A DNA stretch of 64,000 bases from positions 1,240,001-1,304,000 of the forward strand of contig NZ_BSNK01000002.1 in NCBI RefSeq assembly GCF_030159955.1, given 5' to 3'. Positions within the stretch are counted from its first letter, which is position 1. Each line of letters starts with the position of its first letter. Made by a program: the position numbers and the translations under genes. The notes under the pieces were generated by a model. The model ran no database searches, was not told where the DNA came from, and saw only the letters and a list, made by a program, of their open reading frames with translations. Of this stretch, positions 1 to 64,000 are shown one piece after another. The DNA comes from Algimonas ampicilliniresistens. Its GTDB lineage: Bacteria; Pseudomonadota; Alphaproteobacteria; Caulobacterales; Maricaulaceae.

Positions 1-1
1 G

Positions 2-1576
2 GACACGGAAGTGTTCCAGACTGTCTTTGCGGGTTACATTTCAGGTGACCTCTTTGACATCCCGTTTGGTGATACTGTCCTTATTGGTATTGGTGCTGAA
101 TATCGTCAGGATGAAATCGAAACGCGCACTTCTCTGTCAGGTGAGTTTTTGGGCTTCACAAGCGATCCGGGCGCCAATGGCGAACGTGACTTTAAGGAAA
201 TCTTTGGTGAACTCGAGATTCCTCTGGTTAAAGACAAGCCACTTATCGAGTCTCTGACAGTCAACCTTGCTGGCCGTTATACAGAAGAGAGCAACTTCGG
301 TGGTGCTGAGACTTACTCTGTTAAGGGTCAGTATCAGCCAACAGATTGGCTTTCATTCCAGTCGACATACGGTACATCATTCCGTGCGCCGTCCGTTGGT
401 GACCAGTTTGGCGGTCGTGTCGTTAGCTTCCAAAGCCCTCAAGACCCTTGCCGGGTCCCGGGTTTTGCGATCCAGTTCATTGATGCCGATAACGATCCAT
501 CAACACCGGATACACGGGAATATATCCCTGCAAATGATCAACGCGCTGCAGATCTGATTGCACGTTGTGTCAATGGTGGTGGACCCTTCAACATTCCTGG
601 AACGGACCCCTTCTCTTTGGGTACAACAGGTCTTGGCACGCCAAGTGCGGGCTTCATCGGTGCACCGACACGTATCGCGAGTGGTTCCAACCCCGATCTA
701 GAGCCTGAAACTTCAACAGCCTTCTCGGCGGGTTTCACGTTTGATCAACCATGGATGGACGATTTCGACTTCCGCGTCGCGGTGACCTATTTCGAACTGA
801 AAGTTCGGGATGAAATCGATCAATTGACAGGTGTCACGATCGTAAACCGTTGTTACAACTCGACTAACCTCGATGATCCGACATGTGGGTTCTTTACACG
901 TGACCCACGCGTTGCAGGTAACGACTCCTCGGGTGAAGTCAGCTTCGTCTCGGCGACGAACCAAAACCTTGGTGAGCAAATCGTCGAAGGTATCGATTAC
1001 AACCTCGAATTTGGTTTCGATGTTGAGCCTTCCTTCCTTGACGCTCCGATTGATTATCGTTTGATCGGTCGTGCAACTCAGATGCTGACACAGACTGAAG
1101 AGTTGTTCCTGGCTAACGGGACGATCCTCGACAATGATCTTGGTGAGTTTGGTAACCCGGAATGGCGCATGAATCTGACGAACGTCTTTGGTTACAAAGA
1201 CTTCCAGTTCCTGTTCCAGTCACGTTACATCGACAGCCAAATCGAAAACTTCGTCAACGAAGATAACCCTGCAACGGGTCAGCGAGCTGGTGATGTTGAT
1301 ACGGAAATCCTGACGTCAGGCTTCGGTCGTTGTGTGCAAGCTAATGATCGCACGGCTGATGTTCCATGTATCCAGTATGATGGCTTGGACGAGTATTGGG
1401 TTCACGACATGTCACTGACATTCAACCGGGACACATATGCAGTCCGCGTTGGCGTCAACAACATCTTCAACGATGCGCCTCCAATCACGGACAACAACGA
1501 TCTCGCTAACCTTGGCGGTATTGGTTACGATATCGGTGGTCGTACATTCTTCGCGAATGTCACGAAGCGCTTCTAG
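2..1576 (+). CDS. TonB-dependent receptor, C-terminal part (5' truncated by window edge)
   Basis: The frame is open from base 2, so the gene begins upstream; about 524 residues are visible. They read as the C-terminal part of an outer-membrane TonB-dependent receptor: alternating aromatic strands, a TSFRAPS-type segment, a late VGVNNIFND motif and a terminal strand ending in KRF, with the C-terminal Phe typical of Bam-assembled barrels. Such proteins import siderophores, glycans or cofactors using TonB energy; the substrate cannot be read from this part. A cysteine-containing extracellular loop (about residues 140-200 of the visible part) is typical of Caulobacterales receptors. A strong terminator follows 48 bases after the stop. 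A TonB/ExbB/ExbD operon lies 3 kb downstream, but cotranscription is excluded by the terminator and an opposing gene. Confidence 0.93.
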   Translation, partial: DTEVFQTVFAGYISGDLFDIPFGDTVLIGIGAEYRQDEIETRTSLSGEFLGFTSDPGANGERDFKEIFGELEIPLVKDKPLIESLTVNLAGRYTEESNFGGAETYSVKGQYQPTDWLSFQSTYGTSFRAPSVGDQFGGRVVSFQSPQDPCRVPGFAIQFIDADNDPSTPDTREYIPANDQRAADLIARCVNGGGPFNIPGTDPFSLGTTGLGTPSAGFIGAPTRIASGSNPDLEPETSTAFSAGFTFDQPWMDDFDFRVAVTYFELKVRDEIDQLTGVTIVNRCYNSTNLDDPTCGFFTRDPRVAGNDSSGEVSFVSATNQNLGEQIVEGIDYNLEFGFDVEPSFLDAPIDYRLIGRATQMLTQTEELFLANGTILDNDLGEFGNPEWRMNLTNVFGYKDFQFLFQSRYIDSQIENFVNEDNPATGQRAGDVDTEILTSGFGRCVQANDRTADVPCIQYDGLDEYWVHDMSLTFNRDTYAVRVGVNNIFNDAPPITDNNDLANLGGIGYDIGGRTFFANVTKRF

Positions 1577-1623
1577 AAAGCCCGGAACAGCCGGTTTGAT
1601 CCGGCTGAACTGATCTCAAATTG

Positions 1624-1653
1624 AAAGCGCGCTCTTCGGAGCGCGCTTTTTTT
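1624..1653 (+). terminator. Rho-independent terminator after the TonB-dependent receptor
   Basis: Perfect 11-bp stem (1624-1634 with 1639-1649), TTCG tetraloop, then a run of T. A second hairpin with a 7-bp stem (1588-1594 / 1601-1607) lies just after the stop codon. Confidence 0.95.
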
Positions 1654-2100
1654 ATGGAAGACTTGCAGAGTGAGCCCGGACAATCTCTGCTGACGACATA
1701 GTTCGAATGAGCGACGACTGACTGTAAACGCTTTCCTCAGTGGTTAGCGCTGGGCCGGTCGGGCATCGGCAATACAGTTAGGCCATCAACGATCAGGCGT
1801 GTCTAAAGGGCTGGAAGGGGCCGAGATCAGAGGGGCTTCGCCGCGCACGTATCGCCTATGCCAAGATCATCTTAGTTTGAAAGCCGGGACGATCAAACTT
1901 GATCATCTACTGGCGATTATTACCGCGGAAGGTCGAGCCTCTGGGCCAAGCGCCCTCACTAACCGACACTGTCATCGCTAATAGAAGGTGTCACCGCTAA
2001 GGACGGTCACGCCTTTTGTATTGGCTTATCGTGAGCGGCGTAGGCCAGACGGTTATTCGCTTAAAATCTTGAGCTTTACTGTGGCGCAATCAGCAGCCAG

Positions 2101-2127
2101 CGTGCGGCCTTCCGTGAAGGCCGCACG
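2101..2127. repeat. Perfect 12-bp inverted repeat (hairpin)
   Basis: GC-rich arms 2101-2112 and 2116-2127 match exactly around a 3-base loop. There is no following T-run, so it is not a classical terminator. It could be a processing or stability element or a protein-binding site. Confidence 0.7.
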
Positions 2128-2225
2128 TTGATGAGGTCCGAAACGGATTGCTGTCGTGCATTCCAAGATGACCACAGGGTCAACGAATTTGACCCCTAAG
2201 GACTCTATAGCAGGCTAACGCAGGG

Positions 2226-4040
2226 TTAGCGTTCTAGAAAGTCTGGGAGCGTCGCCTTCAGTTCGTGACCTTGTGCGGAGAGGGCTTCACGGGCTTTCAA
2301 AGCGTTCTGAACTTCCGGCATATTGATCAGCGCACTCAGCGTTTCCAAATCACGCCCAGTGCTGACTGTTCCGGAAAACAGATCGTTGAACAGTTCTTCG
2401 CGCGTCTTTGCGCGTGGGAAGCGTTTGATGCGGACGTCTGCATCTTCGTCCATCTCGGCCAAGCGCTTGGCCGCCCGCAGCGCCGTGTCAAAGCCGCCCA
2501 ACTCATCAACAAGTCCACGCTCTAAAGCTTGCTCACCTGTCCAAACTCGGCCCTCAGCGACTTCAATGACCGCTTCGCGAGGCATATTTCGTCCGTCCGC
2601 GACAATACCGACAAAGTTATTGTAGATATTGTCCATGGTGCGTTGATAGCCAGCGAGTTGCGCCTCAGTGAAAGGCTCATCTACATTATAGGCGCCGGCA
2701 TAGTCCCCGCCGACCCGGATGCCGTCGATATTGTAACCGATTTTGGCAAACGCACCTTCCAGCGCGATTTTACCGCCAAATACGCCGATGGATCCAGTAA
2801 TGGTCTGGGGTAGGGCGACGATGTGATCGGCTGGGGCGGCAATATAATAGCCGCCACTGGCCGCATATTGACCCATGCTGATAACAACAGGTTTGCCAGC
2901 GTCTTGAACACGTATCACGGCAGCCATAATCTGGTCAGAGGCGTCAGCGGAGCCGCCGCCCGAACTGATCCGGAAGACGACGGCTTTGACGTCTTCGTCA
3001 TCGATTATGGAGTCTAAGCCTGCGGCCAAAGTGTCGCCGCCCATATTCGTGGTCGGGGAGAAGATATTATCGCCACCGCCGCTTCCGGGCAGGATCGTGC
3101 CTTGGCCTTCAACGACCGCAATGACAGGTTTGCCGAAATTCCCTTTCGGTTTGTAATCAGCGATGGACTTGAAGACCGTGTCTTCGTCGCCAGCTTTTGT
3201 GGCGATCCAGTCCTTCATCTCTTCAAGATAACCGAGCTTGTCGATTAATCCGGCATCAAGAGCATCGCTCGCACTGTGAGGTGCGGTGGCCAGTAGGCGC
3301 AGAACGTCTTCACGGGGCAGATCTCTATCATCTGCGATATTATCGACCGTATTGTCGAAAATAGACGTGATCAGGCTCTCTGTCGCTTCGCGGTGTTCGG
3401 GTGTGTAGCCCTCTTCCGTATAGGTGTTGACGGCATTCTTATACGCGCCGTGACGAATGAATTGTGGCTCGGCGTCGATTTTTTCCATGACGCCGCCAAA
3501 GAACTCGGATTGTGAATAGAGGCCAGCTGTGGCCATCGACGTGCTCGCTTGCAGCCAAATTTCATCAGACGCGCTGATGGCGTGGTAGGGAATAACGGAT
3601 GTGCTGTTCAGGCCCTGGGCATGGGTCACCACGAATTTCCCGGATGCGCGGAAGTCGAGGATCGCCAGGCGGAGTTCCTCAGCGCTGGCAGGCGCAAGGC
3701 CGCCACTCTCACCGCGTATGAAGACGCCTTTGACTTGGTCATCGGTCTTGGCTCGGTCCAGAGATTGTACAATACCAACAATAGATGTGGGGCTGTCAGC
3801 GAACAGGGTTGGACCAACTGGAGCGTCGAGAATTGGCATGCGAAGGTCGATCTCAAGCACGATCGGCTTGGTGACTTTGTCTGAACCCGCAGCCATTGCT
3901 CCGATGGAGGCCAGCAACATAACCAGAAGAAAGAAGAAGACGAAAAGACCAATCACCACACTTAGGATCGTGATGAAAAATACCTTGGTCCCGCTGAGTC
4001 GTTTTTGCGGATAGGAATAGGCAGGAGAAGTGTCAGCCAC
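2226..4040 (-). CDS. sppA: Signal peptide peptidase SppA, long (67K) type
   Basis: Membrane-anchored serine protease that degrades signal peptides left after secretion. The 604 residues fit the long, two-domain SppA class. One N-terminal membrane segment (about 21-50) is followed by two tandem ClpP/crotonase-like peptidase domains. The catalytic lysine is K201, in an AYKNA context in the first domain. The nucleophile is S395, in AASGGYY in the second. This split Ser/Lys dyad matches E. coli SppA (K209/S409). The start is a GTG; an ATG four bases upstream is out of frame. The gene is monocistronic, with tRNA-Gln starting 268 bp upstream on the other strand. Confidence 0.95.
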   Translation of the reverse strand: MADTSPAYSYPQKRLSGTKVFFITILSVVIGLFVFFFLLVMLLASIGAMAAGSDKVTKPIVLEIDLRMPILDAPVGPTLFADSPTSIVGIVQSLDRAKTDDQVKGVFIRGESGGLAPASAEELRLAILDFRASGKFVVTHAQGLNSTSVIPYHAISASDEIWLQASTSMATAGLYSQSEFFGGVMEKIDAEPQFIRHGAYKNAVNTYTEEGYTPEHREATESLITSIFDNTVDNIADDRDLPREDVLRLLATAPHSASDALDAGLIDKLGYLEEMKDWIATKAGDEDTVFKSIADYKPKGNFGKPVIAVVEGQGTILPGSGGGDNIFSPTTNMGGDTLAAGLDSIIDDEDVKAVVFRISSGGGSADASDQIMAAVIRVQDAGKPVVISMGQYAASGGYYIAAPADHIVALPQTITGSIGVFGGKIALEGAFAKIGYNIDGIRVGGDYAGAYNVDEPFTEAQLAGYQRTMDNIYNNFVGIVADGRNMPREAVIEVAEGRVWTGEQALERGLVDELGGFDTALRAAKRLAEMDEDADVRIKRFPRAKTREELFNDLFSGTVSTGRDLETLSALINMPEVQNALKAREALSAQGHELKATLPDFLER

Positions 4041-4308
4041 GCATGCTCACTTTCGAAAAAGGTTGTTTCTTACTGTTTTTCGATATGTGCCACGTCGAAC
4101 GGATTAAGGAAAGAGGCGGATACAGAGCGCTTACAGGGCATGAATGATGTCGCGTGGGCGGCGTCTGATTCGCCACAGGTGATATAAGGCGTATTCCGTG
4201 TGCAATCCGTCGGATTTCGCCGTTGCCTTTTTTGATACTCGCTCATAAAAGCCGCGCTCATCACAGACGGATAGGAGTCGCGCCGCGGCTTTCTACTGTT
4301 CGGATTGA

Positions 4309-4384
4309 TGGGGTGTAGCCAAGTTGGTAAGGCAATGCTTTTTGGTAGCATGTACCGCTGGTTCGAGTCCAGCCACCCCAGCCA
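4309..4384 (+). tRNA. tRNA-Gln (anticodon TTG), CCA encoded
   Basis: Cloverleaf read by eye. Acceptor TGGGGTG (4309-4315) pairs with 4374-4380. The D arm is GCC/GGC (4318-4320 / 4331-4333). The anticodon stem ATGCT/AGCAT (4335-4339 / 4347-4351) holds the loop TTTTGGT, with anticodon TTG at 4342-4344. The T arm is GCTGG/CCAGC with loop TTCGAGT. Discriminator G4381 is followed by a genomically encoded CCA (4382-4384). It reads CAA (and CAG by wobble). Confidence 0.97.
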
Positions 4385-4455
4385 TCCTCACGCGTGACGT
4401 GGTTTCCCGCTAAAAAATTTTATGGTTTTAAGGAACCTTCCGAGCGCGGGAGTCG

Positions 4456-4485
4456 TTGCTTGACTGAACCGCGTCCGTTTACAAT
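4456..4485 (+). promoter_or_regulatory. Candidate sigma70-type promoter for the DUF3450-ExbB-TonB operon
   Basis: TTGCTT (4456-4461) and TACAAT (4480-4485) are separated by 18 bases, 180 bp before the first gene of the operon. It lies in the 283-bp gap after tRNA-Gln, where no other feature is seen. Assigned by eye only. Confidence 0.3.
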
Positions 4486-4667
4486 AAGGATGCTCTGAGC
4501 ATTCTCTTTGCGGGTGCCAAGGCAAATTTTGCCGCTCTTGTCCACGGAAAAAAACTATAAAAAACCGTTGCGAGGTGGTCGAGGTAATGATTGATTAACA
4601 AAAGTCGTCCGTGTAGGCGACCGTTCGCACGGCTCCTAAAGAAGCCGGCAATAAATGGAGGACGTGA

Positions 4668-5522
4668 GTGGTGCTAACCCTACCTGCCCGGCAGCTTGCC
4701 ATGTGCGCAGCTGCTTGTTTTGGGATCGCCCTGGGTGCGGTTCCGGCCAGTCAGGCTCAAGCCCAAGATCAATCTCAGACGACGACTTCGCTCGCGTCTC
4801 AGTATGAATCCGTCCTGAAAGAAATTTCTGATCGCCGCACCAATGTCTTGCTGCGCGAATACTATCTTACAGAACAGCAAAAAGAGATCGACTCGCTCGC
4901 TGCTCGCTTGGCTTTGGCTAACGATAGTAGTGCGAGCGAGGAGTTGCTGCCAATGGTACGCGAAATGGTGGCCGAGCTTGAAAAAGTTATGGTTGCTGAT
5001 TTGCCGTTCCGGATTGAGCGCCGTTTCGGTCTTCTCGATGATCTACGGGATGATTTGCAGGCCGAAGACGTGCTTGTGAGCGACGTTTATCGCCGCGCTT
5101 TGCAGCTTTATGGTTTTGAGGTAGCTTACGGTCTTCAGGTTGGGTCTTATTCTGGGGTCAGCCCGATTGCCGACCGGCAGGGCAACCGCTTCCAGGCCTG
5201 CATGGCGGATCCTGACTCCCCTGTCTGTGATCTGAACAAAGAACAACGTCAGGCTTTGGCCACAGGCGCTGAGATGGAAGATCTTCAATCTCAGCTTTAC
5301 GACGGCAACTATATCCACTTCGGGCGTCTGGCGCTGCTCTATCTTGAGCGTGATAGTTCCGAAGGCTACCGCTATAACGAAGCAACGAAACAGTGGGATC
5401 CGCTGTCTAACTCCGAACTTCTGGGTCTTCGCCAGAACGTCCGTATTGCGCGTGGCGAAAGTGCCATTGGAACTATGACAGCACCGATTCAAATCGGTGA
5501 GGGTGGATCTGATGCCAGCTAG
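4668..5522 (+). CDS. DUF3450-type periplasmic protein, first copy of a tandem pair
   Basis: 284 residues. The signal peptide probably ends at AQA|QDQ near residue 33. A long coiled-coil helix (about 40-105) follows, then a segment with LPFRIERR, and a small C-terminal domain with an IHFGRLALLYLE strand and a TMTAPI ending. This is the architecture of DUF3450 proteins found beside ExbB/ExbD/TonB genes, where they are thought to form a periplasmic part of the energy-transduction complex; the exact role is unknown. It carries an insertion of about 28 residues with two cysteines (around 172-195) that the next protein lacks. Start is GTG with GGAGG at 4657-4661; a second GTG directly follows. First gene of an eight-gene operon. 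Confidence 0.8.
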   Translation: MVLTLPARQLAMCAAACFGIALGAVPASQAQAQDQSQTTTSLASQYESVLKEISDRRTNVLLREYYLTEQQKEIDSLAARLALANDSSASEELLPMVREMVAELEKVMVADLPFRIERRFGLLDDLRDDLQAEDVLVSDVYRRALQLYGFEVAYGLQVGSYSGVSPIADRQGNRFQACMADPDSPVCDLNKEQRQALATGAEMEDLQSQLYDGNYIHFGRLALLYLERDSSEGYRYNEATKQWDPLSNSELLGLRQNVRIARGESAIGTMTAPIQIGEGGSDAS

Positions 5523-5582
5523 CCTATCGGTGAACGAAAAGAATTACGGGAAAACGACATGAACCAGACCTGGAAGGAAACC

Positions 5583-6353
5583 ATGCTGATCACATCCAAC
5601 GCCAAGCGAGCCTGGCTCGTCTGCGCCGCCGGGGCTATGGCCCTGACCGCGGCGCTGCCGGCTCAGGCCCAGCTTGAAACCGCCCTCTCCGCCGCGCGCC
5701 AATCTTCTGCGGCATCTGCTGCAGCTCAGCGCCAAGTGGAAGAGGCTGATGACACTGCTGGCTCTGCGGTTCGCGAATATCGCGCCGTTCTGCAACAGCT
5801 CGACAACACCAAATTGTTCGTCGCGCAGCAGCAAATTTTCCTTGATAGCCAAGCGTCGGAGATCAATTCCGTTCGCAATCAGCTCGGCACTGTGGAGCAG
5901 ATCAAGCAGGGCATGAGCCCGATGATGTTGCGGATGGCGGTTGCGCTTGAAGATGCGATTAAGGCTGATGTGCCTTTCCGTGTAGCTGAGCGCCTCTCGC
6001 GCGTCACACGTGTTCAGAACGCTCTTGCAAATCCGAGTGTTTCGCCTGCCGAGCAATATCGTCAGGTTTTGAACGCGTATAAGATTGAGGCGACTTACGG
6101 TTATTCCACGGAAAGCTATGAAGGTGTTCATCCGGAAGAGCCGGGCAATGTCGTCGATTTCATCCGGTTTGGACGGACCTCGTTTATCTTTGTCGATAAG
6201 CGCGATGGTTCGGCCAAACGTTATGACACAGGCAGCGACAGTTGGGTGCCTCTCGATGATGTCGATTCTCGCCAAATTCGCCAAACCATCCGCGTTGCTC
6301 GTGAACAAGCTGCGCCGGAAGTGATCTACGCGCCCGTCACGGCCGCCAACTAG
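5583..6353 (+). CDS. DUF3450-type periplasmic protein, second copy
   Basis: 256 residues from the preferred start, which has GGAAGGA (5572-5578) at good spacing and gives a normal signal peptide ending at PAQA. An in-frame ATG at 5559 would add eight residues and cannot be excluded. It is homologous in layout to the preceding protein: signal peptide, coiled coil with QQQIFLDSQASEI, a VPFRVAERL segment, an IRFGRTSFIFVD strand and a VIYAPV ending. It lacks the cysteine insertion of copy one. Tandem paralogy suggests two subunits of one periplasmic assembly working with the ExbB fusion that follows 20 bp downstream. The family function is inferred from context only. Confidence 0.8.
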   Translation: MLITSNAKRAWLVCAAGAMALTAALPAQAQLETALSAARQSSAASAAAQRQVEEADDTAGSAVREYRAVLQQLDNTKLFVAQQQIFLDSQASEINSVRNQLGTVEQIKQGMSPMMLRMAVALEDAIKADVPFRVAERLSRVTRVQNALANPSVSPAEQYRQVLNAYKIEATYGYSTESYEGVHPEEPGNVVDFIRFGRTSFIFVDKRDGSAKRYDTGSDSWVPLDDVDSRQIRQTIRVAREQAAPEVIYAPVTAAN

Positions 6354-6373
6354 TCAACAGGGAAGACAAGACC

Positions 6374-7777
6374 ATGAAGTTCTATAAATCCGCCATGGCC
6401 GCCCTGATGGGTTCGGCCCTGCTCGTTGCCGCTCCGGCATCCGCGCAGATTACATCAATACAAGAACTGCTTAACCAGGTTCGCGCCGATGCGGCCGAGC
6501 AGGATCGGATCAACACGCAACGCGTCCGCGAATTCGAATCCAATGCAGCACAGCAGACTGAAGAATTGCGTCGGGCTCGTTCTGAGCTGGCACAACTCGA
6601 AGCTCAAGCGCGTCGCGTGGAAAGCACATTTTCGGCCAACCAAAACCAGATCGACGGACTTAAGGGTGAGCTTACAGCGGCCCAAGGTGAGTTCGGCGAA
6701 GTGTTTGGCCTCGCACGGTCAATGGCCGGTGAATTCAAATCTACATTGGATCGCTCACTGATCACGGCGCAACTGCCGAACCGGACAGAAGTTCTCGGAC
6801 GCGTTGCAGAATCTGACGCCTTGCCGTCAACATCTGATTTGAATGCTATCTGGCGCACAATGTTGGAAGAGATCGTTGAGCAGCGCAAAGTGGCGAGTTT
6901 CTCCGCTCAAGTTGCTGGCATTGATGGTCAAACTGGTGTGACGCGCGTTGGTCCTTTTGTCGCCTTCACAGAAGATGGCGGTGAGTTCCTTCAATATAAC
7001 CCTCCATCCTCAGGCGGCGAAGATTTGCCGCGCCTGTCTCTGCTTCCGGCTCAACCCGGTGGCGCCATTCAATCCGCAGCTGATCGCGTGTTGAACGCCA
7101 GTGCAGGTGAAGTTGTTTATGCGCCGATCGACCCAACCCGCGGCGAGCTTCTCAAGACTTTCGACTTGCGTCCTGGTCCGTGGGAGCGTGCTCAACAGGG
7201 TGGTATCATTGGTAACATCATCATGTTGCTGGGTGCGGTGACTGGTCTTCTTGGTCTTCTGTTGATTGTCCGTCTGTTCCTCATCCGCATGGCGGTTGCT
7301 GGTCAGAAGCGGAAGTCGCAGCCATCTAAGTCCAACGCTCTGGGTCGCGTTATGCTGGCCTATGAAGGCGCGCGGAATGCGGATGCAGACACAGTTGAGC
7401 TGAAGTTGGACGAAGCTATCTTGCAAGAGAGTCCGAAACTGGAATTCGGCCTGAACTTCATCAAGTTGATCGCTGGTATCGCGCCGCTGCTTGGCCTTCT
7501 GGGTACGGTCACAGGTATGATCCAAACCTTCCAAGCCATGATGATCTATGGTGCTGGTGATCCACAACTGATGGCTGGCGGTATCTCCGTGGCCCTCGTG
7601 ACCACCATGCTCGGCCTGATCGTCGCGATCCCGCTGCTGATCATCCACAGCTTTGCCGCCTCTCTGGCACGTTCCGTCCAGTCAACACTGGAAGAACAGT
7701 CTGCCGGTATCGTGGCGCGTCATGTGGAATCGCGCAGCGCTGGCTCGGTTGGTGTAGCTCCGGTTACAAAAATCTAG
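6374..7777 (+). CDS. ExbB/TolQ-family proton channel with large N-terminal periplasmic domain (TtpC-like)
   Basis: 467 residues. Signal peptide (1-25), then a coiled coil (about 26-110) and a periplasmic domain ending in VVYAPI (247-252). The first membrane helix is about 278-306, followed by a cytoplasmic loop. The MotA/TolQ/ExbB core starts with APLLGLLGTVTGMI (370-383) and has a last helix around 404-425. Ordinary ExbB lacks the 270-residue periplasmic part; Vibrio TtpC, which works with the TonB2 system, has a comparable one. The periplasmic part resembles the two DUF3450 proteins just upstream in layout and in its YAP motif. It probably couples proton flow to TonB movement. Next gene is 98 bp downstream. 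Confidence 0.9.
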   Translation: MKFYKSAMAALMGSALLVAAPASAQITSIQELLNQVRADAAEQDRINTQRVREFESNAAQQTEELRRARSELAQLEAQARRVESTFSANQNQIDGLKGELTAAQGEFGEVFGLARSMAGEFKSTLDRSLITAQLPNRTEVLGRVAESDALPSTSDLNAIWRTMLEEIVEQRKVASFSAQVAGIDGQTGVTRVGPFVAFTEDGGEFLQYNPPSSGGEDLPRLSLLPAQPGGAIQSAADRVLNASAGEVVYAPIDPTRGELLKTFDLRPGPWERAQQGGIIGNIIMLLGAVTGLLGLLLIVRLFLIRMAVAGQKRKSQPSKSNALGRVMLAYEGARNADADTVELKLDEAILQESPKLEFGLNFIKLIAGIAPLLGLLGTVTGMIQTFQAMMIYGAGDPQLMAGGISVALVTTMLGLIVAIPLLIIHSFAASLARSVQSTLEEQSAGIVARHVESRSAGSVGVAPVTKI

Positions 7778-7875
7778 CTTGAAGTAGGTCTGCGCACGTT
7801 GTGCGGACCTGCGGTTGAACCTGTGGCGAGGCTTTTGTCTCGCCGCTATTCCACTGACCCCGAAAGGACGACCCA

Positions 7876-8403
7876 ATGGGCAATATCATCGGCGGCCTTC
7901 AAGGCTTTCTGCAACAGGGCGGCCCCGTTCTCATCCCGATTGCGATTGTTATTTTCGCGATGTGGACCTTCATTCTCGAACGGATCGCTTATTATCTTCT
8001 GGCTCACAAGCCGATGAAAAGTCGGCTGAGGTCCGAATGGGAGGCTCGCACAGATCGGTCTTCATGGCGTGCTCTCGCAATCCGTGACGAAATGATCAGT
8101 CAGGTCAAAGAACGCACTATTTCCAACGTCGCCCTTATTAAAACATTGGTTGCTCTGGCGCCGCTGCTCGGTCTCCTTGGAACCGTAACGGGCATGATCG
8201 ACGTGTTTGATGTGTTGGCTTATTCCGGATCCAGTTCAGCCCGCTTGATGGCGGGTGGTGTGTTCCGGGCGACCATCCCGACAATGGCCGGTATGATGGC
8301 TGCACTTTCGGGTCTTTACTTCTCCACTGTTTTGCCGCGCTGGAGCGCACGCGAAACCGCCCGGTTTGCCGACGAACTCGTCGTCGACCGCGGCGCTTAC
8401 TAG
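7876..8403 (+). CDS. exbB: ExbB-type biopolymer transport proton channel subunit
   Basis: 175-residue MotA/TolQ/ExbB family inner-membrane protein. It has three membrane helices (about 15-38, 88-110 and 128-150) and the family motif LAPLLGLLGTVTGMID near residue 95. ExbB forms the pentameric channel that encloses ExbD and powers TonB. The AAGGA sequence before the ATG supports the start. Two ExbD genes and TonB follow, so this is the dedicated motor of the operon; the upstream fusion is a second, specialised ExbB. Confidence 0.93.
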   Translation: MGNIIGGLQGFLQQGGPVLIPIAIVIFAMWTFILERIAYYLLAHKPMKSRLRSEWEARTDRSSWRALAIRDEMISQVKERTISNVALIKTLVALAPLLGLLGTVTGMIDVFDVLAYSGSSSARLMAGGVFRATIPTMAGMMAALSGLYFSTVLPRWSARETARFADELVVDRGAY

Positions 8404-8415
8404 GAGGCACTGTCC

Positions 8416-8835
8416 ATGAGACGCGCCCGCCGCCGAAATAATGACGACGAAGCCGATGTCGATATGACACCGATGCTCGACATCGTGTTTATCATGCTCA
8501 TCTTCTTCATCGTGACGGCTGTCTTTCTTGACGAAACCGGTCTGGATATGACCCAGCCGCCACCACCGCCGGAAGACCAGCCACCACCGACTAATCCTCC
8601 GCCAGCGATTACCGTTTATGTCGACGAAAATAGCCAATGTTCAGTTGACTCATTGCGGTCGACCTGTGGCGGCGTTCTCGCCCGCATCGAACGTCAACTT
8701 GCTGATAAACCCGGTGCATCGGTCATCTTGCGCTTCCATCCGGATGCGAAGCACAACATCCTTGTTCAGTTGAAAGACGGGCTGGATGGACGCGGCATGC
8801 AATCCAAAATCGAAGTCGTCAAAGACACGGCCTAA
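8416..8835 (+). CDS. exbD: ExbD-type biopolymer transport protein, first copy
   Basis: 139 residues: basic cytoplasmic start, one membrane helix carrying MTPMLDIVFIMLIFFIVT with the proton-relay Asp, then a proline-rich linker (PPPPPEDQPPPTNPP) and a periplasmic ExbD domain. It has two cysteines (about 75 and 83) that could form a disulfide. The ribosome site AGGAGG precedes the ATG, 12 bp after exbB. ExbD works inside the ExbB pentamer to harness proton motive force. Confidence 0.93.
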   Translation: MRRARRRNNDDEADVDMTPMLDIVFIMLIFFIVTAVFLDETGLDMTQPPPPPEDQPPPTNPPPAITVYVDENSQCSVDSLRSTCGGVLARIERQLADKPGASVILRFHPDAKHNILVQLKDGLDGRGMQSKIEVVKDTA

Positions 8836-8912
8836 CGGCTGTCTGGCTGGTGACGCACTATTCTGCGCCACCCGCTTGTCACGCTGCTTTGTAAATGATA
8901 TAAGGTAACACT

Positions 8913-9308
8913 ATGGCACGACGCTCTCGCACTGTCCTTGAAGACGAAGGCACCGAATTGAACATGACGCCGATGCTCGACGTCGTCTTCATTCTACTCA
9001 TCTTCTTCATCGTCACATCGGTGTTTGTTAAAACTCCCGGCCTTGAGCCCTTAAAGCCTGAGGCGACAACGGATGTTGCTTGGAACCCGACTATTCTAGT
9101 GGCGGTTGATAGTGCATCTAATGTCTGGATCGATAAGCGACCTTACAAGATTGGCGAAATTCGTCCGATCTTGACGGCGCTACGTGACGAAACACCAAAG
9201 GCGAATGCCATCATTCAAGCGGACCGCGATGCAGACGTCGGAACCGTTATGGGTGTTCAGGAGCTGTTCCAAGATCTGGGTGTGACCACCCGGGTCGGAA
9301 CTGAATAG
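8913..9308 (+). CDS. exbD: ExbD-type biopolymer transport protein, second copy
   Basis: 131 residues with an acidic start, MTPMLDVVFILLIFFIVT in the single membrane helix (Asp conserved), and a periplasmic domain without the proline linker of copy one. Two different ExbDs next to two different ExbBs are common in this operon type and suggest a mixed stator. It sits 77 bp after the first exbD and 15 bp before tonB. Confidence 0.93.
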   Translation: MARRSRTVLEDEGTELNMTPMLDVVFILLIFFIVTSVFVKTPGLEPLKPEATTDVAWNPTILVAVDSASNVWIDKRPYKIGEIRPILTALRDETPKANAIIQADRDADVGTVMGVQELFQDLGVTTRVGTE

Positions 9309-9323
9309 GAAGGATAGGCCGTT

Positions 9324-9947
9324 ATGGGTTTTTTACGCTGGTTAGCCATTGTCCCCGCTGCAATCGTTACGGTTGTTCTTTTTGTCCTAATGATGAGTCT
9401 CATTTCTGAGGAATTCAAACCTCAAGATAAACTCGATCTACAATCCTTTGAAATCAACCCGAAGGTTGAAGATTTGAAGCTGCTAGAGCGTGAGACTAAA
9501 ATTACTGAGATCAAAAAGATCGAAACACCGCCCCCGCCGCCTCAGATTGAACGTCAAAAAGCTGACCGTCCTGCTGAGCCAATCGCGTCGTTGGAAGGCG
9601 CAGTTCCAGAATTTGAAGCGCCGGAAATTGATCGCTCGCAGTTTCAGATCACTGTGTCCGATCGCGACGCACAACCACTCGTTCGTATTCCACCGATCAT
9701 GCCGCCCCGCGCGGAGAAGTCTGGACATTGCAAAGTTCGCTTTAATGTGAGCCCTGAGGGCGCGCCATTTGACGTGGTTGCGACCTATTGCACCCAGTCT
9801 TTGTTCGAACGTCCGACCGTCAAATCGGTCCAGAAGTGGAAGTATAATCCGAAAATTCAAGACGGTCGCCCAGTGGGTCGCTCCGGTGTTGAATCAAGGA
9901 TTACATTCCGCCTTGCGGATGAGCGGGGCAATGTCATTCCCGAGTAA
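9324..9947 (+). CDS. tonB: TonB-family energy transducer
   Basis: 207 residues. One N-terminal membrane helix (about 7-28) is followed by an acidic/basic linker with a short PPPPP stretch, then a C-terminal TonB domain (about 120-200) with CKVRFNVSPEG, a VKSVQKWKYNPK strand and a final ITFRLAD strand. Two cysteines flank the first strands of this domain. TonB spans the periplasm and pulls on the TonB box of outer-membrane receptors. AGGAAGGA upstream supports the start. It is short for TonB, in line with the TonB2-like class that works with a TtpC-like partner. Confidence 0.93.
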   Translation: MGFLRWLAIVPAAIVTVVLFVLMMSLISEEFKPQDKLDLQSFEINPKVEDLKLLERETKITEIKKIETPPPPPQIERQKADRPAEPIASLEGAVPEFEAPEIDRSQFQITVSDRDAQPLVRIPPIMPPRAEKSGHCKVRFNVSPEGAPFDVVATYCTQSLFERPTVKSVQKWKYNPKIQDGRPVGRSGVESRITFRLADERGNVIPE

Positions 9948-10042
9948 ATTGGGCTGACACGACACAAGCCGAAAGGCTTATTCGGTGAGGGTTCGGCGCA
10001 GCGCGTCGTACTCAAACCCAAACAAGATTACGGGAGACGTTC

Positions 10043-11560
10043 ATGACTATTCGTCCGAGATCGATGAGCCTCAAAGCGAAAAGCGCAAAGCTTTTAGGAG
10101 CGAGCTTGTTTGCCATTGCCTGCGTCGGCATAATCGCTCCGGCGACTTTAGATGTGGCCTATGCGCAAGATGAAGAGGCAGCTGTTGAAGGTCGCCAGTT
10201 CTCAGCCAAGGCCGGCGAAAAAGTGAATGAAGCGCTTCAGATGATGAATGCGGAAAATTCGCAGGGAGCGCTCAATGTTCTCAATGCATTGTTGAGTTCT
10301 GGTGTGGCTCTCAACCCTTATGAACGATCCACGATCTATCAGATGCTGGGTCAGAGCTATAATGATGTCGGCAACACACCAGGCGCACTTCGCGCCTTTC
10401 AGGACGCCATTAATGCAGGTGGCCTACTGCCGAACGAAGTCGATAACATCAAGGTCGTCATTGCCCAGTTGATGATCGTGAATGGTCAGTACCGCGAAGG
10501 GGCAACAGCTCTTGAAAACTACCTTGCGCAAGGCGGTCAAGAGAAGCCTGCTTATGTCGAGCTCCTTGTCCAAGCTTGGGTGGAAGCCGAAGACTATGCT
10601 CGGGCGCGACCTTGGGCTGAGAAATGGTTCAACAGTGCGAATCCAAAGGAACGCAAACATTTTGATTTGCTGAACTTCCTCTATAACAATCTCAATATGC
10701 CTGAGCGTCAGGCTGATATTGTCAAACAGATGATCCAAAAATGGCCGGGTGATCAGACGCTTTGGAACACATGGGCGTCAATGTTGGGCAATGGCGGTCG
10801 TGAACAGGACGCCTTTGAAGTCAACAAAATGCTCTATCTCGGCGGTGCTATGACCGACGAACGGGAAATCAAAAAAGTCATTCAATATTACTCCTATTAC
10901 GAGATGCCATACCAAGCGGCTCAAATTCTCGCTCGCGAGATGAATAGTGGTCGTGTGAAGCGGACCCCGGAAAATCTTGAAGAGCTGTCGAAATATTATC
11001 GGACGGCTCGCGAGTATAAGAAAGCGATTCCGATCTTAGAAGAGGCTGCGCAGCAATCAAATTCGGCTAAGCTTTATGCCGCTTTGGGCGAGGCTTATTT
11101 TAACGAAGGTGATTGCGGTAAGGCTGAAACCTCGTTCCGTAGCGCTATTGATCGCGGCTATGACGCGGGTAAATCTTGGATGCAGGTTGCAAACTGTATT
11201 TATGATTCAACGCAGACCGCGCCGCGGCTCGATTGCTCCATGACGGAAGCAGAAATGGATAATGCCCCCATTACTCGGATCCGGGCTCAAGCTATCGAAG
11301 CCTTCAATAGAGTGCCGGCTGGGTCACGCGAATCGCGCAATGCTCGTAAGTGGCTCAAATTTGTGTCTGAAGAACGCGATGCCGTTGAACGTCGTTGTGA
11401 GTTCGAAAAGAATGTCGAGCGGGAACTCTGCTACTCAAAAATCAAGCTGGAATATGACAATATCGTCTTTGCTGGCGGCGAGTTTGCGCTCGATGATGAA
11501 GAGTGCATGAAGTTCAAAGCGGATTACGATGCCCTTTATGTTCGGACTACAACCGAATAG
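10043..11560 (+). CDS. TPR-repeat periplasmic protein, last gene of the TonB operon
   Basis: 505 residues. The signal peptide ends near AYAQ (about residue 41); an internal ATG at 10064 would shorten the n-region. The rest is helical with several tetratricopeptide-like repeats, for example AKLYAALGEAYFNEGDCGKA. The C-terminal part has five or six cysteines. TPR proteins are regular partners in DUF3450/ExbB/TonB operons and probably act as periplasmic scaffolds for the motor or receptors; no enzyme motif is visible. It follows tonB by 95 bp and is closed by a strong terminator. Confidence 0.8.
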   Translation: MTIRPRSMSLKAKSAKLLGASLFAIACVGIIAPATLDVAYAQDEEAAVEGRQFSAKAGEKVNEALQMMNAENSQGALNVLNALLSSGVALNPYERSTIYQMLGQSYNDVGNTPGALRAFQDAINAGGLLPNEVDNIKVVIAQLMIVNGQYREGATALENYLAQGGQEKPAYVELLVQAWVEAEDYARARPWAEKWFNSANPKERKHFDLLNFLYNNLNMPERQADIVKQMIQKWPGDQTLWNTWASMLGNGGREQDAFEVNKMLYLGGAMTDEREIKKVIQYYSYYEMPYQAAQILAREMNSGRVKRTPENLEELSKYYRTAREYKKAIPILEEAAQQSNSAKLYAALGEAYFNEGDCGKAETSFRSAIDRGYDAGKSWMQVANCIYDSTQTAPRLDCSMTEAEMDNAPITRIRAQAIEAFNRVPAGSRESRNARKWLKFVSEERDAVERRCEFEKNVERELCYSKIKLEYDNIVFAGGEFALDDEECMKFKADYDALYVRTTTE

Positions 11561-11583
11561 GTCACTCGACCGCCCACAAGATA

Positions 11584-11611
11584 AACCCAGCCTCTATGGC
11601 TGGGTTTTTTT
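11584..11611 (+). terminator. Rho-independent terminator of the TonB operon
   Basis: 9-bp stem (11584-11592 / 11598-11606) with TCTAT loop and seven T on the plus strand. The opposing DUF2336 gene ends 38 bp beyond, but its strand has only a weak T-run, so bidirectional use is uncertain. Confidence 0.93.
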
Positions 11612-11648
11612 ATGCCTATTAGACTTTCAAACGTTTCGCCTGGCTGAC

Positions 11649-12872
11649 TCACCCTCGATGAGAAAAGACGAGCGCTGCCGTTATAGCCGCCGCTCCGAAG
11701 TCTTCTTCGCGCGGTATGACGCCATTCTGGATATATTTCAAAACTTCCGGGCTGAGGGAGGCCGTCAGCGACCAGTTCCAATAGCGCAAGACTGTCTGTG
11801 CTTTGTCGGTTGAGATTGTGTCATAGGTCTCGAGAACACGCGCGAAAGCGGGATTTATTTGACCGTCCGGCGTTTCGGTCTGCCGCCCAAGTCCTTTCCA
11901 AAGCGTCCGCATGTGGTCACGTTTTAGGCCCGGCGCCTTACAGAAAATTGCGATGGGCTGGCCGCCCTTATCCATCAGGATTTGCGCGCCTGTGGCGGGT
12001 TTGATCCCGGCCATATATGAAATTTCCTCGGTCATTTTGCGCGTTAATCCGGTGCGCGCAATATCCTCAATCGCATGTTCAAGGCTGTCATAAGGAGAGC
12101 GTTCTGTGGCTGCGCGGTTGCGTTGGCGGCGTTCGATAAATTGCAGGGCTTTGCGGACGCCCGCATCTTGCCATCCATCTTGTGCGGCGAGCGGGTATAA
12201 ATCTCCGGCGCTCTCTTGCAGTACATGTCGTGTGACTGCGAACCGTTGCAGAATCCGCCTACGATTGGACGTATCTGCCCACCAATACATGGTTAGACCA
12301 TGACTCGGGCGTAGCTCATCGCGTTTGACCAAGAGTTCGACATAAGGCTGATGGGATCGTGAAATGGTCAGGATCCGCTGGATCGCCGTGTCGGATAGGT
12401 TCGACCCTTTATTCTTAAGCAGAGTCTCGACGACATCCTCTTCCATGAATTCGACGAGAACGTCGACGACGGCGTCCGAGATGTGACGACGTTGGGCCAT
12501 GACCTTCCGGTGGTCCTCTTTGACCTTCCGCGCAATATGGATGAGGTCAGAGTCGGTCAGACTCTTGGAGTTCTCCAAAACGTGCCGGGCAATCTCTATC
12601 TTGTCCTTAGCCAAAATGACCAAGATGGTCCGAGGCGCTTCGTTGAGCATAACGAGGCGTTTGGCTACGGCCTCACGTATATCGGGTTCTGTTGAGCGGA
12701 GCAGCTCGACCAACACGTCGCCCGCCATGTGGCGTTCTTGGGGGGTGAGTTTTGACGCAGGTAGGCAGATCGCATCGGCTAGACGCCGAGACAATTGACG
12801 ACGCACGGTATCCGTGGGCGTGTCGACCTGCTGGGCAGGCTCCAACTCCAAAGCTTGGGCGGGCAACGACAT
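11649..12872 (-). CDS. DUF2336 domain-containing protein
   Basis: 407 residues, mostly helical, with no signal peptide. The pattern of short leucine-rich helical repeats (DIREAVAKRLVML, then ILTISRSHQPYVELLVKRDEL) matches the alphaproteobacterial DUF2336 family of HEAT-like repeat proteins, whose function is unknown. A conserved YWWADTSNRRRIL segment lies in the middle. It is cytoplasmic by prediction. Its promoter would lie upstream of 12872, in DNA shared with the divergent peptidase gene. No partner gene indicates a role. Confidence 0.8.
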   Translation of the reverse strand: MSLPAQALELEPAQQVDTPTDTVRRQLSRRLADAICLPASKLTPQERHMAGDVLVELLRSTEPDIREAVAKRLVMLNEAPRTILVILAKDKIEIARHVLENSKSLTDSDLIHIARKVKEDHRKVMAQRRHISDAVVDVLVEFMEEDVVETLLKNKGSNLSDTAIQRILTISRSHQPYVELLVKRDELRPSHGLTMYWWADTSNRRRILQRFAVTRHVLQESAGDLYPLAAQDGWQDAGVRKALQFIERRQRNRAATERSPYDSLEHAIEDIARTGLTRKMTEEISYMAGIKPATGAQILMDKGGQPIAIFCKAPGLKRDHMRTLWKGLGRQTETPDGQINPAFARVLETYDTISTDKAQTVLRYWNWSLTASLSPEVLKYIQNGVIPREEDFGAAAITAALVFSHRG

Positions 12873-12978
12873 TGTGTGTCCGGTCTACGACTGGGGTGCG
12901 GCAAAAGACCGACCCTCCAATGAAAAGGGTAAGCAGAAGCCCTTAACAGTCCGTGACCATCGGCCTAGACGACGCGCC

Positions 12979-15075
12979 ATGACTAACACTCCGCCCAACG
13001 CCCCCAAGGCCGAAAAACGCCCCTACCAACAAAGTCGTTTCGGTCATCAATGGACCGACGATTATGCATGGCTGAAGGATACAAACTGGCAGGCGGTGCT
13101 ACGCGACCCCTCGAAACTCTCATCTGACATCAGAACGCATTTAGAGGCAGAGAATCGCTACACGGAGTCGGCGTTGAGCCCATTAAAGGCTCTCGACACG
13201 GCACTATTCGAAGAGATGAAGGCCCGACTGGAACCCGCCCGGTCCTCGACGAAACTACCGCATGGTCCTTGGCGGTACTACCACCGTTTTGAAGCGGGCC
13301 AGGAACATGGCACCTATATTCGCGAACCTAGAGAGGGCGGCACGGCGCAAACCTTGCTGGACGCCGAAGCGCTGAGTCAGGATGCGGATGGATTTTTCGA
13401 TGTTGGCGATGTGAGTCACAGCCCGGATCATGCCCGTGTTGCCTATGGTCTGGATCTAAAGGGGGCTGAAAACCACCAAGTGTTTGTTGGTCCTGCCTCC
13501 GGCGGGGATGCAGACTTCACGGGTATTGATACAGCCGCAGGCGCTCTGGTCTGGGCGATGGATTCAAAAACCCTCTTCTGGGTCGAGCGCGATGAGAACC
13601 AAAGACCGTCAAAAGTCCTCTATCGAGATATTGATAGGTCCAGCGCGGCAAACACAGCCTTCACGGAATCCGATCCAGGGTTTTTCGTGAACGTGGGCAG
13701 TTCAGACGATGACAGGCATATTGTTATCTCGGCCCATAATCATACGACCAGTGAGGTCTGGGCCGTGCCGATGGACAGGCCGGAGACGAACCCTGTCTGC
13801 TTTGCGATGCGTCGGAGCGGTATCGAATATGATGTCGCGCCACAGGGCGGGGTGACGTATATTTTGTCGAACGATCATGGCGCGATCGATTTTGCGGTAT
13901 TCCAAACGAATACGCCATTGGGCGAGACAAGTGATCCGGCAAGTTGGTCCTCTTACATTGATCACCAGCCCGGGTGTTTAATCTTGGGTTTAGAGGCCTA
14001 TTCCGGTCACCTCATCCGACTGGAGCGCGAGAATGCCCTGCCGCGTATCGTTATCCGCGACATGGCGGACAAAACGGAGCACGCCATTGAAATGGATGAA
14101 GCGGCTTACTCGCTCGGTCTTGTCGGTGGTTATGAGTATGATACGACGCTGATCCATTACAGCTATAGCAGTCCGACAACTCCGGCCTCGGTCTATGCCT
14201 ATGATATGGCGACGCGCGAACGCAGCTTAGTCCATCGTCAGATTGTGCCGAGCGGGCATGACCCGGATGATTATGTGACGGAGCGGATAGAGATTACGGC
14301 GCGGGACGGGGAGACCGTTCCCGTGACGCTGCTATACCGCAAAGGGGTCAAGCCGGACGGATCGAACCCGGTTTTGCTCTATGGTTATGGCTCATATGGG
14401 CTGACTATTCCGGCGGACTTTCGTACCGGCCGATTGAGTCTGGTTGATCGTGGTTTCGTCTACGCCATAGCGCATATTCGCGGCGGGATGGCCAAGGGTT
14501 ATGGCTGGTACGAAGCTGGAAAGCTGGACCGTAAGATCAATACATTCAATGACTTCGTTGATGTTGGGCACGCCCTCGTTGATCTCGGTTGGACGAAGCG
14601 CGGCAAGGTAGTGGGGCATGGCGGCTCGGCTGGTGGATTGCTCGTGGGGGCCGCGCTTAATCAAGATCCCGGTCTGTTTGGGGCCGTGATCGGGGCTGTA
14701 CCATTTGTCGATGTGCTGAACACGATGAGCGATACGGATCTTCCATTGACGCCGCCCGAATGGCCGGAATGGGGTAATCCGATTGAGGATGAAACCGCGT
14801 TCCGGACGATCCTCAGCTATAGCCCGTATGAGAATATTCAGAAGGCGGACTACCCGCCCATATTGATTACGGGTGGGCTGACCGATCCGCGTGTGACCTA
14901 TTGGGAGCCAGCCAAATGGGCGGCGCGACTGCGCGATCACCAGACGGGGGAGGCCCCAATCCTGCTCAAGATGAATATGGAAGCCGGGCATCAGGGCGAA
15001 AGTGGGCGCTATCAATCGCTTAAGGAAACGGCGACGGAATATGCCTTCGCGCTCTGGGCTGTGGGCAAAGCTTAG
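12979..15075 (+). CDS. ptrB: Oligopeptidase B (S9A prolyl-oligopeptidase family)
   Basis: 698 residues from the chosen ATG; the frame is open back to 12814, but that would overlap the divergent gene and add 55 residues of unrelated composition. It begins with the family's DDYAWLKDTNW start, followed by the beta-propeller half. The C-terminal alpha/beta-hydrolase has the catalytic triad S550 (GGSAGG), D636 (TDPRVTYW) and H671 (GHQGESGR). Oligopeptidase B cuts short peptides after Arg or Lys, and length and motifs fit it better than prolyl oligopeptidase. The signal sequence is absent, so cytoplasmic. Its stop interlocks by 4 nt with the converging asparaginase-like gene. Confidence 0.93.
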   Translation: MTNTPPNAPKAEKRPYQQSRFGHQWTDDYAWLKDTNWQAVLRDPSKLSSDIRTHLEAENRYTESALSPLKALDTALFEEMKARLEPARSSTKLPHGPWRYYHRFEAGQEHGTYIREPREGGTAQTLLDAEALSQDADGFFDVGDVSHSPDHARVAYGLDLKGAENHQVFVGPASGGDADFTGIDTAAGALVWAMDSKTLFWVERDENQRPSKVLYRDIDRSSAANTAFTESDPGFFVNVGSSDDDRHIVISAHNHTTSEVWAVPMDRPETNPVCFAMRRSGIEYDVAPQGGVTYILSNDHGAIDFAVFQTNTPLGETSDPASWSSYIDHQPGCLILGLEAYSGHLIRLERENALPRIVIRDMADKTEHAIEMDEAAYSLGLVGGYEYDTTLIHYSYSSPTTPASVYAYDMATRERSLVHRQIVPSGHDPDDYVTERIEITARDGETVPVTLLYRKGVKPDGSNPVLLYGYGSYGLTIPADFRTGRLSLVDRGFVYAIAHIRGGMAKGYGWYEAGKLDRKINTFNDFVDVGHALVDLGWTKRGKVVGHGGSAGGLLVGAALNQDPGLFGAVIGAVPFVDVLNTMSDTDLPLTPPEWPEWGNPIEDETAFRTILSYSPYENIQKADYPPILITGGLTDPRVTYWEPAKWAARLRDHQTGEAPILLKMNMEAGHQGESGRYQSLKETATEYAFALWAVGKA

Positions 15076-15551
15076 ATGAAACGTCCGGTCTGCAGGTTTT
15101 TGCGCACATCGCGGGCGGGGATGACGCAGCCATTCATCACCGCATAAATACCGTGAGGGAGAGTTTGTGCCGCGATCAATGCGCCGCCGAGGTTGAATTC
15201 GGCGTCGGAACGCCACAGCGATTGCGGTCGCATAGCGCCCGTCAACACAACGGTCTTGCCCCGGACATGGCCGAGCAGATGCTGCGCTGTCTGTTCCATC
15301 GTTCCGGTCCCATGCGTGATCACAATGTTCTTTTCCGGGGCGTCTATAACGGCCCGTAGGATCGCGTCGCGATGGTCAGCCGTCATATCCAGACTGTCGA
15401 TTGACATGAGACTTTCGACGCGCGGAAACTCAATGCGCCCATATTTCAGAATGTCGGAGACGGCTGTGCTGCCGTCAAAAACGAGCGTTTCCGTGCGCAC
15501 GTCATGGACTTTGTCAATTGTGCCGCCCGTTGTAAGGATAAGAACGTCCAT
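15072..15551 (-). CDS. Short asparaginase-like protein (N-terminal asparaginase domain only)
   Basis: 159 residues from an ATG with an excellent AGGAGG site; a longer frame starts at 15584. It contains the asparaginase/glutaminase motifs LTTGGTID (first catalytic Thr) and THGTGTM (second Thr region), plus a TGAMRP segment, but stops where full-length type I/II asparaginases (about 320-350 residues) continue into their C-terminal domain. Stand-alone proteins of this size occur in Proteobacteria as 'asparaginase domain-containing', with unproven activity. It is divergent from panD, whose substrate is aspartate, the product of asparaginase. The two share a 22-bp near-palindrome between their starts. 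Confidence 0.85.
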   Translation of the reverse strand: MDVLILTTGGTIDKVHDVRTETLVFDGSTAVSDILKYGRIEFPRVESLMSIDSLDMTADHRDAILRAVIDAPEKNIVITHGTGTMEQTAQHLLGHVRGKTVVLTGAMRPQSLWRSDAEFNLGGALIAAQTLPHGIYAVMNGCVIPARDVRKNLQTGRFI

Positions 15552-15629
15552 TTTAGCCTCCTGAACGTAGGATAAATGCGCCACAGAGCAGCCTTGCAGA
15601 AACGTGGCTTCTCCTTTTGCGCGCTTTCA

Positions 15630-15651
15630 TCACACCCTATATAGAGTGTGA
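15630..15651. promoter_or_regulatory. 22-bp near-palindrome between asparaginase-like gene and panD
   Basis: Arms TCACAC and GTGTGA flank a CTATATAG-like centre; 10 of 11 base pairs match. It lies 18 bp before the panD ATG and 79 bp from the asparaginase start, and its TATATA core could overlap a -10 box. It looks like an operator or divergent promoter. The regulator is unknown. Confidence 0.5.
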
Positions 15652-15668
15652 AGCAATCGGAGCCCCCC

Positions 15669-16040
15669 ATGATCCTTACCCTAATGAAAGGCAAGATCCA
15701 CCGTGCCACGGTGACTCAGGCCGATCTCCACTATGAAGGGTCGATCTCGATCGATCAGGACCTGCTAGAAATGGCGGGAATCCTGCCCAATGAGCAGGTG
15801 GACATCCTGAACATCACCAATGGCGAACGGTTTACGACCTATGCCATTACCGCGCCACGGGGTTCTAAGACGTTCGGCTTGAACGGCGCTGCCGCTCGTC
15901 GGGTGCAGCTTGGCGATAAGATCATCATCATTACTTACGCCCAAATGGACGCCGAAGTGGCTAAAAGTTATGTGCCGAATATCGTGCTGCTCGATGAGAA
16001 TAATGAGGTGGTGAGTCCCCCGCTGGCTGCGAATGGGTGA
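15669..16040 (+). CDS. panD: Aspartate 1-decarboxylase PanD
   Basis: Makes beta-alanine from L-aspartate for pantothenate and CoA. 123 residues from the ATG preceded by GGAG; an in-frame ATG 21 bases upstream lacks support. The self-cleavage site HYEGSISID is present: the Gly24-Ser25 bond is cut and Ser25 becomes the pyruvoyl cofactor. The catalytic-pocket TYAI (Tyr58 region) and the NGAAARRVQ segment are conserved. A hairpin (16120-16127 / 16142-16149) lies in the 155-bp gap to the converging UrcA-like gene. Confidence 0.96.
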
Positions 16041-16119
16041 GGGGCTGTGATAGTCCTCGGAGAGACCTCATTCATCATGGATGTCGCTAAAGTCCAGTTT
16101 CTGGGCCAATAAGATAATC

Positions 16120-16149
16120 CTCACCCGCACACGATCCTGCACGGGTGAG
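16120..16149. terminator. Hairpin between panD and the UrcA-like gene, possible terminator
   Basis: 8-bp stem (16120-16127 / 16142-16149) with a 14-base loop. On the minus strand it is followed by an AT-rich stretch, so it may end the UrcA-like transcript. Confidence 0.35.
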
Positions 16150-16195
16150 CCCTATTCAGAATAGGTTTGGCGATCGGAACGCCCCTCGGGATTTT

Positions 16196-16531
16196 TTAGA
16201 TATAATCGCGCTGTGCTCGACTGACTTTCGAGTCCAATTTCAATGCAACATCCAAATTGACGTGAGAGATTTGTTCAACAATCTCTTGTGTGACTTCACG
16301 TGTGCAGCGTTGGATTTTCATCTGATGCCTGGGCGAGAAACGATCAAATTCTTGACCACAAATATCCTTGGCCAAAATGCTTATTCTTTCTAGGACTTGT
16401 TCCGCTCCGATAGTGGTCGAAAGCTCAGATTGTGCATAGCTGAATTCAACTGTCTTTGCGGACGCGGTTGTCGATGTCAGAGCTAAGGCGAGTGCGAAGC
16501 TGCCAAAAATTAAATGTATCTTTGAGCGCAT
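16196..16531 (-). CDS. UrcA-like small secreted protein
   Basis: 111 residues. The signal peptide ends near ASAK (about residue 25). A VEFSYAQSELST strand, a helix with LAKDICG and a later CTREVTQEIV helix follow, so two cysteines could pair. This matches the UrcA family pattern of small exported proteins common in Caulobacterales and sphingomonads (function unknown), though the sequence is divergent. CAGGAG before the ATG supports the start. It lies 114 bp downstream of a LysR-type gene on the same strand and may share its transcript. Confidence 0.65.
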   Translation of the reverse strand: MRSKIHLIFGSFALALALTSTTASAKTVEFSYAQSELSTTIGAEQVLERISILAKDICGQEFDRFSPRHQMKIQRCTREVTQEIVEQISHVNLDVALKLDSKVSRAQRDYI

Positions 16532-16645
16532 TTTTGTCTCCTGAAGTCATACGCGATGTCGCGCTTCACAAGACTGCTGGAGCAAAGATCATTTTGGAAT
16601 CGCGTTATTTTCCGAAGGTCGTGTCGAAAAATTCACGCTCGGATT

Positions 16646-17536
16646 TTATGACGTCGCGACTTCTTTTGTAATCCAGGCGATCACGTCCCTTATAACGGGG
16701 TTACGGTTTGCGTTCGGGGTGTGCGTTATAAAATAGGTCTTATTCCATGGAAGTCGTTGATCGGAAAAGGTCGTCAAATTTCCGTTTTCAATATTATGGC
16801 GCGCGATGACTTCCGGTAATAGGGCGATGCCTTGTCCAGATAGGGTGGCTTCAACGGCGACGAGCGTATCCTCTATTATGAAGGGGCGACGTGAATCGGT
16901 TAGGTCCAACTGGGTTAACTGACTCCACGCCCGCCATTCGTCCGATGAATGAATTTGGATACGGCGAGTGTTGCGAATGAAATCGTCTCGATCAGATTCG
17001 TCAATGTCAGCTAATAATACGGGTGAGCAAACGGGCACAAGCTGCCCTTTGACGAGCTGTGTTGACACGACGTCATCCCAGATTCCATGTCCATAACGTA
17101 CTGTTAAGTCGACTTCTTCTCTGGAGAAATCAACGAGACGTTGGGATGTAAGAATTTCTAATTCGATGTCCGGTACTTCGTCTTTGAACTTGTCGAGACG
17201 CGGCACAAAGAATTGCGCTGCAAATGATGCCATCGTCGAAATCCGACAGATATTGGAGCGCGGCGATCGGCGAGAATATCTCGTAAACGCACTTGAGAGT
17301 AAATCGAAGGCGGGCTCGACAGAGGATCTGACGGTATAGCCGGCCGGTGTGAGTGTAAGACCGCCGGGTAATCGTTCGAATAGCTTGACCCCAATATAGT
17401 CTTCCAACGCCAATATCTGTTTGCTGATGGCCCCAGGCGTCACCCCAATCTCTTCGGCGGCTCTAGAAAAGCTTGTATGGCGGGCTGCGACTTCAAACGC
17501 GCGGATAGAGTTTAAAGGGGGCAGGGGTTTCGACAT
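16646..17536 (-). CDS. LysR-family transcriptional regulator (GcvA-like)
   Basis: 296 residues. The N-terminal winged helix-turn-helix reads LNSIRAFEVAARHTSFSRAA and VTPGAISKQI, then LFERLPGGLTLT. The C-terminal substrate-binding domain (about 95-290) senses an unknown ligand. The N-terminal helix pattern is that of the GcvA/AmpR subgroup. No divergent target gene is present; the nearest candidates are the downstream UrcA-like gene and the gene itself. The binding-domain sequence does not reveal a ligand. Confidence 0.9.
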   Translation of the reverse strand: MSKPLPPLNSIRAFEVAARHTSFSRAAEEIGVTPGAISKQILALEDYIGVKLFERLPGGLTLTPAGYTVRSSVEPAFDLLSSAFTRYSRRSPRSNICRISTMASFAAQFFVPRLDKFKDEVPDIELEILTSQRLVDFSREEVDLTVRYGHGIWDDVVSTQLVKGQLVPVCSPVLLADIDESDRDDFIRNTRRIQIHSSDEWRAWSQLTQLDLTDSRRPFIIEDTLVAVEATLSGQGIALLPEVIARHNIENGNLTTFSDQRLPWNKTYFITHTPNANRNPVIRDVIAWITKEVATS

Positions 17537-17668
17537 GCGCTAGGCATATCAAATCTTCGCTAATTCAGTGGGAAAAATAGTTTAAAGTGTCGTGAGGATT
17601 TTTCGTGTCTGAATGCGCGCCCGATTTATGAGGGTCCGCGCTTGGGTCACGGGGATGGTCGTGATTCC

Positions 17669-17700
17669 AAAAAAAAAGCCCGCCAAGATGGCGGGCTTTT
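17669..17700 (-). terminator. Rho-independent terminator of rpsF-rpsR-rplI
   Basis: 11-bp stem (17674-17684 / 17690-17700), AAGAT loop, then a long T-run on the minus strand (17669-17673 complement and beyond). It lies 24 bp after the rplI stop. Confidence 0.95.
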
Positions 17701-17724
17701 CTATTTAGGACTGAAGAGGGAGTA

Positions 17725-18444
17725 TTACTCCTCTTCCTCCGTAGAGACGACAGCCGCCTCATCAGGTTTAGCCACTGGCTCTGGGTGCTGCGCGCGAGAC
17801 ATGTCGGCTTCGGTCATAACGCCTTCGCTGGCGTCACCTTCAGTGACAGTTTCATCGGCAACAGCTTCAGGTGCATCACCGTCGAACATTTCCGCCGCGA
17901 TTTCAGCCCGTTCTTGAGCGGATTCGTTGGCGTCGGCGCGATCTTCAGCCTGTTGTGTTGCAATCACGTCTTCGCCTTTGGCTTGACGCAGGGCTTCGTC
18001 TTCAGAGCGAGCCACATTGACCGTGATCGGCACAGTAACTTCAGCATGAAGGCGGATCAGAAGGTCATGGACACCGAGCGTTTTGATCGGTTTGTCGATG
18101 ATGATCTGGTTCCGCTTGACCGAAATATCCTTGAGCATCAGCGCTTCATAGACGTCGCGGACGGACACAGAGCCGTAAAGCTGACCTGTATCACCAGCGC
18201 GGCGGATCATGGTGACCTGCGTGCCGTCAATGCCCTTGCCCTCTTCACCAGCGCGTTCACGGTTTTCCGCATTACGCTGTTCAAGATATTCACGCTCGGC
18301 TTCAAACCGGGCCTTATTGGCCTTCGTTGCGCGTAGCGCTTTATCCTGAGGGATCAGGAAGTTACGGGCGAAGCCCGGTTTGACGTTAACAACGTCGCCC
18401 ATGGCGCCGAGTTTTTCAACGCGTTCGAGAAGAATGACTTCCAT
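17725..18444 (-). CDS. rplI: 50S ribosomal protein L9 with long acidic C-terminal extension
   Basis: 239 residues from the ATG with AGAGGAG upstream; the frame extends to 18510, but that part overlaps rpsR. The N-terminal domain starts MEVILLERVEKLG and includes VKPGFARNFLIP. The connecting helix and C-terminal domain end near residue 150. About 85 extra residues follow, rich in Ala, Glu and Asp and ending in a Glu run, with few hydrophobics. E. coli L9 has 149 residues, and alphaproteobacterial L9 often has a moderate tail; this one is long. L9 binds 23S rRNA and helps keep reading frame. Last gene of rpsF-rpsR-rplI. Confidence 0.96.
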   Translation of the reverse strand: MEVILLERVEKLGAMGDVVNVKPGFARNFLIPQDKALRATKANKARFEAEREYLEQRNAENRERAGEEGKGIDGTQVTMIRRAGDTGQLYGSVSVRDVYEALMLKDISVKRNQIIIDKPIKTLGVHDLLIRLHAEVTVPITVNVARSEDEALRQAKGEDVIATQQAEDRADANESAQERAEIAAEMFDGDAPEAVADETVTEGDASEGVMTEADMSRAQHPEPVAKPDEAAVVSTEEEE

Positions 18445-18457
18445 TGGTCTCGCTCCT

Positions 18458-18718
18458 CTACTTAACTTCGTATGGAAGCAGACCAAGGAAGCGCGCACGT
18501 TTGATCGCACGGGCTAGCTCACGCTGCTTCTTGTGGGAGACGGCCGTGATACGAGCCGGCGCGATTTTGCCCTTTTCGGACATATAACGCTGGAGCATCT
18601 TCGGGTCTTTATAATCGATTTTCTGGCCGTTCTCACCGGAGAATGGGCAGACTTTGCGACGACGCCGGAACGGGGTCCGGGACGGCAGATTTTCAATGCG
18701 AATGTCTTGTTTTGCCAT
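18458..18718 (-). CDS. rpsR: 30S ribosomal protein S18
   Basis: 86 residues, basic, with the S18 signature [10 protein letters not shown], the [19 protein letters not shown] block and a C-terminal [16 protein letters not shown]. It pairs with S6 on the 30S platform. It lies between rpsF (15 bp upstream) and rplI (13 bp downstream). Confidence 0.97.
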
Positions 18719-18733
18719 GATGTTAGCCCTTTC

Positions 18734-19084
18734 CTAGTTGCGGTCGCGACGCTTGCGCTCTTCGCGCTTTTTAAGAATTGCAGACGGCTCTTCGTTGAAC
18801 TCTTCAACGACGATCGTGATGTAACGTAGAACGTCTTCGTTGATACGGTGCTGGCGCTCGATTTCGTGCAGCAATCCGGGCTCAGCGTTCACTTTCAGCA
18901 AGCTGTAGTGCGCTTTGCGGTTTTTGTTCATACGGTAAGCGAGGTTACGCAGGCCCCAATATTCGGCACCTTCGACGGTCGCGCCGAGAGTTTCGATTTT
19001 GGTAGCGAGGGTTTGCATAAATTCTTCGACTTGGGTCGAGGAAATATCTGGGCGCGTGAGCACCACATGCTCGTAAAGAGCCAT
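18734..19084 (-). CDS. rpsF: 30S ribosomal protein S6
   Basis: 116 residues from the ATG with AAGGA upstream (the frame runs back to 19144). It has YEHVVLTRPDIS at the N-terminus and the EYWGLRNLAYRMNKNRKAHY core that contacts S18 and 16S rRNA, with a basic tail. First gene of the ribosomal operon. The 150-base leader contains a two-tier hairpin that may be the S6:S18 feedback site. Confidence 0.97.
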   Translation of the reverse strand: MALYEHVVLTRPDISSTQVEEFMQTLATKIETLGATVEGAEYWGLRNLAYRMNKNRKAHYSLLKVNAEPGLLHEIERQHRINEDVLRYITIVVEEFNEEPSAILKKREERKRRDRN

Positions 19085-19151
19085 AGGATCGTCCTTCAGA
19101 TCGTGGCGACGGCGATGTGGGCCCGTGAAGGTGAGACCAAACATCGATGGA

Positions 19152-19182
19152 TGGGTAGGACGGGATCATTCCCGAAAACCCA
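19152..19182 (-). ncRNA. Structured rpsF leader, possible S6:S18-binding RNA
   Basis: On the minus strand a TGGGT/ACCCA stem encloses an internal loop and a CGGGA/TCCCG stem with a 4-base loop. It sits in the untranslated leader 68 bases before the rpsF ATG. Other bacteria control this operon through an S6:S18-binding leader; the match here is positional and structural only. Confidence 0.35.
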
Positions 19183-19205
19183 CCGTCAACCGGTGAAGCG
19201 CGCCA

Positions 19206-19233
19206 CATATAGAGAGGGATAAGCGGTTTCAAG
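19206..19233 (-). promoter_or_regulatory. Candidate promoter of rpsF-rpsR-rplI
   Basis: On the minus strand CTTGAA (complement of 19228-19233) and TATATG (complement of 19206-19211) are spaced by 16 bases, upstream of the structured leader. Confidence 0.4.
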
Positions 19234-19332
19234 TAGAAATGGCCGTATTTGTGAGGCTGTAAATCATTGGCAGCCCCGAACCATTTCGGCTAGAACTCGC
19301 CTTTCACAGCCAAACAGCTGGACGAGGCATTC

Positions 19333-20277
19333 ATGGCATTCGCATTCACATTTCCCGGACAGGGCAGTCAATTCGTGGGCATGGGCAAAGCCTTAGCTGA
19401 TGCCTTTCCTTCAGCCCGCGCGGTGTTCGACCGAGTCGATGATGCGTTGGGCGAAAAACTTTCAGATTTGATGTGGGCGGGGCCAGCTGAGGAGCTGACA
19501 ATGACCGCGAATACGCAACCTGCCTTAATGGCCTGCGGCATGGCGGCGATGGCGGCGTTGGAAGAAGCGCACGGTATCACGGTGGATCAGGCACAATTCG
19601 TCGCTGGTCACTCACTCGGCGAATATACGGCGCTATGCGCAGCGGGTAGCCTGTCCATTGAAGACACGGCGCGGCTACTCCGAATTCGCGGCAATGCGAT
19701 GCAATCAGCGGTTCCGGCGGGCAAAGGCGCTATGGCCGCTCTATTGGGCGCGTCTTTTGAACAAGCTGAAGCGGTTGTGGATGCCGGTCTGGCCGAAGGG
19801 GATTGCCAAATCGCGAATGATAATGCGCCGGGTCAAATCGTCATTTCAGGTGAAAAGCGCGCCGTTGAAGCGGCGGCGGGTAGCGCGAAAGGTCTCGGTG
19901 TGAAGAAGGCTGTCATCTTGCCAGTATCTGCCCCTTTTCATTGCTCACTGATGCAACCGGCGGCGGATGCGATGGCGGACGCTTTGGAAGATGTTGATAT
20001 GAATGTACCGAGCGTGGCCGTGGTGAATAATGTTCAGGCCGTACCCGTCACGGATCCGATCCAGCTGCGTACGGACCTTGTTACTCAGGTGACAGGCCGC
20101 GTTCGTTGGCGTGAAACGATGCAATTCATGTTCGATAATGGGGTTGATCTGTTCGCGGAACCGGGTTGCGGTAAAGTTTTGTCCGTTATGATGCGCCGTG
20201 CTTTGCCGGACGCGAAGGGCTTGCCGCTCGACACGCCGGAAGCTTTGGCGGAATTCGCAGACTTGTTGAAGGGATAG
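19333..20277 (+). CDS. fabD: Malonyl-CoA:ACP transacylase FabD
   Basis: Loads malonyl groups from CoA onto acyl carrier protein for fatty acid synthesis. 314 residues beginning with the FPGQGSQFVGMG signature. The nucleophile is in GHSLGEYTAL (Ser near residue 94), with the catalytic His in SAPFHCSLM near residue 201. GAGG lies before the ATG. fabG starts 4 bp after the stop, so the two are probably translated as a pair. Divergent from rpsF, 248 bp away. Confidence 0.96.
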   Translation: MAFAFTFPGQGSQFVGMGKALADAFPSARAVFDRVDDALGEKLSDLMWAGPAEELTMTANTQPALMACGMAAMAALEEAHGITVDQAQFVAGHSLGEYTALCAAGSLSIEDTARLLRIRGNAMQSAVPAGKGAMAALLGASFEQAEAVVDAGLAEGDCQIANDNAPGQIVISGEKRAVEAAAGSAKGLGVKKAVILPVSAPFHCSLMQPAADAMADALEDVDMNVPSVAVVNNVQAVPVTDPIQLRTDLVTQVTGRVRWRETMQFMFDNGVDLFAEPGCGKVLSVMMRRALPDAKGLPLDTPEALAEFADLLKG

Positions 20278-20280
20278 GGA

Positions 20281-21021
20281 ATGTTCTCACTCGAGGGAAA
20301 ACGCGCACTGGTGACAGGCGCTACGGGCGGTCTGGGCGGGGCTATCGCGCGCAAACTCCATGCGGCGGGTGCCCATGTCGCTTTGTCGGGTACGCGGGCT
20401 GAAAAACTCGAATCACTCGCGGCAGAGCTCGGTGATCGCGCGGTCATCACGCCGGCGAATCTGTCTGATGGCGACGCTGTGGATGCGTTGCCCGGACAAG
20501 CGGCGGACGCGCTCGGCGGATCACTCGACATCCTCATCGCCAATGCGGGCATTACCCGTGACGGACTTTTGATGCGGATGAAGCAGGATGATTTCGACGA
20601 TGTCATCAAGATCAATCTCGAATCCTATTTTCGTCTCGCCAAAGCCTGTTTGCGGCCCATGATGAAGGCACGGTCAGGCCGAATCATTGGAATTACGTCG
20701 GTCGTGGGTGTGACGGGTAACCCGGGTCAGACCAATTATGCGGCGTCAAAGGCGGGAATGATTGGCTTTTCCAAGGCTTTGGCTCAAGAAGTCGCCACAC
20801 GTGGCATCACCGTCAACTGTATTGCACCCGGCTTTATTAGCTCGCCCATGACGGATGAGCTGAATGAGGCGCAGCGTGACGCGACATTGGCTCGAATCCC
20901 TATGGGAACGCTCGGAACAGGCGATGATATTGCCCATGCGGCTCTCTATCTCGCATCTGATGAAGCCAATTATGTGACGGGGCAAACTCTGCACGTTAAC
21001 GGCGGAATGGCGATGATTTAA
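20281..21021 (+). CDS. fabG: 3-oxoacyl-ACP reductase FabG
   Basis: NADPH-dependent short-chain dehydrogenase, 246 residues. It has the Rossmann motif TGATGGLG near the N-terminus, NAG at about 92-94 (IANAGITRDGLLMRM), the catalytic serine in GITSVVGVTGNPGQ, the YAASKAG Tyr/Lys pair, and the FabG-specific VTGQTLHVNGGMAM ending. It reduces beta-ketoacyl-ACP in chain elongation. It lies between fabD and acpP as in most Proteobacteria; a 177-bp structured gap separates it from acpP. Confidence 0.96.
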   Translation: MFSLEGKRALVTGATGGLGGAIARKLHAAGAHVALSGTRAEKLESLAAELGDRAVITPANLSDGDAVDALPGQAADALGGSLDILIANAGITRDGLLMRMKQDDFDDVIKINLESYFRLAKACLRPMMKARSGRIIGITSVVGVTGNPGQTNYAASKAGMIGFSKALAQEVATRGITVNCIAPGFISSPMTDELNEAQRDATLARIPMGTLGTGDDIAHAALYLASDEANYVTGQTLHVNGGMAMI

Positions 21022-21198
21022 TACTGCGATCTCCGCAGTTTACTGGGGATTTAGCCCCTTTGGCGGGGTAGCGAAGCGATAGTTGCTGTGCTACTTGCGG
21101 GCGGGCAAAAAACCCGGCTGGGGTTGTATTTCAAGGGACTAACCCCAAACTAGCCAAAGAATTGGCCGGAATCGTCCGGCGCCGAACAAGGAAAATCT
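21022..21198 (+). promoter_or_regulatory. Hairpin-rich leader/promoter interval before acpP
   Basis: Several inverted repeats are packed into this gap: ACTGCG/CGCAGT (21023-21028 / 21034-21039), GGGGTT/AACCCC (21120-21125 / 21141-21146), GCCAA/TTGGC (21153-21157 / 21162-21166) and CCGGA/TCCGG (21166-21170 / 21175-21179). The last three lie within 80 bases of the acpP start. acpP usually has its own strong promoter; none was recognised with confidence. Confidence 0.4.
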
Positions 21199-21435
21199 AT
21201 GTCTGACGTACTGGCTCGCGTGAAGAAAATGGTTGTCGAGCATCTCGACGTGGAAGAAGAAAAAGTCACTGGAAACGCGCATTTCATCGATGATCTAGGC
21301 GCTGATAGCCTCGACAATGTTGAACTAGTCATGGCCTTCGAAGAAGAATTCGACATCGAGATTCCGGATGATGCCGCTGAGCACATTCAGACTGTTGGCG
21401 ATGCCGTCAAATTCATTTCCGAGAAAGTCGGCTAA
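21199..21435 (+). CDS. acpP: Acyl carrier protein
   Basis: 78-residue, strongly acidic four-helix protein that carries growing acyl chains. The phosphopantetheine attachment serine is in [12 protein letters not shown] (about residue 37), and the helix II recognition surface follows ([11 protein letters not shown]). AAGGAA lies before the ATG. fabF starts 13 bp downstream. Confidence 0.98.
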
Positions 21436-21447
21436 GGACACATCCTT

Positions 21448-22728
21448 ATGCGAAGACGGGTTGTCGTCACAGGCTTGGGCCTCGTCACGCCCGTCGGATG
21501 CGGTGTTGAAGCCGCATGGCAAAATATTCTTGCAGGGCGTTCCGGCGCCCGCAAGATCACCAATTTTGATGTCTCAGACATTGCTTGCAAAATCGCTGCC
21601 CCGGTTCCCCGGAAAAGCGAGTTCCCAGACCGCGCTGACGCTTTCGATCCCGACAGTGTGATGAGCGCCCGCGATGCCAAGCGCATCGACGATTTCATTC
21701 TTTATTCTATTGCTGCGGCTGACCAAGCTCTGGCGGACGCCAATTGGGCTCCCAATGATCTTGGGGAAGAGGCTCAGTACCGCACGGGCGTCATGCTCGG
21801 CTCAGGCATAGGAGGTTTGCAAACCACCTATGAAGCCTCAATCACTCTGCACGAAAAGGGACCACGGCGTCTTTCTCCCTTTGTTATTCCCGCTATGCTG
21901 ATCAATCTGGCGTCGGGACAAACCTCTATCCGACATGGCCTCAAAGGCCCGAACCATGCTGTCGTGACAGCCTGCGCTACGGGCGCGCACGCCATAGGCG
22001 ATGCGGGGCGTCTCATTATGCATGGCGACGCCGATGTAATGGTGGCTGGCGGCGGTGAAGCGGCGATAAATCGCCTCGGAATTGCGTCTTTTGTGGCCTG
22101 TCGCGCCATGACGACCGGATTCAACGATACGCCTGAAAAAGCGTCACGCCCTTATGATAAAGATCGCGATGGATTTTTGATGGGTGAGGGTGCGGGGGCT
22201 GTCGTTCTTGAAGAATATGAGCACGCCAAAGCGCGCGGCGCGACTATCTACGCCGAACTGTGTGGCTACGGTCTGTCTGGTGACGCTTTTCATATTACCA
22301 GCCCGGCGCCGGAAGGCGAAGGTGGCTATCGGGCGATGAAAGCCGCGCTTGGCAATTCTGGGCTCAAGGTTTCAGACATTGGCTATGTCAACGCGCATGG
22401 CACCTCGACGCCAATGGGCGATGAGCTGGAAATCAAGGCAGTCGAAAAGCTGCTTGGCGATCACGCGTCCAACGTCCTGATGAGTTCCACCAAGTCCGCG
22501 ACGGGCCACTTGCTCGGCGCTGCTGGGGCCATCGAATCAATTTTTTCTATCCTCGCTCTACGCGACGGCATGGCCCCACCGACCCTCAATCTGGATAATC
22601 CAAGCGTTGAGACATCGCTCGATTTGGTGCCGCATAAAGCTAAGCCATTCAACGCCAAGGCCGCGATGAGCAATAGTTTTGGTTTTGGCGGGACGAATGC
22701 CGCCGTGATTTTTGCTAAAGTCGACTAG
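21448..22728 (+). CDS. fabF: 3-oxoacyl-ACP synthase II FabF
   Basis: Condensing enzyme of fatty acid elongation (KAS II), 426 residues. It begins RRRVVVTGLGLVTPVG. The active-site Cys is in VVTACATGAHAIG, with the two histidines in NAHGTSTPMGDE and SATGHLLGAAGA, and the C-terminal SNSFGFGGTNA loop. Directly follows acpP. The length is slightly above the usual 410-415, with a small insertion around residues 85-100. Confidence 0.96.
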   Translation: MRRRVVVTGLGLVTPVGCGVEAAWQNILAGRSGARKITNFDVSDIACKIAAPVPRKSEFPDRADAFDPDSVMSARDAKRIDDFILYSIAAADQALADANWAPNDLGEEAQYRTGVMLGSGIGGLQTTYEASITLHEKGPRRLSPFVIPAMLINLASGQTSIRHGLKGPNHAVVTACATGAHAIGDAGRLIMHGDADVMVAGGGEAAINRLGIASFVACRAMTTGFNDTPEKASRPYDKDRDGFLMGEGAGAVVLEEYEHAKARGATIYAELCGYGLSGDAFHITSPAPEGEGGYRAMKAALGNSGLKVSDIGYVNAHGTSTPMGDELEIKAVEKLLGDHASNVLMSSTKSATGHLLGAAGAIESIFSILALRDGMAPPTLNLDNPSVETSLDLVPHKAKPFNAKAAMSNSFGFGGTNAAVIFAKVD

Positions 22729-22736
22729 AGCCGTTG

Positions 22737-23780
22737 ATGGCTCGCGCTCCTCAACCTCAACAGGATAAGGCGCTTCGCCGGAAGAATCGCGTCACTCTGG
22801 TCATTGTCGCGCTCGGCGGGTTGATTACGCTTGGCATCGGTTTGTTGATCGCGGGCTATTCTTACCTGAATTACCGATATGAACGTGCGCCTGATCCGAG
22901 CGCTGAGACGGCGATTACCTTTGATGTCCCCCGTGGCTCTGGCCTGTCATCCATCGCCAATCGCCTAGAGGACGCGGGCCTGATCGATAATGCGGATGTG
23001 TTTAAGCTCGTCACGCGGATGCGCGGCAATGAAGCGAACTTCAAGGCGGGCGAATTTGCTGTCATCCCCGGCGCGTCGATGGCGTCGATTTATGACCATC
23101 TGGCCAATGGACGCGCCATTCTCTATCCGTTCACAGCCCCCGAAGGCATGACGTCAGCGCAGATCGTTCGAGCGCTCGATAGCACGATGACGCTCGTTGA
23201 TGATGAGCCAACCATACCGCCTGAAGGCACATTGCTTCCTGAAACTTACCTGACTCCGCGCGGCATGACGCAATCCGCATTGCTGACGAAAATGTCGAAT
23301 GCGCAAACCGCCTTGCTGGATGAGTTATGGGATAAGCGCGCGCCGGACTTGCCTATAAAAACGAAGCAAGACGCCATCATTTTGGCCTCGGTTGTCGAGA
23401 AAGAAACCGGCATCGGCATGGAGCGCGACAAGGTAGCCGGTGTTTTTATCAATCGGTTGCGGCGCGGCATAAGATTACAAAGTGACCCGACGATTATCTA
23501 CGGTATCACACAGGGTGAACCGATCGGGCGGCGCATTTACCAATCAGAAATTGACCGCGTAACGGACTGGAATACCTATCAGATCCCCGCCCTTCCAAAG
23601 ACGCCGATCTGCAATCCGGGTGCAGACGCTATCCGAGCGGTTCTGAACCCCGCGGAGACGGACGCCCTATTTTTTGTGGCGGACGGGACAGGCGGACATG
23701 CTTTTGCTGCAACACTGCAAGAGCATGAGCGCAACGTCGCGAAATGGCGCAAAATTCAGAGGGACCGGGGACTGAGGTGA
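22737..23780 (+). CDS. mltG: Endolytic transglycosylase MltG
   Basis: Inner-membrane enzyme that cuts nascent peptidoglycan strands and so sets glycan length. 347 residues from the ATG (a TTG codon directly precedes it). The membrane helix is about 20-43, a LysM-like segment (VPRGSGLSSIANRLEDAG) follows, and the YceG catalytic domain has ASVVEKETG with the catalytic Glu, then GVFINRL and LQSDPTIIYG. It starts 8 bp after fabF, a neighbourhood common in Alphaproteobacteria. Confidence 0.95.
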   Translation: MARAPQPQQDKALRRKNRVTLVIVALGGLITLGIGLLIAGYSYLNYRYERAPDPSAETAITFDVPRGSGLSSIANRLEDAGLIDNADVFKLVTRMRGNEANFKAGEFAVIPGASMASIYDHLANGRAILYPFTAPEGMTSAQIVRALDSTMTLVDDEPTIPPEGTLLPETYLTPRGMTQSALLTKMSNAQTALLDELWDKRAPDLPIKTKQDAIILASVVEKETGIGMERDKVAGVFINRLRRGIRLQSDPTIIYGITQGEPIGRRIYQSEIDRVTDWNTYQIPALPKTPICNPGADAIRAVLNPAETDALFFVADGTGGHAFAATLQEHERNVAKWRKIQRDRGLR

Positions 23781-23790
23781 AACAGAAACG

Positions 23791-24438
23791 ATGAGCAATC
23801 TCGATACATTGAAAGATCAGAGGCGTGGTCTGATGATTGTGCTCTCCTCACCTAGTGGAGCAGGCAAGACAACGATGACTCGGCGCTTGCTGGCGCAAGA
23901 CCCACAAATCGCCATGTCTGTGTCTGTCACGACGCGGTCTCCGCGTCCGGGTGAGCGCGATGGTGAAGATTATTACTTCATCACCAAGGACAAATTTGCT
24001 GCACTTGAAGCCGAGGATGAGCTTCTCGAACATGCTCGCGTGTTCGATAATTATTACGGTACGCCGCGCGAACCCGTGGAGGAGGCGCTGGCTGACGGTA
24101 AGGACATCGTCTTCGATATTGACTGGCAAGGCGCGCAGCAATTGACCGAAGCCGCAGCGGATGACCTCGTCAAAATTTTTATCCTACCGCCCAACATGCG
24201 AGAATTGGAACAGCGTCTCCGCACGCGCGCCCAAGACAGCGACGATGTGATTGCCAAGCGGATGAACAAGTCTGAAAATGAGATCAGCCACTGGGCCGAA
24301 TATGACTATGTTCTCGTCAATGAGAATATCGACCGTGCCATGGGCGAGCTTCTATCAATCGTCACAGCAGAACGCATGCGCCGCAAACGCCAACCTTGGC
24401 TGAGCGGATTTGTTAAAGGTCTGATTGAAGGGCAATAG
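23791..24438 (+). CDS. gmk: Guanylate kinase
   Basis: Phosphorylates GMP to GDP. 215 residues. P-loop SSPSGAGKTT (about 19-28), then the GMP-binding TTRSPRPGERDGEDYYF, VFDIDWQGAQQL and the lid/arginine region (RLRTRAQDSDDVIAKRM). It lies 10 bp after mltG and probably ends this transcription unit, because the next gene starts 57 bp later without an evident ribosome site. Confidence 0.97.
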   Translation: MSNLDTLKDQRRGLMIVLSSPSGAGKTTMTRRLLAQDPQIAMSVSVTTRSPRPGERDGEDYYFITKDKFAALEAEDELLEHARVFDNYYGTPREPVEEALADGKDIVFDIDWQGAQQLTEAAADDLVKIFILPPNMRELEQRLRTRAQDSDDVIAKRMNKSENEISHWAEYDYVLVNENIDRAMGELLSIVTAERMRRKRQPWLSGFVKGLIEGQ

Positions 24439-24495
24439 TTTCAAAAAGTCATCCGCACACGGGAACCCTATCGGACCTCGTGCGCTTCTATTCAG

Positions 24496-25194
24496 ATGAC
24501 CAACGGAACACTCAAAAACCGAAGCCATAGCGTCTTTACGTGGGTGAGTTGGGCGTTGCTGGCAGCGTCTGCGATAGCGGGTGTTTTTACAGGTAGTTGG
24601 GATCAGGTGTTTCTGGCGGCCGTTGTTTTCGGTCTGACCCTATTACCGTTTGTTTTCGAGAGCTGGACAGATCTGAGACTGCCGAAAAGTTTCATCGGAG
24701 CGGTCGTGTTTTTCCTAGTCGGTACGATTTTTCTAGGTGAAATTGGTGATTTCTACGAACGGTTCTGGTGGTGGGATGCGGTGATGCACACTGGCTCCGC
24801 GATTGCGTTTGCCATGATCGGTACAGTGATCATGCTGATCTTCGTGCGCGGTGACCGTCTCTCCGCGCCGCCCTTATTACTTGCAACGATGGCATTCTCA
24901 TTCGCCGTATCAATCGGGGCGATCTGGGAAATTTTTGAGTTTGGCATGGATGTTATGTTCGGGCTGAACATGCAAAAATCAGGTCTCATTGACACGATGG
25001 GGGATCTGATCGTCGATGCTATTGGCGCCCTGATCGGTGCGGGAGCCGGCTATTGGTATCTAAAACGCGGCGGTTCAAAATTCCTGCCGCTGACAATCGA
25101 GAAGTTCGTCGCCGAGAACCCACAAGTGTTTGAAGACAAAGACGCTGCTAAATCGCCGCGCCGCGACACAATTGTTGAAACTGCGCCACACTGA
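24496..25194 (+). CDS. Six-helix membrane protein, possibly DUF2238/YjdF-like
   Basis: 232 residues with about six hydrophobic helices (roughly 14-31, 38-54, 65-83, 94-116, 126-150 and 174-190) and a charged cytoplasmic tail. Conserved-looking polar motifs are WWWDAVMHTGSA in helix four and IWEIFEFGMD followed by DTMGDLIVDAIGAL. This His/Glu/Asp pattern recalls the DUF2238/YjdF family of uncharacterised membrane proteins; the assignment is tentative. Its 3' end overlaps the convergent rsmA gene by 47 bp, which constrains both C-termini. Confidence 0.6.
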   Translation: MTNGTLKNRSHSVFTWVSWALLAASAIAGVFTGSWDQVFLAAVVFGLTLLPFVFESWTDLRLPKSFIGAVVFFLVGTIFLGEIGDFYERFWWWDAVMHTGSAIAFAMIGTVIMLIFVRGDRLSAPPLLLATMAFSFAVSIGAIWEIFEFGMDVMFGLNMQKSGLIDTMGDLIVDAIGALIGAGAGYWYLKRGGSKFLPLTIEKFVAENPQVFEDKDAAKSPRRDTIVETAPH

Positions 25195-25975
25195 TCGTTT
25201 CCGGCCTAGCCTGCGGGTCAACACCTGCCGCTCCCAACCAATCGGCTAGGTCGAGCCCCTTACGTTTCGCGTAGGTCTTCAAAGAGGCTCGCAGCATTTT
25301 TCGCCTTTGGCCGAACGCGGCTTGGGTCAGTTCACCCAAAGCTTTGAGATCTTCAAACGGCGTATCCAGAGGGTCGATCACAATAACGGCGCTATCAACT
25401 TTGGGCGGCGGGGTGAATAACCGCGCTGGAACCTCCATGGCGATACGGCACTCACCGACACTCTGACACAGGACAGCCAGCCGACCATAAGCGCTCTCTC
25501 CCGGCTGGGCGCAGACACGCTGCGCGACTTCCAGTTGGAACATGAGCACGAGCTGCTCCCAAAATCGCGGACGGGCCGTGATCCAATCAACCAGCATTTT
25601 AGTGCCGACATTATAGGGAAGGTTCGCGACGATCTTCCGTGGGCCAGGCAGTGCTTCTGCGATATTGAGTTTCAACGCATCGCCGTGGTGAACGGAGAGT
25701 TTGCCGGAAGCGCGGGCGATATCATCTAGCAGAGGAAGAAACCGATCATCCATCTCAATGGCAAGGACGGACTCTGCGCCCTCTAAGATCAAGGCACGGG
25801 TCAGGCCGCCAGGACCAGGTCCGACTTCAGCGACATGAACGCCGTCGAGGGGTGTGGCGAGCCGCGCGATGCTCCGGGTCAGGTTGAGATCGAGCAGAAA
25901 GTGCTGCCCCAGAGATTTATCTGCGCGCAGCCCATGAATTCGAACGGTCTCATGCAGTGTCGGCAGCGCGTCCAT
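25148..25975 (-). CDS. rsmA: 16S rRNA dimethyladenosine transferase RsmA (KsgA)
   Basis: Dimethylates A1518 and A1519 of 16S rRNA late in 30S assembly. About 275 residues from the chosen ATG, just after the pdxA stop; an in-frame ATG at 25990 inside pdxA is an alternative. Motifs are SLGQHFLLDLNL, the SAM site EVGPGPGGLT, VLAIEMDDRF and the catalytic NLPYNVGT, with RRKMLRASLK near the C-terminus. Last gene of surA-pdxA-rsmA. It overlaps the convergent membrane-protein gene by 47 bp. Confidence 0.96.
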   Translation of the reverse strand: MDALPTLHETVRIHGLRADKSLGQHFLLDLNLTRSIARLATPLDGVHVAEVGPGPGGLTRALILEGAESVLAIEMDDRFLPLLDDIARASGKLSVHHGDALKLNIAEALPGPRKIVANLPYNVGTKMLVDWITARPRFWEQLVLMFQLEVAQRVCAQPGESAYGRLAVLCQSVGECRIAMEVPARLFTPPPKVDSAVIVIDPLDTPFEDLKALGELTQAAFGQRRKMLRASLKTYAKRKGLDLADWLGAAGVDPQARPETISVAQFQQLCRGAAI

Positions 25976-25979
25976 ACGT

Positions 25980-26996
25980 TCAGTGACCATGGCGATGGGT
26001 CGCGATTTCTCGCGCTTTCCGTAAAGCCGCAATCAGACTGTCAGGTCGGGCAATACCCTGACCGGCAATATTGAAAGCTGTACCGTGATCCGGCGACGTT
26101 CGGACAATCGGCAAACCCAGTGTGACATTGACACCGCGATGAAAGTCCAACGTCTTGACCGGGATAAGCCCCTGATCGTGATACATGGCAAGCACGCCAT
26201 CATAAGTCAGGCGTGCCTCAGCATGGAATAGCGTATCCGCCGGGAGCGCATCGCTAATGTCGTGTCCCTCACTGCGCAAAAGCCGACAGACGGGATTGAT
26301 CACATCCTGTTCTTCCGTACCGAGCGCGCCATTTTCGCCAGCATGCGGATTAAGTCCACAGACAGCGAGGCGCGGATTTTCGATGCCGAAATCTAGTTTT
26401 AATGCCCCGAGGAGGGTCCGCGCGGCGCTCATCACGACGTCAGGCGTTAGCGAGCCGCTGGTTGTTTGAAGCGGAATATGAATGGTCGCGAGCCCGACAC
26501 GCAAATCTCGGTTCTCGCTGTCAGGTGCCGTGAGCATCATAACCGGGCCGGGATGATAGGGAGCGGCGACACCCTTACAAAGTGCGCCTAGATATTCAGT
26601 ATGGCCCGGGAAAGAAAAGCCAGCCCGATAGAGTACATCTTTGGCGATTGGGTTCGTCACGACCGCATCGGCTTGACCCAACAGGGCCTGTGTTACAGCG
26701 GTCTGAATGCTGCGTGTGATCGTGTCAGCGTGGACTGGATCAGCCTGCCCGGGAATGGCGGCATTGCCCTCAATAGGCAGGACAGGCAGCGCATGGCTGA
26801 ACTGATCGGATGCTTCAGAGATATCTTCAAGCAGCGCAAGTGGATGCTCAGACCGCGAGACGCGTTTCAAGGCCGATGGTGGAGCGATAACCGCAAAGGC
26901 TAGCTCAGGATTGCCGCGGAGCCGCTCCCAAGCCTTCCACGTGACCTCAGGGCCAATGCCCGCCGGATCGCCCAAAGTCAGGGCGAGCGGCCGCAT
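25980..26996 (-). CDS. pdxA: 4-hydroxythreonine-4-phosphate dehydrogenase PdxA
   Basis: Oxidises 4-phosphohydroxythreonine in the DXP-dependent pyridoxal phosphate pathway. 338 residues starting RPLALTLGDPAGIGPE. Metal/substrate motifs are FPGHTEYLGAL (His), GLNPHAGENG (His) and MYHDQGLIPVK (His), then RTSPDHGTAFNIAGQG. It starts 4 bp after surA and ends 4 bp before rsmA, so the three genes form a tight operon. Weak ribosome sites suggest translational coupling. Confidence 0.96.
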   Translation of the reverse strand: MRPLALTLGDPAGIGPEVTWKAWERLRGNPELAFAVIAPPSALKRVSRSEHPLALLEDISEASDQFSHALPVLPIEGNAAIPGQADPVHADTITRSIQTAVTQALLGQADAVVTNPIAKDVLYRAGFSFPGHTEYLGALCKGVAAPYHPGPVMMLTAPDSENRDLRVGLATIHIPLQTTSGSLTPDVVMSAARTLLGALKLDFGIENPRLAVCGLNPHAGENGALGTEEQDVINPVCRLLRSEGHDISDALPADTLFHAEARLTYDGVLAMYHDQGLIPVKTLDFHRGVNVTLGLPIVRTSPDHGTAFNIAGQGIARPDSLIAALRKAREIATHRHGH

Positions 26997-27000
26997 TGAT

Positions 27001-28281
27001 CTAACCGCGAACCGAAATAGTCGCTTTACGCCGCAAATCGCGCAAGTGACGGCGTGAGGCTTGCGCCAGTCGTGTATCCATCAAACGGTTTTCGATTTCG
27101 TCACGCGTCGGTATTTCCGATCCTGTCGCTTGGCGGTCGCAGACAACGATGCCGACCGCGCCCGTGGGGCGTTCGATAGGCGTAGACATTTCGCCAACGG
27201 CAACATCTGTCAGTTGAGCCATAATTGCTTCGCCGAGATCCGTCGCTTTCAATTCGCCCATAGATGCCGTCGTCACATCATCTGATGCATCGGCAATAGC
27301 CTTGAGCGATTCGCAACCCGTGAGTTGATCACGCAAGCTTTCTAATCGAGCGCTGGCCGTGTCGAAATCATCAGCCGTCGCCGCGATTTGGGATAATTTA
27401 TACAGCGTATCTGACGTTGAAATTTTCCGCTCGACCATAGCAATGACGTAAACACCGCCCGGAACCACAATCGGTTCCGACACTTCATTATCATCCAACT
27501 CTGGAAGAACGGTCGCGATTTCTGGCCGAACATCGCCCGCCTTGACCCATCCCATGTCACCGCCGGCGGCCGAGGAAGGCGCACTAGAAAATTGTTGTGC
27601 CAGAAGATTGAAGGGGGCGCCTTGCGCCAGCTGAGCAATCATTGCGTTAGCGCCTTCAAGTGCGCCTTCGGGTCCGCCGATTTCAGGCGTCGCCTCAATA
27701 TAGATTTCTGCAAGCCGGAAGGAGGGTTGGTCCGCTGTGGCTGTGATACGATCGAGCGTTTCATCAATGACAGTGTCTGAGATACGAATTCGTTGACCAA
27801 ACAGGCCGTTGACGATCCGCTGCCACGCGATTTCCGACCGGACCTGATCACGCAAAGTTTCGATAGAGACACCAACGTCAGCCAGACGTTGCACCACCTC
27901 TTGTGGGTCCAGCCCATTGCGCCCGATCAGCGCGCCGACAGATTGGTTTACTTCTCCGTCTGCAATGCTCAGGTCGAACTTCTCTGCTTCTTGCATCTGA
28001 ATATGTTCATCGATCAGATTGCGAAGCGCTTGATTTTGTATCCTGACCAGCGTGGCCTCATTGCGTTCGACACCAGTCGTCGCCAACATGAATAAGACCC
28101 GCTGACGCAGATCGTGGCTGGTAATGATATCGCTATTAACAACCGCAGCAATGGAGTGAGCGGCGGGCGAAGCTGCTGAAGCGCCATCTTGTGACGATGC
28201 GGGCATCGCAACGAGCGCTGAGCCCAGCAATAGGCTGGCCGCCATGGCGACTTTGTTCAGCGATAATCTCACATGACCCAT
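27001..28281 (-). CDS. surA: SurA-like periplasmic peptidyl-prolyl isomerase/chaperone
   Basis: 426 residues. The signal peptide ends near MPASSQ (about 31). An N-terminal SurA domain (AVVNSDIITSHDLRQRV, LIDEHIQMQEAEK) is followed by one clear parvulin/PpiC domain (about 190-295, with FRLAEIYIEA and SSAAGGDMGWV) and a degenerate second region. It helps outer-membrane proteins fold in the periplasm. AAGGTT lies before the ATG. It leads surA-pdxA-rsmA. In many Alphaproteobacteria lptD lies between lptG and surA; here only 160 bp separate them. Confidence 0.92.
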   Translation of the reverse strand: MGHVRLSLNKVAMAASLLLGSALVAMPASSQDGASAASPAAHSIAAVVNSDIITSHDLRQRVLFMLATTGVERNEATLVRIQNQALRNLIDEHIQMQEAEKFDLSIADGEVNQSVGALIGRNGLDPQEVVQRLADVGVSIETLRDQVRSEIAWQRIVNGLFGQRIRISDTVIDETLDRITATADQPSFRLAEIYIEATPEIGGPEGALEGANAMIAQLAQGAPFNLLAQQFSSAPSSAAGGDMGWVKAGDVRPEIATVLPELDDNEVSEPIVVPGGVYVIAMVERKISTSDTLYKLSQIAATADDFDTASARLESLRDQLTGCESLKAIADASDDVTTASMGELKATDLGEAIMAQLTDVAVGEMSTPIERPTGAVGIVVCDRQATGSEIPTRDEIENRLMDTRLAQASRRHLRDLRRKATISVRG

Positions 28282-28441
28282 GTGTGAACCTTCCCAATAT
28301 TGCGGCTATCATCGGCATGGCCGTTAATAATCAGACGCCGCCTTAAACGGATGTGCGCGCGTCGGCAATCCAGACACGCCATCCATTACATAGTCCGTCG
28401 AACTCAGCGCGAGCCTTAATTATCAGTCATGAGGCAGGGGC

Positions 28442-29536
28442 TCACCCATCTTCAATTCTTGCCATATGGCTGATGCCGAGTAGCAGAACGATGAGAGGGA
28501 CTGACCAGGCGGCCATATAGATGGGTACGACAGCCACTTCTCCGAACGCACCGACCATCGAATCGGCAAAGAACACTGCAAAACCAAGCACCGCGCCCGT
28601 GATTAATAATTTCAGGGTTCCACCCTCTCGGGTCAAACTCATCGACACTCCTGCTGCAATAAAGGTCATAGCGATCAACATGACGGGTAGGGACAAGAGA
28701 CGATTAAACCGAAGGCGGAGTTCTCGCGCCGAAAACCCAGCAGATTCATTCTCACGAATTGTGTTGGGCATGGACCAGAAACTTGCCCGCGAATTTCGAT
28801 TGGTTTGTTCCTTCAAGGCTTCTGTGTCGATGGATGTGGGCAGGGATATTGTGTCATGGCGCTGTATGGCTTCGCCGGGTGCGTTTTCGATGACATTGAT
28901 AAGCTGCCAGTAGCCCTGTGTAATCAGCTGCGCTCTTTCGGCGTCAAATCGCCGGGCGAAGTTTGTCTGCCCATCCGGTTGGACATCCATCAGGAAAAAT
29001 GTGGCATCAGAGATCGTTCGGCTTGCCAGGTCGACGCTGTTTGCTCGAATGACGGTTTGCTGTCCGACACGACCTCCGCGTAGCCAGACATCATTTTCAA
29101 ATATCTTCGGACCCGCGCCAAGCCAATTTGCCGACTGAACCTCAAATTGGTCGTACATGCGGGAGGATAGGGGGTTGAAGATGAGCGCCCAAGCGATGCC
29201 AACGACGCCAGCTAAGCACAGTGCCGGGCGAATGATCGACCAAGCTGATTGACCGGATGCGCGCATGACGATCAATTCAGATCGGCGATTGAGGCCGTTA
29301 ATCGCCCCCAACATACCGAACAGGACGACGAAGGGGATCGTTTGCTCAATCAGGCTCGGTGTTTTTAAAACTGTTAGGGCGAAAAGCTGGAATGGCGATA
29401 CGTCAATATCTGCGCTGAGATCCCGGTTGGCTTCCACGAAATCGACCAGCATGATGATGCTGGTCACGACGAAGAGTGCAATCAGCAGGCTACGAAGAGA
29501 GCGAAAAAAGACGTATCGAAATAGGGTGTTGGACAT
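28442..29536 (-). CDS. lptG: LPS export ABC transporter permease LptG
   Basis: Inner-membrane half of the LptBFG exporter that extracts lipopolysaccharide for transport to the outer membrane. 364 residues from the ATG, which overlaps the lptF stop by one base (TGATG); a TTG directly upstream is not needed. It has six membrane helices, an NGLNRRSELIVMRASG coupling helix after helix two and a periplasmic beta-jellyroll domain (about 130-270). It starts MSNTLFRYVFFRS, as other LptG. Confidence 0.94.
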   Translation of the reverse strand: MSNTLFRYVFFRSLRSLLIALFVVTSIIMLVDFVEANRDLSADIDVSPFQLFALTVLKTPSLIEQTIPFVVLFGMLGAINGLNRRSELIVMRASGQSAWSIIRPALCLAGVVGIAWALIFNPLSSRMYDQFEVQSANWLGAGPKIFENDVWLRGGRVGQQTVIRANSVDLASRTISDATFFLMDVQPDGQTNFARRFDAERAQLITQGYWQLINVIENAPGEAIQRHDTISLPTSIDTEALKEQTNRNSRASFWSMPNTIRENESAGFSARELRLRFNRLLSLPVMLIAMTFIAAGVSMSLTREGGTLKLLITGAVLGFAVFFADSMVGAFGEVAVVPIYMAAWSVPLIVLLLGISHMARIEDG

Positions 29537-30702
29537 CAACTCGACGCCTCAACCGGATTATCCATGGCCGCAATGGTCGCTTTGTAAGCTTCACGTCTCC
29601 GGCGCGAACCGCGCGCATAAACCCTGCGCCGCCGCGAAAGGTAGACCCCGCAGACCAAGAAGGTCAGACCAGGAATCGCGTATTGTAATATGTTGAGACT
29701 GAGGTTGGCCTCCGCAGATGAGGCGGCAACAAATCCGAGTATTCGGACAAAAAAGCCGATCGCCGCGCAGGCGATAATACGGCGACCATAGCCCATCCTT
29801 AAATGTTCGCCACGGATCATGAAGCAAAGCGCGATCATCACCAGTGCGACATTATAAAGCGGCGCGGCCAACCTCGAATGGCCCTCGGCGGCAAATTCCT
29901 GCTTCTGAGTTCCGTAAACAAATGTTCGCGGGTCAGGTCGAAGGAGCTCATGCAGATATAGATCAGATGGTTTCAGCCTGAGCCGCGTATCAAAAGCAAA
30001 GGCATCGGACAGGTCCAGCCGGTAATCTTTGAACTCAATGACATCAAGGCTGCCATCGATTAATGTCTGTTGCACGGCCCCGTTGCGCAGCAGAAGGGCC
30101 GCGCCGGCTGGCGTCCTCTGAATTTCGCCCGTCTTGGCGGTATGTGTGATGACGTCCTCGGCATCGCGGGCATCGTGAATAATGATGTCCAGCAGATCGC
30201 CGCTCGGACTAATTTCGCGGGCATAGAGCGTCAGATTCCGGGCTGGGCTGACAAATTCGCCGGGTTGAACCAGCTGTGTCGCCAGATCAGTACGGACTTT
30301 GAGCACCTCGGCTCGCATTTCCCGGAAAGACAGCGGCTGCAGGGCCATAGTGATGATCAAATGGGCAATCATGGCCATAATGCCGAGGCGAACTAAGGGA
30401 GACCCGATCTGCCAAGGCGATGCACCGGCGGCTTTTGCGACAATGATCTCAGAATCGCCGTTCATTCGATTGAGGGCGTAGAGAGCCGCCATAAACACGG
30501 CGAGTGGTAGGATTATGCCGATCAACTGCGGTAAGGCGAGGCCCGTAATTTTCAGGAATGTTAGGGCGCTTTGTCTATTTTCAACAATAATATCAAGCGT
30601 TTGTAAGGATTGAGTCAGTAACGCGAGCAGCGCAAGCGCAGCCAGAGTCAGAACGGTTGGCCAGAAGGCTTGCGTCCAGAGATATCGCTGCAAAAGCGGC
30701 AT
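29536..30702 (-). CDS. lptF: LPS export ABC transporter permease LptF
   Basis: 388 residues and partner of LptG. Six membrane helices, with the coupling segment NRMNGDSEIIVAKAAGAS between helices two and three, a large periplasmic jellyroll domain (about 130-275) and a basic C-terminal tail (YARGSRRRREAYK). lptF and lptG share a one-base stop/start overlap, fixing 1:1 synthesis. The gene is divergent from pepA across 134 bp, the usual neighbourhood in Alphaproteobacteria. Confidence 0.94.
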   Translation of the reverse strand: MPLLQRYLWTQAFWPTVLTLAALALLALLTQSLQTLDIIVENRQSALTFLKITGLALPQLIGIILPLAVFMAALYALNRMNGDSEIIVAKAAGASPWQIGSPLVRLGIMAMIAHLIITMALQPLSFREMRAEVLKVRTDLATQLVQPGEFVSPARNLTLYAREISPSGDLLDIIIHDARDAEDVITHTAKTGEIQRTPAGAALLLRNGAVQQTLIDGSLDVIEFKDYRLDLSDAFAFDTRLRLKPSDLYLHELLRPDPRTFVYGTQKQEFAAEGHSRLAAPLYNVALVMIALCFMIRGEHLRMGYGRRIIACAAIGFFVRILGFVAASSAEANLSLNILQYAIPGLTFLVCGVYLSRRRRVYARGSRRRREAYKATIAAMDNPVEASS

Positions 30703-30836
30703 GAAGCTGAATAGTCCTTATTTGACGGTTGATGGCTGCGATCCATACACGCCACCGTCGTTATGGTGCTTTTAATTCCAAGCGCGCCGCTTTACCAGAT
30801 AGAACCCAATTACTTACCAATCATATTGCCTAAAGA

Positions 30837-32354
30837 ATGGAAGACATGGCCACTCACAAAAACAACTCTGCCGATCTGACAGAAACCGTCACCGTAACGT
30901 TTGTTGAGGACGGCCCCGCAACCAGCGGCGCGGCACTCGTTATTGCCGATCACGGAAATGGGCAGGGCTATGACCGTCTCTATCCAGACGACGTTCTAGA
31001 CGCTGTCGCAAAGACAACGGACTTTAAGGGGAAGTCAGGCCAAAAATTCTCGACATTTGTCGGCAGTGGTGAGGGTGCGGTTCAAGTCTTTGTGCGTGCC
31101 CGTGGGAAGGACGATGTGTTCGATTATGAAAATGCTGTCGCGTCGACGGCCAAGGACATGAAGGGCTCTGGCGTCCGTGAGCTGACGGTTCATCTTGGTG
31201 GATCTGATGCTAGCGCAGATGATGCAGCCCGCGCCGCATTGGGCGCGCGTCTCGCGACCTATGTTTTCAATCGCCATAAGAGTAAAGCGACGCTCTCTAA
31301 GGTCAAACCGCTCAAAGCTGTTCATATCTCGACGGATGACCCTAAGGCGGCGCAGCGGGCCTATGATAATTATTATGGTCCGATTGGCGACGGCATCATT
31401 TTCGCGCGCGACCTCGTTAATGAGCCGCCCAATGTCATTTATCCTTCGAACTATGCCGCCCGTCTAAGAACTTTGTCCGATATTGGGGTTGAGGTTGACG
31501 TTCTGGGTGAAGCCGAAATGGAAAAGCTTGGCATGTGGGCGTTGCTCGGTGTCGGCGTTGGCTCAGAGCGCGAGAGTAAGCTCGTCGTCATGCGTTGGAA
31601 TGGTGGTAAGGACGGTGGCAAACCGGCTTTGCTAGTCGGCAAAGGCGTAACGTTCGACACGGGCGGCATTAGTCTTAAACCCGGTGCAAATATGTGGGAC
31701 ATGAAGGGCGATATGGGCGGCTCTGCAGCTGTCTCGGGCGCCATGATGTCACTGGCTAAACGGAAGGCGAAAGCCAACGTCATCGGTATTGTCGGACTGG
31801 TCGAGAATATGCCGGATGGCCGCGCTCAGCTTCCAGGCGATATTGTCACCTCGATGAGCGGTCAGACGATTGAAGTTCAAAATACCGACGCCGAAGGCCG
31901 TTTGGTTCTTGCTGATGCCTTGCATTACGGGATCACAAAATATGAGCCTGACGCCGTGATTGATCTGGCCACACTGACAGGCGCGATCATCATCAGCCTC
32001 GGCCATGATTACGCGGGTCTATTCTCCAATGATGATGGATTGGCGGAACAGCTTAGCCTCGCGGGGGAAGCCAGTACGGATAAAGTCTGGCGTCTGCCGA
32101 TGGCGAAAAGCTACGATAAGCTGCTCAACAGCCCGAATGCCGATATGAAAAATATTGGGGGCCGGGCTGCGGGCTCCATCACAGCGGCACAGTTCCTCAA
32201 ACGGTTTGTCGGCAAGGATACGCCGTGGGCCCATATCGACATTGCTGGGACCGGCATGAAGAACCAGCGCACGGACCCGCGTGAAACCACATTTGGCACT
32301 GGCTTTGGTGTGCGGCTGCTGAACCGTTGGGTCGCCGACAATTACGAAGGATAA
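30837..32354 (+). CDS. pepA: Leucyl aminopeptidase PepA (M17)
   Basis: Two-zinc cytosolic aminopeptidase. 505 residues; an ATG at 30846 is an alternative start. An N-terminal regulatory domain (about 1-180) precedes the catalytic domain, which has GKGVTFDTGGISLKP (metal Lys/Asp), DMKGDMGG (Asp) and the signature NTDAEGRLVLADAL. In E. coli PepA also binds DNA in Xer recombination; that is not implied here. holC begins 2 bp after the stop, the conserved pepA-holC pairing. Confidence 0.96.
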   Translation: MEDMATHKNNSADLTETVTVTFVEDGPATSGAALVIADHGNGQGYDRLYPDDVLDAVAKTTDFKGKSGQKFSTFVGSGEGAVQVFVRARGKDDVFDYENAVASTAKDMKGSGVRELTVHLGGSDASADDAARAALGARLATYVFNRHKSKATLSKVKPLKAVHISTDDPKAAQRAYDNYYGPIGDGIIFARDLVNEPPNVIYPSNYAARLRTLSDIGVEVDVLGEAEMEKLGMWALLGVGVGSERESKLVVMRWNGGKDGGKPALLVGKGVTFDTGGISLKPGANMWDMKGDMGGSAAVSGAMMSLAKRKAKANVIGIVGLVENMPDGRAQLPGDIVTSMSGQTIEVQNTDAEGRLVLADALHYGITKYEPDAVIDLATLTGAIIISLGHDYAGLFSNDDGLAEQLSLAGEASTDKVWRLPMAKSYDKLLNSPNADMKNIGGRAAGSITAAQFLKRFVGKDTPWAHIDIAGTGMKNQRTDPRETTFGTGFGVRLLNRWVADNYEG

Positions 32355-32355
32355 G

Positions 32356-32814
32356 GTGAGTTCAGAGCCGGAATACTGGTTCTATCACCTTGAAGCCTCG
32401 ACGCTGAAAGGCGTCCTGCCTGATCTTCTGACGAAAACTCTATCTAAGGGATGGCGCGCTCTGGTGCGCTTCCCTGAAGGCACAGACCTGACAGATTGGG
32501 ACGACTATCTCTGGACCTATCAGGATCAGAGCTTCCTGCCCCATGGTCGTGAAGATGCAGGCCGCGCCGACCAACAACCCATTCTCCTAGCGAACGCAGC
32601 GACTGAAGCAGACGGGTTCGACGCCGTGTTTCTAATCGATGGGGCAGAGGTCGCGAACGTATCCGGTGTGTCGCGGATCATGGTCATGATCGACGGCCGC
32701 TCGCATGAGGCTGTGCAGCGCGAGCGAACACGTTGGAAGACGCTCAGCGATACAGGCGCAACCATGAGTTATTGGCAGCAGGGCGAACGCGGCGGTTGGG
32801 AAAAGAAGGCTTAG
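32356..32814 (+). CDS. holC: DNA polymerase III chi subunit HolC
   Basis: 152 residues from a GTG start with AAGGATAAG upstream. It has the chi fold pattern: YWFYHLEASTLKGVLPDLLTKTL at the N-terminus, WDDYLWTYQDQSFLPHG in the middle and RWKTLSDTGATMSYWQQ at the end. It links the clamp-loader complex to SSB. It is coupled to pepA (2-bp gap). The stop interlocks by four bases with the converging DUF1289 gene. Confidence 0.93.
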   Translation: MSSEPEYWFYHLEASTLKGVLPDLLTKTLSKGWRALVRFPEGTDLTDWDDYLWTYQDQSFLPHGREDAGRADQQPILLANAATEADGFDAVFLIDGAEVANVSGVSRIMVMIDGRSHEAVQRERTRWKTLSDTGATMSYWQQGERGGWEKKA

Positions 32815-33074
32815 CCGCGGTTCCGACGATTGACGCGTCGTTTTGCGCGACGTTCTTCCAGTTTTTTCTTCAATGGCGGTAACCGTGCGGGCAGCTCAGC
32901 CATAATAGCGTCGCGTTCAGTTTTGGATCGCAGCCCCCAATAGGCAATTTCGTCTGTCGTCCGGCCACAGCCAAAACAATGGCCACTCTCACGGTCCATC
33001 GAACAAATCAGCACGCAGGGGCTCTCGACGGGCTCCAGCGCAGCTATCTCTTCCTCGGTCATATCATTGGCCAT
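32811..33074 (-). CDS. DUF1289 small cysteine-rich protein
   Basis: 87 residues with the family signature ESPCVLICSMD followed by CFGCGRTTDEIAYW, giving four cysteines that may bind iron-sulfur or zinc, and a very basic tail (KKKLEERRAKRRVNRRNRG). DUF1289 proteins are widespread in Proteobacteria and uncharacterised. An in-frame ATG at 33062 is also possible. The upstream region is shared with the divergent corrinoid operon. Confidence 0.85.
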   Translation of the reverse strand: MANDMTEEEIAALEPVESPCVLICSMDRESGHCFGCGRTTDEIAYWGLRSKTERDAIMAELPARLPPLKKKLEERRAKRRVNRRNRG

Positions 33075-33102
33075 GCGGGTCTATTAGCTGTCCTTGAGTA
33101 TC

Positions 33103-33122
33103 ATATAAAGGTTTTTTTATAT
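33103..33122. promoter_or_regulatory. AT-rich inverted repeat over the corrinoid-operon promoter
   Basis: Perfect 7-bp arms ATATAAA (33103-33109) and TTTATAT (33116-33122) around six bases. The repeat lies inside a possible promoter: TTGAGT at 33094-33099 and TATATC at 33118-33123, 18-base spacer. It is placed where an operator would block transcription. From memory, SahR/SamR-type methionine regulators of Alphaproteobacteria use palindromes with ATAAAG-like halves; this link is speculative. Confidence 0.4.
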
Positions 33123-33157
33123 CGACTTCAGTGTGAGTGTCGCTTATGTGCCTCACC

Positions 33158-33844
33158 ATGAGTGAAGAGCCTGAATTGATCCTTGCCGACCTGTCCGACG
33201 ATGACCTCGTCGAACAGATGAAAGACGATCTGTATGACGGCATGGGCCCCGAGATTACAGAGGGGACAAAGATCCTGTTGGATCGCGGCTGGGACGCGAA
33301 TAGAATCCTGTCTGAAAGTCTCGTCGAAGCCATGCGGATTGTCGGTCTCGATTTCGCAGACGGCATATTGTTCGTGCCTGAAGTCTTGTCAGCAGCTAAT
33401 GCGATGAAGGGCGGCATGGAATTGCTTCGGCCGATCCTGGCCGCATCTGATACGCAAGTTTCCACCGGTCGTGTCGTGATCGGAACAGTCAAAGGCGACA
33501 TTCACGATATTGGTAAAAACTTAGTCGGCATGATGCTGGAAGGGGCCGGTTTTGAGGTCTTCGATCTTGGTATCAACACCTCACTCGACGAGTTCCTTGA
33601 AGCTATCGACAAACATGACCCGCACATCCTTGGCATGAGCGCTCTGCTGACAACAACGATGCCTTATATGGGCGTGGTCATCGAAGACCTAGAAAAGCGG
33701 AACATGCTTAAAAACCTGCCTGTGATGATCGGCGGTGCGCCTGTGAATCAAGAATTCGCTGATGCGGTCAAAGCGAACGCGTATGGCCCAGATGCGGCGA
33801 CGACAGCGGAGCTCGCTAAGACAATCGTCGGCGTCAACCGATAG
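33158..33844 (+). CDS. Cobalamin-binding corrinoid protein (MetH B12-module-like)
   Basis: 228 residues from the ATG (the frame opens at a GTG 21 bases earlier). An N-terminal helical cap domain (about 15-95, MtaC/MetH cap type) is followed by a Rossmann-like B12 domain. That domain has DIHDIGKN, with H116 as the lower cobalt ligand, then SALLTTTM (about 161-168) and GGAPVNQ, the three hallmarks of base-off B12 binding. It would shuttle a methyl group between the pterin-type methyltransferase encoded 600 bp downstream and an acceptor enzyme not in this window. First gene of a four-gene operon with gaps of 8 and 12 bp and an 8-bp overlap. Confidence 0.93.
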   Translation: MSEEPELILADLSDDDLVEQMKDDLYDGMGPEITEGTKILLDRGWDANRILSESLVEAMRIVGLDFADGILFVPEVLSAANAMKGGMELLRPILAASDTQVSTGRVVIGTVKGDIHDIGKNLVGMMLEGAGFEVFDLGINTSLDEFLEAIDKHDPHILGMSALLTTTMPYMGVVIEDLEKRNMLKNLPVMIGGAPVNQEFADAVKANAYGPDAATTAELAKTIVGVNR

Positions 33845-33852
33845 GCGCGGCG

Positions 33853-34443
33853 ATGAGCGTCCTCATCATCGCTTGTGGCGCGCTGGCGCGCGAAATCGGC
33901 GCCGTCGCCGACCAACTTCCCGCCTTTGATCTGCGCTGCGTTCCGGCCACGCTGCATAACCGTCCTGAACAGATCGTCCCGGCGATTGAAACCGTTCTGG
34001 ACGATACAGGCGGCCTGTATGATCGCACGATCCTCGCCTTTGGTGATTGCGGGACAGGCGGGGCATTGGACCGCCTGTGCGATGCGCGTGGTTTGCAGCG
34101 TTTGCCCGGTGCACATTGCTACGCCTTTTTCGCTGGCCCACCCGTCTTTGATACGATGATGGGTGAAGAGCTCGGGACGTTTTTCTTGACAGATTTCTTG
34201 GCCCGCCAATTTGACTCGATGGTCATGCGTCCGCTCGGCCTCGACCGGAAGCCAGAATTGCGCGATATGTATTTCGGACATTACAAACGTCTGGTTTTCA
34301 TGTCGCAAACGCAGGACCCAGATCTTTTGGCAAAGGCCGTATCGGCTGCACGGACACTAGGTCTGCAATTCGAACACCGCCCCACCGGGCTTGCCCCATT
34401 TGCGCGCGATCTCGCACGCCTTTCCGCCCATTTGGCTGCATAG
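33853..34443 (+). CDS. DUF1638 protein, partner of the corrinoid methyl-transfer system
   Basis: 196 residues, soluble. Family motifs are LIIACGALAREI (C8), LAFGDCGTGGALD (C66), HCYAFFAG (C89) and LTDFLARQFD, with RDMYFGHYKRLVFM later. The conserved Cys, His and Asp residues suggest metal or cofactor binding. DUF1638 genes cluster with corrinoid methyltransferases. As I recall, mutant-fitness work in Phaeobacter inhibens tied one to methionine synthesis through a split MetH. It sits between the B12 protein and the methyltransferase, 8 and 12 bp away, supporting a role in the same reaction or in cofactor loading. Confidence 0.85.
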   Translation: MSVLIIACGALAREIGAVADQLPAFDLRCVPATLHNRPEQIVPAIETVLDDTGGLYDRTILAFGDCGTGGALDRLCDARGLQRLPGAHCYAFFAGPPVFDTMMGEELGTFFLTDFLARQFDSMVMRPLGLDRKPELRDMYFGHYKRLVFMSQTQDPDLLAKAVSAARTLGLQFEHRPTGLAPFARDLARLSAHLAA

Positions 34444-34455
34444 AAGGAGCCCGCA

Positions 34456-35358
34456 ATGGCCCGCACAGTTCTCACCTCGCCGACCAAAGAAGTCGTTATC
34501 GGGTTTGACCAGCCCTTCGTAATGATTGGCGAACGCATCAATCCGACGAACCGGCCGAAATTCTCCAAAGAGTTGGGCGCTGGGAACTACTGGCGGGTGA
34601 AGAAGGAAGCTGAAGCGCAGATCGCGGCAGGCGCGCAAGTGCTCGATGTGAATGTTGGTGTGCCGCTGACAGACGAAGCCAAAATCATGGAAGAAGTGAT
34701 TACCATGTTACAGACTGAAGTCGAGGCGCCGCTCGTGATCGACAGCTCAGTCATGGCTGCCTTGGAGAGCGGAATTGCCGCTTATAAGGGTCGCCCTCTG
34801 ATCAATTCAACCACAGCCGAGGAAGAGGTGATGGAACGGATTCTGCCGCTCGTCGCCAAATATGATTGCGCCGTCGTCGCCATTTCCAATGATGATACGG
34901 GCATTAGCGAAGATCCTGATGTCCGGTTCGAGGTCGCTAAGCGTATCGTCAATCGCGCTTCTGATTATGGCATTAAGCGTGAAGATATTGTCGTTGATCC
35001 GCTCGTTATGCCGATTGGCGCGGTCAATAGTGCGGGCAAGGATGTGTTCAAGCTGGTCGGACGTTTGCGTCACGAACTGGGCGTGAACACGACTTGCGGC
35101 GCGTCCAATGTCGCCTTTGGTCTGCCCAATCGCCACGCCGTGCATAATGCATTTCTGCCGATGTTGCAGGCCGCAGGCATGACCAGCGCGATCCTCAACG
35201 TCTATGATGAGGGCCTCGTCCCCGCCATTAAGGCTGGCGATATGCTGGCCGGGAATGACCCGGATTGCGCCAATTGGATCGCTCGGAGTCGACCTAAGCC
35301 CGTCGCTGGCGAAGGGGGACGCCGTGGCGGCGGCGGACGTCGTGGACGACGTGGCTAG
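34456..35358 (+). CDS. Methyltetrahydrofolate:corrinoid methyltransferase (pterin-binding, MetH-module/AcsE-like)
   Basis: 300 residues. A TIM barrel of the pterin-binding family with FVMIGERINPTNRP (about 21-34), VLDVNVGVPL, PLVIDSSVMAALE and LINSTTAEEE, then VVDPLVMPIG. These are the motifs of the MetH folate module and of AcsE/MtgA enzymes that pass the methyl of 5-methyl-THF to cob(I)alamin, or the reverse. After the barrel the protein ends in a Gly/Arg tail (about 284-300, with RRGGGGRRGRRG), which standard AcsE lacks. GGAG precedes the ATG. The stop overlaps the likely GTG start of the activator gene by eight bases. Confidence 0.92.
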   Translation: MARTVLTSPTKEVVIGFDQPFVMIGERINPTNRPKFSKELGAGNYWRVKKEAEAQIAAGAQVLDVNVGVPLTDEAKIMEEVITMLQTEVEAPLVIDSSVMAALESGIAAYKGRPLINSTTAEEEVMERILPLVAKYDCAVVAISNDDTGISEDPDVRFEVAKRIVNRASDYGIKREDIVVDPLVMPIGAVNSAGKDVFKLVGRLRHELGVNTTCGASNVAFGLPNRHAVHNAFLPMLQAAGMTSAILNVYDEGLVPAIKAGDMLAGNDPDCANWIARSRPKPVAGEGGRRGGGGRRGRRG

Positions 35359-37273
35359 CCATAAAATCATATTCACCCCGTCGGGTGTTCAGACGACGGG
35401 TGAGGCGGGTGAGACCGTCTATGAGGTCGCGCTACGATCTGGCGTGGACATCAAGTCGGTCTGTGGCGGGCAGGGGATTTGCAAGCGCTGCCAATGTTCG
35501 CTCCAGACGGGCAACCACTCTAAATTTGGCCTGACGGTCGCCGAGGACGCGCTGTTCAAACTGCGCCCGGCTGAGAAGAAAGCGATTCATGACGGCGATA
35601 TGGCGGAGGGGCTACGGCTCTCCTGCCGCGCCAAGATCATGGGCGACGTCGTTATCGACATTCCGCCGCATGCACGCCACACGCAAAGCGCCATTCGTAA
35701 AGCGGCCTTTGCTCTATCCGGTCCTGTCGATCCTCCGATCCGTCTGCATATGGTCAAATTGCCTGAGCCGACCTTGCATGACCATCTTTCAGATACGGAA
35801 AGCTTGATCGAACAGCTCGGCGGCGATCTGTCTGTTGCGCCGTGCGCCACGCTAAAAATTCAGCCATTACTGGCAGACCATGACCGCACGGTCATCGCCG
35901 TCATTCGTGACGAGGCCGAGGTGATTGATCTTTGGTCCCCGGATCGGGAGGCGCTTTACGGTGCTGCCATCGACATTGGTTCAACCTCCGTTGCGCTTTA
36001 TCTCTATAGTCTGCGAACGGGCGCGCTGGTGCATCAAGCCTCCGCCATGAACCCGCAAATTCGTTTCGGCGAAGATGTGATGAGCCGCGTCAGTTACGTC
36101 ATGATGAATAAGGGTGGGCAGGAAAAACTGTCTGGAGCCATTCAGGGACAGCTGCGCGATATGCTCGCGGAGGCACGCGAGACTGTTGGGGCGGAGGCAG
36201 ATCAGCTGCTAGAGTTGGTCTGTGTCGGTAACCCGATCATGCACCATATTCTGATCGGCGTGGATCCGACGCCGCTCGGTCAATCGCCGTTCACGCTCGC
36301 CGTCAAAGACTGGTTCGACCTACCGGGCGACCAGTTAGATCTGGGCCTGGCGCAACAAGCACGGGTTGCATTGCTGCCGCTCATTGGGGGGCATGTTGGC
36401 GCGGATACTGCCGCTGCCTATCTGACCCAAATGGACCGTATGGACGGACGATCTGTGCTCTTGGTCGACATTGGCACCAACGCGGAAATCGTGCTCAGCC
36501 ATGAGGGCAAGATTGCGGCGGCCAGTTCCCCAACGGGACCAGCGCTAGAAGGCGCGGAAATCAGCTGCGGCGTGCGCGCCTGCGAAGGCGCGATTGAACG
36601 CCTACGCATCGATCCGCTCACATACGATTGCAAAGTGAAAATCATTGGCCATGATGAGTGGTTGACCGAAGACACAATCGGTGACCACTCCGTGCCGGGC
36701 CTGTGCGGCTCGGCCATTTTTGAAGTCATGGTGGAACTCGCCCGCGCGGGGTTGCTCGATCGCTCAGGTCTGTTCCGCCCGAATATTGCGCCGGATCGGT
36801 TTAGCTTGGACGGCAAAATCTCAGTCTATCGGTTGATCGGCGACATCACGCTCAAGCAAACCGATATTCGAGCGGTACAGCTGGCCAAGGCTGCGCTGAT
36901 GGCGGGTGCGCGCCTCGTCGCGGAAGAACTGGGTTGTGAGATCTTTGATGAGGTCCTGCTCGCCGGGGCATTCGGGACTCATCTTGATCCGGCCTATGTC
37001 GCCGAAATCGGGATCATCCCGCATAATGGGGCCGCGACGATCAAGGCTGTCGGCAATGCCGCCGGCATGGGCGCGGCCATGTGTCTTACGGATAAAAGCC
37101 AGCGCGACCGCATCCGCACCGCCGTCCGTGATATCGTCAAGATCGAAACCGCACTCGAACCGCGTTTCCAAACCTATTTCATCGAAGCGATGGCGTTCCC
37201 GAGTGCGCCCGTTGGCGAGGCATCGGCTAAGGGACGCAGAGGCGGTCGCGGCGGTGGGCGTCGCGGACGTTAG
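35351..37273 (+). CDS. RamA-like ATP-dependent reductive activator of corrinoid protein (2Fe-2S + ASKHA, DUF4445)
   Basis: About 640 residues if translation starts at the GTG overlapping the upstream stop; the frame opens at 35204, but that part lies over the methyltransferase gene. The N-terminal plant-type ferredoxin domain has C38, C44, C47 and C92 (SVCGGQGICKRC...LSC). The ASKHA ATPase part has AAIDIGSTSVALYLYS and LLVDIGTNAEIVL, with LVCVGNPIMHHILIG between. Such proteins re-reduce inactive cob(II)alamin in corrinoid systems. Like its neighbour, it ends in a Gly/Arg tail (GRRGGRGGGRRGR). The stop interlocks with the convergent lipoprotein gene. Confidence 0.9.
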   Translation: MASHKIIFTPSGVQTTGEAGETVYEVALRSGVDIKSVCGGQGICKRCQCSLQTGNHSKFGLTVAEDALFKLRPAEKKAIHDGDMAEGLRLSCRAKIMGDVVIDIPPHARHTQSAIRKAAFALSGPVDPPIRLHMVKLPEPTLHDHLSDTESLIEQLGGDLSVAPCATLKIQPLLADHDRTVIAVIRDEAEVIDLWSPDREALYGAAIDIGSTSVALYLYSLRTGALVHQASAMNPQIRFGEDVMSRVSYVMMNKGGQEKLSGAIQGQLRDMLAEARETVGAEADQLLELVCVGNPIMHHILIGVDPTPLGQSPFTLAVKDWFDLPGDQLDLGLAQQARVALLPLIGGHVGADTAAAYLTQMDRMDGRSVLLVDIGTNAEIVLSHEGKIAAASSPTGPALEGAEISCGVRACEGAIERLRIDPLTYDCKVKIIGHDEWLTEDTIGDHSVPGLCGSAIFEVMVELARAGLLDRSGLFRPNIAPDRFSLDGKISVYRLIGDITLKQTDIRAVQLAKAALMAGARLVAEELGCEIFDEVLLAGAFGTHLDPAYVAEIGIIPHNGAATIKAVGNAAGMGAAMCLTDKSQRDRIRTAVRDIVKIETALEPRFQTYFIEAMAFPSAPVGEASAKGRRGGRGGGRRGR

Positions 37274-38223
37274 GGCGTGACCGCGATACTCATTATGTTT
37301 TTGCTATTGCGCGGTGCGAGCCAAGCCGACACGCGCGTTTCATTCAGCGCCACCATGTCCTCATCGATATAGAGTTCGAATTGGACGGACTCAGGACCCA
37401 TCAGCTGAATGTTCAGAAGGTCTGGTAGGTCACCGCCGCTGATTTCGGACGCACCGGTCAACTGCCCGGTCACGAAACGCCAACCATTCCCAATCTCAAG
37501 ATCGTCAGTAGTCTCTGCGTCTGCGGGATGGATATCCATAAGGTCCCATTCGGTCTGATTTATATATTCCACAGTGACTGTATGCCCGGTCAGCTCATAG
37601 ACAGGTGCGCCCGTAATCCTTGCGCCTTCAACTATGAGAGAGAACGTGGTGGGCTCTGTCTGTTCATCGAGTCTAATATCGATAGTAAACATCGGATAGG
37701 CACCGTCCTCGACACGGGTGACGACCCCAGTGTCCACAATGATCTCTCCGCCCAATTCGTCGGAGGCATGATCGGGAATTTCATCGAATTGAGGCTCGGA
37801 CGATGTGTCTCTGTACATTACGAAGCCAGTTTGATCGGTTAGTATCATTGCGGCAATGTGATCATAGGTCAGATGATATTCCGCTGAGGCGTCCGTCCAA
37901 GACTGTACAGCCTCTGCACTAACGTCGCGGGAGAGCATTATACTCTTATCGGTCTCTGGCAGAAACACCTCTGCCTTATCGTCTTGAGTGAGTGCAAAGG
38001 CGCTGTAATTTGAATCGCCGCTGCCCTGATGGGTCAACTCTGTTCCGGCTTCCCAGAGCCGAATGCACTCTTTGCGAAGTTGAGACCATTGATAGCCTGC
38101 CGATGGAATACAGCCATGATTATCGCGATCGGCACCAACGATTTCATCCGGCAAAACCTCGCCTTCATTGGCGGAGCAAGCCACCAGAAGAAGTGTCAGA
38201 CAGGCTGCAAGACAGTGCTTCAT
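37270..38223 (-). CDS. Lipoprotein of unknown function with GC..SAGY.WS motif
   Basis: 317 residues. Lipoprotein signal with lipobox LLVAC (Cys 16). The mature N-terminal domain starts HGCIPSAGYQWSQLRKECIRLWE, followed by AEVFLPETDKSIMLSR. This cysteine-containing pattern recurs in envelope lipoproteins of several phyla, whose function I do not know. The C-terminal half (about 160-317) is beta-rich and acidic, with VTRVEDGAYPMFTIDI and YELTGHTVTVEY strands. AGGATAA supports the ATG. It ends on the corrinoid activator's stop (4-bp overlap) and starts 26 bp after the next secreted protein gene, so the two may be cotranscribed. Confidence 0.7.
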   Translation of the reverse strand: MKHCLAACLTLLLVACSANEGEVLPDEIVGADRDNHGCIPSAGYQWSQLRKECIRLWEAGTELTHQGSGDSNYSAFALTQDDKAEVFLPETDKSIMLSRDVSAEAVQSWTDASAEYHLTYDHIAAMILTDQTGFVMYRDTSSEPQFDEIPDHASDELGGEIIVDTGVVTRVEDGAYPMFTIDIRLDEQTEPTTFSLIVEGARITGAPVYELTGHTVTVEYINQTEWDLMDIHPADAETTDDLEIGNGWRFVTGQLTGASEISGGDLPDLLNIQLMGPESVQFELYIDEDMVALNETRVSAWLAPRNSKNIMSIAVTP

Positions 38224-38248
38224 CGGATTATCCTGGGTTTGATGACAA

Positions 38249-38755
38249 TCAGTAACTGAAAAAGCTGTTCAGAACGTCGATGGCTTCGTCATCATTGCCA
38301 TCCTCGAAACCAATCTCGACGACGAAATTTGTATCTGATTCTGTGTCCAGCATAAGTGCGATGATCATGAAATCGGGCGCGTCGAGTTCGCTTGGGGCGA
38401 CGATCAGGTAGAAACCGTTAAAGCTGTCGATCTCGATATAATCGCCATCAACCTCGCTATCATCAAACAAGTATAGCTCAGCGGCCATCTCTAGAGCGGC
38501 TTCGCCTAGATTATCTTCGTCGACACTATCATCGCTCCAGGGTGTGATATTGATCGATATTTCACCTCCGCTTGTCGCAGCTGTGAAGGATTCGAGATCA
38601 CTATCATCGATGACCATGTCCGATGCGACGGAAAAGCCAATACCGTACTCTTCCCAGACATAAGTGTCCTGAGCAAGTGCAGCTGTGGCCGATATGGTTA
38701 GGCAGATGAAGCCGATTAAGAAACGCTGAAGATAACGATTGATTGCATATGTCAT
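38249..38755 (-). CDS. Small acidic secreted protein, unknown function
   Basis: 168 residues with a signal peptide ending at ALAQ (about 29). The mature part is very acidic with many Asp and no cysteines. It contains WEEYGIGFSVASD and ISINITPWSDD, reminiscent of small periplasmic beta-proteins (PsbP/Mog1-like shape is only a guess), and DEAIDVLNSFFSY at the end. GGGGAG precedes the ATG. It is upstream of the lipoprotein gene in the same direction. Confidence 0.65.
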   Translation of the reverse strand: MTYAINRYLQRFLIGFICLTISATAALAQDTYVWEEYGIGFSVASDMVIDDSDLESFTAATSGGEISINITPWSDDSVDEDNLGEAALEMAAELYLFDDSEVDGDYIEIDSFNGFYLIVAPSELDAPDFMIIALMLDTESDTNFVVEIGFEDGNDDEAIDVLNSFFSY

Positions 38756-38873
38756 GTGTAGAGCTCCCCGACATGAAATTGCCAGAGGCAGCGGGTGCGA
38801 TCAAGGTTTGTCTAGATTAAACGAAGTGCCGTCACCTGCACGTTTATGAGGCCATGTTAATAGGGTGCGATCA

Positions 38874-39524
38874 TTAAATCGACTGCCCACTCTTGTCCCA
38901 GTCTTTCATAAATGCGGCCAACCCTTTGTCGGTCAACGGGTGATTGGCGAGGCCCTTGATGACGCCCGGCGGGGCGGTAATCACGTCGGCCCCGACAAGG
39001 GCGCAGTCCTTGACGTGATTGGCTGAGCGGATCGAGGCGGCGAGGACTTCGGTCTCATAGCCGTAATTGTCGTAGATTTCGCGAATGTCTTGGATCAACT
39101 CCATCCCGTCCAGCGTAATGTCATCCAGCCGTCCAATGAAGGGCGAGATATAGGTCGCGCCGACTTTAGCAGCGAGCAGCGCTTGATTGGGTGAGAAGCA
39201 CAGCGTGACATTGGTCGGCACGCCTTCACCGGAAAGCTGTTTGCAGGCTTTCAACCCTTCCAAGGTCAGCGGCAGCTTGACGCAAACATTGTCAGCAATT
39301 TTCCGCAATGTTTGACCTTCGCTGATCATTTGCTGCGCTTCGGTTGCGACGACTTCGGCGGAAACATGACCATCGGTCAGGCCGCAAATCTGCTTGATCA
39401 CGTCCTTGAAGTCACGGCCCGACTTAGCGATGATTGATGGGTTGGTTGTCACACCGTCCACGAGGCCGATGTCGGCCAGTTCGGAGATAGCCTCAATATC
39501 GGCGGAATCGACGAAGAATTTCAT
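38874..39524 (-). CDS. tal: Transaldolase, small TalC/FSA-type
   Basis: Class I aldolase, 216 residues. It starts [13 protein letters not shown] and has [13 protein letters not shown], the Schiff-base lysine K83 in [28 protein letters not shown] and [11 protein letters not shown]. Small proteins of this family act as transaldolase or fructose-6-phosphate aldolase. In Alphaproteobacteria they usually serve as the pentose-phosphate transaldolase. AAGGGA precedes the ATG. It is divergent from priA across 88 bp. Confidence 0.92.
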
Positions 39525-39612
39525 GGTAACGTCCCTTGGAACATAGCGGCCGATTCTGTGAGTGGCCTGAGGTAATTGAAATGACAGCGCTGGACAGGTT
39601 CTAACACGAACG

Positions 39613-41772
39613 ATGAGCCGACAAAATGCTCAAATTCTCTTTCCGGTGAATGTTCCCGGCGCGTTCGACTATTCGGTACCCGAGCCTATGCGCGTGGAAC
39701 GGGGTGACTTCGTTTTCGCCCCCATCGGCAAGCAGATGAAGCTCGGCATTGTCATGGGGACTAAAGCTGACGAGACGGGGCGCGACCTAAAAGACATCGC
39801 TGAAATCAAATCAACGCGGCCTCTGCCGGATCCGATTCTGGATTTTATCGAATGGGTCGCGCGTTACAATGTGGCCTCGCCGGGACAAGTGCTGCGCATG
39901 GTGTTGCGCAGTTGGAAAGCACTCGACCCATCTCCGATTGCAACCTTATATGAACCGACAGGCGATCGGCCTTTGAACCTTACCCCGGCCCGCCGCGCCG
40001 CGCTGACGAAGGGCGGGCCGTTCCCAGCACGAGCGTCGGAAATCGCCAGTCGGGCTAGGATCTCGTCCGGCGTCATCAAAGGCATGGTCAAAGTCGGGCT
40101 GATGCGCGCCGATGAACGCCCCGTTGATCCACCTTATGACGAGCCCGATCCAGAACTGCCGGGTCGGGATTTGTCGGATGCGCAGACAGCGGCGGCGGAC
40201 GAGTTGGTGACGCAAGTGCGTAAGGATAGGTTTTCCGTGTCCTTGCTCGACGGTGTAACCGGGTCCGGCAAGACAGAGGTTTACTTCGAGGCCGTGGCCG
40301 AAGCGCTACGACAAGGACGGCAGGTGATGATCCTTGTCCCGGAAATTGCGTTGACGCAGGCGGGGCTGTCGCGCTTCGGCGCGCGTTTCGGGGCCGAGCC
40401 TGTCGCTTGGCATAGTTCTATCACCGATATGGCGCGTCGCCGGGCGTGGCGCGAAGTGGCGTCTGGGCGCGCCAAGCTCGTGGTCGGGGCGCGCTCAGCG
40501 TTGTTTCTACCCTTCGCTAATCTCGGCCTGATCGTCGTGGATGAAGAACATGACACGTCCTTCAAACAGGAAGAGGGTGTGATTTATAATGCGCGGGATA
40601 TGGCGGTCTTGCGGGGGCGTTTGGAAGACCGACCCGTTATTCTGGCGTCCGCCACGCCGTCGCTCGAATCACTCCATAATGCAAGAACGGGTCGTTACGC
40701 CCATGTTGTTCTACCCGAACGCCCGGGCGCGATTACCTTACCGGACATCGGCTTGATCGACATGAAGTCACACAAGCCGGAGGCGGGCTCATTTCTGTCT
40801 GGGCCGATGGTGCAGGCAGTCGCAGAGCGCTTGTCACGGGGTGAGCAGTCACTGCTCTATATGAACCGTCGCGGTTATGCGCCGCTGATCCTGTGCCGAG
40901 TGTGCGGCGAGCGCCTAAAGAGCCCCGATACGGATAGCTGGCTTGTCGAACACCGCGCGACGGGCCGCGCCATGTGTCATCTAACGGGCTTTTCCATGCG
41001 GATGCCGCGCACCTGTCCAAAATGCGGGGCGGAAGATGGACTGACTTCAATCGGGCCAGGCGTGGAGCGAATCGCCGATGAAGCCCAAACCCATTTTCCG
41101 CAGGCGCGCGTTGAAATTCTAAGCTCCGATACAACGGCAACACCCGATGAGATCAAGGCTCGCTTGGGGCGCATGGAACGCGGCGAGATCGACATTCTCG
41201 TCGGCACGCAAATGGTCGTGAAAGGTCATAATTTCCCGCGTTTGACCTTTGTCGGCGTGGTCGATGGCGACCTCTTGATGGGCGGGGCTGATCCGCGCGC
41301 AGGAGAGCGGACGTATCAGACATTAGTTCAGGTCGCAGGCCGAGCGGGTCGGGCCGACATGGCGGGGGAGGCGTTTATCCAAACGCACCACCCTGAGCAT
41401 GAAGCCCTGCAAGCGCTGGTGGCGGGTGATCGTAACATGTTCGTCGGGGTCGAGATGGAGATGCGCGAGATGCTGGGGCTTCCGCCCTTCGGCCGGATTG
41501 CCGCCGTTATCTTCTGGGGGCCGGATCTGAAGAAAACGCAGAAGTTAGCAAAAGACTTTGTGACCAAAGCGCCGCGCACAGATGGCATAGAAATTTTGGG
41601 ACCATCCGAGGCACCGATTGCGCGATTGCGCGGGCTCTATAGACAACGCTTGTTTATCCGGGCTGAGCCGGGCGTCGATCTCTCAAAATATATGACGGCA
41701 TGGCGGACCAAGATACGTCCGCCCGCCAAGTATAAGATCCAGATCGATATTGATCCGCAGAGCTTTGTTTAG
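39613..41772 (+). CDS. priA: Primosomal replication protein N' (PriA helicase)
   Basis: Restarts stalled replication forks. 719 residues. The N-terminal 3'-DNA-binding domain includes [15 protein letters not shown]. The helicase core has Walker [13 protein letters not shown], the DEEH box ([14 protein letters not shown]) and SATPSLES. The zinc-binding cysteines (CRVCGER, then CHLT and CPKCGAEDG) follow, with [13 protein letters not shown] after them. The start has no clear ribosome site. Its stop interlocks by four bases with purA. Confidence 0.96.
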
Positions 41773-43064
41773 ATCGATTTGAACGGATCGCGCATCAGGA
41801 TGACGTCTTCGCGTTCAGGGGAGGTGCTGACCATGCCGACGGGGCAGCCGATCAGTTCCTCAATATGCCGGACATATTTAACGGCTTCGGCGGGCAGGTC
41901 GGCCCAGCTCCGCGCCCCGCGCGTGCTGCCTTGCCACCCCGGCATTGTTTCATAGATCGGCTTGACCTTGGCTTGCTGGCTGGCCCCGGCGGGTAGACGC
42001 CGCATAATCTTACCGTCGACCTTATAGCCAGTACAGATTTTGAGTTCCGGTAGCCCGTCCAGCACATCGAGCTTGGTCAGCGCAATGCCCGTAATGCCGC
42101 CCGTAATAATCGCCTGTTTGACCATGACCGCATCGAACCAGCCGCAGCGGCGCTGCCGTCCGGTCACGGTTCCGAATTCATGTCCGCGTTCACCGAGCCG
42201 TTGTCCGACAGCGTCATTCAGTTCGGTCGGGAAGGGGCCTTCGCCGACACGGGTTGTGTAGGCTTTGGTGATGCCCAGTACATAGTTGAGCGATTTTGGG
42301 CCTAGCCCGGTACCAGCGGCGGCTTGTCCGGCGATGGTGTTAGAGCTGGTCACAAACGGGTAGGTGCCGTGATCAATGTCGAGCATCGCGCCTTGCGCGC
42401 CTTCAAATAGGATTTTCTTTTCGCTCTTTTGCGCATCGTCCAGAACCTGCCAGACCGGAGCCATATAGGGCAGAATTTCGGGCGCGATGTCGATCAGGTT
42501 CTTCGTCAATGCATCGGCATCCACTTCGGCGTGGCCAAGTCCAACCCGCAGCGCATTATGGTGGTGCAGCAAGTTTTCGACCCGTTCCTTGAGGTGCACC
42601 GGATCATCGAGGTCGCAAACGCGGATGGCGCGTCGGGCCACTTTGTCTTCATATGCGGGACCAATCCCGCGCTTTGTCGTGCCGATCTTGATGCCGTCAA
42701 CGCGATTTTCGCGGATGCCGTCCAATTCGGAATGGATCGGCAGTATCAACGCCGCACTCTCGGAAATTTTGAGATTTTCAGGTGTGATTTTCACGCCCTG
42801 CTCACGCATGCGCGTGACTTCAGCCAGAAAAGCCCACGGGTCCAGAACCACACCATTGCCGATGACCGACAATTTGCCACCACGGACGATGCCTGATGGC
42901 AATAAAGAGAGCTTATAGACGGTCCCGTCAACGACCAGCGTGTGGCCCGCATTGTGACCACCCTGGAACCGCGCGACTACGTCGGCGCGGCTGGAGAGCC
43001 AATCTACAATTTTGCCTTTTCCTTCGTCTCCCCATTGGGAGCCGACGACGACGACATTAGCCAT
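41769..43064 (-). CDS. purA: Adenylosuccinate synthetase
   Basis: Converts IMP and aspartate to adenylosuccinate with GTP. 431 residues starting [22 protein letters not shown], with [21 protein letters not shown], the [20 protein letters not shown] block and [20 protein letters not shown] supports the ATG. It converges tail to tail with priA (4-bp overlap). The next gene upstream on the same strand, the PagL-like one, ends 79 bp away. Confidence 0.97.
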
Positions 43065-43143
43065 GATCTATCCTTCGCGGCGCGGCATCACGAGAGCCGC
43101 GCGCCGTCTAGCGAACCTTAGCCGCGATGGCGAGGGGATAAGC

Positions 43144-43800
43144 TCAATCGAAACGGTAAGAAAGACGTCCGCCGAGTACATCCAGGCCTTCATTCGGCTC
43201 GTTTTGAACCAGAATGTTGCCGTGCGAGAGATGTTCAACATAGATTTCCGTTGCCCAACGATCATTCACTCGAAAGCCCAGCGTTAGGGCTTCGCGGAAC
43301 AAGATGCTGGATCCGAACTCGATCTCAGTATTGAGGCTTTCGAAATAAGGGACATTTTCAGTCCGAATGCGCTGTAACTGCGCGGCCGTCAGGCCTCCAC
43401 CATTGATCCCGGCGACGATGGCCGGATCATCAAAATAGGACGGCAAAGCCACTTCCTTGGTGCCGTTATGGGCGACTAGACCGAAGGCAAAATCGAAATA
43501 GAGTTTATCGCCGAGCGTTTGCCGCCACATCAGGCCGGCTCCGCCATAGCTGGTATTGTCTTCGAGGTTTAGCGACCCGCCGATATAGGGCTGGGGTGAC
43601 AAGGCCCATTTAAGGAAGTCCGGCTCTGCGAAAATGATCTCAGCATTGAGCGCCGCTGACGTCTCTTTGCCTTTCTTTCCGCCCAGACCGAAAAATTCAA
43701 TGTCGTGCTGATGTGCGCCGAAACGAATTTCTGAAACCTGCGCGACGGCAGGGGCGGATAGGCCGATGGCTGTGATCAGGCCAAGGAGCAAAGTTTTCAT
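43144..43800 (-). CDS. PagL-like lipid A 3-O-deacylase / acyloxyacyl hydrolase
   Basis: 218 residues. The signal peptide ends at AVAQ (21), followed by an eight-stranded-barrel-like pattern ending YRFD. Near the C-terminus lies YVEHLSHGNI followed by NEPNEGLDVLG, corresponding to the PagL catalytic His-Ser pair and the NxGxx loop. PagL enzymes remove a 3-linked acyl chain from lipid A in the outer membrane. An internal region with ALPSYFDDPAIVAGINGGG is longer than in Pseudomonas PagL. GGGGAT precedes the ATG. It is divergent from the sulfoxide reductase gene across 139 bp. Confidence 0.82.
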   Translation of the reverse strand: MKTLLLGLITAIGLSAPAVAQVSEIRFGAHQHDIEFFGLGGKKGKETSAALNAEIIFAEPDFLKWALSPQPYIGGSLNLEDNTSYGGAGLMWRQTLGDKLYFDFAFGLVAHNGTKEVALPSYFDDPAIVAGINGGGLTAAQLQRIRTENVPYFESLNTEIEFGSSILFREALTLGFRVNDRWATEIYVEHLSHGNILVQNEPNEGLDVLGGRLSYRFD

Positions 43801-43939
43801 GTCGGTAATCCCCAGTTTATGGCGCTTTGACGTGGAATGATTGTTTGGTCAACCGGGCCGGTTTAGTCAAAATAACGACCCTCTTACGAAAGCACGAGGC
43901 GACTTGATTACGTCGGAGACGACGCTTAGGTCGCCCGCC

Positions 43940-44389
43940 ATGCGTGATTATTCTGATGTCGAAATGCAAATTCAAGGTGTGTTGGATGGCGAGCCTAATC
44001 GCACTGCGCGTCTGGCCACGATTGCCTGTCTGCTGAGCGAAGCTTTCGACGACTATTTCTGGACCGGCTTTTATCTGGTTGATCCGGACAAGCCCGGCGA
44101 ACTTGTTGTTGGACCCTATCAGGGCACGCTGGGCTGTTTGCGCATTCCCTTTGGTCGCGGTGTCTGCGGTACGGCGGCCGCCGAACGAAAAACGCAGATT
44201 GTCGAGGATGTTCACGCTTTTCCGGGTCACATTGCCTGTGACGGACGCACAGAGTCTGAAATTGTCGTGCCTGTCTTCGATGGCGATGCGCTGATTGGTG
44301 TTCTGGATGTCGACAGCATGCGCTCAGCGGCTTTTGATAAGACTGATGCAGAGGCGTTAGAACGGATCGCCGCTATGATCGCAGCTTAG
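43940..44389 (+). CDS. msrC: Free methionine-(R)-sulfoxide reductase (GAF domain, fRMsr)
   Basis: Reduces free methionine-R-sulfoxide with thioredoxin. 149 residues from the ATG; the frame opens at 43841, but that part is unlike the family. The GAF fold holds WTGFYLVDP, LGCLRIPFGRGVCGTAA (two of the three redox cysteines) and DVHAFPGHIACDGRTESEIVVPV (the third). The stop interlocks by four bases with the convergent MoeB-like gene. Confidence 0.93.
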   Translation: MRDYSDVEMQIQGVLDGEPNRTARLATIACLLSEAFDDYFWTGFYLVDPDKPGELVVGPYQGTLGCLRIPFGRGVCGTAAAERKTQIVEDVHAFPGHIACDGRTESEIVVPVFDGDALIGVLDVDSMRSAAFDKTDAEALERIAAMIAA

Positions 44390-45123
44390 CTTACGCCGCA
44401 AACGGGACAGTCCGGGTCGCGTGGCAGGGTCACTGTTCGGCTCTTCGCTGTGAGCCCATCATAAATCCAAAGCCGCCCGCTGAGCGTGTCGCCTGCAGCT
44501 GTAATGTGCTTGATCGCTTCCATCGCCATGACGGACCCGACAATGCCAGTTAGCGCTCCGACAACGCCAACTTCGGCGCAGCGCTCTTCCTGCGGCGGTA
44601 AATCAGGCACCAAGCAGCGGTAACAAGGTCCGGGCCGCCCGAACAGGCCGACTTGGGCATCAAACCGACCGACAGCGCCGGAAATGAGGGGCGTATTGAG
44701 CGCGAGAGCCGCGTCATTGACCATGAAGCGCGTCGCGAAGCTGTCCGTGCCGTCTAGAATGAGATCATGATCACAGAGCAGCGGCTGCGCGGTCTCCTCA
44801 GTCAGACGGACGTGACGCGGGCGAACGGCGGTGTCGGGATTAAGAGTCTGAAGACGCTGCGCCAACACATCGACTTTACGCTGGCCCACATCTTTCGTCT
44901 CAAACTGAATTTGCCGTTGCAGGTTAGACAGGCTGATTGTGTCGTCATCAATGAGTGTGATTTGGCCAATGCCTGCTGCCGCTAAATAAAGCGCAGCGGG
45001 ACCGCCAAGTCCTCCCGCGCCGACAATGGCGATACGGGCTGTCAGCAGCGCATTTTGCCCGCTCCCGCCAATCTCTTTTAGAACAAGGTGGCGGGCATAA
45101 CGCTCGATTTGGTCAGGCATCAT
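44386..45123 (-). CDS. HesA/MoeB/ThiF-family adenylyltransferase (E1-like)
   Basis: 245 residues. It begins RYARHLVLKEIGGSGQ, with the ATP motif IVGAGGLGGPAALYLAAAGI, DDDTISLSNLQRQ, DGTDSFATRFMVND and zinc cysteines CYRCLVP and CPVCG. It has no rhodanese domain. Such proteins adenylate the C-terminal Gly-Gly of a sulfur carrier (MoaD or ThiS); no carrier gene is nearby, so the substrate is open. Two adjacent ATG codons could start it. It overlaps the DUF5946 gene upstream by 8-11 bases and closes the ubiB-to-MoeB minus-strand run. Confidence 0.88.
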   Translation of the reverse strand: MMPDQIERYARHLVLKEIGGSGQNALLTARIAIVGAGGLGGPAALYLAAAGIGQITLIDDDTISLSNLQRQIQFETKDVGQRKVDVLAQRLQTLNPDTAVRPRHVRLTEETAQPLLCDHDLILDGTDSFATRFMVNDAALALNTPLISGAVGRFDAQVGLFGRPGPCYRCLVPDLPPQEERCAEVGVVGALTGIVGSVMAMEAIKHITAAGDTLSGRLWIYDGLTAKSRTVTLPRDPDCPVCGVS

Positions 45124-45634
45124 GGCTTATCCGCCGGATCAAGGATTCTGCGACAGGGTGATGAGCGGACCAAGCCTGCCATGTCGTTCGCGCCCAATTG
45201 TCAACGCCGACGAGATGATCCTGCGCTTTCGAAAGCGGTGCAATATCTGTCACCGTAATCTCACCAAGATTGTCCGGTGAGCTGAGTCTGGGAATGAGAG
45301 AAGGATCTGCCTTAGTGATCTTACTGAGCCGTTGTAGCATCAAGATTCGTTGGGATTGAGGCGCATGATGTTGAAACAATAGCGTCGCGCCGACCAGATG
45401 TATCATGACAGAACTTATTGCCCGACGACTTCCATCGCCTGGATGTTGTAACGCGTAAGCGTCCACGGTCTGGCCATGGTTCGCCCAGAAAGCCGTATCG
45501 GAATACTCGCGCTCCAAAATCTGCCCATAGATTGCCCAGCACCCGGGGGATGCAGCAAAGTAGGGGTGAACCGGGCCCTCAATGTCAGGAACTGTGGCCG
45601 CGCATTGTGGGCAAGGTTTAAGCGGAGTCGTCAT
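45113..45634 (-). CDS. DUF5946 family protein
   Basis: 173 residues from the ATG (a TTG directly upstream). The N-terminal KPCPQC pair is followed by [34 protein letters not shown] and [13 protein letters not shown], the block that marks DUF5946, a family of unknown function. Cys and His residues could bind a metal. Its start lies inside cysK (17-bp overlap) and its end inside the MoeB-like gene. This tight coupling suggests a functional link with cysteine synthesis or sulfur-carrier activation. Confidence 0.75.
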
Positions 45635-46562
45635 CAAACAGTGGCGTAGACAGATAACGCTCAGCGAAACTCGGGATGATAGTTACGATGCGTTTGCCGT
45701 GCATGTCGGGCCGGGCCCCAACCAGTAGCGATGCCGCAATTGCCGCACCGGAACTGATGCCAACAGGCACACCGTCTTCGGCGGCAACATGCTTGGCTGT
45801 ACCAAATGCGGCATCGGAATTGATCTTCACGACCTCGTCGACCAGATCTGTGTTCAGATTATCAGGGATGAAACCTGCGCCGATCCCTTGGATTTTGTGC
45901 GGCCCTTTATCACCGCCCGAAATGACGGGGCTCTCTGTCGGCTCAATCGCAATGATACGGCAGTTGGGGTTTTTTTCCTTCAGGAATTTTCCGGCCCCAG
46001 ACAAAGTGCCGCCCGTCCCAACGCCCGCGATGAAGGCATCAACCTGGCCGGCGCAATCTTCCCAAATCTCCGGCCCTGTTGTCGCATAGTGGATGGCGGG
46101 ATTGGCGGGGTTGTCGAACTGTCCAGCGCGCACTGCGCCTAGCGTATTGGCAATGATTTCTTCGGCTTTGGCCATCGCGCCGGGAATGCCGCCGGCTGCA
46201 GGGGTCAAAACAAGTTCTGCGCCTAAGATCGCCATCATCTTGCGGCGCTCAATGCTCATACTTTCTGGCATAACTAAGATCGCCTTATAGCCCATAGCCG
46301 CCGCGGCGAAGGCCACACCAATCCCGGTATTGCCAGAGGTCGGTTCAACGATAATCCCGCCGGGTTTCAGCGTGCCTGATGCTTCCAACTCGCGCAGCAT
46401 ATTGATGCCAATCCGGTCCTTGACCGATGCACAAGGGTTGAAGAACTCTAACTTGTAGCAGAGATCGGCTGGGACGCCTTTGGTTATCCGAGGAAGGCGG
46501 ACGAGCGGGGTACCGCCCATCGTATCAAGAATGCTGTCATAGATCTTGCCGTGGGCGCGCAT
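45618..46562 (-). CDS. cysK: Cysteine synthase A (O-acetylserine sulfhydrylase)
   Basis: PLP enzyme forming cysteine from O-acetylserine and sulfide. 314 residues from the ATG with GGAGA upstream (the frame runs to 46604, into the kinase gene's 3' end). It has TPLVRLPRI, the PLP lysine K48 in [11 protein letters not shown], the substrate loop [13 protein letters not shown] and the phosphate-binding GTGGTLSG. It follows the histidine kinase by 34 bp. Its 3' end overlaps the DUF5946 start. Confidence 0.95.
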
Positions 46563-46596
46563 GGTTTGTCTCCGGAGAAGCTGTTTCGGTCGTCGA

Positions 46597-47562
46597 CTAA
46601 GCAAACACCTTTTTGCCGTCCATAACTATGGTAAGCTGCAGGCCGTTTGGCGTAAAGTTCCGCTCCACCGTTGCGTAAGGAAGCATGTCGAATAGGCGTG
46701 TGCCGAAGCCACTATCGCCGGCCGGTTCGATCTCATGCGAACAGGTTTCACGCCAATCAATCGTCAACTGATCACCTTTGCGCGACCAGTTGACGCTAAG
46801 ATGTCCCCCATCCTTGCGCAAACATCCATATTTTACAGCATTGGTCGTGAGCTCGTGGCAGACCATGGACAAATCCTTGGCGGCCTCGATCGCAAGGCGA
46901 ATAGGCTGGCCGTAGAGAGAGTAGACCGGCTCATCGGACATATCGAATGGACTCAGTTCGTTGCGGAATATCGCTTCAACATCCAGCCCATGCCAATCGC
47001 CCTCTGACAAGAGATCATTGGTGCGGCTCATAGCATTGATGCGGGCTGTGAAACTTCTGACGAAACTATCGACATTGGCGGCGTTGCGACCCGTTATACG
47101 CGCGACCGAGCTGACCACGGCCATGATGTTTTTGACGCGGTGTGACAGCTCATACCCTATCGCCCGGTTGCGCTGTTCCAACTCATATTGCTTGGTAATA
47201 TCTTCAGCGCGCTGGATAAGGCCTACGACAGTGCCGTCTTTGTCCCGGATTGGATCCTGTGTGGCTTGCCAGACAACTTCAGTGACCTCTCCATTCTCAA
47301 GCTCAAGCCGAAACGGCTGAGCCTCTAATTGAGTGGTTTTGCCGGCGAGTGCCTTCAGAAAAAGGCTGGAAACGGACGCGACACGCTCCGGCTCTTCGGG
47401 AAAGGCATCGAAGACGAAGACACCGTCGAGCTCCTCAAATGTCTTGTGAACAGCCTGAAGATACGCTGAATTTCCATAGACAAAACGAAGTTCATTATCG
47501 AGAATCATCATCGGCAAGGACGAACCGTCCAGTAGCCGGGTCTCTTCGGGGGTGACGATCAT
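46597..47562 (-). CDS. PAS-domain HWE/HisKA_2-type histidine kinase
   Basis: 321 residues, soluble. One PAS domain (about 8-125) has no LOV cysteine motif, so it is probably not a flavin photoreceptor. The dimerisation helix [15 protein letters not shown] places the phospho-acceptor at H141. N-box [12 protein letters not shown] and the WRE of LTIDWRE mark the HWE class typical of Alphaproteobacteria. No response regulator is adjacent. The start codon overlaps the dut stop (ATGA), so it is translated with dut, an odd setting for a sensor kinase. Confidence 0.9.
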
Positions 47563-48011
47563 CCGGTGCCAGTCGAGCCATAGCCGCCCGATCCCCGGGT
47601 CGTTTCTGAGAGTTCGGTCGTGACGTCGAAGATGCCTTGTGTGACGGGCGCGATCACCATTTGAGCGAATCGATCACCCCGTTGGAATGTGAACGCCGTG
47701 TCGCCGTGATTGATCAGCAAGACGCCGACTTCACCGCGATAATCCGCATCGATCGTGCCGGGCGAGTTCAGCACTGTGATTCCGTGTTTGAGGGCAAGGC
47801 CGGAGCGAGGTCGTATCTGTGCCTCGTAACCCGCAGGTAAAGCCATGCAAAAACCGGTCGGGATGAGTTTGCGCTCTCCCGGGGCTAACGTCACTGGTTC
47901 ATGAATAGCGGCGCGCAAATCGGCGCCGGCGGCTTGTTCAGTTTCGAACTGGGGGAGGGCAATACCGTCCATATGAGGCAGGCGGACAACCTCGATTGAA
48001 ATCGTTTTCAT
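47559..48011 (-). CDS. dut: Deoxyuridine 5'-triphosphate nucleotidohydrolase (dUTPase)
   Basis: Hydrolyses dUTP to dUMP, keeping uracil out of DNA and feeding dTMP synthesis. 150 residues with all five trimeric-dUTPase motifs: [40 protein letters not shown] and the C-terminal [10 protein letters not shown]. It belongs to the coaBC-dut neighbourhood common in Proteobacteria. Its stop overlaps the kinase start by four bases. Confidence 0.96.
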
Positions 48012-48067
48012 GACTTAATCGTAAGCTGTTTTTTTGATTTCGCCAGTGCTGAATCAAGCGCCCAGCG

Positions 48068-48550
48068 TTATTCGTTAGTGGTTGCGCTGACCAGACCGTG
48101 ATCACGGGCAGAAAAATCGCTGAGCTGTGCTATGAGCGCGTCTTCGAGTTCGCCACTCATCGGGTAGTCCGACGTATATTTATGTCGAAAGGCACCGTCA
48201 CTAAAATACAAAGTGAGGATGTCCGAATCTTCGCTATCGAGATCTTGCGACAAGGATAGCGGAATACCAGTCGCGAGAATCGCATAGTCTTTTTCGGTCG
48301 GGACCAGATCATTACGAACGCAAATGAGCCCACGAATTGCGTGCCCATTATCTTCGATCACGAGGTTGATGTCGGCGTCATAGACACCCGCAATGAAACC
48401 ATCTGCGGCCCGGTAGGATGCCACGGTCATACGACCGCCATCTTCGTCGACCACATCATTGACGACGACGATTTCACATCGGCTTAAATCACCGGCCATC
48501 GCCACAACTGGCGTCAGGAGGATGGCGATTGTTGCGAGCAGCGCTCTCAT
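48068..48550 (-). CDS. Small secreted protein of unknown function between coaBC and dut
   Basis: 160 residues from the ATG, which overlaps the coaBC stop by one base (TGATG). The signal peptide ends near AMAG (about 20). The mature part has two cysteines, in RCEIVVVNDVV and LICVRNDLVP, that could form a disulfide, and an acidic character. No family recognised. An exported protein coupled to CoA and dUTP genes is unexpected, and it may simply be a lineage-specific insertion. Confidence 0.65.
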   Translation of the reverse strand: MRALLATIAILLTPVVAMAGDLSRCEIVVVNDVVDEDGGRMTVASYRAADGFIAGVYDADINLVIEDNGHAIRGLICVRNDLVPTEKDYAILATGIPLSLSQDLDSEDSDILTLYFSDGAFRHKYTSDYPMSGELEDALIAQLSDFSARDHGLVSATTNE

Positions 48551-49764
48551 CAAATCTCTCCGAAGTGGTTGGCGATCTTCCGCGCCAATGCCTGGGCCGC
48601 CGCCTGTTTGGATTGTCGAGGTAGGCGGTCTTCGCTTGTCTCGGTGACGATAATCATTTCATTCTCCTGTCCGCCCATCACATCGCCGGACACATCATTG
48701 GCCACAATCCAATCACAACCTTTGCGAAGGCGTTTAGCCCGCGCCAGTTCCACCACATCATGCGTTTCAGCGGCGAATCCGACGACCAGTTCGGGGCGCT
48801 TATCGGACTCGCAAACTGAACGTAGGATGTCCGGATTCTCGATAAGCTGTAATGGGGCTGGGCCGTCGACGGGCTTTTGGGTCTTTTTTGAGGTCCGCTC
48901 AGCCGGGCGCCAATCGGCCACGGCGGCAACCGATACGAATATATCCGCAGGCAGGGCAGCCTCGACAGCAGCCCGCATCTCTAAAGCTGTTTCGATGGTG
49001 GTGTTCTTTGTACCCAAAGGTGTGGCAATCGATGTCGGGCCTGTCACCAATTCAACCTCTGCACCCAGATCGGCCAAAGCTTGCGCGATCGCGTAACCTT
49101 GCCGCCCAGAGGAATGGTTCGACAGGTAGCGAACCGGGTCGATGGGCTCGCGTGTCGGTCCCGCTGTGACGATGGCGCGCCGCCCCGTCAGCGGTTTGTG
49201 GGATTTGAGCCCGTCAAGCGTCATGTCGCCTTGTAAAGCTGACAGAATAGCATCTGCTATGACGTCTGGTTCCGCCATGCGACCGTCGCCAAATTCGCCG
49301 CAGGCCATTTCGCCTGCATCCGGGCCCACGAACAGCGCCCCACGCTCGCGCAATGTCTCGATATTGGCTTGCGTCGCTGCGCTTTCATACATGCGTACAT
49401 TCATGGCGGGGGCGAACATGATCCGCTTATCCGTCGCCAGAAGAGTGGTCGTGGCCAGATCTCCTGCGACTCCGTGTGCGGCTTTGGCTAAGATGTTGGC
49501 TGTTGCTGGGGCGACAACAACCAAATCGCTATTACGGGACAGCTCAATATGGCCCATTTCCGACTCGGCAGTCAGATCCCAAAGATCAGTATAGACCGTT
49601 GAGCCCGAGAGGGCTTGGGCGGAGAGGGGCGTGACGAATTGTGTCCCGCCTTTTGTCAGAATGACGCGCGTATCGACGCCGCGACGCGCGAGTTCGCGGA
49701 TCAACAGCAGCGACTTATAGGCAGCGATACCACCACCAATAATGAGCAGGACAGATTTGTTCAT
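48550..49764 (-). CDS. coaBC: Bifunctional phosphopantothenoylcysteine decarboxylase / phosphopantothenate-cysteine ligase CoaBC
   Basis: Two consecutive steps of CoA synthesis. 404 residues. The N-terminal flavoprotein decarboxylase (about 1-190) has GGGIAAYKSLLLIREL, the catalytic His in MGHIELSR, PATANILAKAAHGVAGDL and PAMNVRMY. The C-terminal ligase (about 190-400) has VTAGPTREPIDPVRYLSNHSSG and AVADWRP. It complements panD in the same window, another CoA pathway gene. It starts 18 bp after ubiB. Confidence 0.96.
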   Translation of the reverse strand: MNKSVLLIIGGGIAAYKSLLLIRELARRGVDTRVILTKGGTQFVTPLSAQALSGSTVYTDLWDLTAESEMGHIELSRNSDLVVVAPATANILAKAAHGVAGDLATTTLLATDKRIMFAPAMNVRMYESAATQANIETLRERGALFVGPDAGEMACGEFGDGRMAEPDVIADAILSALQGDMTLDGLKSHKPLTGRRAIVTAGPTREPIDPVRYLSNHSSGRQGYAIAQALADLGAEVELVTGPTSIATPLGTKNTTIETALEMRAAVEAALPADIFVSVAAVADWRPAERTSKKTQKPVDGPAPLQLIENPDILRSVCESDKRPELVVGFAAETHDVVELARAKRLRKGCDWIVANDVSGDVMGGQENEMIIVTETSEDRLPRQSKQAAAQALARKIANHFGEI

Positions 49765-49782
49765 GGTCTGAACCTAGCGCGG

Positions 49783-51351
49783 CTAGAGCTGCGCCGCCAC
49801 CCATGCGCCACCCAGCGCGAGCGCGGCCCCGACAGCGGCGTAACCTATAGGCCTTAGTGGGCTGGGACGGTGCATTTCGACCGTTTTGACCACGGGCGCG
49901 GCGGATAGGTCGATCTCGCCATCAGCCCAGGCTTTCGCCAGCTTGGCAATATTATCCGTCGCTTCTGGCAGCCGGTTGAGTGTTTTACGGGTCCGCTCCA
50001 GACCATCGAGGAAGTCATTGAGATAGCGTTCAGGGCCAAGCTCGGCACGCACTGCGTCTTCGACGATCGGTCGGCTGGCTTCCCACATATCAAAATGAGG
50101 ATCGAGTCGCCGGGCTACGCCTTCGGCCTGCATCATGGTTTTCTGTAACAGGATCAGTTGCGGTTGCAGCGGCATGTCGAACATGTCTGTGATTTCGAGC
50201 AGTTGTAGCAAGACCTTAGACATGGAGACATCCTCGGCCTGCTTGCCGAAAATTGGCTCACCAACGGCACGCAAGGCGGTGGCGAATTCCTCGACACTAT
50301 GGTGCGGTGGGACATAGCCTATATCGAAATGGACCTGCGCGATTTTGTAATAATCGCGTTGAAGGAAGCCGTAGAGAGTTTCGATCTCAAAGCGGATTTC
50401 TTCATCGCCCAGTCGTCCCAGAATGCCAAAGTCTAGCAAAACCAGATTGCCTTCGGGGTCCCGGAACAGATTACCTTCATGCATGTCGGCATGGAAGATG
50501 CCGTAGGTGAAGGTAGATGATAGAAAGCTTTGGATCACTGCAGTGGCGAGCTTCTGACGTTCTTCCAACGGCAAAGCCAAAATGTCGGGTGATGAGAAGG
50601 CGGTGCCGTCGACCCAGTCCGTCGCCATCACATTCTTATCGACCATTTCCCAGTGGATGGCGGGAACTTTGAATAGGCCCGTGTCATCGGCAATATCGGC
50701 CATCTCAGAGGCTGCGGCGGCTTCTAAGCGTAGATCAAGCTCTAGCATGACGGCGCGGCGGGCTTCGGCCACAAAGGCTTTGGGTTGAAGCCGGCGAATG
50801 TCGGGGACAATGGCATGGGCGGTTTTCGCGACCAGCGCGATCACATCCATGTCGCGCGTCATACGCTTGACGATATTGGGCCGCAGGATTTTGAGTGCGA
50901 CAGTCTCTCCGCTCGCCTTGATCACAGCTTTATGGACTTGCGCGACGGATGCAGCCGCCACGGGTTCTGACAAAGAGGTCAATCGGTTCTGCCACGGCTC
51001 GCCCCAATCGGCGGCGAGCAGCTTTTCAGCCTCTGCCATGGGGAAGGGCGGCACATTGTCTTTCAATCGGGATAGGCCTTCGGCGAAAACCGGATCAAAC
51101 ATGTCGCCGCGCGTGGACAGAACTTGTCCGAATTTGATGTATGCCGGGCCAAGGGCTTCTAGCGCGTTCGCGAATCGCGCGCCGGGGTTATCGTCGCGGT
51201 CGCGGATGGAAAAGAATCGCGAAATGGCCGCGATGAACCGCACTGGAGCCGGGACAAACGGTTCATATTCCTTCGGAACTAGCGCATCATGACGCACCAG
51301 CACCCAGGCGGTGCGTAAGAGTCGGAGGAATGTTGCCAGCTTGCGGAACAT
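49783..51351 (-). CDS. ubiB: UbiB/ABC1-family ubiquinone biosynthesis kinase-like protein
   Basis: 522 residues. Atypical protein-kinase-like fold with the KxGQ motif (YIKFGQVLSTRGD), the ABC1 alanine-rich loop and VAAASVAQVHKA followed by VALKILRP (ATP lysine). The catalytic-loop equivalent is GIFHADMHEGNL and the metal site is LLDFGILG. The C-terminus has one or two membrane helices (YAAVGAALALGGAWVAAQL). It helps ubiquinone biosynthesis as an ATPase or lipid chaperone. ubiE, often the upstream neighbour, is not here; the divergent gene is nrdB. Confidence 0.95.
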   Translation of the reverse strand: MFRKLATFLRLLRTAWVLVRHDALVPKEYEPFVPAPVRFIAAISRFFSIRDRDDNPGARFANALEALGPAYIKFGQVLSTRGDMFDPVFAEGLSRLKDNVPPFPMAEAEKLLAADWGEPWQNRLTSLSEPVAAASVAQVHKAVIKASGETVALKILRPNIVKRMTRDMDVIALVAKTAHAIVPDIRRLQPKAFVAEARRAVMLELDLRLEAAAASEMADIADDTGLFKVPAIHWEMVDKNVMATDWVDGTAFSSPDILALPLEERQKLATAVIQSFLSSTFTYGIFHADMHEGNLFRDPEGNLVLLDFGILGRLGDEEIRFEIETLYGFLQRDYYKIAQVHFDIGYVPPHHSVEEFATALRAVGEPIFGKQAEDVSMSKVLLQLLEITDMFDMPLQPQLILLQKTMMQAEGVARRLDPHFDMWEASRPIVEDAVRAELGPERYLNDFLDGLERTRKTLNRLPEATDNIAKLAKAWADGEIDLSAAPVVKTVEMHRPSPLRPIGYAAVGAALALGGAWVAAQL

Positions 51352-51625
51352 TGTCGCGCCTATAGTGACGCACCCGAAACGGTTAAAGGCTTAATTACCG
51401 GACGCGACAAAAACGTAAGTTTTGTGCGCCCGGAATGACTTAGCTTGTTTTGGGCAGTCATCCCCGTTTTCCACCACAGAAAAGTCAGCCCTTGATTGGA
51501 CAAATGGAATCGGGGCTTTAGGATTTCATTAAGGAACACTACTACATCTAGTGTGAAGACCGACCGACACCACAATCGCTAGCGATCACAAATCGCAGGC
51601 TGATATTTTGAGATCGAGACAGAAC
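51352..51625. promoter_or_regulatory. Divergent control region between ubiB and nrdB
   Basis: The 274-bp gap holds a 6-bp-arm inverted repeat ACACTA/TAGTGT (51536-51541 / 51549-51554), a perfect 12-bp palindrome ATCGCTAGCGAT about 20 bp further on, and a DnaA-box-like TTTTCCACC at 51467-51475. The ACAC/GTGT repeat recalls NrdR boxes but spans 19 rather than 16 bases, so it is not called as one. Confidence 0.35.
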
Positions 51626-52672
51626 ATGGGCAAGCAGGACTATATCAGCACTGGAACTTCGGGTCTTCTCATGCCGAGTCTGACCTACAAGCCGTTTCGC
51701 TACCCGTGGGCCTATGAGTTTTGGCGTCGTCAGCAGCAAATCCACTGGATGCCGGAAGAAGTGCCCTTGGGTGAAGACTGCAAAGATTGGGCAACCAATC
51801 TCACCGATCATGAGAAAAACCTGCTGACGCAGATTTTCCGCTTCTTCACCCAGTCGGATGTCGAAGTGGGCGGCAACTATATGGAAAACTACATGCCGCT
51901 GTTCAAACCGGTTGAAGTCCGGATGATGCTGGCGTCATTTTCCAATATGGAAACCATCCATATCGCGGCCTATGCACTGTTGCTCGAAACCATCGGTATG
52001 CCGGACAGCGAATTCTCCATGTTCATGGAGTATGAGGAGATGGCCGCTAAACATGACTATCTTGGCAAGTTCGGCGTCGGCTCCGACCGCGAGATCCTAA
52101 CGTCTATGGCCGTATTTGGCGCCTTTACGGAAGGGCTACAGCTCTTTGCCTCTTTCGCCATGCTGATGAACTTCCCGCGTCTGAACAAGATGAAAGGCAT
52201 GGGTCAGATCGTGTCTTGGTCGATCCGGGATGAGAGCCTGCACTGCGAAGGCATGATCAAGCTGTTCCACACTTTCGCCCATGAAACTGGCGCACTGACG
52301 TCGGCAGTGAAGGATGATATTGCCGATTGCTGTAAAACTGTGGTGAAACTCGAAGACAAGTTCATCGATTTGGCGTTCGAGAAGGGCCCGGTCGAGGGCA
52401 TGACAGCCGAGGACATCAAGCGTTACATCCGTTACATTGCCAACTGGCGCATGGGTCAGCTCGGCCTGCCGTCTATTTATTCGGGCGTCGAGGAACATCC
52501 GCTGCCGTGGCTGACTGAGATCACCAATGGTGTCGAGCACGCCAACTTCTTCGAAGCCCGCGCGACAGAATATTCCAAGGGTGCAACGGAAGGCGACTGG
52601 CACGGCGATGGTGGTGTTTGGAGTAAATTCGAAACTTATGATGCTAAGCAGGCCATCGAGCCCGCTGAGTAA
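51626..52672 (+). CDS. nrdB: Ribonucleoside-diphosphate reductase beta subunit (class I)
   Basis: Radical-generating subunit of ribonucleotide reductase. 348 residues from the ATG; the frame opens at a TTG six codons earlier. Metal ligands are D78 (SDVEVGG), E109 and H112 (METIHIAAY), E169 (FTEGLQ), E203 and H206 (RDESLHCEG). The radical tyrosine is Y116, at the E-x6-Y position of E. coli Y122, so this looks like a tyrosyl-radical enzyme. The alpha subunit gene nrdA is not adjacent: upstream is divergent ubiB and downstream a phosphatase. Confidence 0.94.
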   Translation: MGKQDYISTGTSGLLMPSLTYKPFRYPWAYEFWRRQQQIHWMPEEVPLGEDCKDWATNLTDHEKNLLTQIFRFFTQSDVEVGGNYMENYMPLFKPVEVRMMLASFSNMETIHIAAYALLLETIGMPDSEFSMFMEYEEMAAKHDYLGKFGVGSDREILTSMAVFGAFTEGLQLFASFAMLMNFPRLNKMKGMGQIVSWSIRDESLHCEGMIKLFHTFAHETGALTSAVKDDIADCCKTVVKLEDKFIDLAFEKGPVEGMTAEDIKRYIRYIANWRMGQLGLPSIYSGVEEHPLPWLTEITNGVEHANFFEARATEYSKGATEGDWHGDGGVWSKFETYDAKQAIEPAE

Positions 52673-52749
52673 ACACTAAGTTAGGGACAAACGGAACTGT
52701 GATCGCGGGAAGGCTTCCCAACATCCTCTAGCCCTGATAGCTGCGACCT

Positions 52750-53559
52750 ATGTCTCTGATTGATTTATCCGAGCGCCTGAAACCGTACCAATCGATCTAT
52801 AATTTCCGTGATTTTGGCGGTTATTCGGGTTTGAATGGGCGTCCGGTTCGTACTGGACTGCTATTCCGGTCTGCACATCTGAATAATCTCGGCCAAGAAG
52901 ACGTCTCAGACATCGATGCACTCCCGGTGGGCACGGTTGTCGACCTCCGCCATGCGCCCGAACGCGAACGCCAACCGTCAAAGTGGCCACCGCATTCAGA
53001 TCGGGCCGTCGTTCTGACTCAACCCATCAGCGGTGCTAGAGAGCGTGTCAAAGTCGCGCCGCATGAAGCCTTCCTCGAGACAGAGCTTTATGCCGCTGCA
53101 GATGCGCGCCGCTATATGTTAAATTCCTATCGAACACGGCCCCATGATGATGGATTCCGGGTGCTGTTTTCTGAGACTTTGAACCGCATGACGGCTGATC
53201 AACCCAGTGATGCGCCAGGGATTTTGGTTCACTGCGCAGCCGGTAAGGACCGAACCGGCACATTATGTGCGCTGATCCAAGGTCTCTTAGGCGTTTCTGA
53301 TAAGGATATTATGACCGACTATATGTTGACGGAAACCGCCGTCGACATTGAGGCGATCCTGAAACCAGCCGCCGCCATGTTCACCCAGCGTTATGGCCGT
53401 CCAATCAATGTGGATGCGCTTCGACCCATGTTCGGTGTCGAGCCGGGGTTTCTAGAAGCAAGTCTAGACGCGATGGGTGATATGGAGCGCTATGCGTCCG
53501 AAACGCTTGGATTGAGCGCCGATCGACTGGATCGGCTGCGCCAGCGTTATCTCGCCTAA
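52750..53559 (+). CDS. Protein-tyrosine/serine phosphatase (Y_phosphatase3 type)
   Basis: 269 residues, cytosolic. It begins with the family's NFRDFGGY segment (about 18-25), then LLFRSAHL and VVDLRHAPER. The P-loop VHCAAGKDRTGTL (Cys near residue 159) gives the CX5R nucleophile. The C-terminal helical part has IMTDYMLTE. Such enzymes remove phosphate from tyrosine, serine or phosphoinositides; the substrate is not predictable. It follows nrdB by 77 bp and faces the Tad cluster, from which it is only 7 bp away at its 3' end. Confidence 0.88.
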   Translation: MSLIDLSERLKPYQSIYNFRDFGGYSGLNGRPVRTGLLFRSAHLNNLGQEDVSDIDALPVGTVVDLRHAPERERQPSKWPPHSDRAVVLTQPISGARERVKVAPHEAFLETELYAAADARRYMLNSYRTRPHDDGFRVLFSETLNRMTADQPSDAPGILVHCAAGKDRTGTLCALIQGLLGVSDKDIMTDYMLTETAVDIEAILKPAAAMFTQRYGRPINVDALRPMFGVEPGFLEASLDAMGDMERYASETLGLSADRLDRLRQRYLA

Positions 53560-53566
53560 AACGCGT

Positions 53567-54259
53567 TTAGGATTCGCTGCAACTCACATTGTTGGCCGAC
53601 CCGGTACAGGTAATAACGGTGCCCGTTCCGGCGCCGACATCAATGGTGGCTGACTGACGCGGTTTGAGCATGAATGTTTCGCTGAGAGTCACAACGCTAG
53701 GCAGAAATTCTTTTTTATCACTACCGTCTATTGTGTTCTTTAAACCCATTGGGGAATATCGATAGGCAACACGGGCGATGACGATCCCAGAGTTTTCGTC
53801 GAGCATGCTGTTAGAAATGCCATCGGCATCAACATCCTTTAGCCAGCTACTACCACTGGAATTGTAGACAACCGAGCCTAAGCTTGTTGTCGTGCCGCCA
53901 GCATCCCGTTCGAAACTCTCAAGATGTAGCGTGTAGTTCGACGTGTTGCTGATGCCAGCAACACGAAGGACAGCAGAGACTATGTCAGCCGTGTCAGTTG
54001 TCTCCAGCTTGGATGTTTGGGTTGCTAAATCACCCGCGACACTGGCGGACTGCGAAATCTGTCGATCAATGCTGAGAACCAAGGCAAGCTCGGCCAAGCC
54101 GAGATAAACACCGAGGATGACTGGGGCGATGATCGCGAATTCTAGTGCGGCAATTCCGCGCTCATCGTCTGTGAAACTTACAGGTTTACCTAGGTTTTTA
54201 GAAGCACGGCAACGCTGCCTCAAAGAGGTTATGGGTCGTATGTTAGTGGCCATTGTCAT
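53567..54259 (-). CDS. TadE/TadG-type pseudopilin-like pilus protein
   Basis: About 230 residues from the ATG. The N-terminal DERGIAALEFAIIAPVILGVYLG is the TadE-like segment (prepilin-like Gly, then hydrophobic helix with the E at +5-like position), followed by a periplasmic domain with two cysteines close to the C-terminus (VITCTGSANNVSC). TadE/F/G proteins are minor pseudopilins of Flp pilus assembly. It starts 8 bp after the preceding TadE gene, so the two are cotranscribed. Confidence 0.85.
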   Translation of the reverse strand: MTMATNIRPITSLRQRCRASKNLGKPVSFTDDERGIAALEFAIIAPVILGVYLGLAELALVLSIDRQISQSASVAGDLATQTSKLETTDTADIVSAVLRVAGISNTSNYTLHLESFERDAGGTTTSLGSVVYNSSGSSWLKDVDADGISNSMLDENSGIVIARVAYRYSPMGLKNTIDGSDKKEFLPSVVTLSETFMLKPRQSATIDVGAGTGTVITCTGSANNVSCSES

Positions 54260-54267
54260 CACCCAGT

Positions 54268-54903
54268 CTAAGTGTCAGCAATGTCTTGTAGTTCGGCACT
54301 AATCGACGAATTGCAGGGCTCACCAGTTGGAAAAGGTTCGTTACGGAACGCTGTCGACGCCGTGATAACGCGTCGCCCACTGCCGGATAGATTTTCGAGC
54401 CGTGTCATCGCATTTGGCAAGATGAGAGGGTAATAAAAGGTTGCCCGTAACACGACCGGTTCGCCTGGTCCGGTGTTCGTATAGACACCCTCTTCAATCT
54501 CCTTGTCTTCATCATCAGGGTCGAGCCCACTATCGCCGGGGTCTACTAGTGTGACAGCCTGAAAATTTGACGCCGTAACGAGATCCACTCTTAGATTGGC
54601 GTTGCAGTTCATCATGTTCTTCATGCGGGCGCAGACCAGAGATTTGAATTCTGCAGCTTGGCCACAGCTCTGGAACGAGCCCACCCGAACCATACGGCCA
54701 GTGTCACTGATAGACTGCGTCAGGACGGACCCTGTGAAGAAGACCAGTGCCAGTTCAAGAATGCCGAAGATGATGGCGAGGAAAGGTAAGGACACAATCC
54801 CGAATTCGATGGCCGTCGCGCCTTGAGAGTCCTTGCGGTACCGCGCTTGCAGCGTGCGAGCACGTTTCCAATTTCTAGCAAAGAATCCGGTCCGGACAGT
54901 CAT
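54268..54903 (-). CDS. TadE-type pseudopilin-like pilus protein
   Basis: 211 residues. KDSQGATAIEFGIVSLPFLAIIFGILELALVFF gives a Flp/TadE-type N-terminal motif (G followed by ATAIEF, as in the pilins of this locus). A soluble domain with four cysteines follows (FQSCGQ, LVCARMKNMMNC, PCNSS). It is likely processed by the CpaA peptidase encoded nearby and helps pilus assembly. It is tandem with the second TadE/G gene; the CpaC-N-like gene lies 110 bp upstream on the same strand. Confidence 0.85.
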   Translation of the reverse strand: MTVRTGFFARNWKRARTLQARYRKDSQGATAIEFGIVSLPFLAIIFGILELALVFFTGSVLTQSISDTGRMVRVGSFQSCGQAAEFKSLVCARMKNMMNCNANLRVDLVTASNFQAVTLVDPGDSGLDPDDEDKEIEEGVYTNTGPGEPVVLRATFYYPLILPNAMTRLENLSGSGRRVITASTAFRNEPFPTGEPCNSSISAELQDIADT

Positions 54904-55013
54904 TGATCGTCTCCTGCGGCGTGCAGAGCTCTATCGTTGTCTCGCGCCGGGTTTGGTGACCAGTTTATAAGATGGCCGTTAAAGAAGGCGTGCAAGACAG
55001 GCTTAAAAGATGA

Positions 55014-55592
55014 TTAATAGGGTATATTGTTCGCTGGCTGTGACCCGGATAATGCTTGCGGGCCGCCGGCAATTTCGGTTGGGCTTAAACTGGAAGATGT
55101 CGCCGGACCTTGATCAAAGACGAAGGCTCCGGACACTGGCGCCGATTGTGTTTCTGAGTTCGCTCCAATGAATCCGGCCTCATCGCCTAAAACGGGTGAG
55201 GGTTGGCAGTAGGGTGAGCATGTATAAGTCTCGCGCGACTTGGCATTGAATAACCGAACCCCGTTAGTGGGTGTAACGGACGTCACTTGGACGTTGGCAT
55301 CCATCATTGTTTGACCGTCACGATCCATAATGACGAGATTGGTCTCCCCGAAACCGCGACCAACGACAAATATTGTCGTCGGGGAGTGGATTGTCACATC
55401 AGCAATGTCCGCGTTCCCGATGACAATAGAGCCAGCCTGTGCGGGTAGGCGTACAATCTGCGTTTTGTTGATATCAATGCGATAGATCGGTTCGCCCGCA
55501 GACGCGGGGCTGGCGAGGGCCATGATCGAGAACAGGCTAGCGGTGATCGCAGCCCGGGTGGCGAATGTGCCTATTTTGGTCAGTCGGTGCAT
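55014..55592 (-). CDS. Stand-alone CpaC N-terminal-domain-like secreted protein
   Basis: 192 residues. The signal peptide ends near ASAG (about 32). Then follows a compact domain (about 34-105) with VRLPAQAGSIVIGNADIADVT and IFVVGRGFGETNLVIMDRDG. This is the same domain that precedes the secretin in CpaC (compare VIDLPANVMDVIVSNPAIV at 58.3 kb). The secretin itself is missing. A CSPYC pair and a low-complexity Ser/Pro tail complete it. Such proteins occur in Caulobacter-type Tad loci and may bind the secretin ring. It is divergent from the pilin genes. Confidence 0.8.
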   Translation of the reverse strand: MHRLTKIGTFATRAAITASLFSIMALASPASAGEPIYRIDINKTQIVRLPAQAGSIVIGNADIADVTIHSPTTIFVVGRGFGETNLVIMDRDGQTMMDANVQVTSVTPTNGVRLFNAKSRETYTCSPYCQPSPVLGDEAGFIGANSETQSAPVSGAFVFDQGPATSSSLSPTEIAGGPQALSGSQPANNIPY

Positions 55593-55855
55593 GGCCCGTC
55601 TCCGTCAATTCCCGCTCGGTCTATCGTGGCAGGGTTGATGAAGTCTTTATATGGCGTCGGCGGTCGCGATCTGCCTTTATATATGCGGGAGACAATCTGC
55701 ATTCTCGGGAGTTCGCGAGAAAAAGACGAATTTACTCCGCGTTCACCGTGTCTCCCAACGCCATGTTAAACTGGGTTCCCTAAAAGCCTCCTCGTCAGGG
55801 ATGATCCTGCCAAACGGGATGTCCCGAATTAAACTAGCATACGTGGGAGCAAATT
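55593..55855. promoter_or_regulatory. Divergent promoter region upstream of the first Flp pilin gene
   Basis: The 263-bp gap has no gene. Two TTAAACT elements (55766-55772 and 55829-55835) lie 63 bp apart. TTAA is the half-site of the cell-cycle regulator CtrA, which controls pilA in Caulobacter, but neither copy has the full TTAA-N7-TTAA form. The second copy ends 20 bp before the pilin ATG. Confidence 0.3.
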
Positions 55856-56068
55856 ATGCAAAACCTTATCAAGAACTTCGTCAATGACGAATCTGGTGCA
55901 ACAGCTATCGAATACGGCCTTATCGCCGCTCTGATCGCTGTCGCTATGATCGCCGGCGCTACATCGCTGGGTGGTTCTATCTCAGATAAAATGGCTGACG
56001 TTGGCGCCACTCTGGATGGCGTTGCTGAAGCAGCACCTGCCGCCGCAGCAGGCGGTGGTGGCGACTGA
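55856..56068 (+). CDS. flp: Flp/Fap-type major pilin, first copy
   Basis: 70 residues. Class IVb prepilin with a short leader NFVNDESG, then ATAIEYGLIAALIAVAM (cleavage after Gly, with the Glu5-Tyr6 pair that CpaA-type peptidases need), a hydrophobic helix, and a short tail ending AAAGGGGD. It polymerises into the Tad adhesion pilus. GGGAG precedes the ATG. A terminator directly after it (56116-56151) suggests a separate, abundant transcript. Confidence 0.95.
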   Translation: MQNLIKNFVNDESGATAIEYGLIAALIAVAMIAGATSLGGSISDKMADVGATLDGVAEAAPAAAAGGGGD

Positions 56069-56115
56069 TTGGTCGCGACGGGCTGGGCTTAGACGCCCGC
56101 CCGTCACCTAATCGG

Positions 56116-56151
56116 GGCGCCTCCGGTTTCGACTGGTGGCGCCTTTTTTTT
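56116..56151 (+). terminator. Terminator between the two Flp pilin genes
   Basis: GGCGCC arms (56116-56121 / 56138-56143), extended by imperfect pairs, and eight T. Read-through would supply the second pilin and the cpa genes at lower level. Confidence 0.9.
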
Positions 56152-56190
56152 GATCGATTTTCGATCACCAATCATATTGTGGGAAGACAA

Positions 56191-56400
56191 ATGACCCTTT
56201 TTAAACAATTCCTTGAAGACGAGTCCGGTGCAACTGCCATAGAGTACGGTCTCATCGCCGCATTGATCGCCGTCGCGATGATCGCTGGCGCGACATCGCT
56301 GGGAGGTTCTATCTCAGACAAGATGGATGATGTTGGAGCGACTATGGACGGCGTAGCCGATGCTAACCCGGGTGCCGCAGCAGGCGGTGGTGGCGACTGA
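56191..56400 (+). CDS. flp: Flp/Fap-type pilin, second copy
   Basis: 69 residues from the ATG with GGGAAG upstream (a GTG lies four codons earlier). The core SGATAIEYGLIAALIAVA and the next 20 residues are identical to the first pilin. The two differ mainly in the leader and around residues 44-60. At the DNA level most third positions differ in the core, while the last 28 bases including the stop are identical. It may be a second structural or minor pilin. Followed by its own terminator. Confidence 0.93.
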   Translation: MTLFKQFLEDESGATAIEYGLIAALIAVAMIAGATSLGGSISDKMDDVGATMDGVADANPGAAAGGGGD

Positions 56401-56430
56401 TCGTCCATAGCCAAAACACATAAATGTCTG

Positions 56431-56458
56431 ACGGCCAACCTTATGGGTTGGCCGTTTT
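56431..56458 (+). terminator. Terminator after the second Flp pilin gene
   Basis: Perfect 10-bp stem (56431-56440 / 56446-56455), TTATG loop and a short T-run, 30 bp after the stop. Confidence 0.85.
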
Positions 56459-56565
56459 GCTATGGCGCACTCCATAATTTTAAGCTCCGCCATCATGGCT
56501 AGCGAAAGAGAATGTTAGGATGCGTCTGGCATAGGCTCCTCCAACCAAGGAGCAGAGTTTAAATC

Positions 56566-57069
56566 ATGTTTATCACCTTGTTCGTTTTGATCGTCTTCGC
56601 CGTGCCACTGTTGATCGCGGCCTATACTGATTTCTCGACGATGAAGATTCCAAACAAGGTCAGCCTTGCAATGGCGGCTGGTTTTTTCCTCACATTACCT
56701 CTGCATTGGCAGGGTCTGCCCGTTCTTGGAGATCACCTGTTGGTCGGGGCGTTTTTCCTTGTGGCCGGCTTCGCGATGTTTGCGTTTGGCTGGTTAGGCG
56801 GGGGTGATGCGAAGCTGATGGCCGCGATAGGGTTATGGCTAGGTTGGCCCGACATGCTGCCCTTTATTCTCTATACGACCTTATTCGGTGCGGCGTTGGG
56901 CGTTTTCTTAATGCTCGGGAGCCAATTCATGCCTATTCGGTTGCGCACGAGCTCGGTCGGTATGCGCCTTTTTCAAGGCGGCTCCGACATGCCTTACGGT
57001 CTGGCCTTGGCCGCTGGGGCGCTTTTCATCTGGCCAAGCAGCCAGATTAATGCAGCTTTGATTGGGTAG
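56566..57069 (+). CDS. cpaA: Prepilin peptidase CpaA/TadV
   Basis: Aspartyl protease of the inner membrane that removes Flp prepilin leaders. 167 residues and about five helices. The two catalytic aspartates are in AAYTDFSTMKIPN (residue 22) and GWLGGGDAKLM (near residue 70), the GxGD-type motif of type IV prepilin peptidases. It lacks the methyltransferase domain, as usual for TadV. It comes after both pilin terminators, so it probably has its own promoter in the 165-bp gap upstream. Confidence 0.93.
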   Translation: MFITLFVLIVFAVPLLIAAYTDFSTMKIPNKVSLAMAAGFFLTLPLHWQGLPVLGDHLLVGAFFLVAGFAMFAFGWLGGGDAKLMAAIGLWLGWPDMLPFILYTTLFGAALGVFLMLGSQFMPIRLRTSSVGMRLFQGGSDMPYGLALAAGALFIWPSSQINAALIG

Positions 57070-57187
57070 CCAACGACCACGGTCTAAAGCGGCTGAGAAA
57101 AGCCGCGCTCAAAGCTTTATGTTAACCATGCCTTAGCGGGTGTTTGTCTACTCCTTAGTTCGGAACCTTCCATTTGGAGCGGATGAC

Positions 57188-58027
57188 GTGGACAAGAAAC
57201 GGCTTATACTGATTGCCGCGTTGGTCATTCTTATGGCCATCGTCTTCAATACGTTGCGCACGATGAATGCGACGACCGAGCCAATCGCGGCCCAAGTTCG
57301 CACTGTTGTTGAGCCGATTGATTACACTCAGGTTTTGAGCGTGACTGAGCCAATGGATATGGGCGACCGGATTGAAGACGGCGATCTGACGTGGATTGAT
57401 TGGCCGACAGATGCGCTGACCCCTGCTCTAATTGTTGAAGATGCTGACGCTGAGCAGCCCGTGATGGAATCGCTCTTTGGCGCTTTGGTTCGGGAACCGC
57501 TGACACCTGGCGATCCGCTCGTCATGTCGCGATTTATACAAGCGGGGGACGCCGGTATCATGGCAGCATTACTCAACCCCGGCATGCGAGCAGTCACTGT
57601 TCGTATCAGCGTCGACACGGCCGCAGGCGGCTTTATCCAGCCCGGCGATAAGGTCGATGTCATCTTGCAGGAAACGCTACAGCCGGACACCAGCCTTGGT
57701 GGGCCTACACAGCCACAAATCGTTGCGTCGACTATTTTTGAGAATGTCACGGTCCTCGCAATCGACCAGTCATTTCGAAATAATCCGGATGGTGGAGCTG
57801 CTATTCCAGGATCCACTGCAACGTTGGAATTATCGCCGCAAGACTCCGAGCGCATCACTGTCGCTCAGGTCCGTGGTGATCTGTCGCTCGTCTTGCGGGG
57901 CTTTTCGGGTTCTAGCGCGCGGGCTCGCAGTCACGCCAGCCAGCCGCTTGATGCCGAAAAGACAATACCGCCCATGACAATATACCGCGCTGGCGACGCG
58001 CAAACTGTCGCAGTGCGAGGCCAGTAG
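57188..58027 (+). CDS. cpaB: Flp pilus assembly protein CpaB
   Basis: 279 residues from a GTG with GGAGCGG upstream; the frame opens at 57140 without support. An N-terminal membrane anchor (about 5-22) is followed by an SAF/RcpC-like domain, seen as VTEPMDMGDRIEDGDLTWIDW and EPLTPGDPLVMSRF, then the beta-rich part with GFIQPGDKVDVILQ. CpaB/RcpC is periplasmic and thought to gate or stabilise the secretin. cpaC follows 2 bp later. Confidence 0.93.
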   Translation: MDKKRLILIAALVILMAIVFNTLRTMNATTEPIAAQVRTVVEPIDYTQVLSVTEPMDMGDRIEDGDLTWIDWPTDALTPALIVEDADAEQPVMESLFGALVREPLTPGDPLVMSRFIQAGDAGIMAALLNPGMRAVTVRISVDTAAGGFIQPGDKVDVILQETLQPDTSLGGPTQPQIVASTIFENVTVLAIDQSFRNNPDGGAAIPGSTATLELSPQDSERITVAQVRGDLSLVLRGFSGSSARARSHASQPLDAEKTIPPMTIYRAGDAQTVAVRGQ

Positions 58028-58029
58028 AG

Positions 58030-59511
58030 ATGATGTTCGCCAAGACCCGGAAAAAACCGCGCTTTGCTTTGCTCAGCAGCGTACTGCCCGCTCTCGCTCT
58101 GTCGACAGCAATGACAATTCCTGCGCAAGCCGGAGAGCGTAATTATACAACTTTGGCCTCTATTCAGACGACGACCCAGACGGACGGGGTTCGAATCCAA
58201 TTGCCTGGAGAAGGCCTGAACCGGTCGATTGTCCTGCCTTATTCAAAGTCGACTGTCATCGACCTGCCAGCCAATGTGATGGATGTAATCGTGTCCAATC
58301 CTGCGATTGTGGAGGCCATTACCCACACATCACGCCGGACTGTGCTGATTGGCAAGGAGGCGGGGCAGACCAATGTCCGTTTTTACGGCCATGATGGCAA
58401 GGAATTGCTCAATATTGATATTCGGGTCGAGCGCGACATTAATGGCCTGACCGATTTGGTGCGTAAACATGCGCCGTCGGCTCAGATCGAAGTCCAGTCG
58501 ATCAACAACAATATCATGCTGACCGGTACAGTCCCGAACGCTGAAACGGCTCTAAAAGTCGAGCGCATTGCAGAAATGTGGCAGGGGACAGCATCAGGCG
58601 CCGGCGAAATCGTCAATCTCCTCTCTGTTGAGGGCAAAGATCAGGTGATGCTCAAGGTCCGCATCGTCGAATTACAACGCTCTGTCGTTAAACAGATGGG
58701 CTTTAACCTCTCGGCCGTCGCGCAATTGGGCGATTCGACCGTCTCACTGATCAATAATGTCGGTGTGAGCAGCGGGGCTGGTTTCACGGGTAGTTTCGAC
58801 TTTGCCAATGGAACAGGCGGCGATCTGCGTTCTCTCGGCGGCGCAATCACCGCGCTAGAACGGGTTGGTCTGGTTCGGACTTTGGCGGAACCTACTCTGG
58901 TCGCGATATCTGGCGAGACGGCGACGTTTTTGGCGGGCGGTGAATTTCCTGTTCTGGGCGGTGTCTTCACAGATCAAAATGGTCAACTGCAGCGATCTTT
59001 TGAATTCAAATCGTTCGGTGTCTCGCTGGGCTTCACGCCTGTGGTCCTGTCTGAAGGTCTGATTTCACTGAATATCTCGACCGAAGTGTCAGAGCCGACA
59101 ACAGAAAATTCGTTTGAGACGGGCGGAGAAGGTGGTGACATTCTGGGTTTGCGGGTCCGCCGCGCCGAAACAGTGGTGGAGCTCCCAGCGGGCGGCAGTC
59201 TTGTCATTGCAGGGATGATCCGTGAGGAAGCCCGCAACGCCTTTGATGGTGTGCCCGGCGCAAAAGATATTCCAGGCATAGGCGCCTTATTCCGCAATCG
59301 CGACAGCCAGAGTGTACAGACCGAATTAGTTGTGATCGTGACGCCTTATCTGGTGGATCCGACACATCCCGATAAACTTCAGACCCCGCTTGAAGGGTTC
59401 AAACCAGCGAATGAGCGTGATCGTGTTCTGCTCGGTCGTTTGAATACGATCTACGGGGACAAGGCGACATCCGAGACCCTGCCGGGTCCGTTCGGACATG
59501 TGGTCGATTAG
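58030..59511 (+). CDS. cpaC: Flp pilus secretin CpaC/RcpA
   Basis: Outer-membrane channel for the pilus. 493 residues. The signal peptide ends near AQAG (about 37). An N-terminal pilus-assembly domain (about 60-135) and a BON-like segment (NGLTDLVRKHAPSAQIEV) come before the secretin core, with LKVRIVELQRSVVKQMG, the ETATFLAGGEFP gate region and VVELPAGGSLVIAGMI. It ends VVIVTPYLVDP, as secretins do. Two adjacent ATG codons could start it. Confidence 0.95.
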   Translation: MMFAKTRKKPRFALLSSVLPALALSTAMTIPAQAGERNYTTLASIQTTTQTDGVRIQLPGEGLNRSIVLPYSKSTVIDLPANVMDVIVSNPAIVEAITHTSRRTVLIGKEAGQTNVRFYGHDGKELLNIDIRVERDINGLTDLVRKHAPSAQIEVQSINNNIMLTGTVPNAETALKVERIAEMWQGTASGAGEIVNLLSVEGKDQVMLKVRIVELQRSVVKQMGFNLSAVAQLGDSTVSLINNVGVSSGAGFTGSFDFANGTGGDLRSLGGAITALERVGLVRTLAEPTLVAISGETATFLAGGEFPVLGGVFTDQNGQLQRSFEFKSFGVSLGFTPVVLSEGLISLNISTEVSEPTTENSFETGGEGGDILGLRVRRAETVVELPAGGSLVIAGMIREEARNAFDGVPGAKDIPGIGALFRNRDSQSVQTELVVIVTPYLVDPTHPDKLQTPLEGFKPANERDRVLLGRLNTIYGDKATSETLPGPFGHVVD

Positions 59512-59521
59512 GGGCAGATTG

Positions 59522-60202
59522 ATGACAGGATTCTACAAAGCATCGGCAATAGGTCTGGCCTTCATCGCACCAGCGCTTCTGAGTGGTTGCATACAAGGCG
59601 GAACATTACCGGTGCCGACACACAGGCTACATCCTGTGAAAGTTGCGGAGTCGGTCGAACGTCTCGAGCTGTACGCCAGACCGGACGGACTCGAGCTCTC
59701 AGCTCGCGACGAATATGCTGTGTCTAACTTCCTGCAAGCCTATGCAGCGGAAGGTTCAGGCCCAATCTTCATTAATCGCCCTGCAGCGGCTTTGACCGGG
59801 CAAGGCGTCGCGCAGACAGATGCGCTTTTAAATCGACTGATGGGGCAGAATGGGATCGCGTCTGGCACCGCCCAATCAGGCACTTATCATACCCGCCCTG
59901 GCGATCCGGCTCCGGTCGTGATTTCTTACCGAACGTTGCGAGCGATTTCGCAAGATTGTTCGAGCTTAGGCGACCTGACGGTCACGCACCGCAATACGGT
60001 CACCCCAGAATTCGGCTGTTTTGCCTCCGCAAACCTTGCCGCCATGATTTCTGATCCGCGCCAACTGATCGAACCCTATGCGACACAGGCCCCGAATGCC
60101 CAGCGTCGTCAGGTTGTCTATGATCGCTACATTGAAGGCGTATCGACGGCATCAGAGCGCCCAGCGGGTCAGGCCCAAAGTTCACAAGAAGCAGGCGGCT
60201 AG
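59522..60202 (+). CDS. cpaD: Pilus assembly lipoprotein CpaD
   Basis: 226 residues from the ATG 10 bp after cpaC; the frame opens inside cpaC at 59498. The lipoprotein signal has ALLSGC as lipobox. The mature protein has VERLELYARPDGLELSARDEYAVSNFLQAYA and a CFASANLAAMISDPRQLIEP segment, the signature of CpaD (ancestor of RcpB-like proteins). It is probably needed for secretin assembly. A Gln/Ser-rich tail follows. Confidence 0.92.
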   Translation: MTGFYKASAIGLAFIAPALLSGCIQGGTLPVPTHRLHPVKVAESVERLELYARPDGLELSARDEYAVSNFLQAYAAEGSGPIFINRPAAALTGQGVAQTDALLNRLMGQNGIASGTAQSGTYHTRPGDPAPVVISYRTLRAISQDCSSLGDLTVTHRNTVTPEFGCFASANLAAMISDPRQLIEPYATQAPNAQRRQVVYDRYIEGVSTASERPAGQAQSSQEAGG

Positions 60203-60213
60203 GCGGGCACGAT

Positions 60214-62016
60214 ATGACACACCCTCCGCAATATCCGCCGACCGGTCCGGGACAGCCGCCAATGGATCAGTCTAGACCTGCGCACCCTCAACCGGGACAG
60301 CCGATGCCACGGCCTATGCCGCTGCCATCACCTATGCCTATGCCGCACCCCGTTGCGGCCAACGCCCCGGTTCCGCCGCCGCCATATCCCGGCCAAGCCT
60401 ATCCACAGGCGGGTCATGCCCCGGCACCGCGGGCGCCCGCACATCCTGTGCCAGCACCTCACGCGCCTCTACATGCCCCTGCGCCGCACGCCCCTGTGCA
60501 TCACACTCCAGTGCACCACACTCCTGCGCATCAGGCTCCAGCCCATCACGCTCAGCCAGGTTATCCAGCGCCAGTCCATGCTAATGCCGTGCCGATGCAT
60601 CCTCAGTTCAACCCTGATCCGCATTCTAACCCAGATCCCCAGGGGCATTATGCCGCTCCGGCTCCGCATGCTGATTATCCAGGTCTCGTTGAAGCTAATC
60701 CAGCTTTGATGAATCAGGTGGATCAGCCCGCCCAAGAGGGCGGAGAGCGTGCTTTACCGCAACTCTCAATCCATGCCTTTTGTGATCGTAACGACACGGC
60801 GGGCTGCATAGATCAGATGACACGGGACTGGCGCATGCGCCGAACCAACACCAAAATTTATATGGGTGGGCTCCAAGCTGCGGTCGATTATTATCACAAA
60901 GAAACCACGCCCGGCCTGATCATCATCGAATCTGGTATGCGAGGGGTGGAGCTCTTCAACCAACTCGAACAGCTAGCGTCTGTTTGCGATGAAGGCACGA
61001 AGGTCGTCCTCATCGGTGCCGCGAACGACATACGCCTTTATCGCCAGCTGATGGATAAGGGTGTCTCGGATTACATTGTTCCGCCGTTACATCCGTTGAA
61101 CATGATCCGCTCTTTGAGCGAGATTTACGCCGATCCAGACAAGCCATTTACAGGGCGTGCGATCGCGTTTTTCGGGTCCAAAGGCGGCGTCGGATCGTCA
61201 ACGCTAGCGCATAATTTAGCTTGGACACTCTCTGAGCGTCTGTTGCAAGAAACCTCTCTGATCGACCTTGACAGTTCTTGGGGTACGACGGCCTTGGACT
61301 TTGCTTATGATAGTGCGTCCGGTCTGGAAGAGGCTTTATCTGAGGTTGACCGCCTCGATGACACGCTTTTGGACCGTATTATGGTGCGGCACACGGAGCG
61401 CTTGTCGATCCTGCCGACCTCAAGCTCACTTAACGTCAAACCGGTGGTCGATAGCGCAGCTTATGAAGCGATCATTGGTGCTGTCCGCTCGATCAGCCCG
61501 TTGGCAATCTTAGATTTGCCACATATCTGGAATGATTGGACAACAAATGTCCTGACCACCGTCGATGATGTCGTTATTACGACCGTCCCAGACTTGGCGA
61601 ATTTGCGTAATACGAAAAACCTCATCGATTTCCTTAAGGCCCAGCGCCCGAATGATGCTGAGCCGGTGCTTATTTTGAACCAGACGGGACGCTGCAAAAA
61701 CAAGGATGACGAGATCAGCGTCGAGAACTTCGCGGGGGCTGTCGGGCTTGATCCATCTCTGGTGATTGGTTTCGATCCGGACACATTCAATCGGGCCTGT
61801 AATGAAGGCAAGATGTTGCCAGAAATGAAGACGACCGATGCTCTTGTGCCTGGTCTTGATTATCTCGCTAATCGTTTGCGCACTGGACAATTTACGGCGC
61901 CAGCCGAGTCCGGATCCGGTCGAAAATTAGGTTTCAAGCTCAGAGACACGGGGCCCGTGGTCGCGGGAACAGAGAGCAAATCTCTATTCGCCTCGCTGCT
62001 CCGGAAAAAGGGCTAG
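60214..62016 (+). CDS. cpaE: Pilus assembly ATPase CpaE/TadZ with long His/Pro-rich N-terminal extension
   Basis: 600 residues. Residues 1 to about 178 are low complexity, rich in Pro, Ala and His (about 20 His), with repeated HAP and HTP units such as HAPVHHTPVHHTPAHQAP. Then comes a receiver-like domain (about 183-300, without the usual phospho-Asp context) and a MinD/ParA-type ATPase with deviant Walker A SKGGVGSSTLAHN (322-334) and LIDLDSSWG. CpaE/TadZ marks the cell pole where the pilus assembles. Caulobacter CpaE is shorter, about 517 residues as I recall. The tail and ATPase are in one frame with no frameshift. Confidence 0.93.
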   Translation: MTHPPQYPPTGPGQPPMDQSRPAHPQPGQPMPRPMPLPSPMPMPHPVAANAPVPPPPYPGQAYPQAGHAPAPRAPAHPVPAPHAPLHAPAPHAPVHHTPVHHTPAHQAPAHHAQPGYPAPVHANAVPMHPQFNPDPHSNPDPQGHYAAPAPHADYPGLVEANPALMNQVDQPAQEGGERALPQLSIHAFCDRNDTAGCIDQMTRDWRMRRTNTKIYMGGLQAAVDYYHKETTPGLIIIESGMRGVELFNQLEQLASVCDEGTKVVLIGAANDIRLYRQLMDKGVSDYIVPPLHPLNMIRSLSEIYADPDKPFTGRAIAFFGSKGGVGSSTLAHNLAWTLSERLLQETSLIDLDSSWGTTALDFAYDSASGLEEALSEVDRLDDTLLDRIMVRHTERLSILPTSSSLNVKPVVDSAAYEAIIGAVRSISPLAILDLPHIWNDWTTNVLTTVDDVVITTVPDLANLRNTKNLIDFLKAQRPNDAEPVLILNQTGRCKNKDDEISVENFAGAVGLDPSLVIGFDPDTFNRACNEGKMLPEMKTTDALVPGLDYLANRLRTGQFTAPAESGSGRKLGFKLRDTGPVVAGTESKSLFASLLRKKG

Positions 62017-62022
62017 GTCGCC

Positions 62023-63423
62023 ATGTTCGGTAAGCGTTCCGATACGGTTGCTCTAAAGGTCGATCAGAGCGCCCCTGCGCCCGCGCCGGAACCGGCGATG
62101 CCTAGCCCTGCGCCTGCTCCGGTGATGTCGAGAAATAGCGACGAGCCGTCTGAGGAGTATTACGAAACCAAGGCGACAATCTTCAACGCCTTGTTCGAGA
62201 CGATCGATGTCTCTGCGCTCGCAGGCATGCAGCCGGATAAGGCGCGGACGGAAATCCGGAACATTGTCGATGAGATCATCGCTATCCGTAACGTCCGTCT
62301 TTCAGTAGCCGAGCAAACACAACTGATCACGGAAATCTGTGATGATATTCTTGGCTATGGTCCGCTCGAACCGCTCTTAGCTCGGGACGATATTGCCGAC
62401 ATCATGGTGAACGGTGCCAAGCACGTCTTCATCGAAACCAATGGCAAGATGCAGAAGACGAATATTCGTTTCCGCGACAATACGCAGTTGATGAATATTT
62501 GTCAGCGGATCGTGAGCCAAGTCGGCCGCCGCGTTGATGAAGCCAGTCCAATCTGTGACGCGCGCCTTTTGGATGGCTCCCGCGTCAACGTTATTGCGCC
62601 GCCTTTGTCGATTGACGGCCCCGCTCTGACAATTCGGAAATTTAAGAAAGACAAGCTGACACTGAATGATTTGGTGGGCTTTAAGTCGATCTCGCCTGCG
62701 GGCGCAAAAGTGCTCCAGATCATCGGTGCTTGCCAATGTAACATCGTCATCTCAGGCGGTACGGGTTCCGGTAAAACCACGCTGTTAAACTGTCTGACGG
62801 GTTTCATTCATCCCGACGAGCGGATCATTACTTGTGAAGATGCGGCCGAATTACAGCTGCAACAGCCTCATGTCGTCCGGTTAGAAACGCGTCCGCCCAA
62901 TCTTGAAGGCAAGGGCAAGGTCACGATGGCCGATCTCGTTAAAAACTGTCTTCGTATGCGTCCAGAACGGATCATCGTAGGTGAGGTGCGTGGACCAGAA
63001 GCCTTTGATCTGCTGCAGGCCATGAATACGGGTCATGACGGGTCTATGGGTACGCTTCACGCTAACAGCCCGCGAGAGGCTCTGTCGCGTCTTGAGTCCA
63101 TGATTACGATGGGTGGGTTCTCTCTGCCTGCTAAAACGATCCGTGAAATGATCGTTGGTTCAGTCGATGTGGTCGTTCAGGCCACGCGTCTGCGTGATGG
63201 ATCCCGCCGTATCACGCACATCACCGAGGTCATCGGCATGGAAGGCGATGTGATCGTTACCCAAGATTTGCTAAAATATGAGATGGACGGGGAAGATGCT
63301 GCCGGCAATATCGTTGGTGAACACCGCTCGACCGGCATCGCCCGCCCAGCCTTCTGGGATCGGGCGCGCTATTTCAATCTTGAGAAAGACCTGGCCATGG
63401 CGCTCGATGAGGCGGGTAGCTGA
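62023..63423 (+). CDS. cpaF: Pilus assembly ATPase CpaF/TadA
   Basis: Hexameric secretion ATPase that powers pilus extension and retraction. 466 residues. A Pro/Ala-rich start (about 10-40) leads into the N-terminal domain with [23 protein letters not shown], Walker [14 protein letters not shown], the Asp box [22 protein letters not shown] and Walker [16 protein letters not shown], then the His box [19 protein letters not shown]. It starts 6 bp after cpaE. Its stop shares one base with the tadB start (TGATG). Confidence 0.96.
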
Positions 63424-64000
63424 TGGAAGGGCAACTCATTCTCGCTATTGCTGGCGCCGGTGTCGTTGGAATTATTGGATATTTGCTTCTGGGGGGACAA
63501 CCCTCGACCGCGAATGCGAGAGTTGGTGCCTATACGGGCAAGAAGCCGTCACGATTTAACCTGCGCAATCGTTTGAAAAGCAGCGATCAAGGCGGTCGCC
63601 GTCGGCAAGTCGAAGATACGCTGAAAAAAATTGAAGAGAACCAAAAATCAAAAAAGAAGGCCTCGAAAACGATTGAGGCTAGACTGCTTCAAGCCAATGT
63701 CGACATGACACGCTCAAAGTTCCTCACGATTTCAGCGATTTTAGCCGTTGTGGCAGCGGCCGTCACATTCATTCTAGGTCTGCCGCCAGCCTTGATCGCA
63801 GCCGCGTCTTTCATTTTCGGTTTTGGGTTGCCGCGCTTCATTTTGAATAAGAAGATTAAGGGTCGCCAGAAAAAATTCGTGGCCCATTTCGCGGACGGTA
63901 TGGACATCATCGTTCGCGGCGTTCGCACAGGGTTGCCGCTTGGCGATTGTCTCAAAATTATCGCGCATGAGAGTCCAGACCCTATGGGGGCAGAATTCCG
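63423..64000 (+). CDS. tadB: Flp pilus assembly inner-membrane protein TadB/CpaG (3' truncated by window edge)
   Basis: The first 192 residues are visible. An N-terminal membrane helix (about 5-24) is followed by a very basic cytoplasmic stretch (KKIEENQKSKKKASKTIEARL), two helices (about 100-140) and the T2SSF/GspF-like start FVAHFADGMDIIVRGVRTGLPLGDCLKIIAHE. This is the TadB platform protein. The one-base overlap with cpaF indicates coupling. tadC/cpaH is expected just outside the window. Confidence 0.93.
   Translation, partial: MEGQLILAIAGAGVVGIIGYLLLGGQPSTANARVGAYTGKKPSRFNLRNRLKSSDQGGRRRQVEDTLKKIEENQKSKKKASKTIEARLLQANVDMTRSKFLTISAILAVVAAAVTFILGLPPALIAAASFIFGFGLPRFILNKKIKGRQKKFVAHFADGMDIIVRGVRTGLPLGDCLKIIAHESPDPMGAEF

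Follow-up and report, generated by a model that had tools for sequence, protein, structure and literature searches.

We analysed a 64,000-nucleotide stretch of the Algimonas ampicilliniresistens genome (the window), in which a Pfam profile search identified four co-directional genes on the + strand at 33158..37273, in the order mtgC, DUF1638, mtgD and a RamA/RACo-like activator (Table 1). The genes are separated by 8 bp, then 12 bp and then an 8-bp overlap, and the four-gene corrinoid cassette with this spacing that had been reported in a preliminary description of the DNA is borne out by the Pfam domains and coordinates. Specifically, the mtgC product matches B12-binding_2 at 50.5 bits and B12-binding at 90 bits and shares 74-95% identity with its counterparts in seven further genomes of the same genus; the DUF1638 protein matches PF07796 at 94.4 bits (gathering threshold 27); and the mtgD product matches Pterin_bind at 89.8 bits and NCBIfam PRK07535 at 331.9 bits against a cut-off of 259. 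The activator contains the RACo linker (46.4 bits), middle (147.3 bits) and C-terminal (232.4 bits) domains, and its residues 1-618 align with residues 1-621 of the solved RACo 3zyy (E=1.8e-61). For its 2Fe-2S part, which gave no Pfam match at E<=0.001, alignments were obtained to the start of 3zyy and to ferredoxin 1i7h (E=1.1e-5); together with the RACo domains, these alignments uphold the earlier assignment of a 2Fe-2S/ASKHA activator. Residue 1 of the activator pairs with residue 1 of 3zyy, in support of the GTG start at 35351. Order and strand of the four genes are identical in close relatives (L032, L033, L034 and L056), indicating that the cassette is more than a chance arrangement. Rfam scans of the whole window and, with permissive settings, of 32600-33400 returned only a tRNA at 4309 plus two matches far under their gathering scores, and riboswitch control of the operon was rejected. 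The one promoter-like and five terminator-like sites found in 32750-37400 are within the spread of shuffled sequences.

Table 1. Features of the cassette, in window coordinates.
Feature	Position	Strand	Basis
mtgC, free-standing cobalamin-binding methyl carrier, 228 aa	33158..33844	+	PF02607 and PF02310; DIHDIGKN motif
MtgC residues 1-18, acidic N-terminal arm, proposed to dock basic tails	33158..33211	+	Net charge
DUF1638 protein, 196 aa, presumed partner of MtgC in cobalamin handling	33853..34443	+	PF07796
mtgD, methyltetrahydrofolate:corrinoid methyltransferase, 300 aa	34456..35358	+	PF00809, PRK07535
Arg/Gly-rich C-terminal tail of MtgD	35308..35355	+	R or G at 15 of the last 16 residues
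ramA-like 2Fe-2S/ASKHA reductive activator of corrinoid, 640 aa	35351..37273	+	PF17650, PF17651, PF14574
Arg/Gly-rich C-terminal tail of activator	37223..37270	+	Last 16 residues: R+K+G 14, net +7

Profile searches of the host genome, which is 99.65% complete, gave no match to the MetH activation domain PF02965, a search that was positive in 7 of 14 control genomes, and no match to the MetE catalytic domain PF01717, the MetE N-terminal domain PF08267 being outside the search. There were also 0 matches to MttB-type PF06253, with the MtbB and MtmB families outside the search. The genome contains one lone homocysteine domain (PF02574) protein, MtgE, which is unlinked to the operon (G000:C2:530838-531887). 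The B12, pterin and homocysteine modules are three separate proteins in this host, and no single chain combines the folate, B12 and activation domains of a classical MetH. Note that a lone homocysteine domain is not diagnostic by itself, since MetH in this family is already two-part with a separate homocysteine subunit. Assignment of MtgE to the split system is decided by its identity of 74-87% to counterparts in same-genus genomes that carry mtgC, versus only 28-31% to the MetH type. A cobalamin riboswitch adjoins mtgE and is not taken as a control element of this gene because it is on the opposite strand, ahead of a TonB receptor.

The preliminary description had interpreted the cassette as a split, RamA-activated methionine synthase with its homocysteine module elsewhere. 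This interpretation is supported by the absence of PF02965, PF01717 and PF06253 matches combined with the presence of one lone, unlinked homocysteine protein, and the searches for a complete metH or metE and for an MttB-type methyltransferase thus both came out in its favour. We conclude that the operon and mtgE very probably constitute a split methionine synthase, that is, MetH as separate proteins, and together they are the only methionine synthase recognised in the cell by the domains searched. The pathway itself is already published and known from relatives (Price 2018, PMC5764234; Mausz 2025, PMC12478193), and the presumptive methionine synthesis and reactivation roles are carried over from these relatives by analogy. 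The Phaeobacter precedent of a split MetH with RamA-like and DUF1638 proteins, named in the preliminary description, is real; PMC5764234 reports that in P. inhibens the three modules and the RamA-like and DUF1638 genes are important for growth without methionine (PGA1_c13370, c13350 and c16040, with RamA-like c15200 and DUF1638 c13340), and that the mutants are rescued by methionine. Mutation of mtgC or mtgD in R. pomeroyi leads to methionine auxotrophy (PMC12478193).

A survey of these genes covered 138 family members. Co-occurrence of DUF1638 with the MetH activation domain is rarer than expected by chance (12 genomes with both, 19 with DUF1638 only, 93 with the MetH domain only and 14 with neither; p=2.6e-7, kinship ignored), and DUF1638 accompanies MttB (23 both, 8 DUF1638 only, 2 MttB only, 105 neither; p=2.3e-17, kinship likewise ignored). 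The MttB-type protein of 23 of the 31 DUF1638-bearing genomes would fit a catabolic cassette in which MtgC and MtgD take a methyl group from glycine betaine or some other methylated compound and transfer it to tetrahydrofolate, as would the folate C1 genes in the relatives' cluster (formate-THF ligase, DUF5981 and MTHFR at L037); according to PMC12478193, R. pomeroyi MtgC and MtgD serve both jobs. For the host, however, we consider catabolism highly improbable. The absence of PF06253 from its genome (MtbB and MtmB aside) extends to every other genome of the genus with DUF1638, namely G044, G046, G048, G051, G058 and G059, of which G048, G051 and G058 are only 70-85% complete, and the host, G046, G048, G051 and G059 have neither the MetH activation domain nor MttB. 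In addition, only 12 bp separate DUF1638 from mtgD in the host, whereas L037 and L007 keep MTHFR-type genes there.

A second alternative starts from MtgE, which matches NCBIfam PRK07534 (betaine--homocysteine S-methyltransferase) at 455.7 bits against a cut-off of 338, and holds that MtgE is a stand-alone betaine:homocysteine methyltransferase making methionine without B12 and that the operon does something else. The best solved relative of MtgE is, however, the cobalamin-dependent 1q7m, presumably from T. maritima (4.5e-37), ahead of the BHMT 1lt7 (2.1e-12). PMC12478193 also states that the betaine-binding residues are kept only by SAR11-type Bhmt and describes the S. meliloti 'bhmt' as a homologue of mtgE, and there is thus very little probability left for a B12-free MtgE.

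In the mechanism that we propose for the split methionine synthase, MtgD would methylate the cob(I)alamin of MtgC with 5-methyltetrahydrofolate as donor, and methyl-MtgC would pass the group to homocysteine bound on MtgE. Cofactor that is oxidised to cob(II)alamin would be re-reduced by the RamA/RACo-like protein with ATP and its 2Fe-2S cluster, and the target of DUF1638 would be MtgC or the cofactor that it carries, with cobalamin loading or rescue as the most likely role. Because the parts are unfused, we further propose that the acidic arm at the MtgC N-terminus may serve as a docking site for the basic C-terminal tails of MtgD, MtgE and the activator. Taken as one explanation, a split methionine synthase with tail docking and with DUF1638 acting on MtgC or its cofactor is likely.

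Residues 1-28 of MtgC have a net charge of -10, and in the MtgC model residues 1-13 precede helix 1 (14-26), with residues 1-4 at pLDDT <50. The alignment with solved 1y80 is offset by 14 residues, 1y80 starting 14 residues later, whereas MtaC 2i2x differs in the opposite direction with an N-terminus longer than that of MtgC. The MtgD tail lies beyond the part aligned with solved homologues (up to residue 279), and 2yck ends 2 residues past the aligned MtgD domain; solved RACo aligns up to activator residue 618, with 10 further residues. Alignments of MtgB to 2qne and 9yce similarly start past its basic stretch. Tail composition is variable, being R/G, mostly R, or R/K.

When a tail is scored as at least five R/K in the last 12 residues, it is present at 41/45 distinct MtgD ends, 22/24 activator ends and 18/18 MtgE ends, versus 1/72 for MtgC, 4/101 for DUF1638 and 22/442 for other ORFs, a background rate that is raised because these mechanically called ORFs include likely false ones; tail and arm counts alike are phylogenetically non-independent. 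The MtgB N-terminus is basic in all 29 readable family loci (29/29), and the MtgC start has a net charge of -8 to -15 in 99/104 loci, the remaining 5/104 being without a readable N-terminus. Homocysteine subunits of the two-part MetH from sister genomes have a basic tail in 0 of 11 readable cases. For a joint count over 120 loci, we defined the tail as at least five R/K in the best 12-residue stretch of the last 22 residues, using all readable MtgD, activator and MtgE, and the arm as a net charge of -4 or lower ahead of the residue aligned with Gln20. Among the 62 loci readable on both sides, tail and arm occur together in 61, one has neither and 0 are mixed; removal of loci with repeated partner ends leaves 57 with both features, 1 with neither and 0 mixed. 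An alternative rule (net at least +5 with at least three R in the last 16 residues) gives MtgD 41/45, activator 18/24, MtgE 14/18 and background 24/442, the lower counts arising in part because acidic residues just upstream of the tail enter the window of 16. Counts from a first, stricter rule (five or more R and a net charge of +5 or higher over the last 16 residues of greedily called ORFs: MtgD 35/38, activator 13/22, MtgE 8/10, other 18/442) were set aside, as truncated and misread ORFs were mixed in, and tails were recounted in frame from the domain match. This recount excluded 16 MtgD and 24 activator rows that stopped early, 1 MtgD and 10 activator rows at contig ends, 2 MtgC rows and 1 DUF1638 row, and identical ends were merged afterwards. 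Tail-less comparison sets are few, namely one complete cluster (L247), in which arm and tails are both absent, L110 with L131 (one genome over two contigs, with a short MtgC start that is still -3), and fragments. Contrary to the rule, the activator of the divergent locus L249, where no MtgC match is in view, has a short run rich in basic residues at its end (YMRKWEKRRK). The activator of L252 has its basic cluster well ahead of the C-terminal end.

Judged by charge and co-occurrence, there is about an even chance that the tails dock each partner on MtgC and so replace the covalent linkers of MetH. We place at the same middling level the broader idea that a charge code assembles aerobic-type split corrinoid methyltransferases, with an acidic arm on MtgC and a basic tail on every protein that reaches the cofactor. 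The tail of MtgB would then be N-terminal and those of MtgD, MtgE and the activator C-terminal, and several substrate enzymes would compete for the single MtgC carrier. Loci from Pseudomonadota, Myxococcota MAGs and an Actinomycete-type phylum suggest that arm and tails are gained or lost as a set. No description of this cross-subunit pattern was found in the literature searched, and in a word search the main text of PMC12478193 gave no hit for arginine, tails or electrostatics.

Arg/Gly-rich tails commonly bind nucleic acid, and the varied tail composition would suit any polyanion, so the partner of the basic tails could instead be nucleic acid, the ribosome, the membrane or some other polyanion, with the MtgC arm unrelated and serving, for example, solubility. 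This is rather unlikely given that the tails are found, at either chain end, on proteins obliged to contact the MtgC cofactor, that they are no feature of DUF1638, that the readable two-part MetH homocysteine subunits lack them though their chemistry is equal, and that L247 misses arm and tails jointly. How the MetH modules alternate at a single cofactor is a classic problem, and a split enzyme whose parts dock by tails would open it to simple, separable tests. If docking is true, the presence of a basic tail in the sequence would also suffice to tell which of the many marine MttB-type proteins belong to the MtgC hub.

In regards to DUF1638, the conserved Cys8, Cys66 and Cys89 pointed out previously are identical in 59/59 aligned sequences (the window protein and 58 relatives), as are Glu14, His35, His88 and Asp114. 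Its AlphaFold2 model has a mean pLDDT of 93.9 and gave no significant match against solved folds. The neighbouring mtgC is on the same strand in 103/110 loci and within 400 bp in 95, and 80 named DUF1638 loci, with limited flanks, contain MtgC in 74 cases, MtgD in 56, the activator in 52 and MtgE in 18. A same-genus genome, G049, has mtgC, mtgD, mtgB and mtgE with no DUF1638 match, which gives the earlier suggestion of a fourth subunit no support, and the MttB-bearing G041 (75% complete) also has no DUF1638 match, indicating that DUF1638 is not strictly required. We tentatively infer that DUF1638 is a cobalamin loader or rescuer, at slightly below even probability. It is possible, if not our expectation, that DUF1638 instead assists the RamA-like protein in electron transfer or reactivation, which would agree with its three invariant cysteines and with Price et al. 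(PMC5764234), who group it with reactivation from its fitness pattern and a presence that tracks the RamA-like gene. Its commonest neighbour is, however, mtgC rather than the activator (74 versus 52 of the 80 named loci), and it is without the basic tail seen on the activator. In the G138 phylum, moreover, DUF1638 is present in 79/396 genomes, and among the 30 best loci retrieved, 28 are without an MtgC match within flanks of about 1.5 kb. With its single substrate branch, the host cassette is a clean background for finding the role of DUF1638.

The operon confirms a published pathway in another lineage, pared to the methionine branch, and the tails matter more. Relative to the split synthase of Phaeobacter inhibens (PMC5764234), the host has five gene types in common and both are without PF02965; four of the five host genes are in one operon, whereas locus numbers place three of the P. 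inhibens genes close together and two elsewhere. MtgC, MtgD, MtgE, RamA and DUF1638 are likewise common to the host and to the MtgBCDE system of Ruegeria pomeroyi and other marine bacteria (PMC12478193). Unlike that system, however, the host is without MtgB (PF06253), and therefore only the methionine branch can run. The two-part MetH of same-genus sister genomes (for example G045, G050 and G060) resembles the host in its separate homocysteine subunit and differs in having a PF02965-bearing part (about 880-910 aa in these three) and a homocysteine subunit without a basic tail. Among RACo/RamA activators, the host protein aligns with RACo (3zyy) over almost its full length, although it is under the NCBIfam cut-offs for AcsV (306.8 of 800) and RamA (70.6 of 500) and has an extra basic tail. 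Finally, homologous domains are present in solved relatives that belong to other corrinoid systems, 2qne and 9yce (MtgB), 1y80 (corrinoid protein) and 2yck (MeTr), whose source organisms we take to be anaerobes.

The four-gene cassette of the preliminary description was confirmed in both its domains and its spacing, which in gene order is 8 bp, 12 bp and then an 8-bp overlap (this and other features are collected in the table). Its neighbours are housekeeping genes, with a leucyl aminopeptidase (M17) and DNA polymerase III chi upstream; downstream, on the opposite strand, is an ORF that by eye resembles a lipoprotein and has no Pfam match. The closest named DUF1638 (PF07796) relatives come from Algimonas arctica (81% identity), other Algimonas and a Hellea MAG. 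In the sister-lineage clusters L037 and L007, MTHFR-type genes occupy the space between DUF1638 and mtgD that is 12 bp in the window.

Features and their coordinates, with strand where assigned
Sequence	Position	Strand	Feature
Window	33158-37273	+	Operon: MtgC, DUF1638 protein, MtgD (pterin-binding methyltransferase), RACo/RamA-like activator
Window	37270-38223	-	Apparently exported protein (by eye), no Pfam match, just 3' of the operon
Window	38249-38755	-	Apparently exported protein (by eye), no Pfam match, just 3' of the operon
L001	1423-2475		MtgE-type protein; NCBIfam name betaine--homocysteine S-methyltransferase (PRK07534)
L213	4615-4823	-	Cobalamin riboswitch, divergent from mtgE
L213	2616-4556	-	TonB-dependent receptor, divergent from mtgE
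L212 (G049:C69)	5102-11941		Cluster mtgC-DUF5981-metF-mtgD-mtgB
L212 (G049)	206-4562		Beside the cluster, two large ORFs resembling dimethylglycine/sarcosine oxidase subunits (by eye)

Profile searches of the own genome (3.26 Mb, 99.65% complete) returned no match to the MetH activation domain (PF02965), the MetE catalytic domain (PF01717) or the MttB type (PF06253), which were matched in 7, 10 and 1 of 14 control genomes, respectively. At the level of these domains, the expected absence of metH and metE is supported, and the MttB-type methyltransferase, named beforehand as speaking against a methionine role, was not among the matches. The homocysteine domain (PF02574) is carried by a single 350-aa protein, MtgE, encoded ~741 kb from the operon, where the preliminary description had placed this module elsewhere in the genome. 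Its reading of the operon as a split methionine synthase is supported. The betaine name given to the MtgE-type protein is probably misleading, following Mausz et al. (2025; PMC12478193). The riboswitch and receptor next to mtgE link vitamin uptake with the homocysteine subunit.

Homocysteine-domain matches in 19 genomes of the genus are of two kinds, seven at 74-100% identity to the own MtgE (which is included) and 12 at 28-31%. The second kind is accompanied by a PF02965-bearing protein of ~880-920 aa in 11 of 12 genomes (the exception is G052), and together these two proteins are a two-part MetH. Among 138 genomes of the family, 31 have DUF1638 (30 of them over the cut-off), 105 have PF02965 and 25 have PF06253. 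The DUF1638 genomes comprise 19 without and 12 with PF02965, and 23 have PF06253. MttB is absent from eight of them, seven belonging to this genus, and PF02965 is also absent from five of these eight, the own genome included; single absences are weak in G048, G051, G058 and G114 because these genomes are 70-85% complete, which does not affect G046 (99%) or G059 (100%). Of the cobalamin-dependent candidates tested for, those five genomes have the cassette alone. Within the genus, G044 and G058 hold mtgC/DUF1638 and PF02965 together. The G058 DUF1638 is just 49% identical to the own protein (its MtgC 74%), a level nearer other genera that may reflect exchange between lineages.

Across 110 DUF1638 loci (L002-L111), mtgC lies on the same strand of the same locus in 103 and within 400 bp in 95. 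Seven loci lack an mtgC match at threshold: in L016, L079 and L103 the DUF1638 gene is at most 240 bp from a contig end, L058 and L061 have mtgE immediately upstream of DUF1638 instead, and L084 and L110 have neither. Among 59 DUF1638 sequences, 15 polar positions show conservation of 95% or more, including H35, E14, D114, H88-C89 and, as noted in the preliminary description, Cys8, Cys66 and Cys89. The predicted structure is a confident alpha/beta model (pLDDT 93.9) and gave no significant fold match. Price et al. (2018; PMC5764234) make no specific proposal for DUF1638. We put first a putative role in cobalamin loading or rescue and second a putative role in electron transfer. A natural test of DUF1638 dispensability is provided by G049, of the same genus, whose cluster has a 3-bp gap at the usual place of DUF1638 and whose genome had no DUF1638 match elsewhere by HMM search. 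The roles of the family are wider: of the 30 best DUF1638 loci fetched (L214-L243) from the phylum of G138, the genome of L110 (titled Actinomycetes), 28 had no MtgC match in their ~1.5-kb flanks. DUF1638 is common in that phylum (79 of 396 genomes, at most three matches per genome).

The partners of MtgC share basic ends. In the own genome MtgD ends in ...GEGGRRGGGGRRGRRG, the activator in ...SAKGRRGGRGGGRRGR and the unlinked MtgE in ...GRRGASRRRR. With a tail defined as at least five R/K within the last 12 residues, distinct ends from L002-L111 carry one in 41/45 MtgD, 22/24 activators and 18/18 MtgE, and the same criterion picks out 1/72 MtgC, 4/101 DUF1638 (97 thus lack a basic end) and 22/442 other ORFs. 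In the exceptions L059, L071 and L097 (MtgD) and L032 (activator) the arginines sit slightly more inward, and L110 alone lacks a basic cluster, in MtgD and activator alike. Further MtgD from Rhodobacterales, Rhizobiales and other loci (L253-L262) have the tail in 10/10 readable cases, with L263/L268 (broken frame) and L264-L267 (MetH-type matches or fragments) left out of the count. In MtgB the basic region is N-terminal instead, with a net charge of at least +5 over at most the first 40 residues in all 29 readable proteins from 30 family loci fetched (33 matches, some sharing a genome); these form sequence groups ~67%, 51% and 38% identical to one query. By eye, 19 of 20 further loci agree, L105 being a doubtful match. 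The solved structure 4yyc, which we take to be the S. meliloti protein, includes this stretch, and the alignments of 2qne (presumably Desulfitobacterium) and 9yce start past it. Tail letters vary, from R/G in the own genus to K-rich in the Myxococcota-titled L045, L047 and L057; charge kept while letters change is as expected of a disordered tether, judging from sequence.

The N-terminus of MtgC is strongly acidic (MSEEPELILADLSDDDLVEQMKDDLYDG, net -10), and this arm has a net charge of -8 to -15 in the 99 readable of 104 MtgC (L002-L111). The structure prediction places residues 1-13 ahead of the first helix, with 1-4 below pLDDT 50. The solved free corrinoid proteins 1y80, 4jgi, 3ezx and 7xcn are shorter N-terminally (alignment offsets of 14, 11, 12 and 10 residues); MtaC (2i2x) is longer there. 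Arm and tail occur together in 61 of the 62 loci, out of 120 given, with a readable MtgC start and at least one readable partner end; one has neither and none is mixed (57, 1 and 0 with repeats removed), tail-less examples being few and tailed loci related to one another. Within the genus, by eye, the tail is on MtgE-type subunits in 7/7 loci and on MetH-type subunits in 0/11 (a twelfth, L122, is unreadable). In G138, MtgD and activator are tail-less (L110) and an MtgC-like protein on another contig (L131) has a short start of net -3. Of other loci from its phylum, L247 has an armless MtgC with tail-less MtgD and activator; L250-L252 have an acidic MtgC start, a basic MtgB start and basic clusters near the MtgD and activator ends (~17 residues ahead of the end in the L252 activator). 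Contrary to the pattern, the activator of L249, which has no MtgC match in view, ends in a short basic cluster.

In cobalamin enzymes of this type a single carrier must reach several active sites in turn, and in MetH linkers hold these sites together. The charges suggest that the separate enzymes may be tethered electrostatically to MtgC, through exchangeable contacts that would serve where MetH uses linkers.

No description of the tail and arm pattern came up in searches of mostly open-access main texts, nor by word search of PMC5764234, PMC12478193 and passages of PMC9842639 (MttB-MttC structure); within that literature it is a new observation here. In line with the preliminary description, which tied such a set of proteins to methionine synthesis in Phaeobacter, Price et al. 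(2018; PMC5764234) report for Phaeobacter inhibens that the three split modules are important for growth in defined medium, as are a RamA-like protein and a DUF1638 protein, and that methionine rescues mutants. Because of the published precedents (Price et al., 2018; Mausz et al., 2025), the operon is not new in kind but a further member of an established type, pared down to the methionine branch alone.
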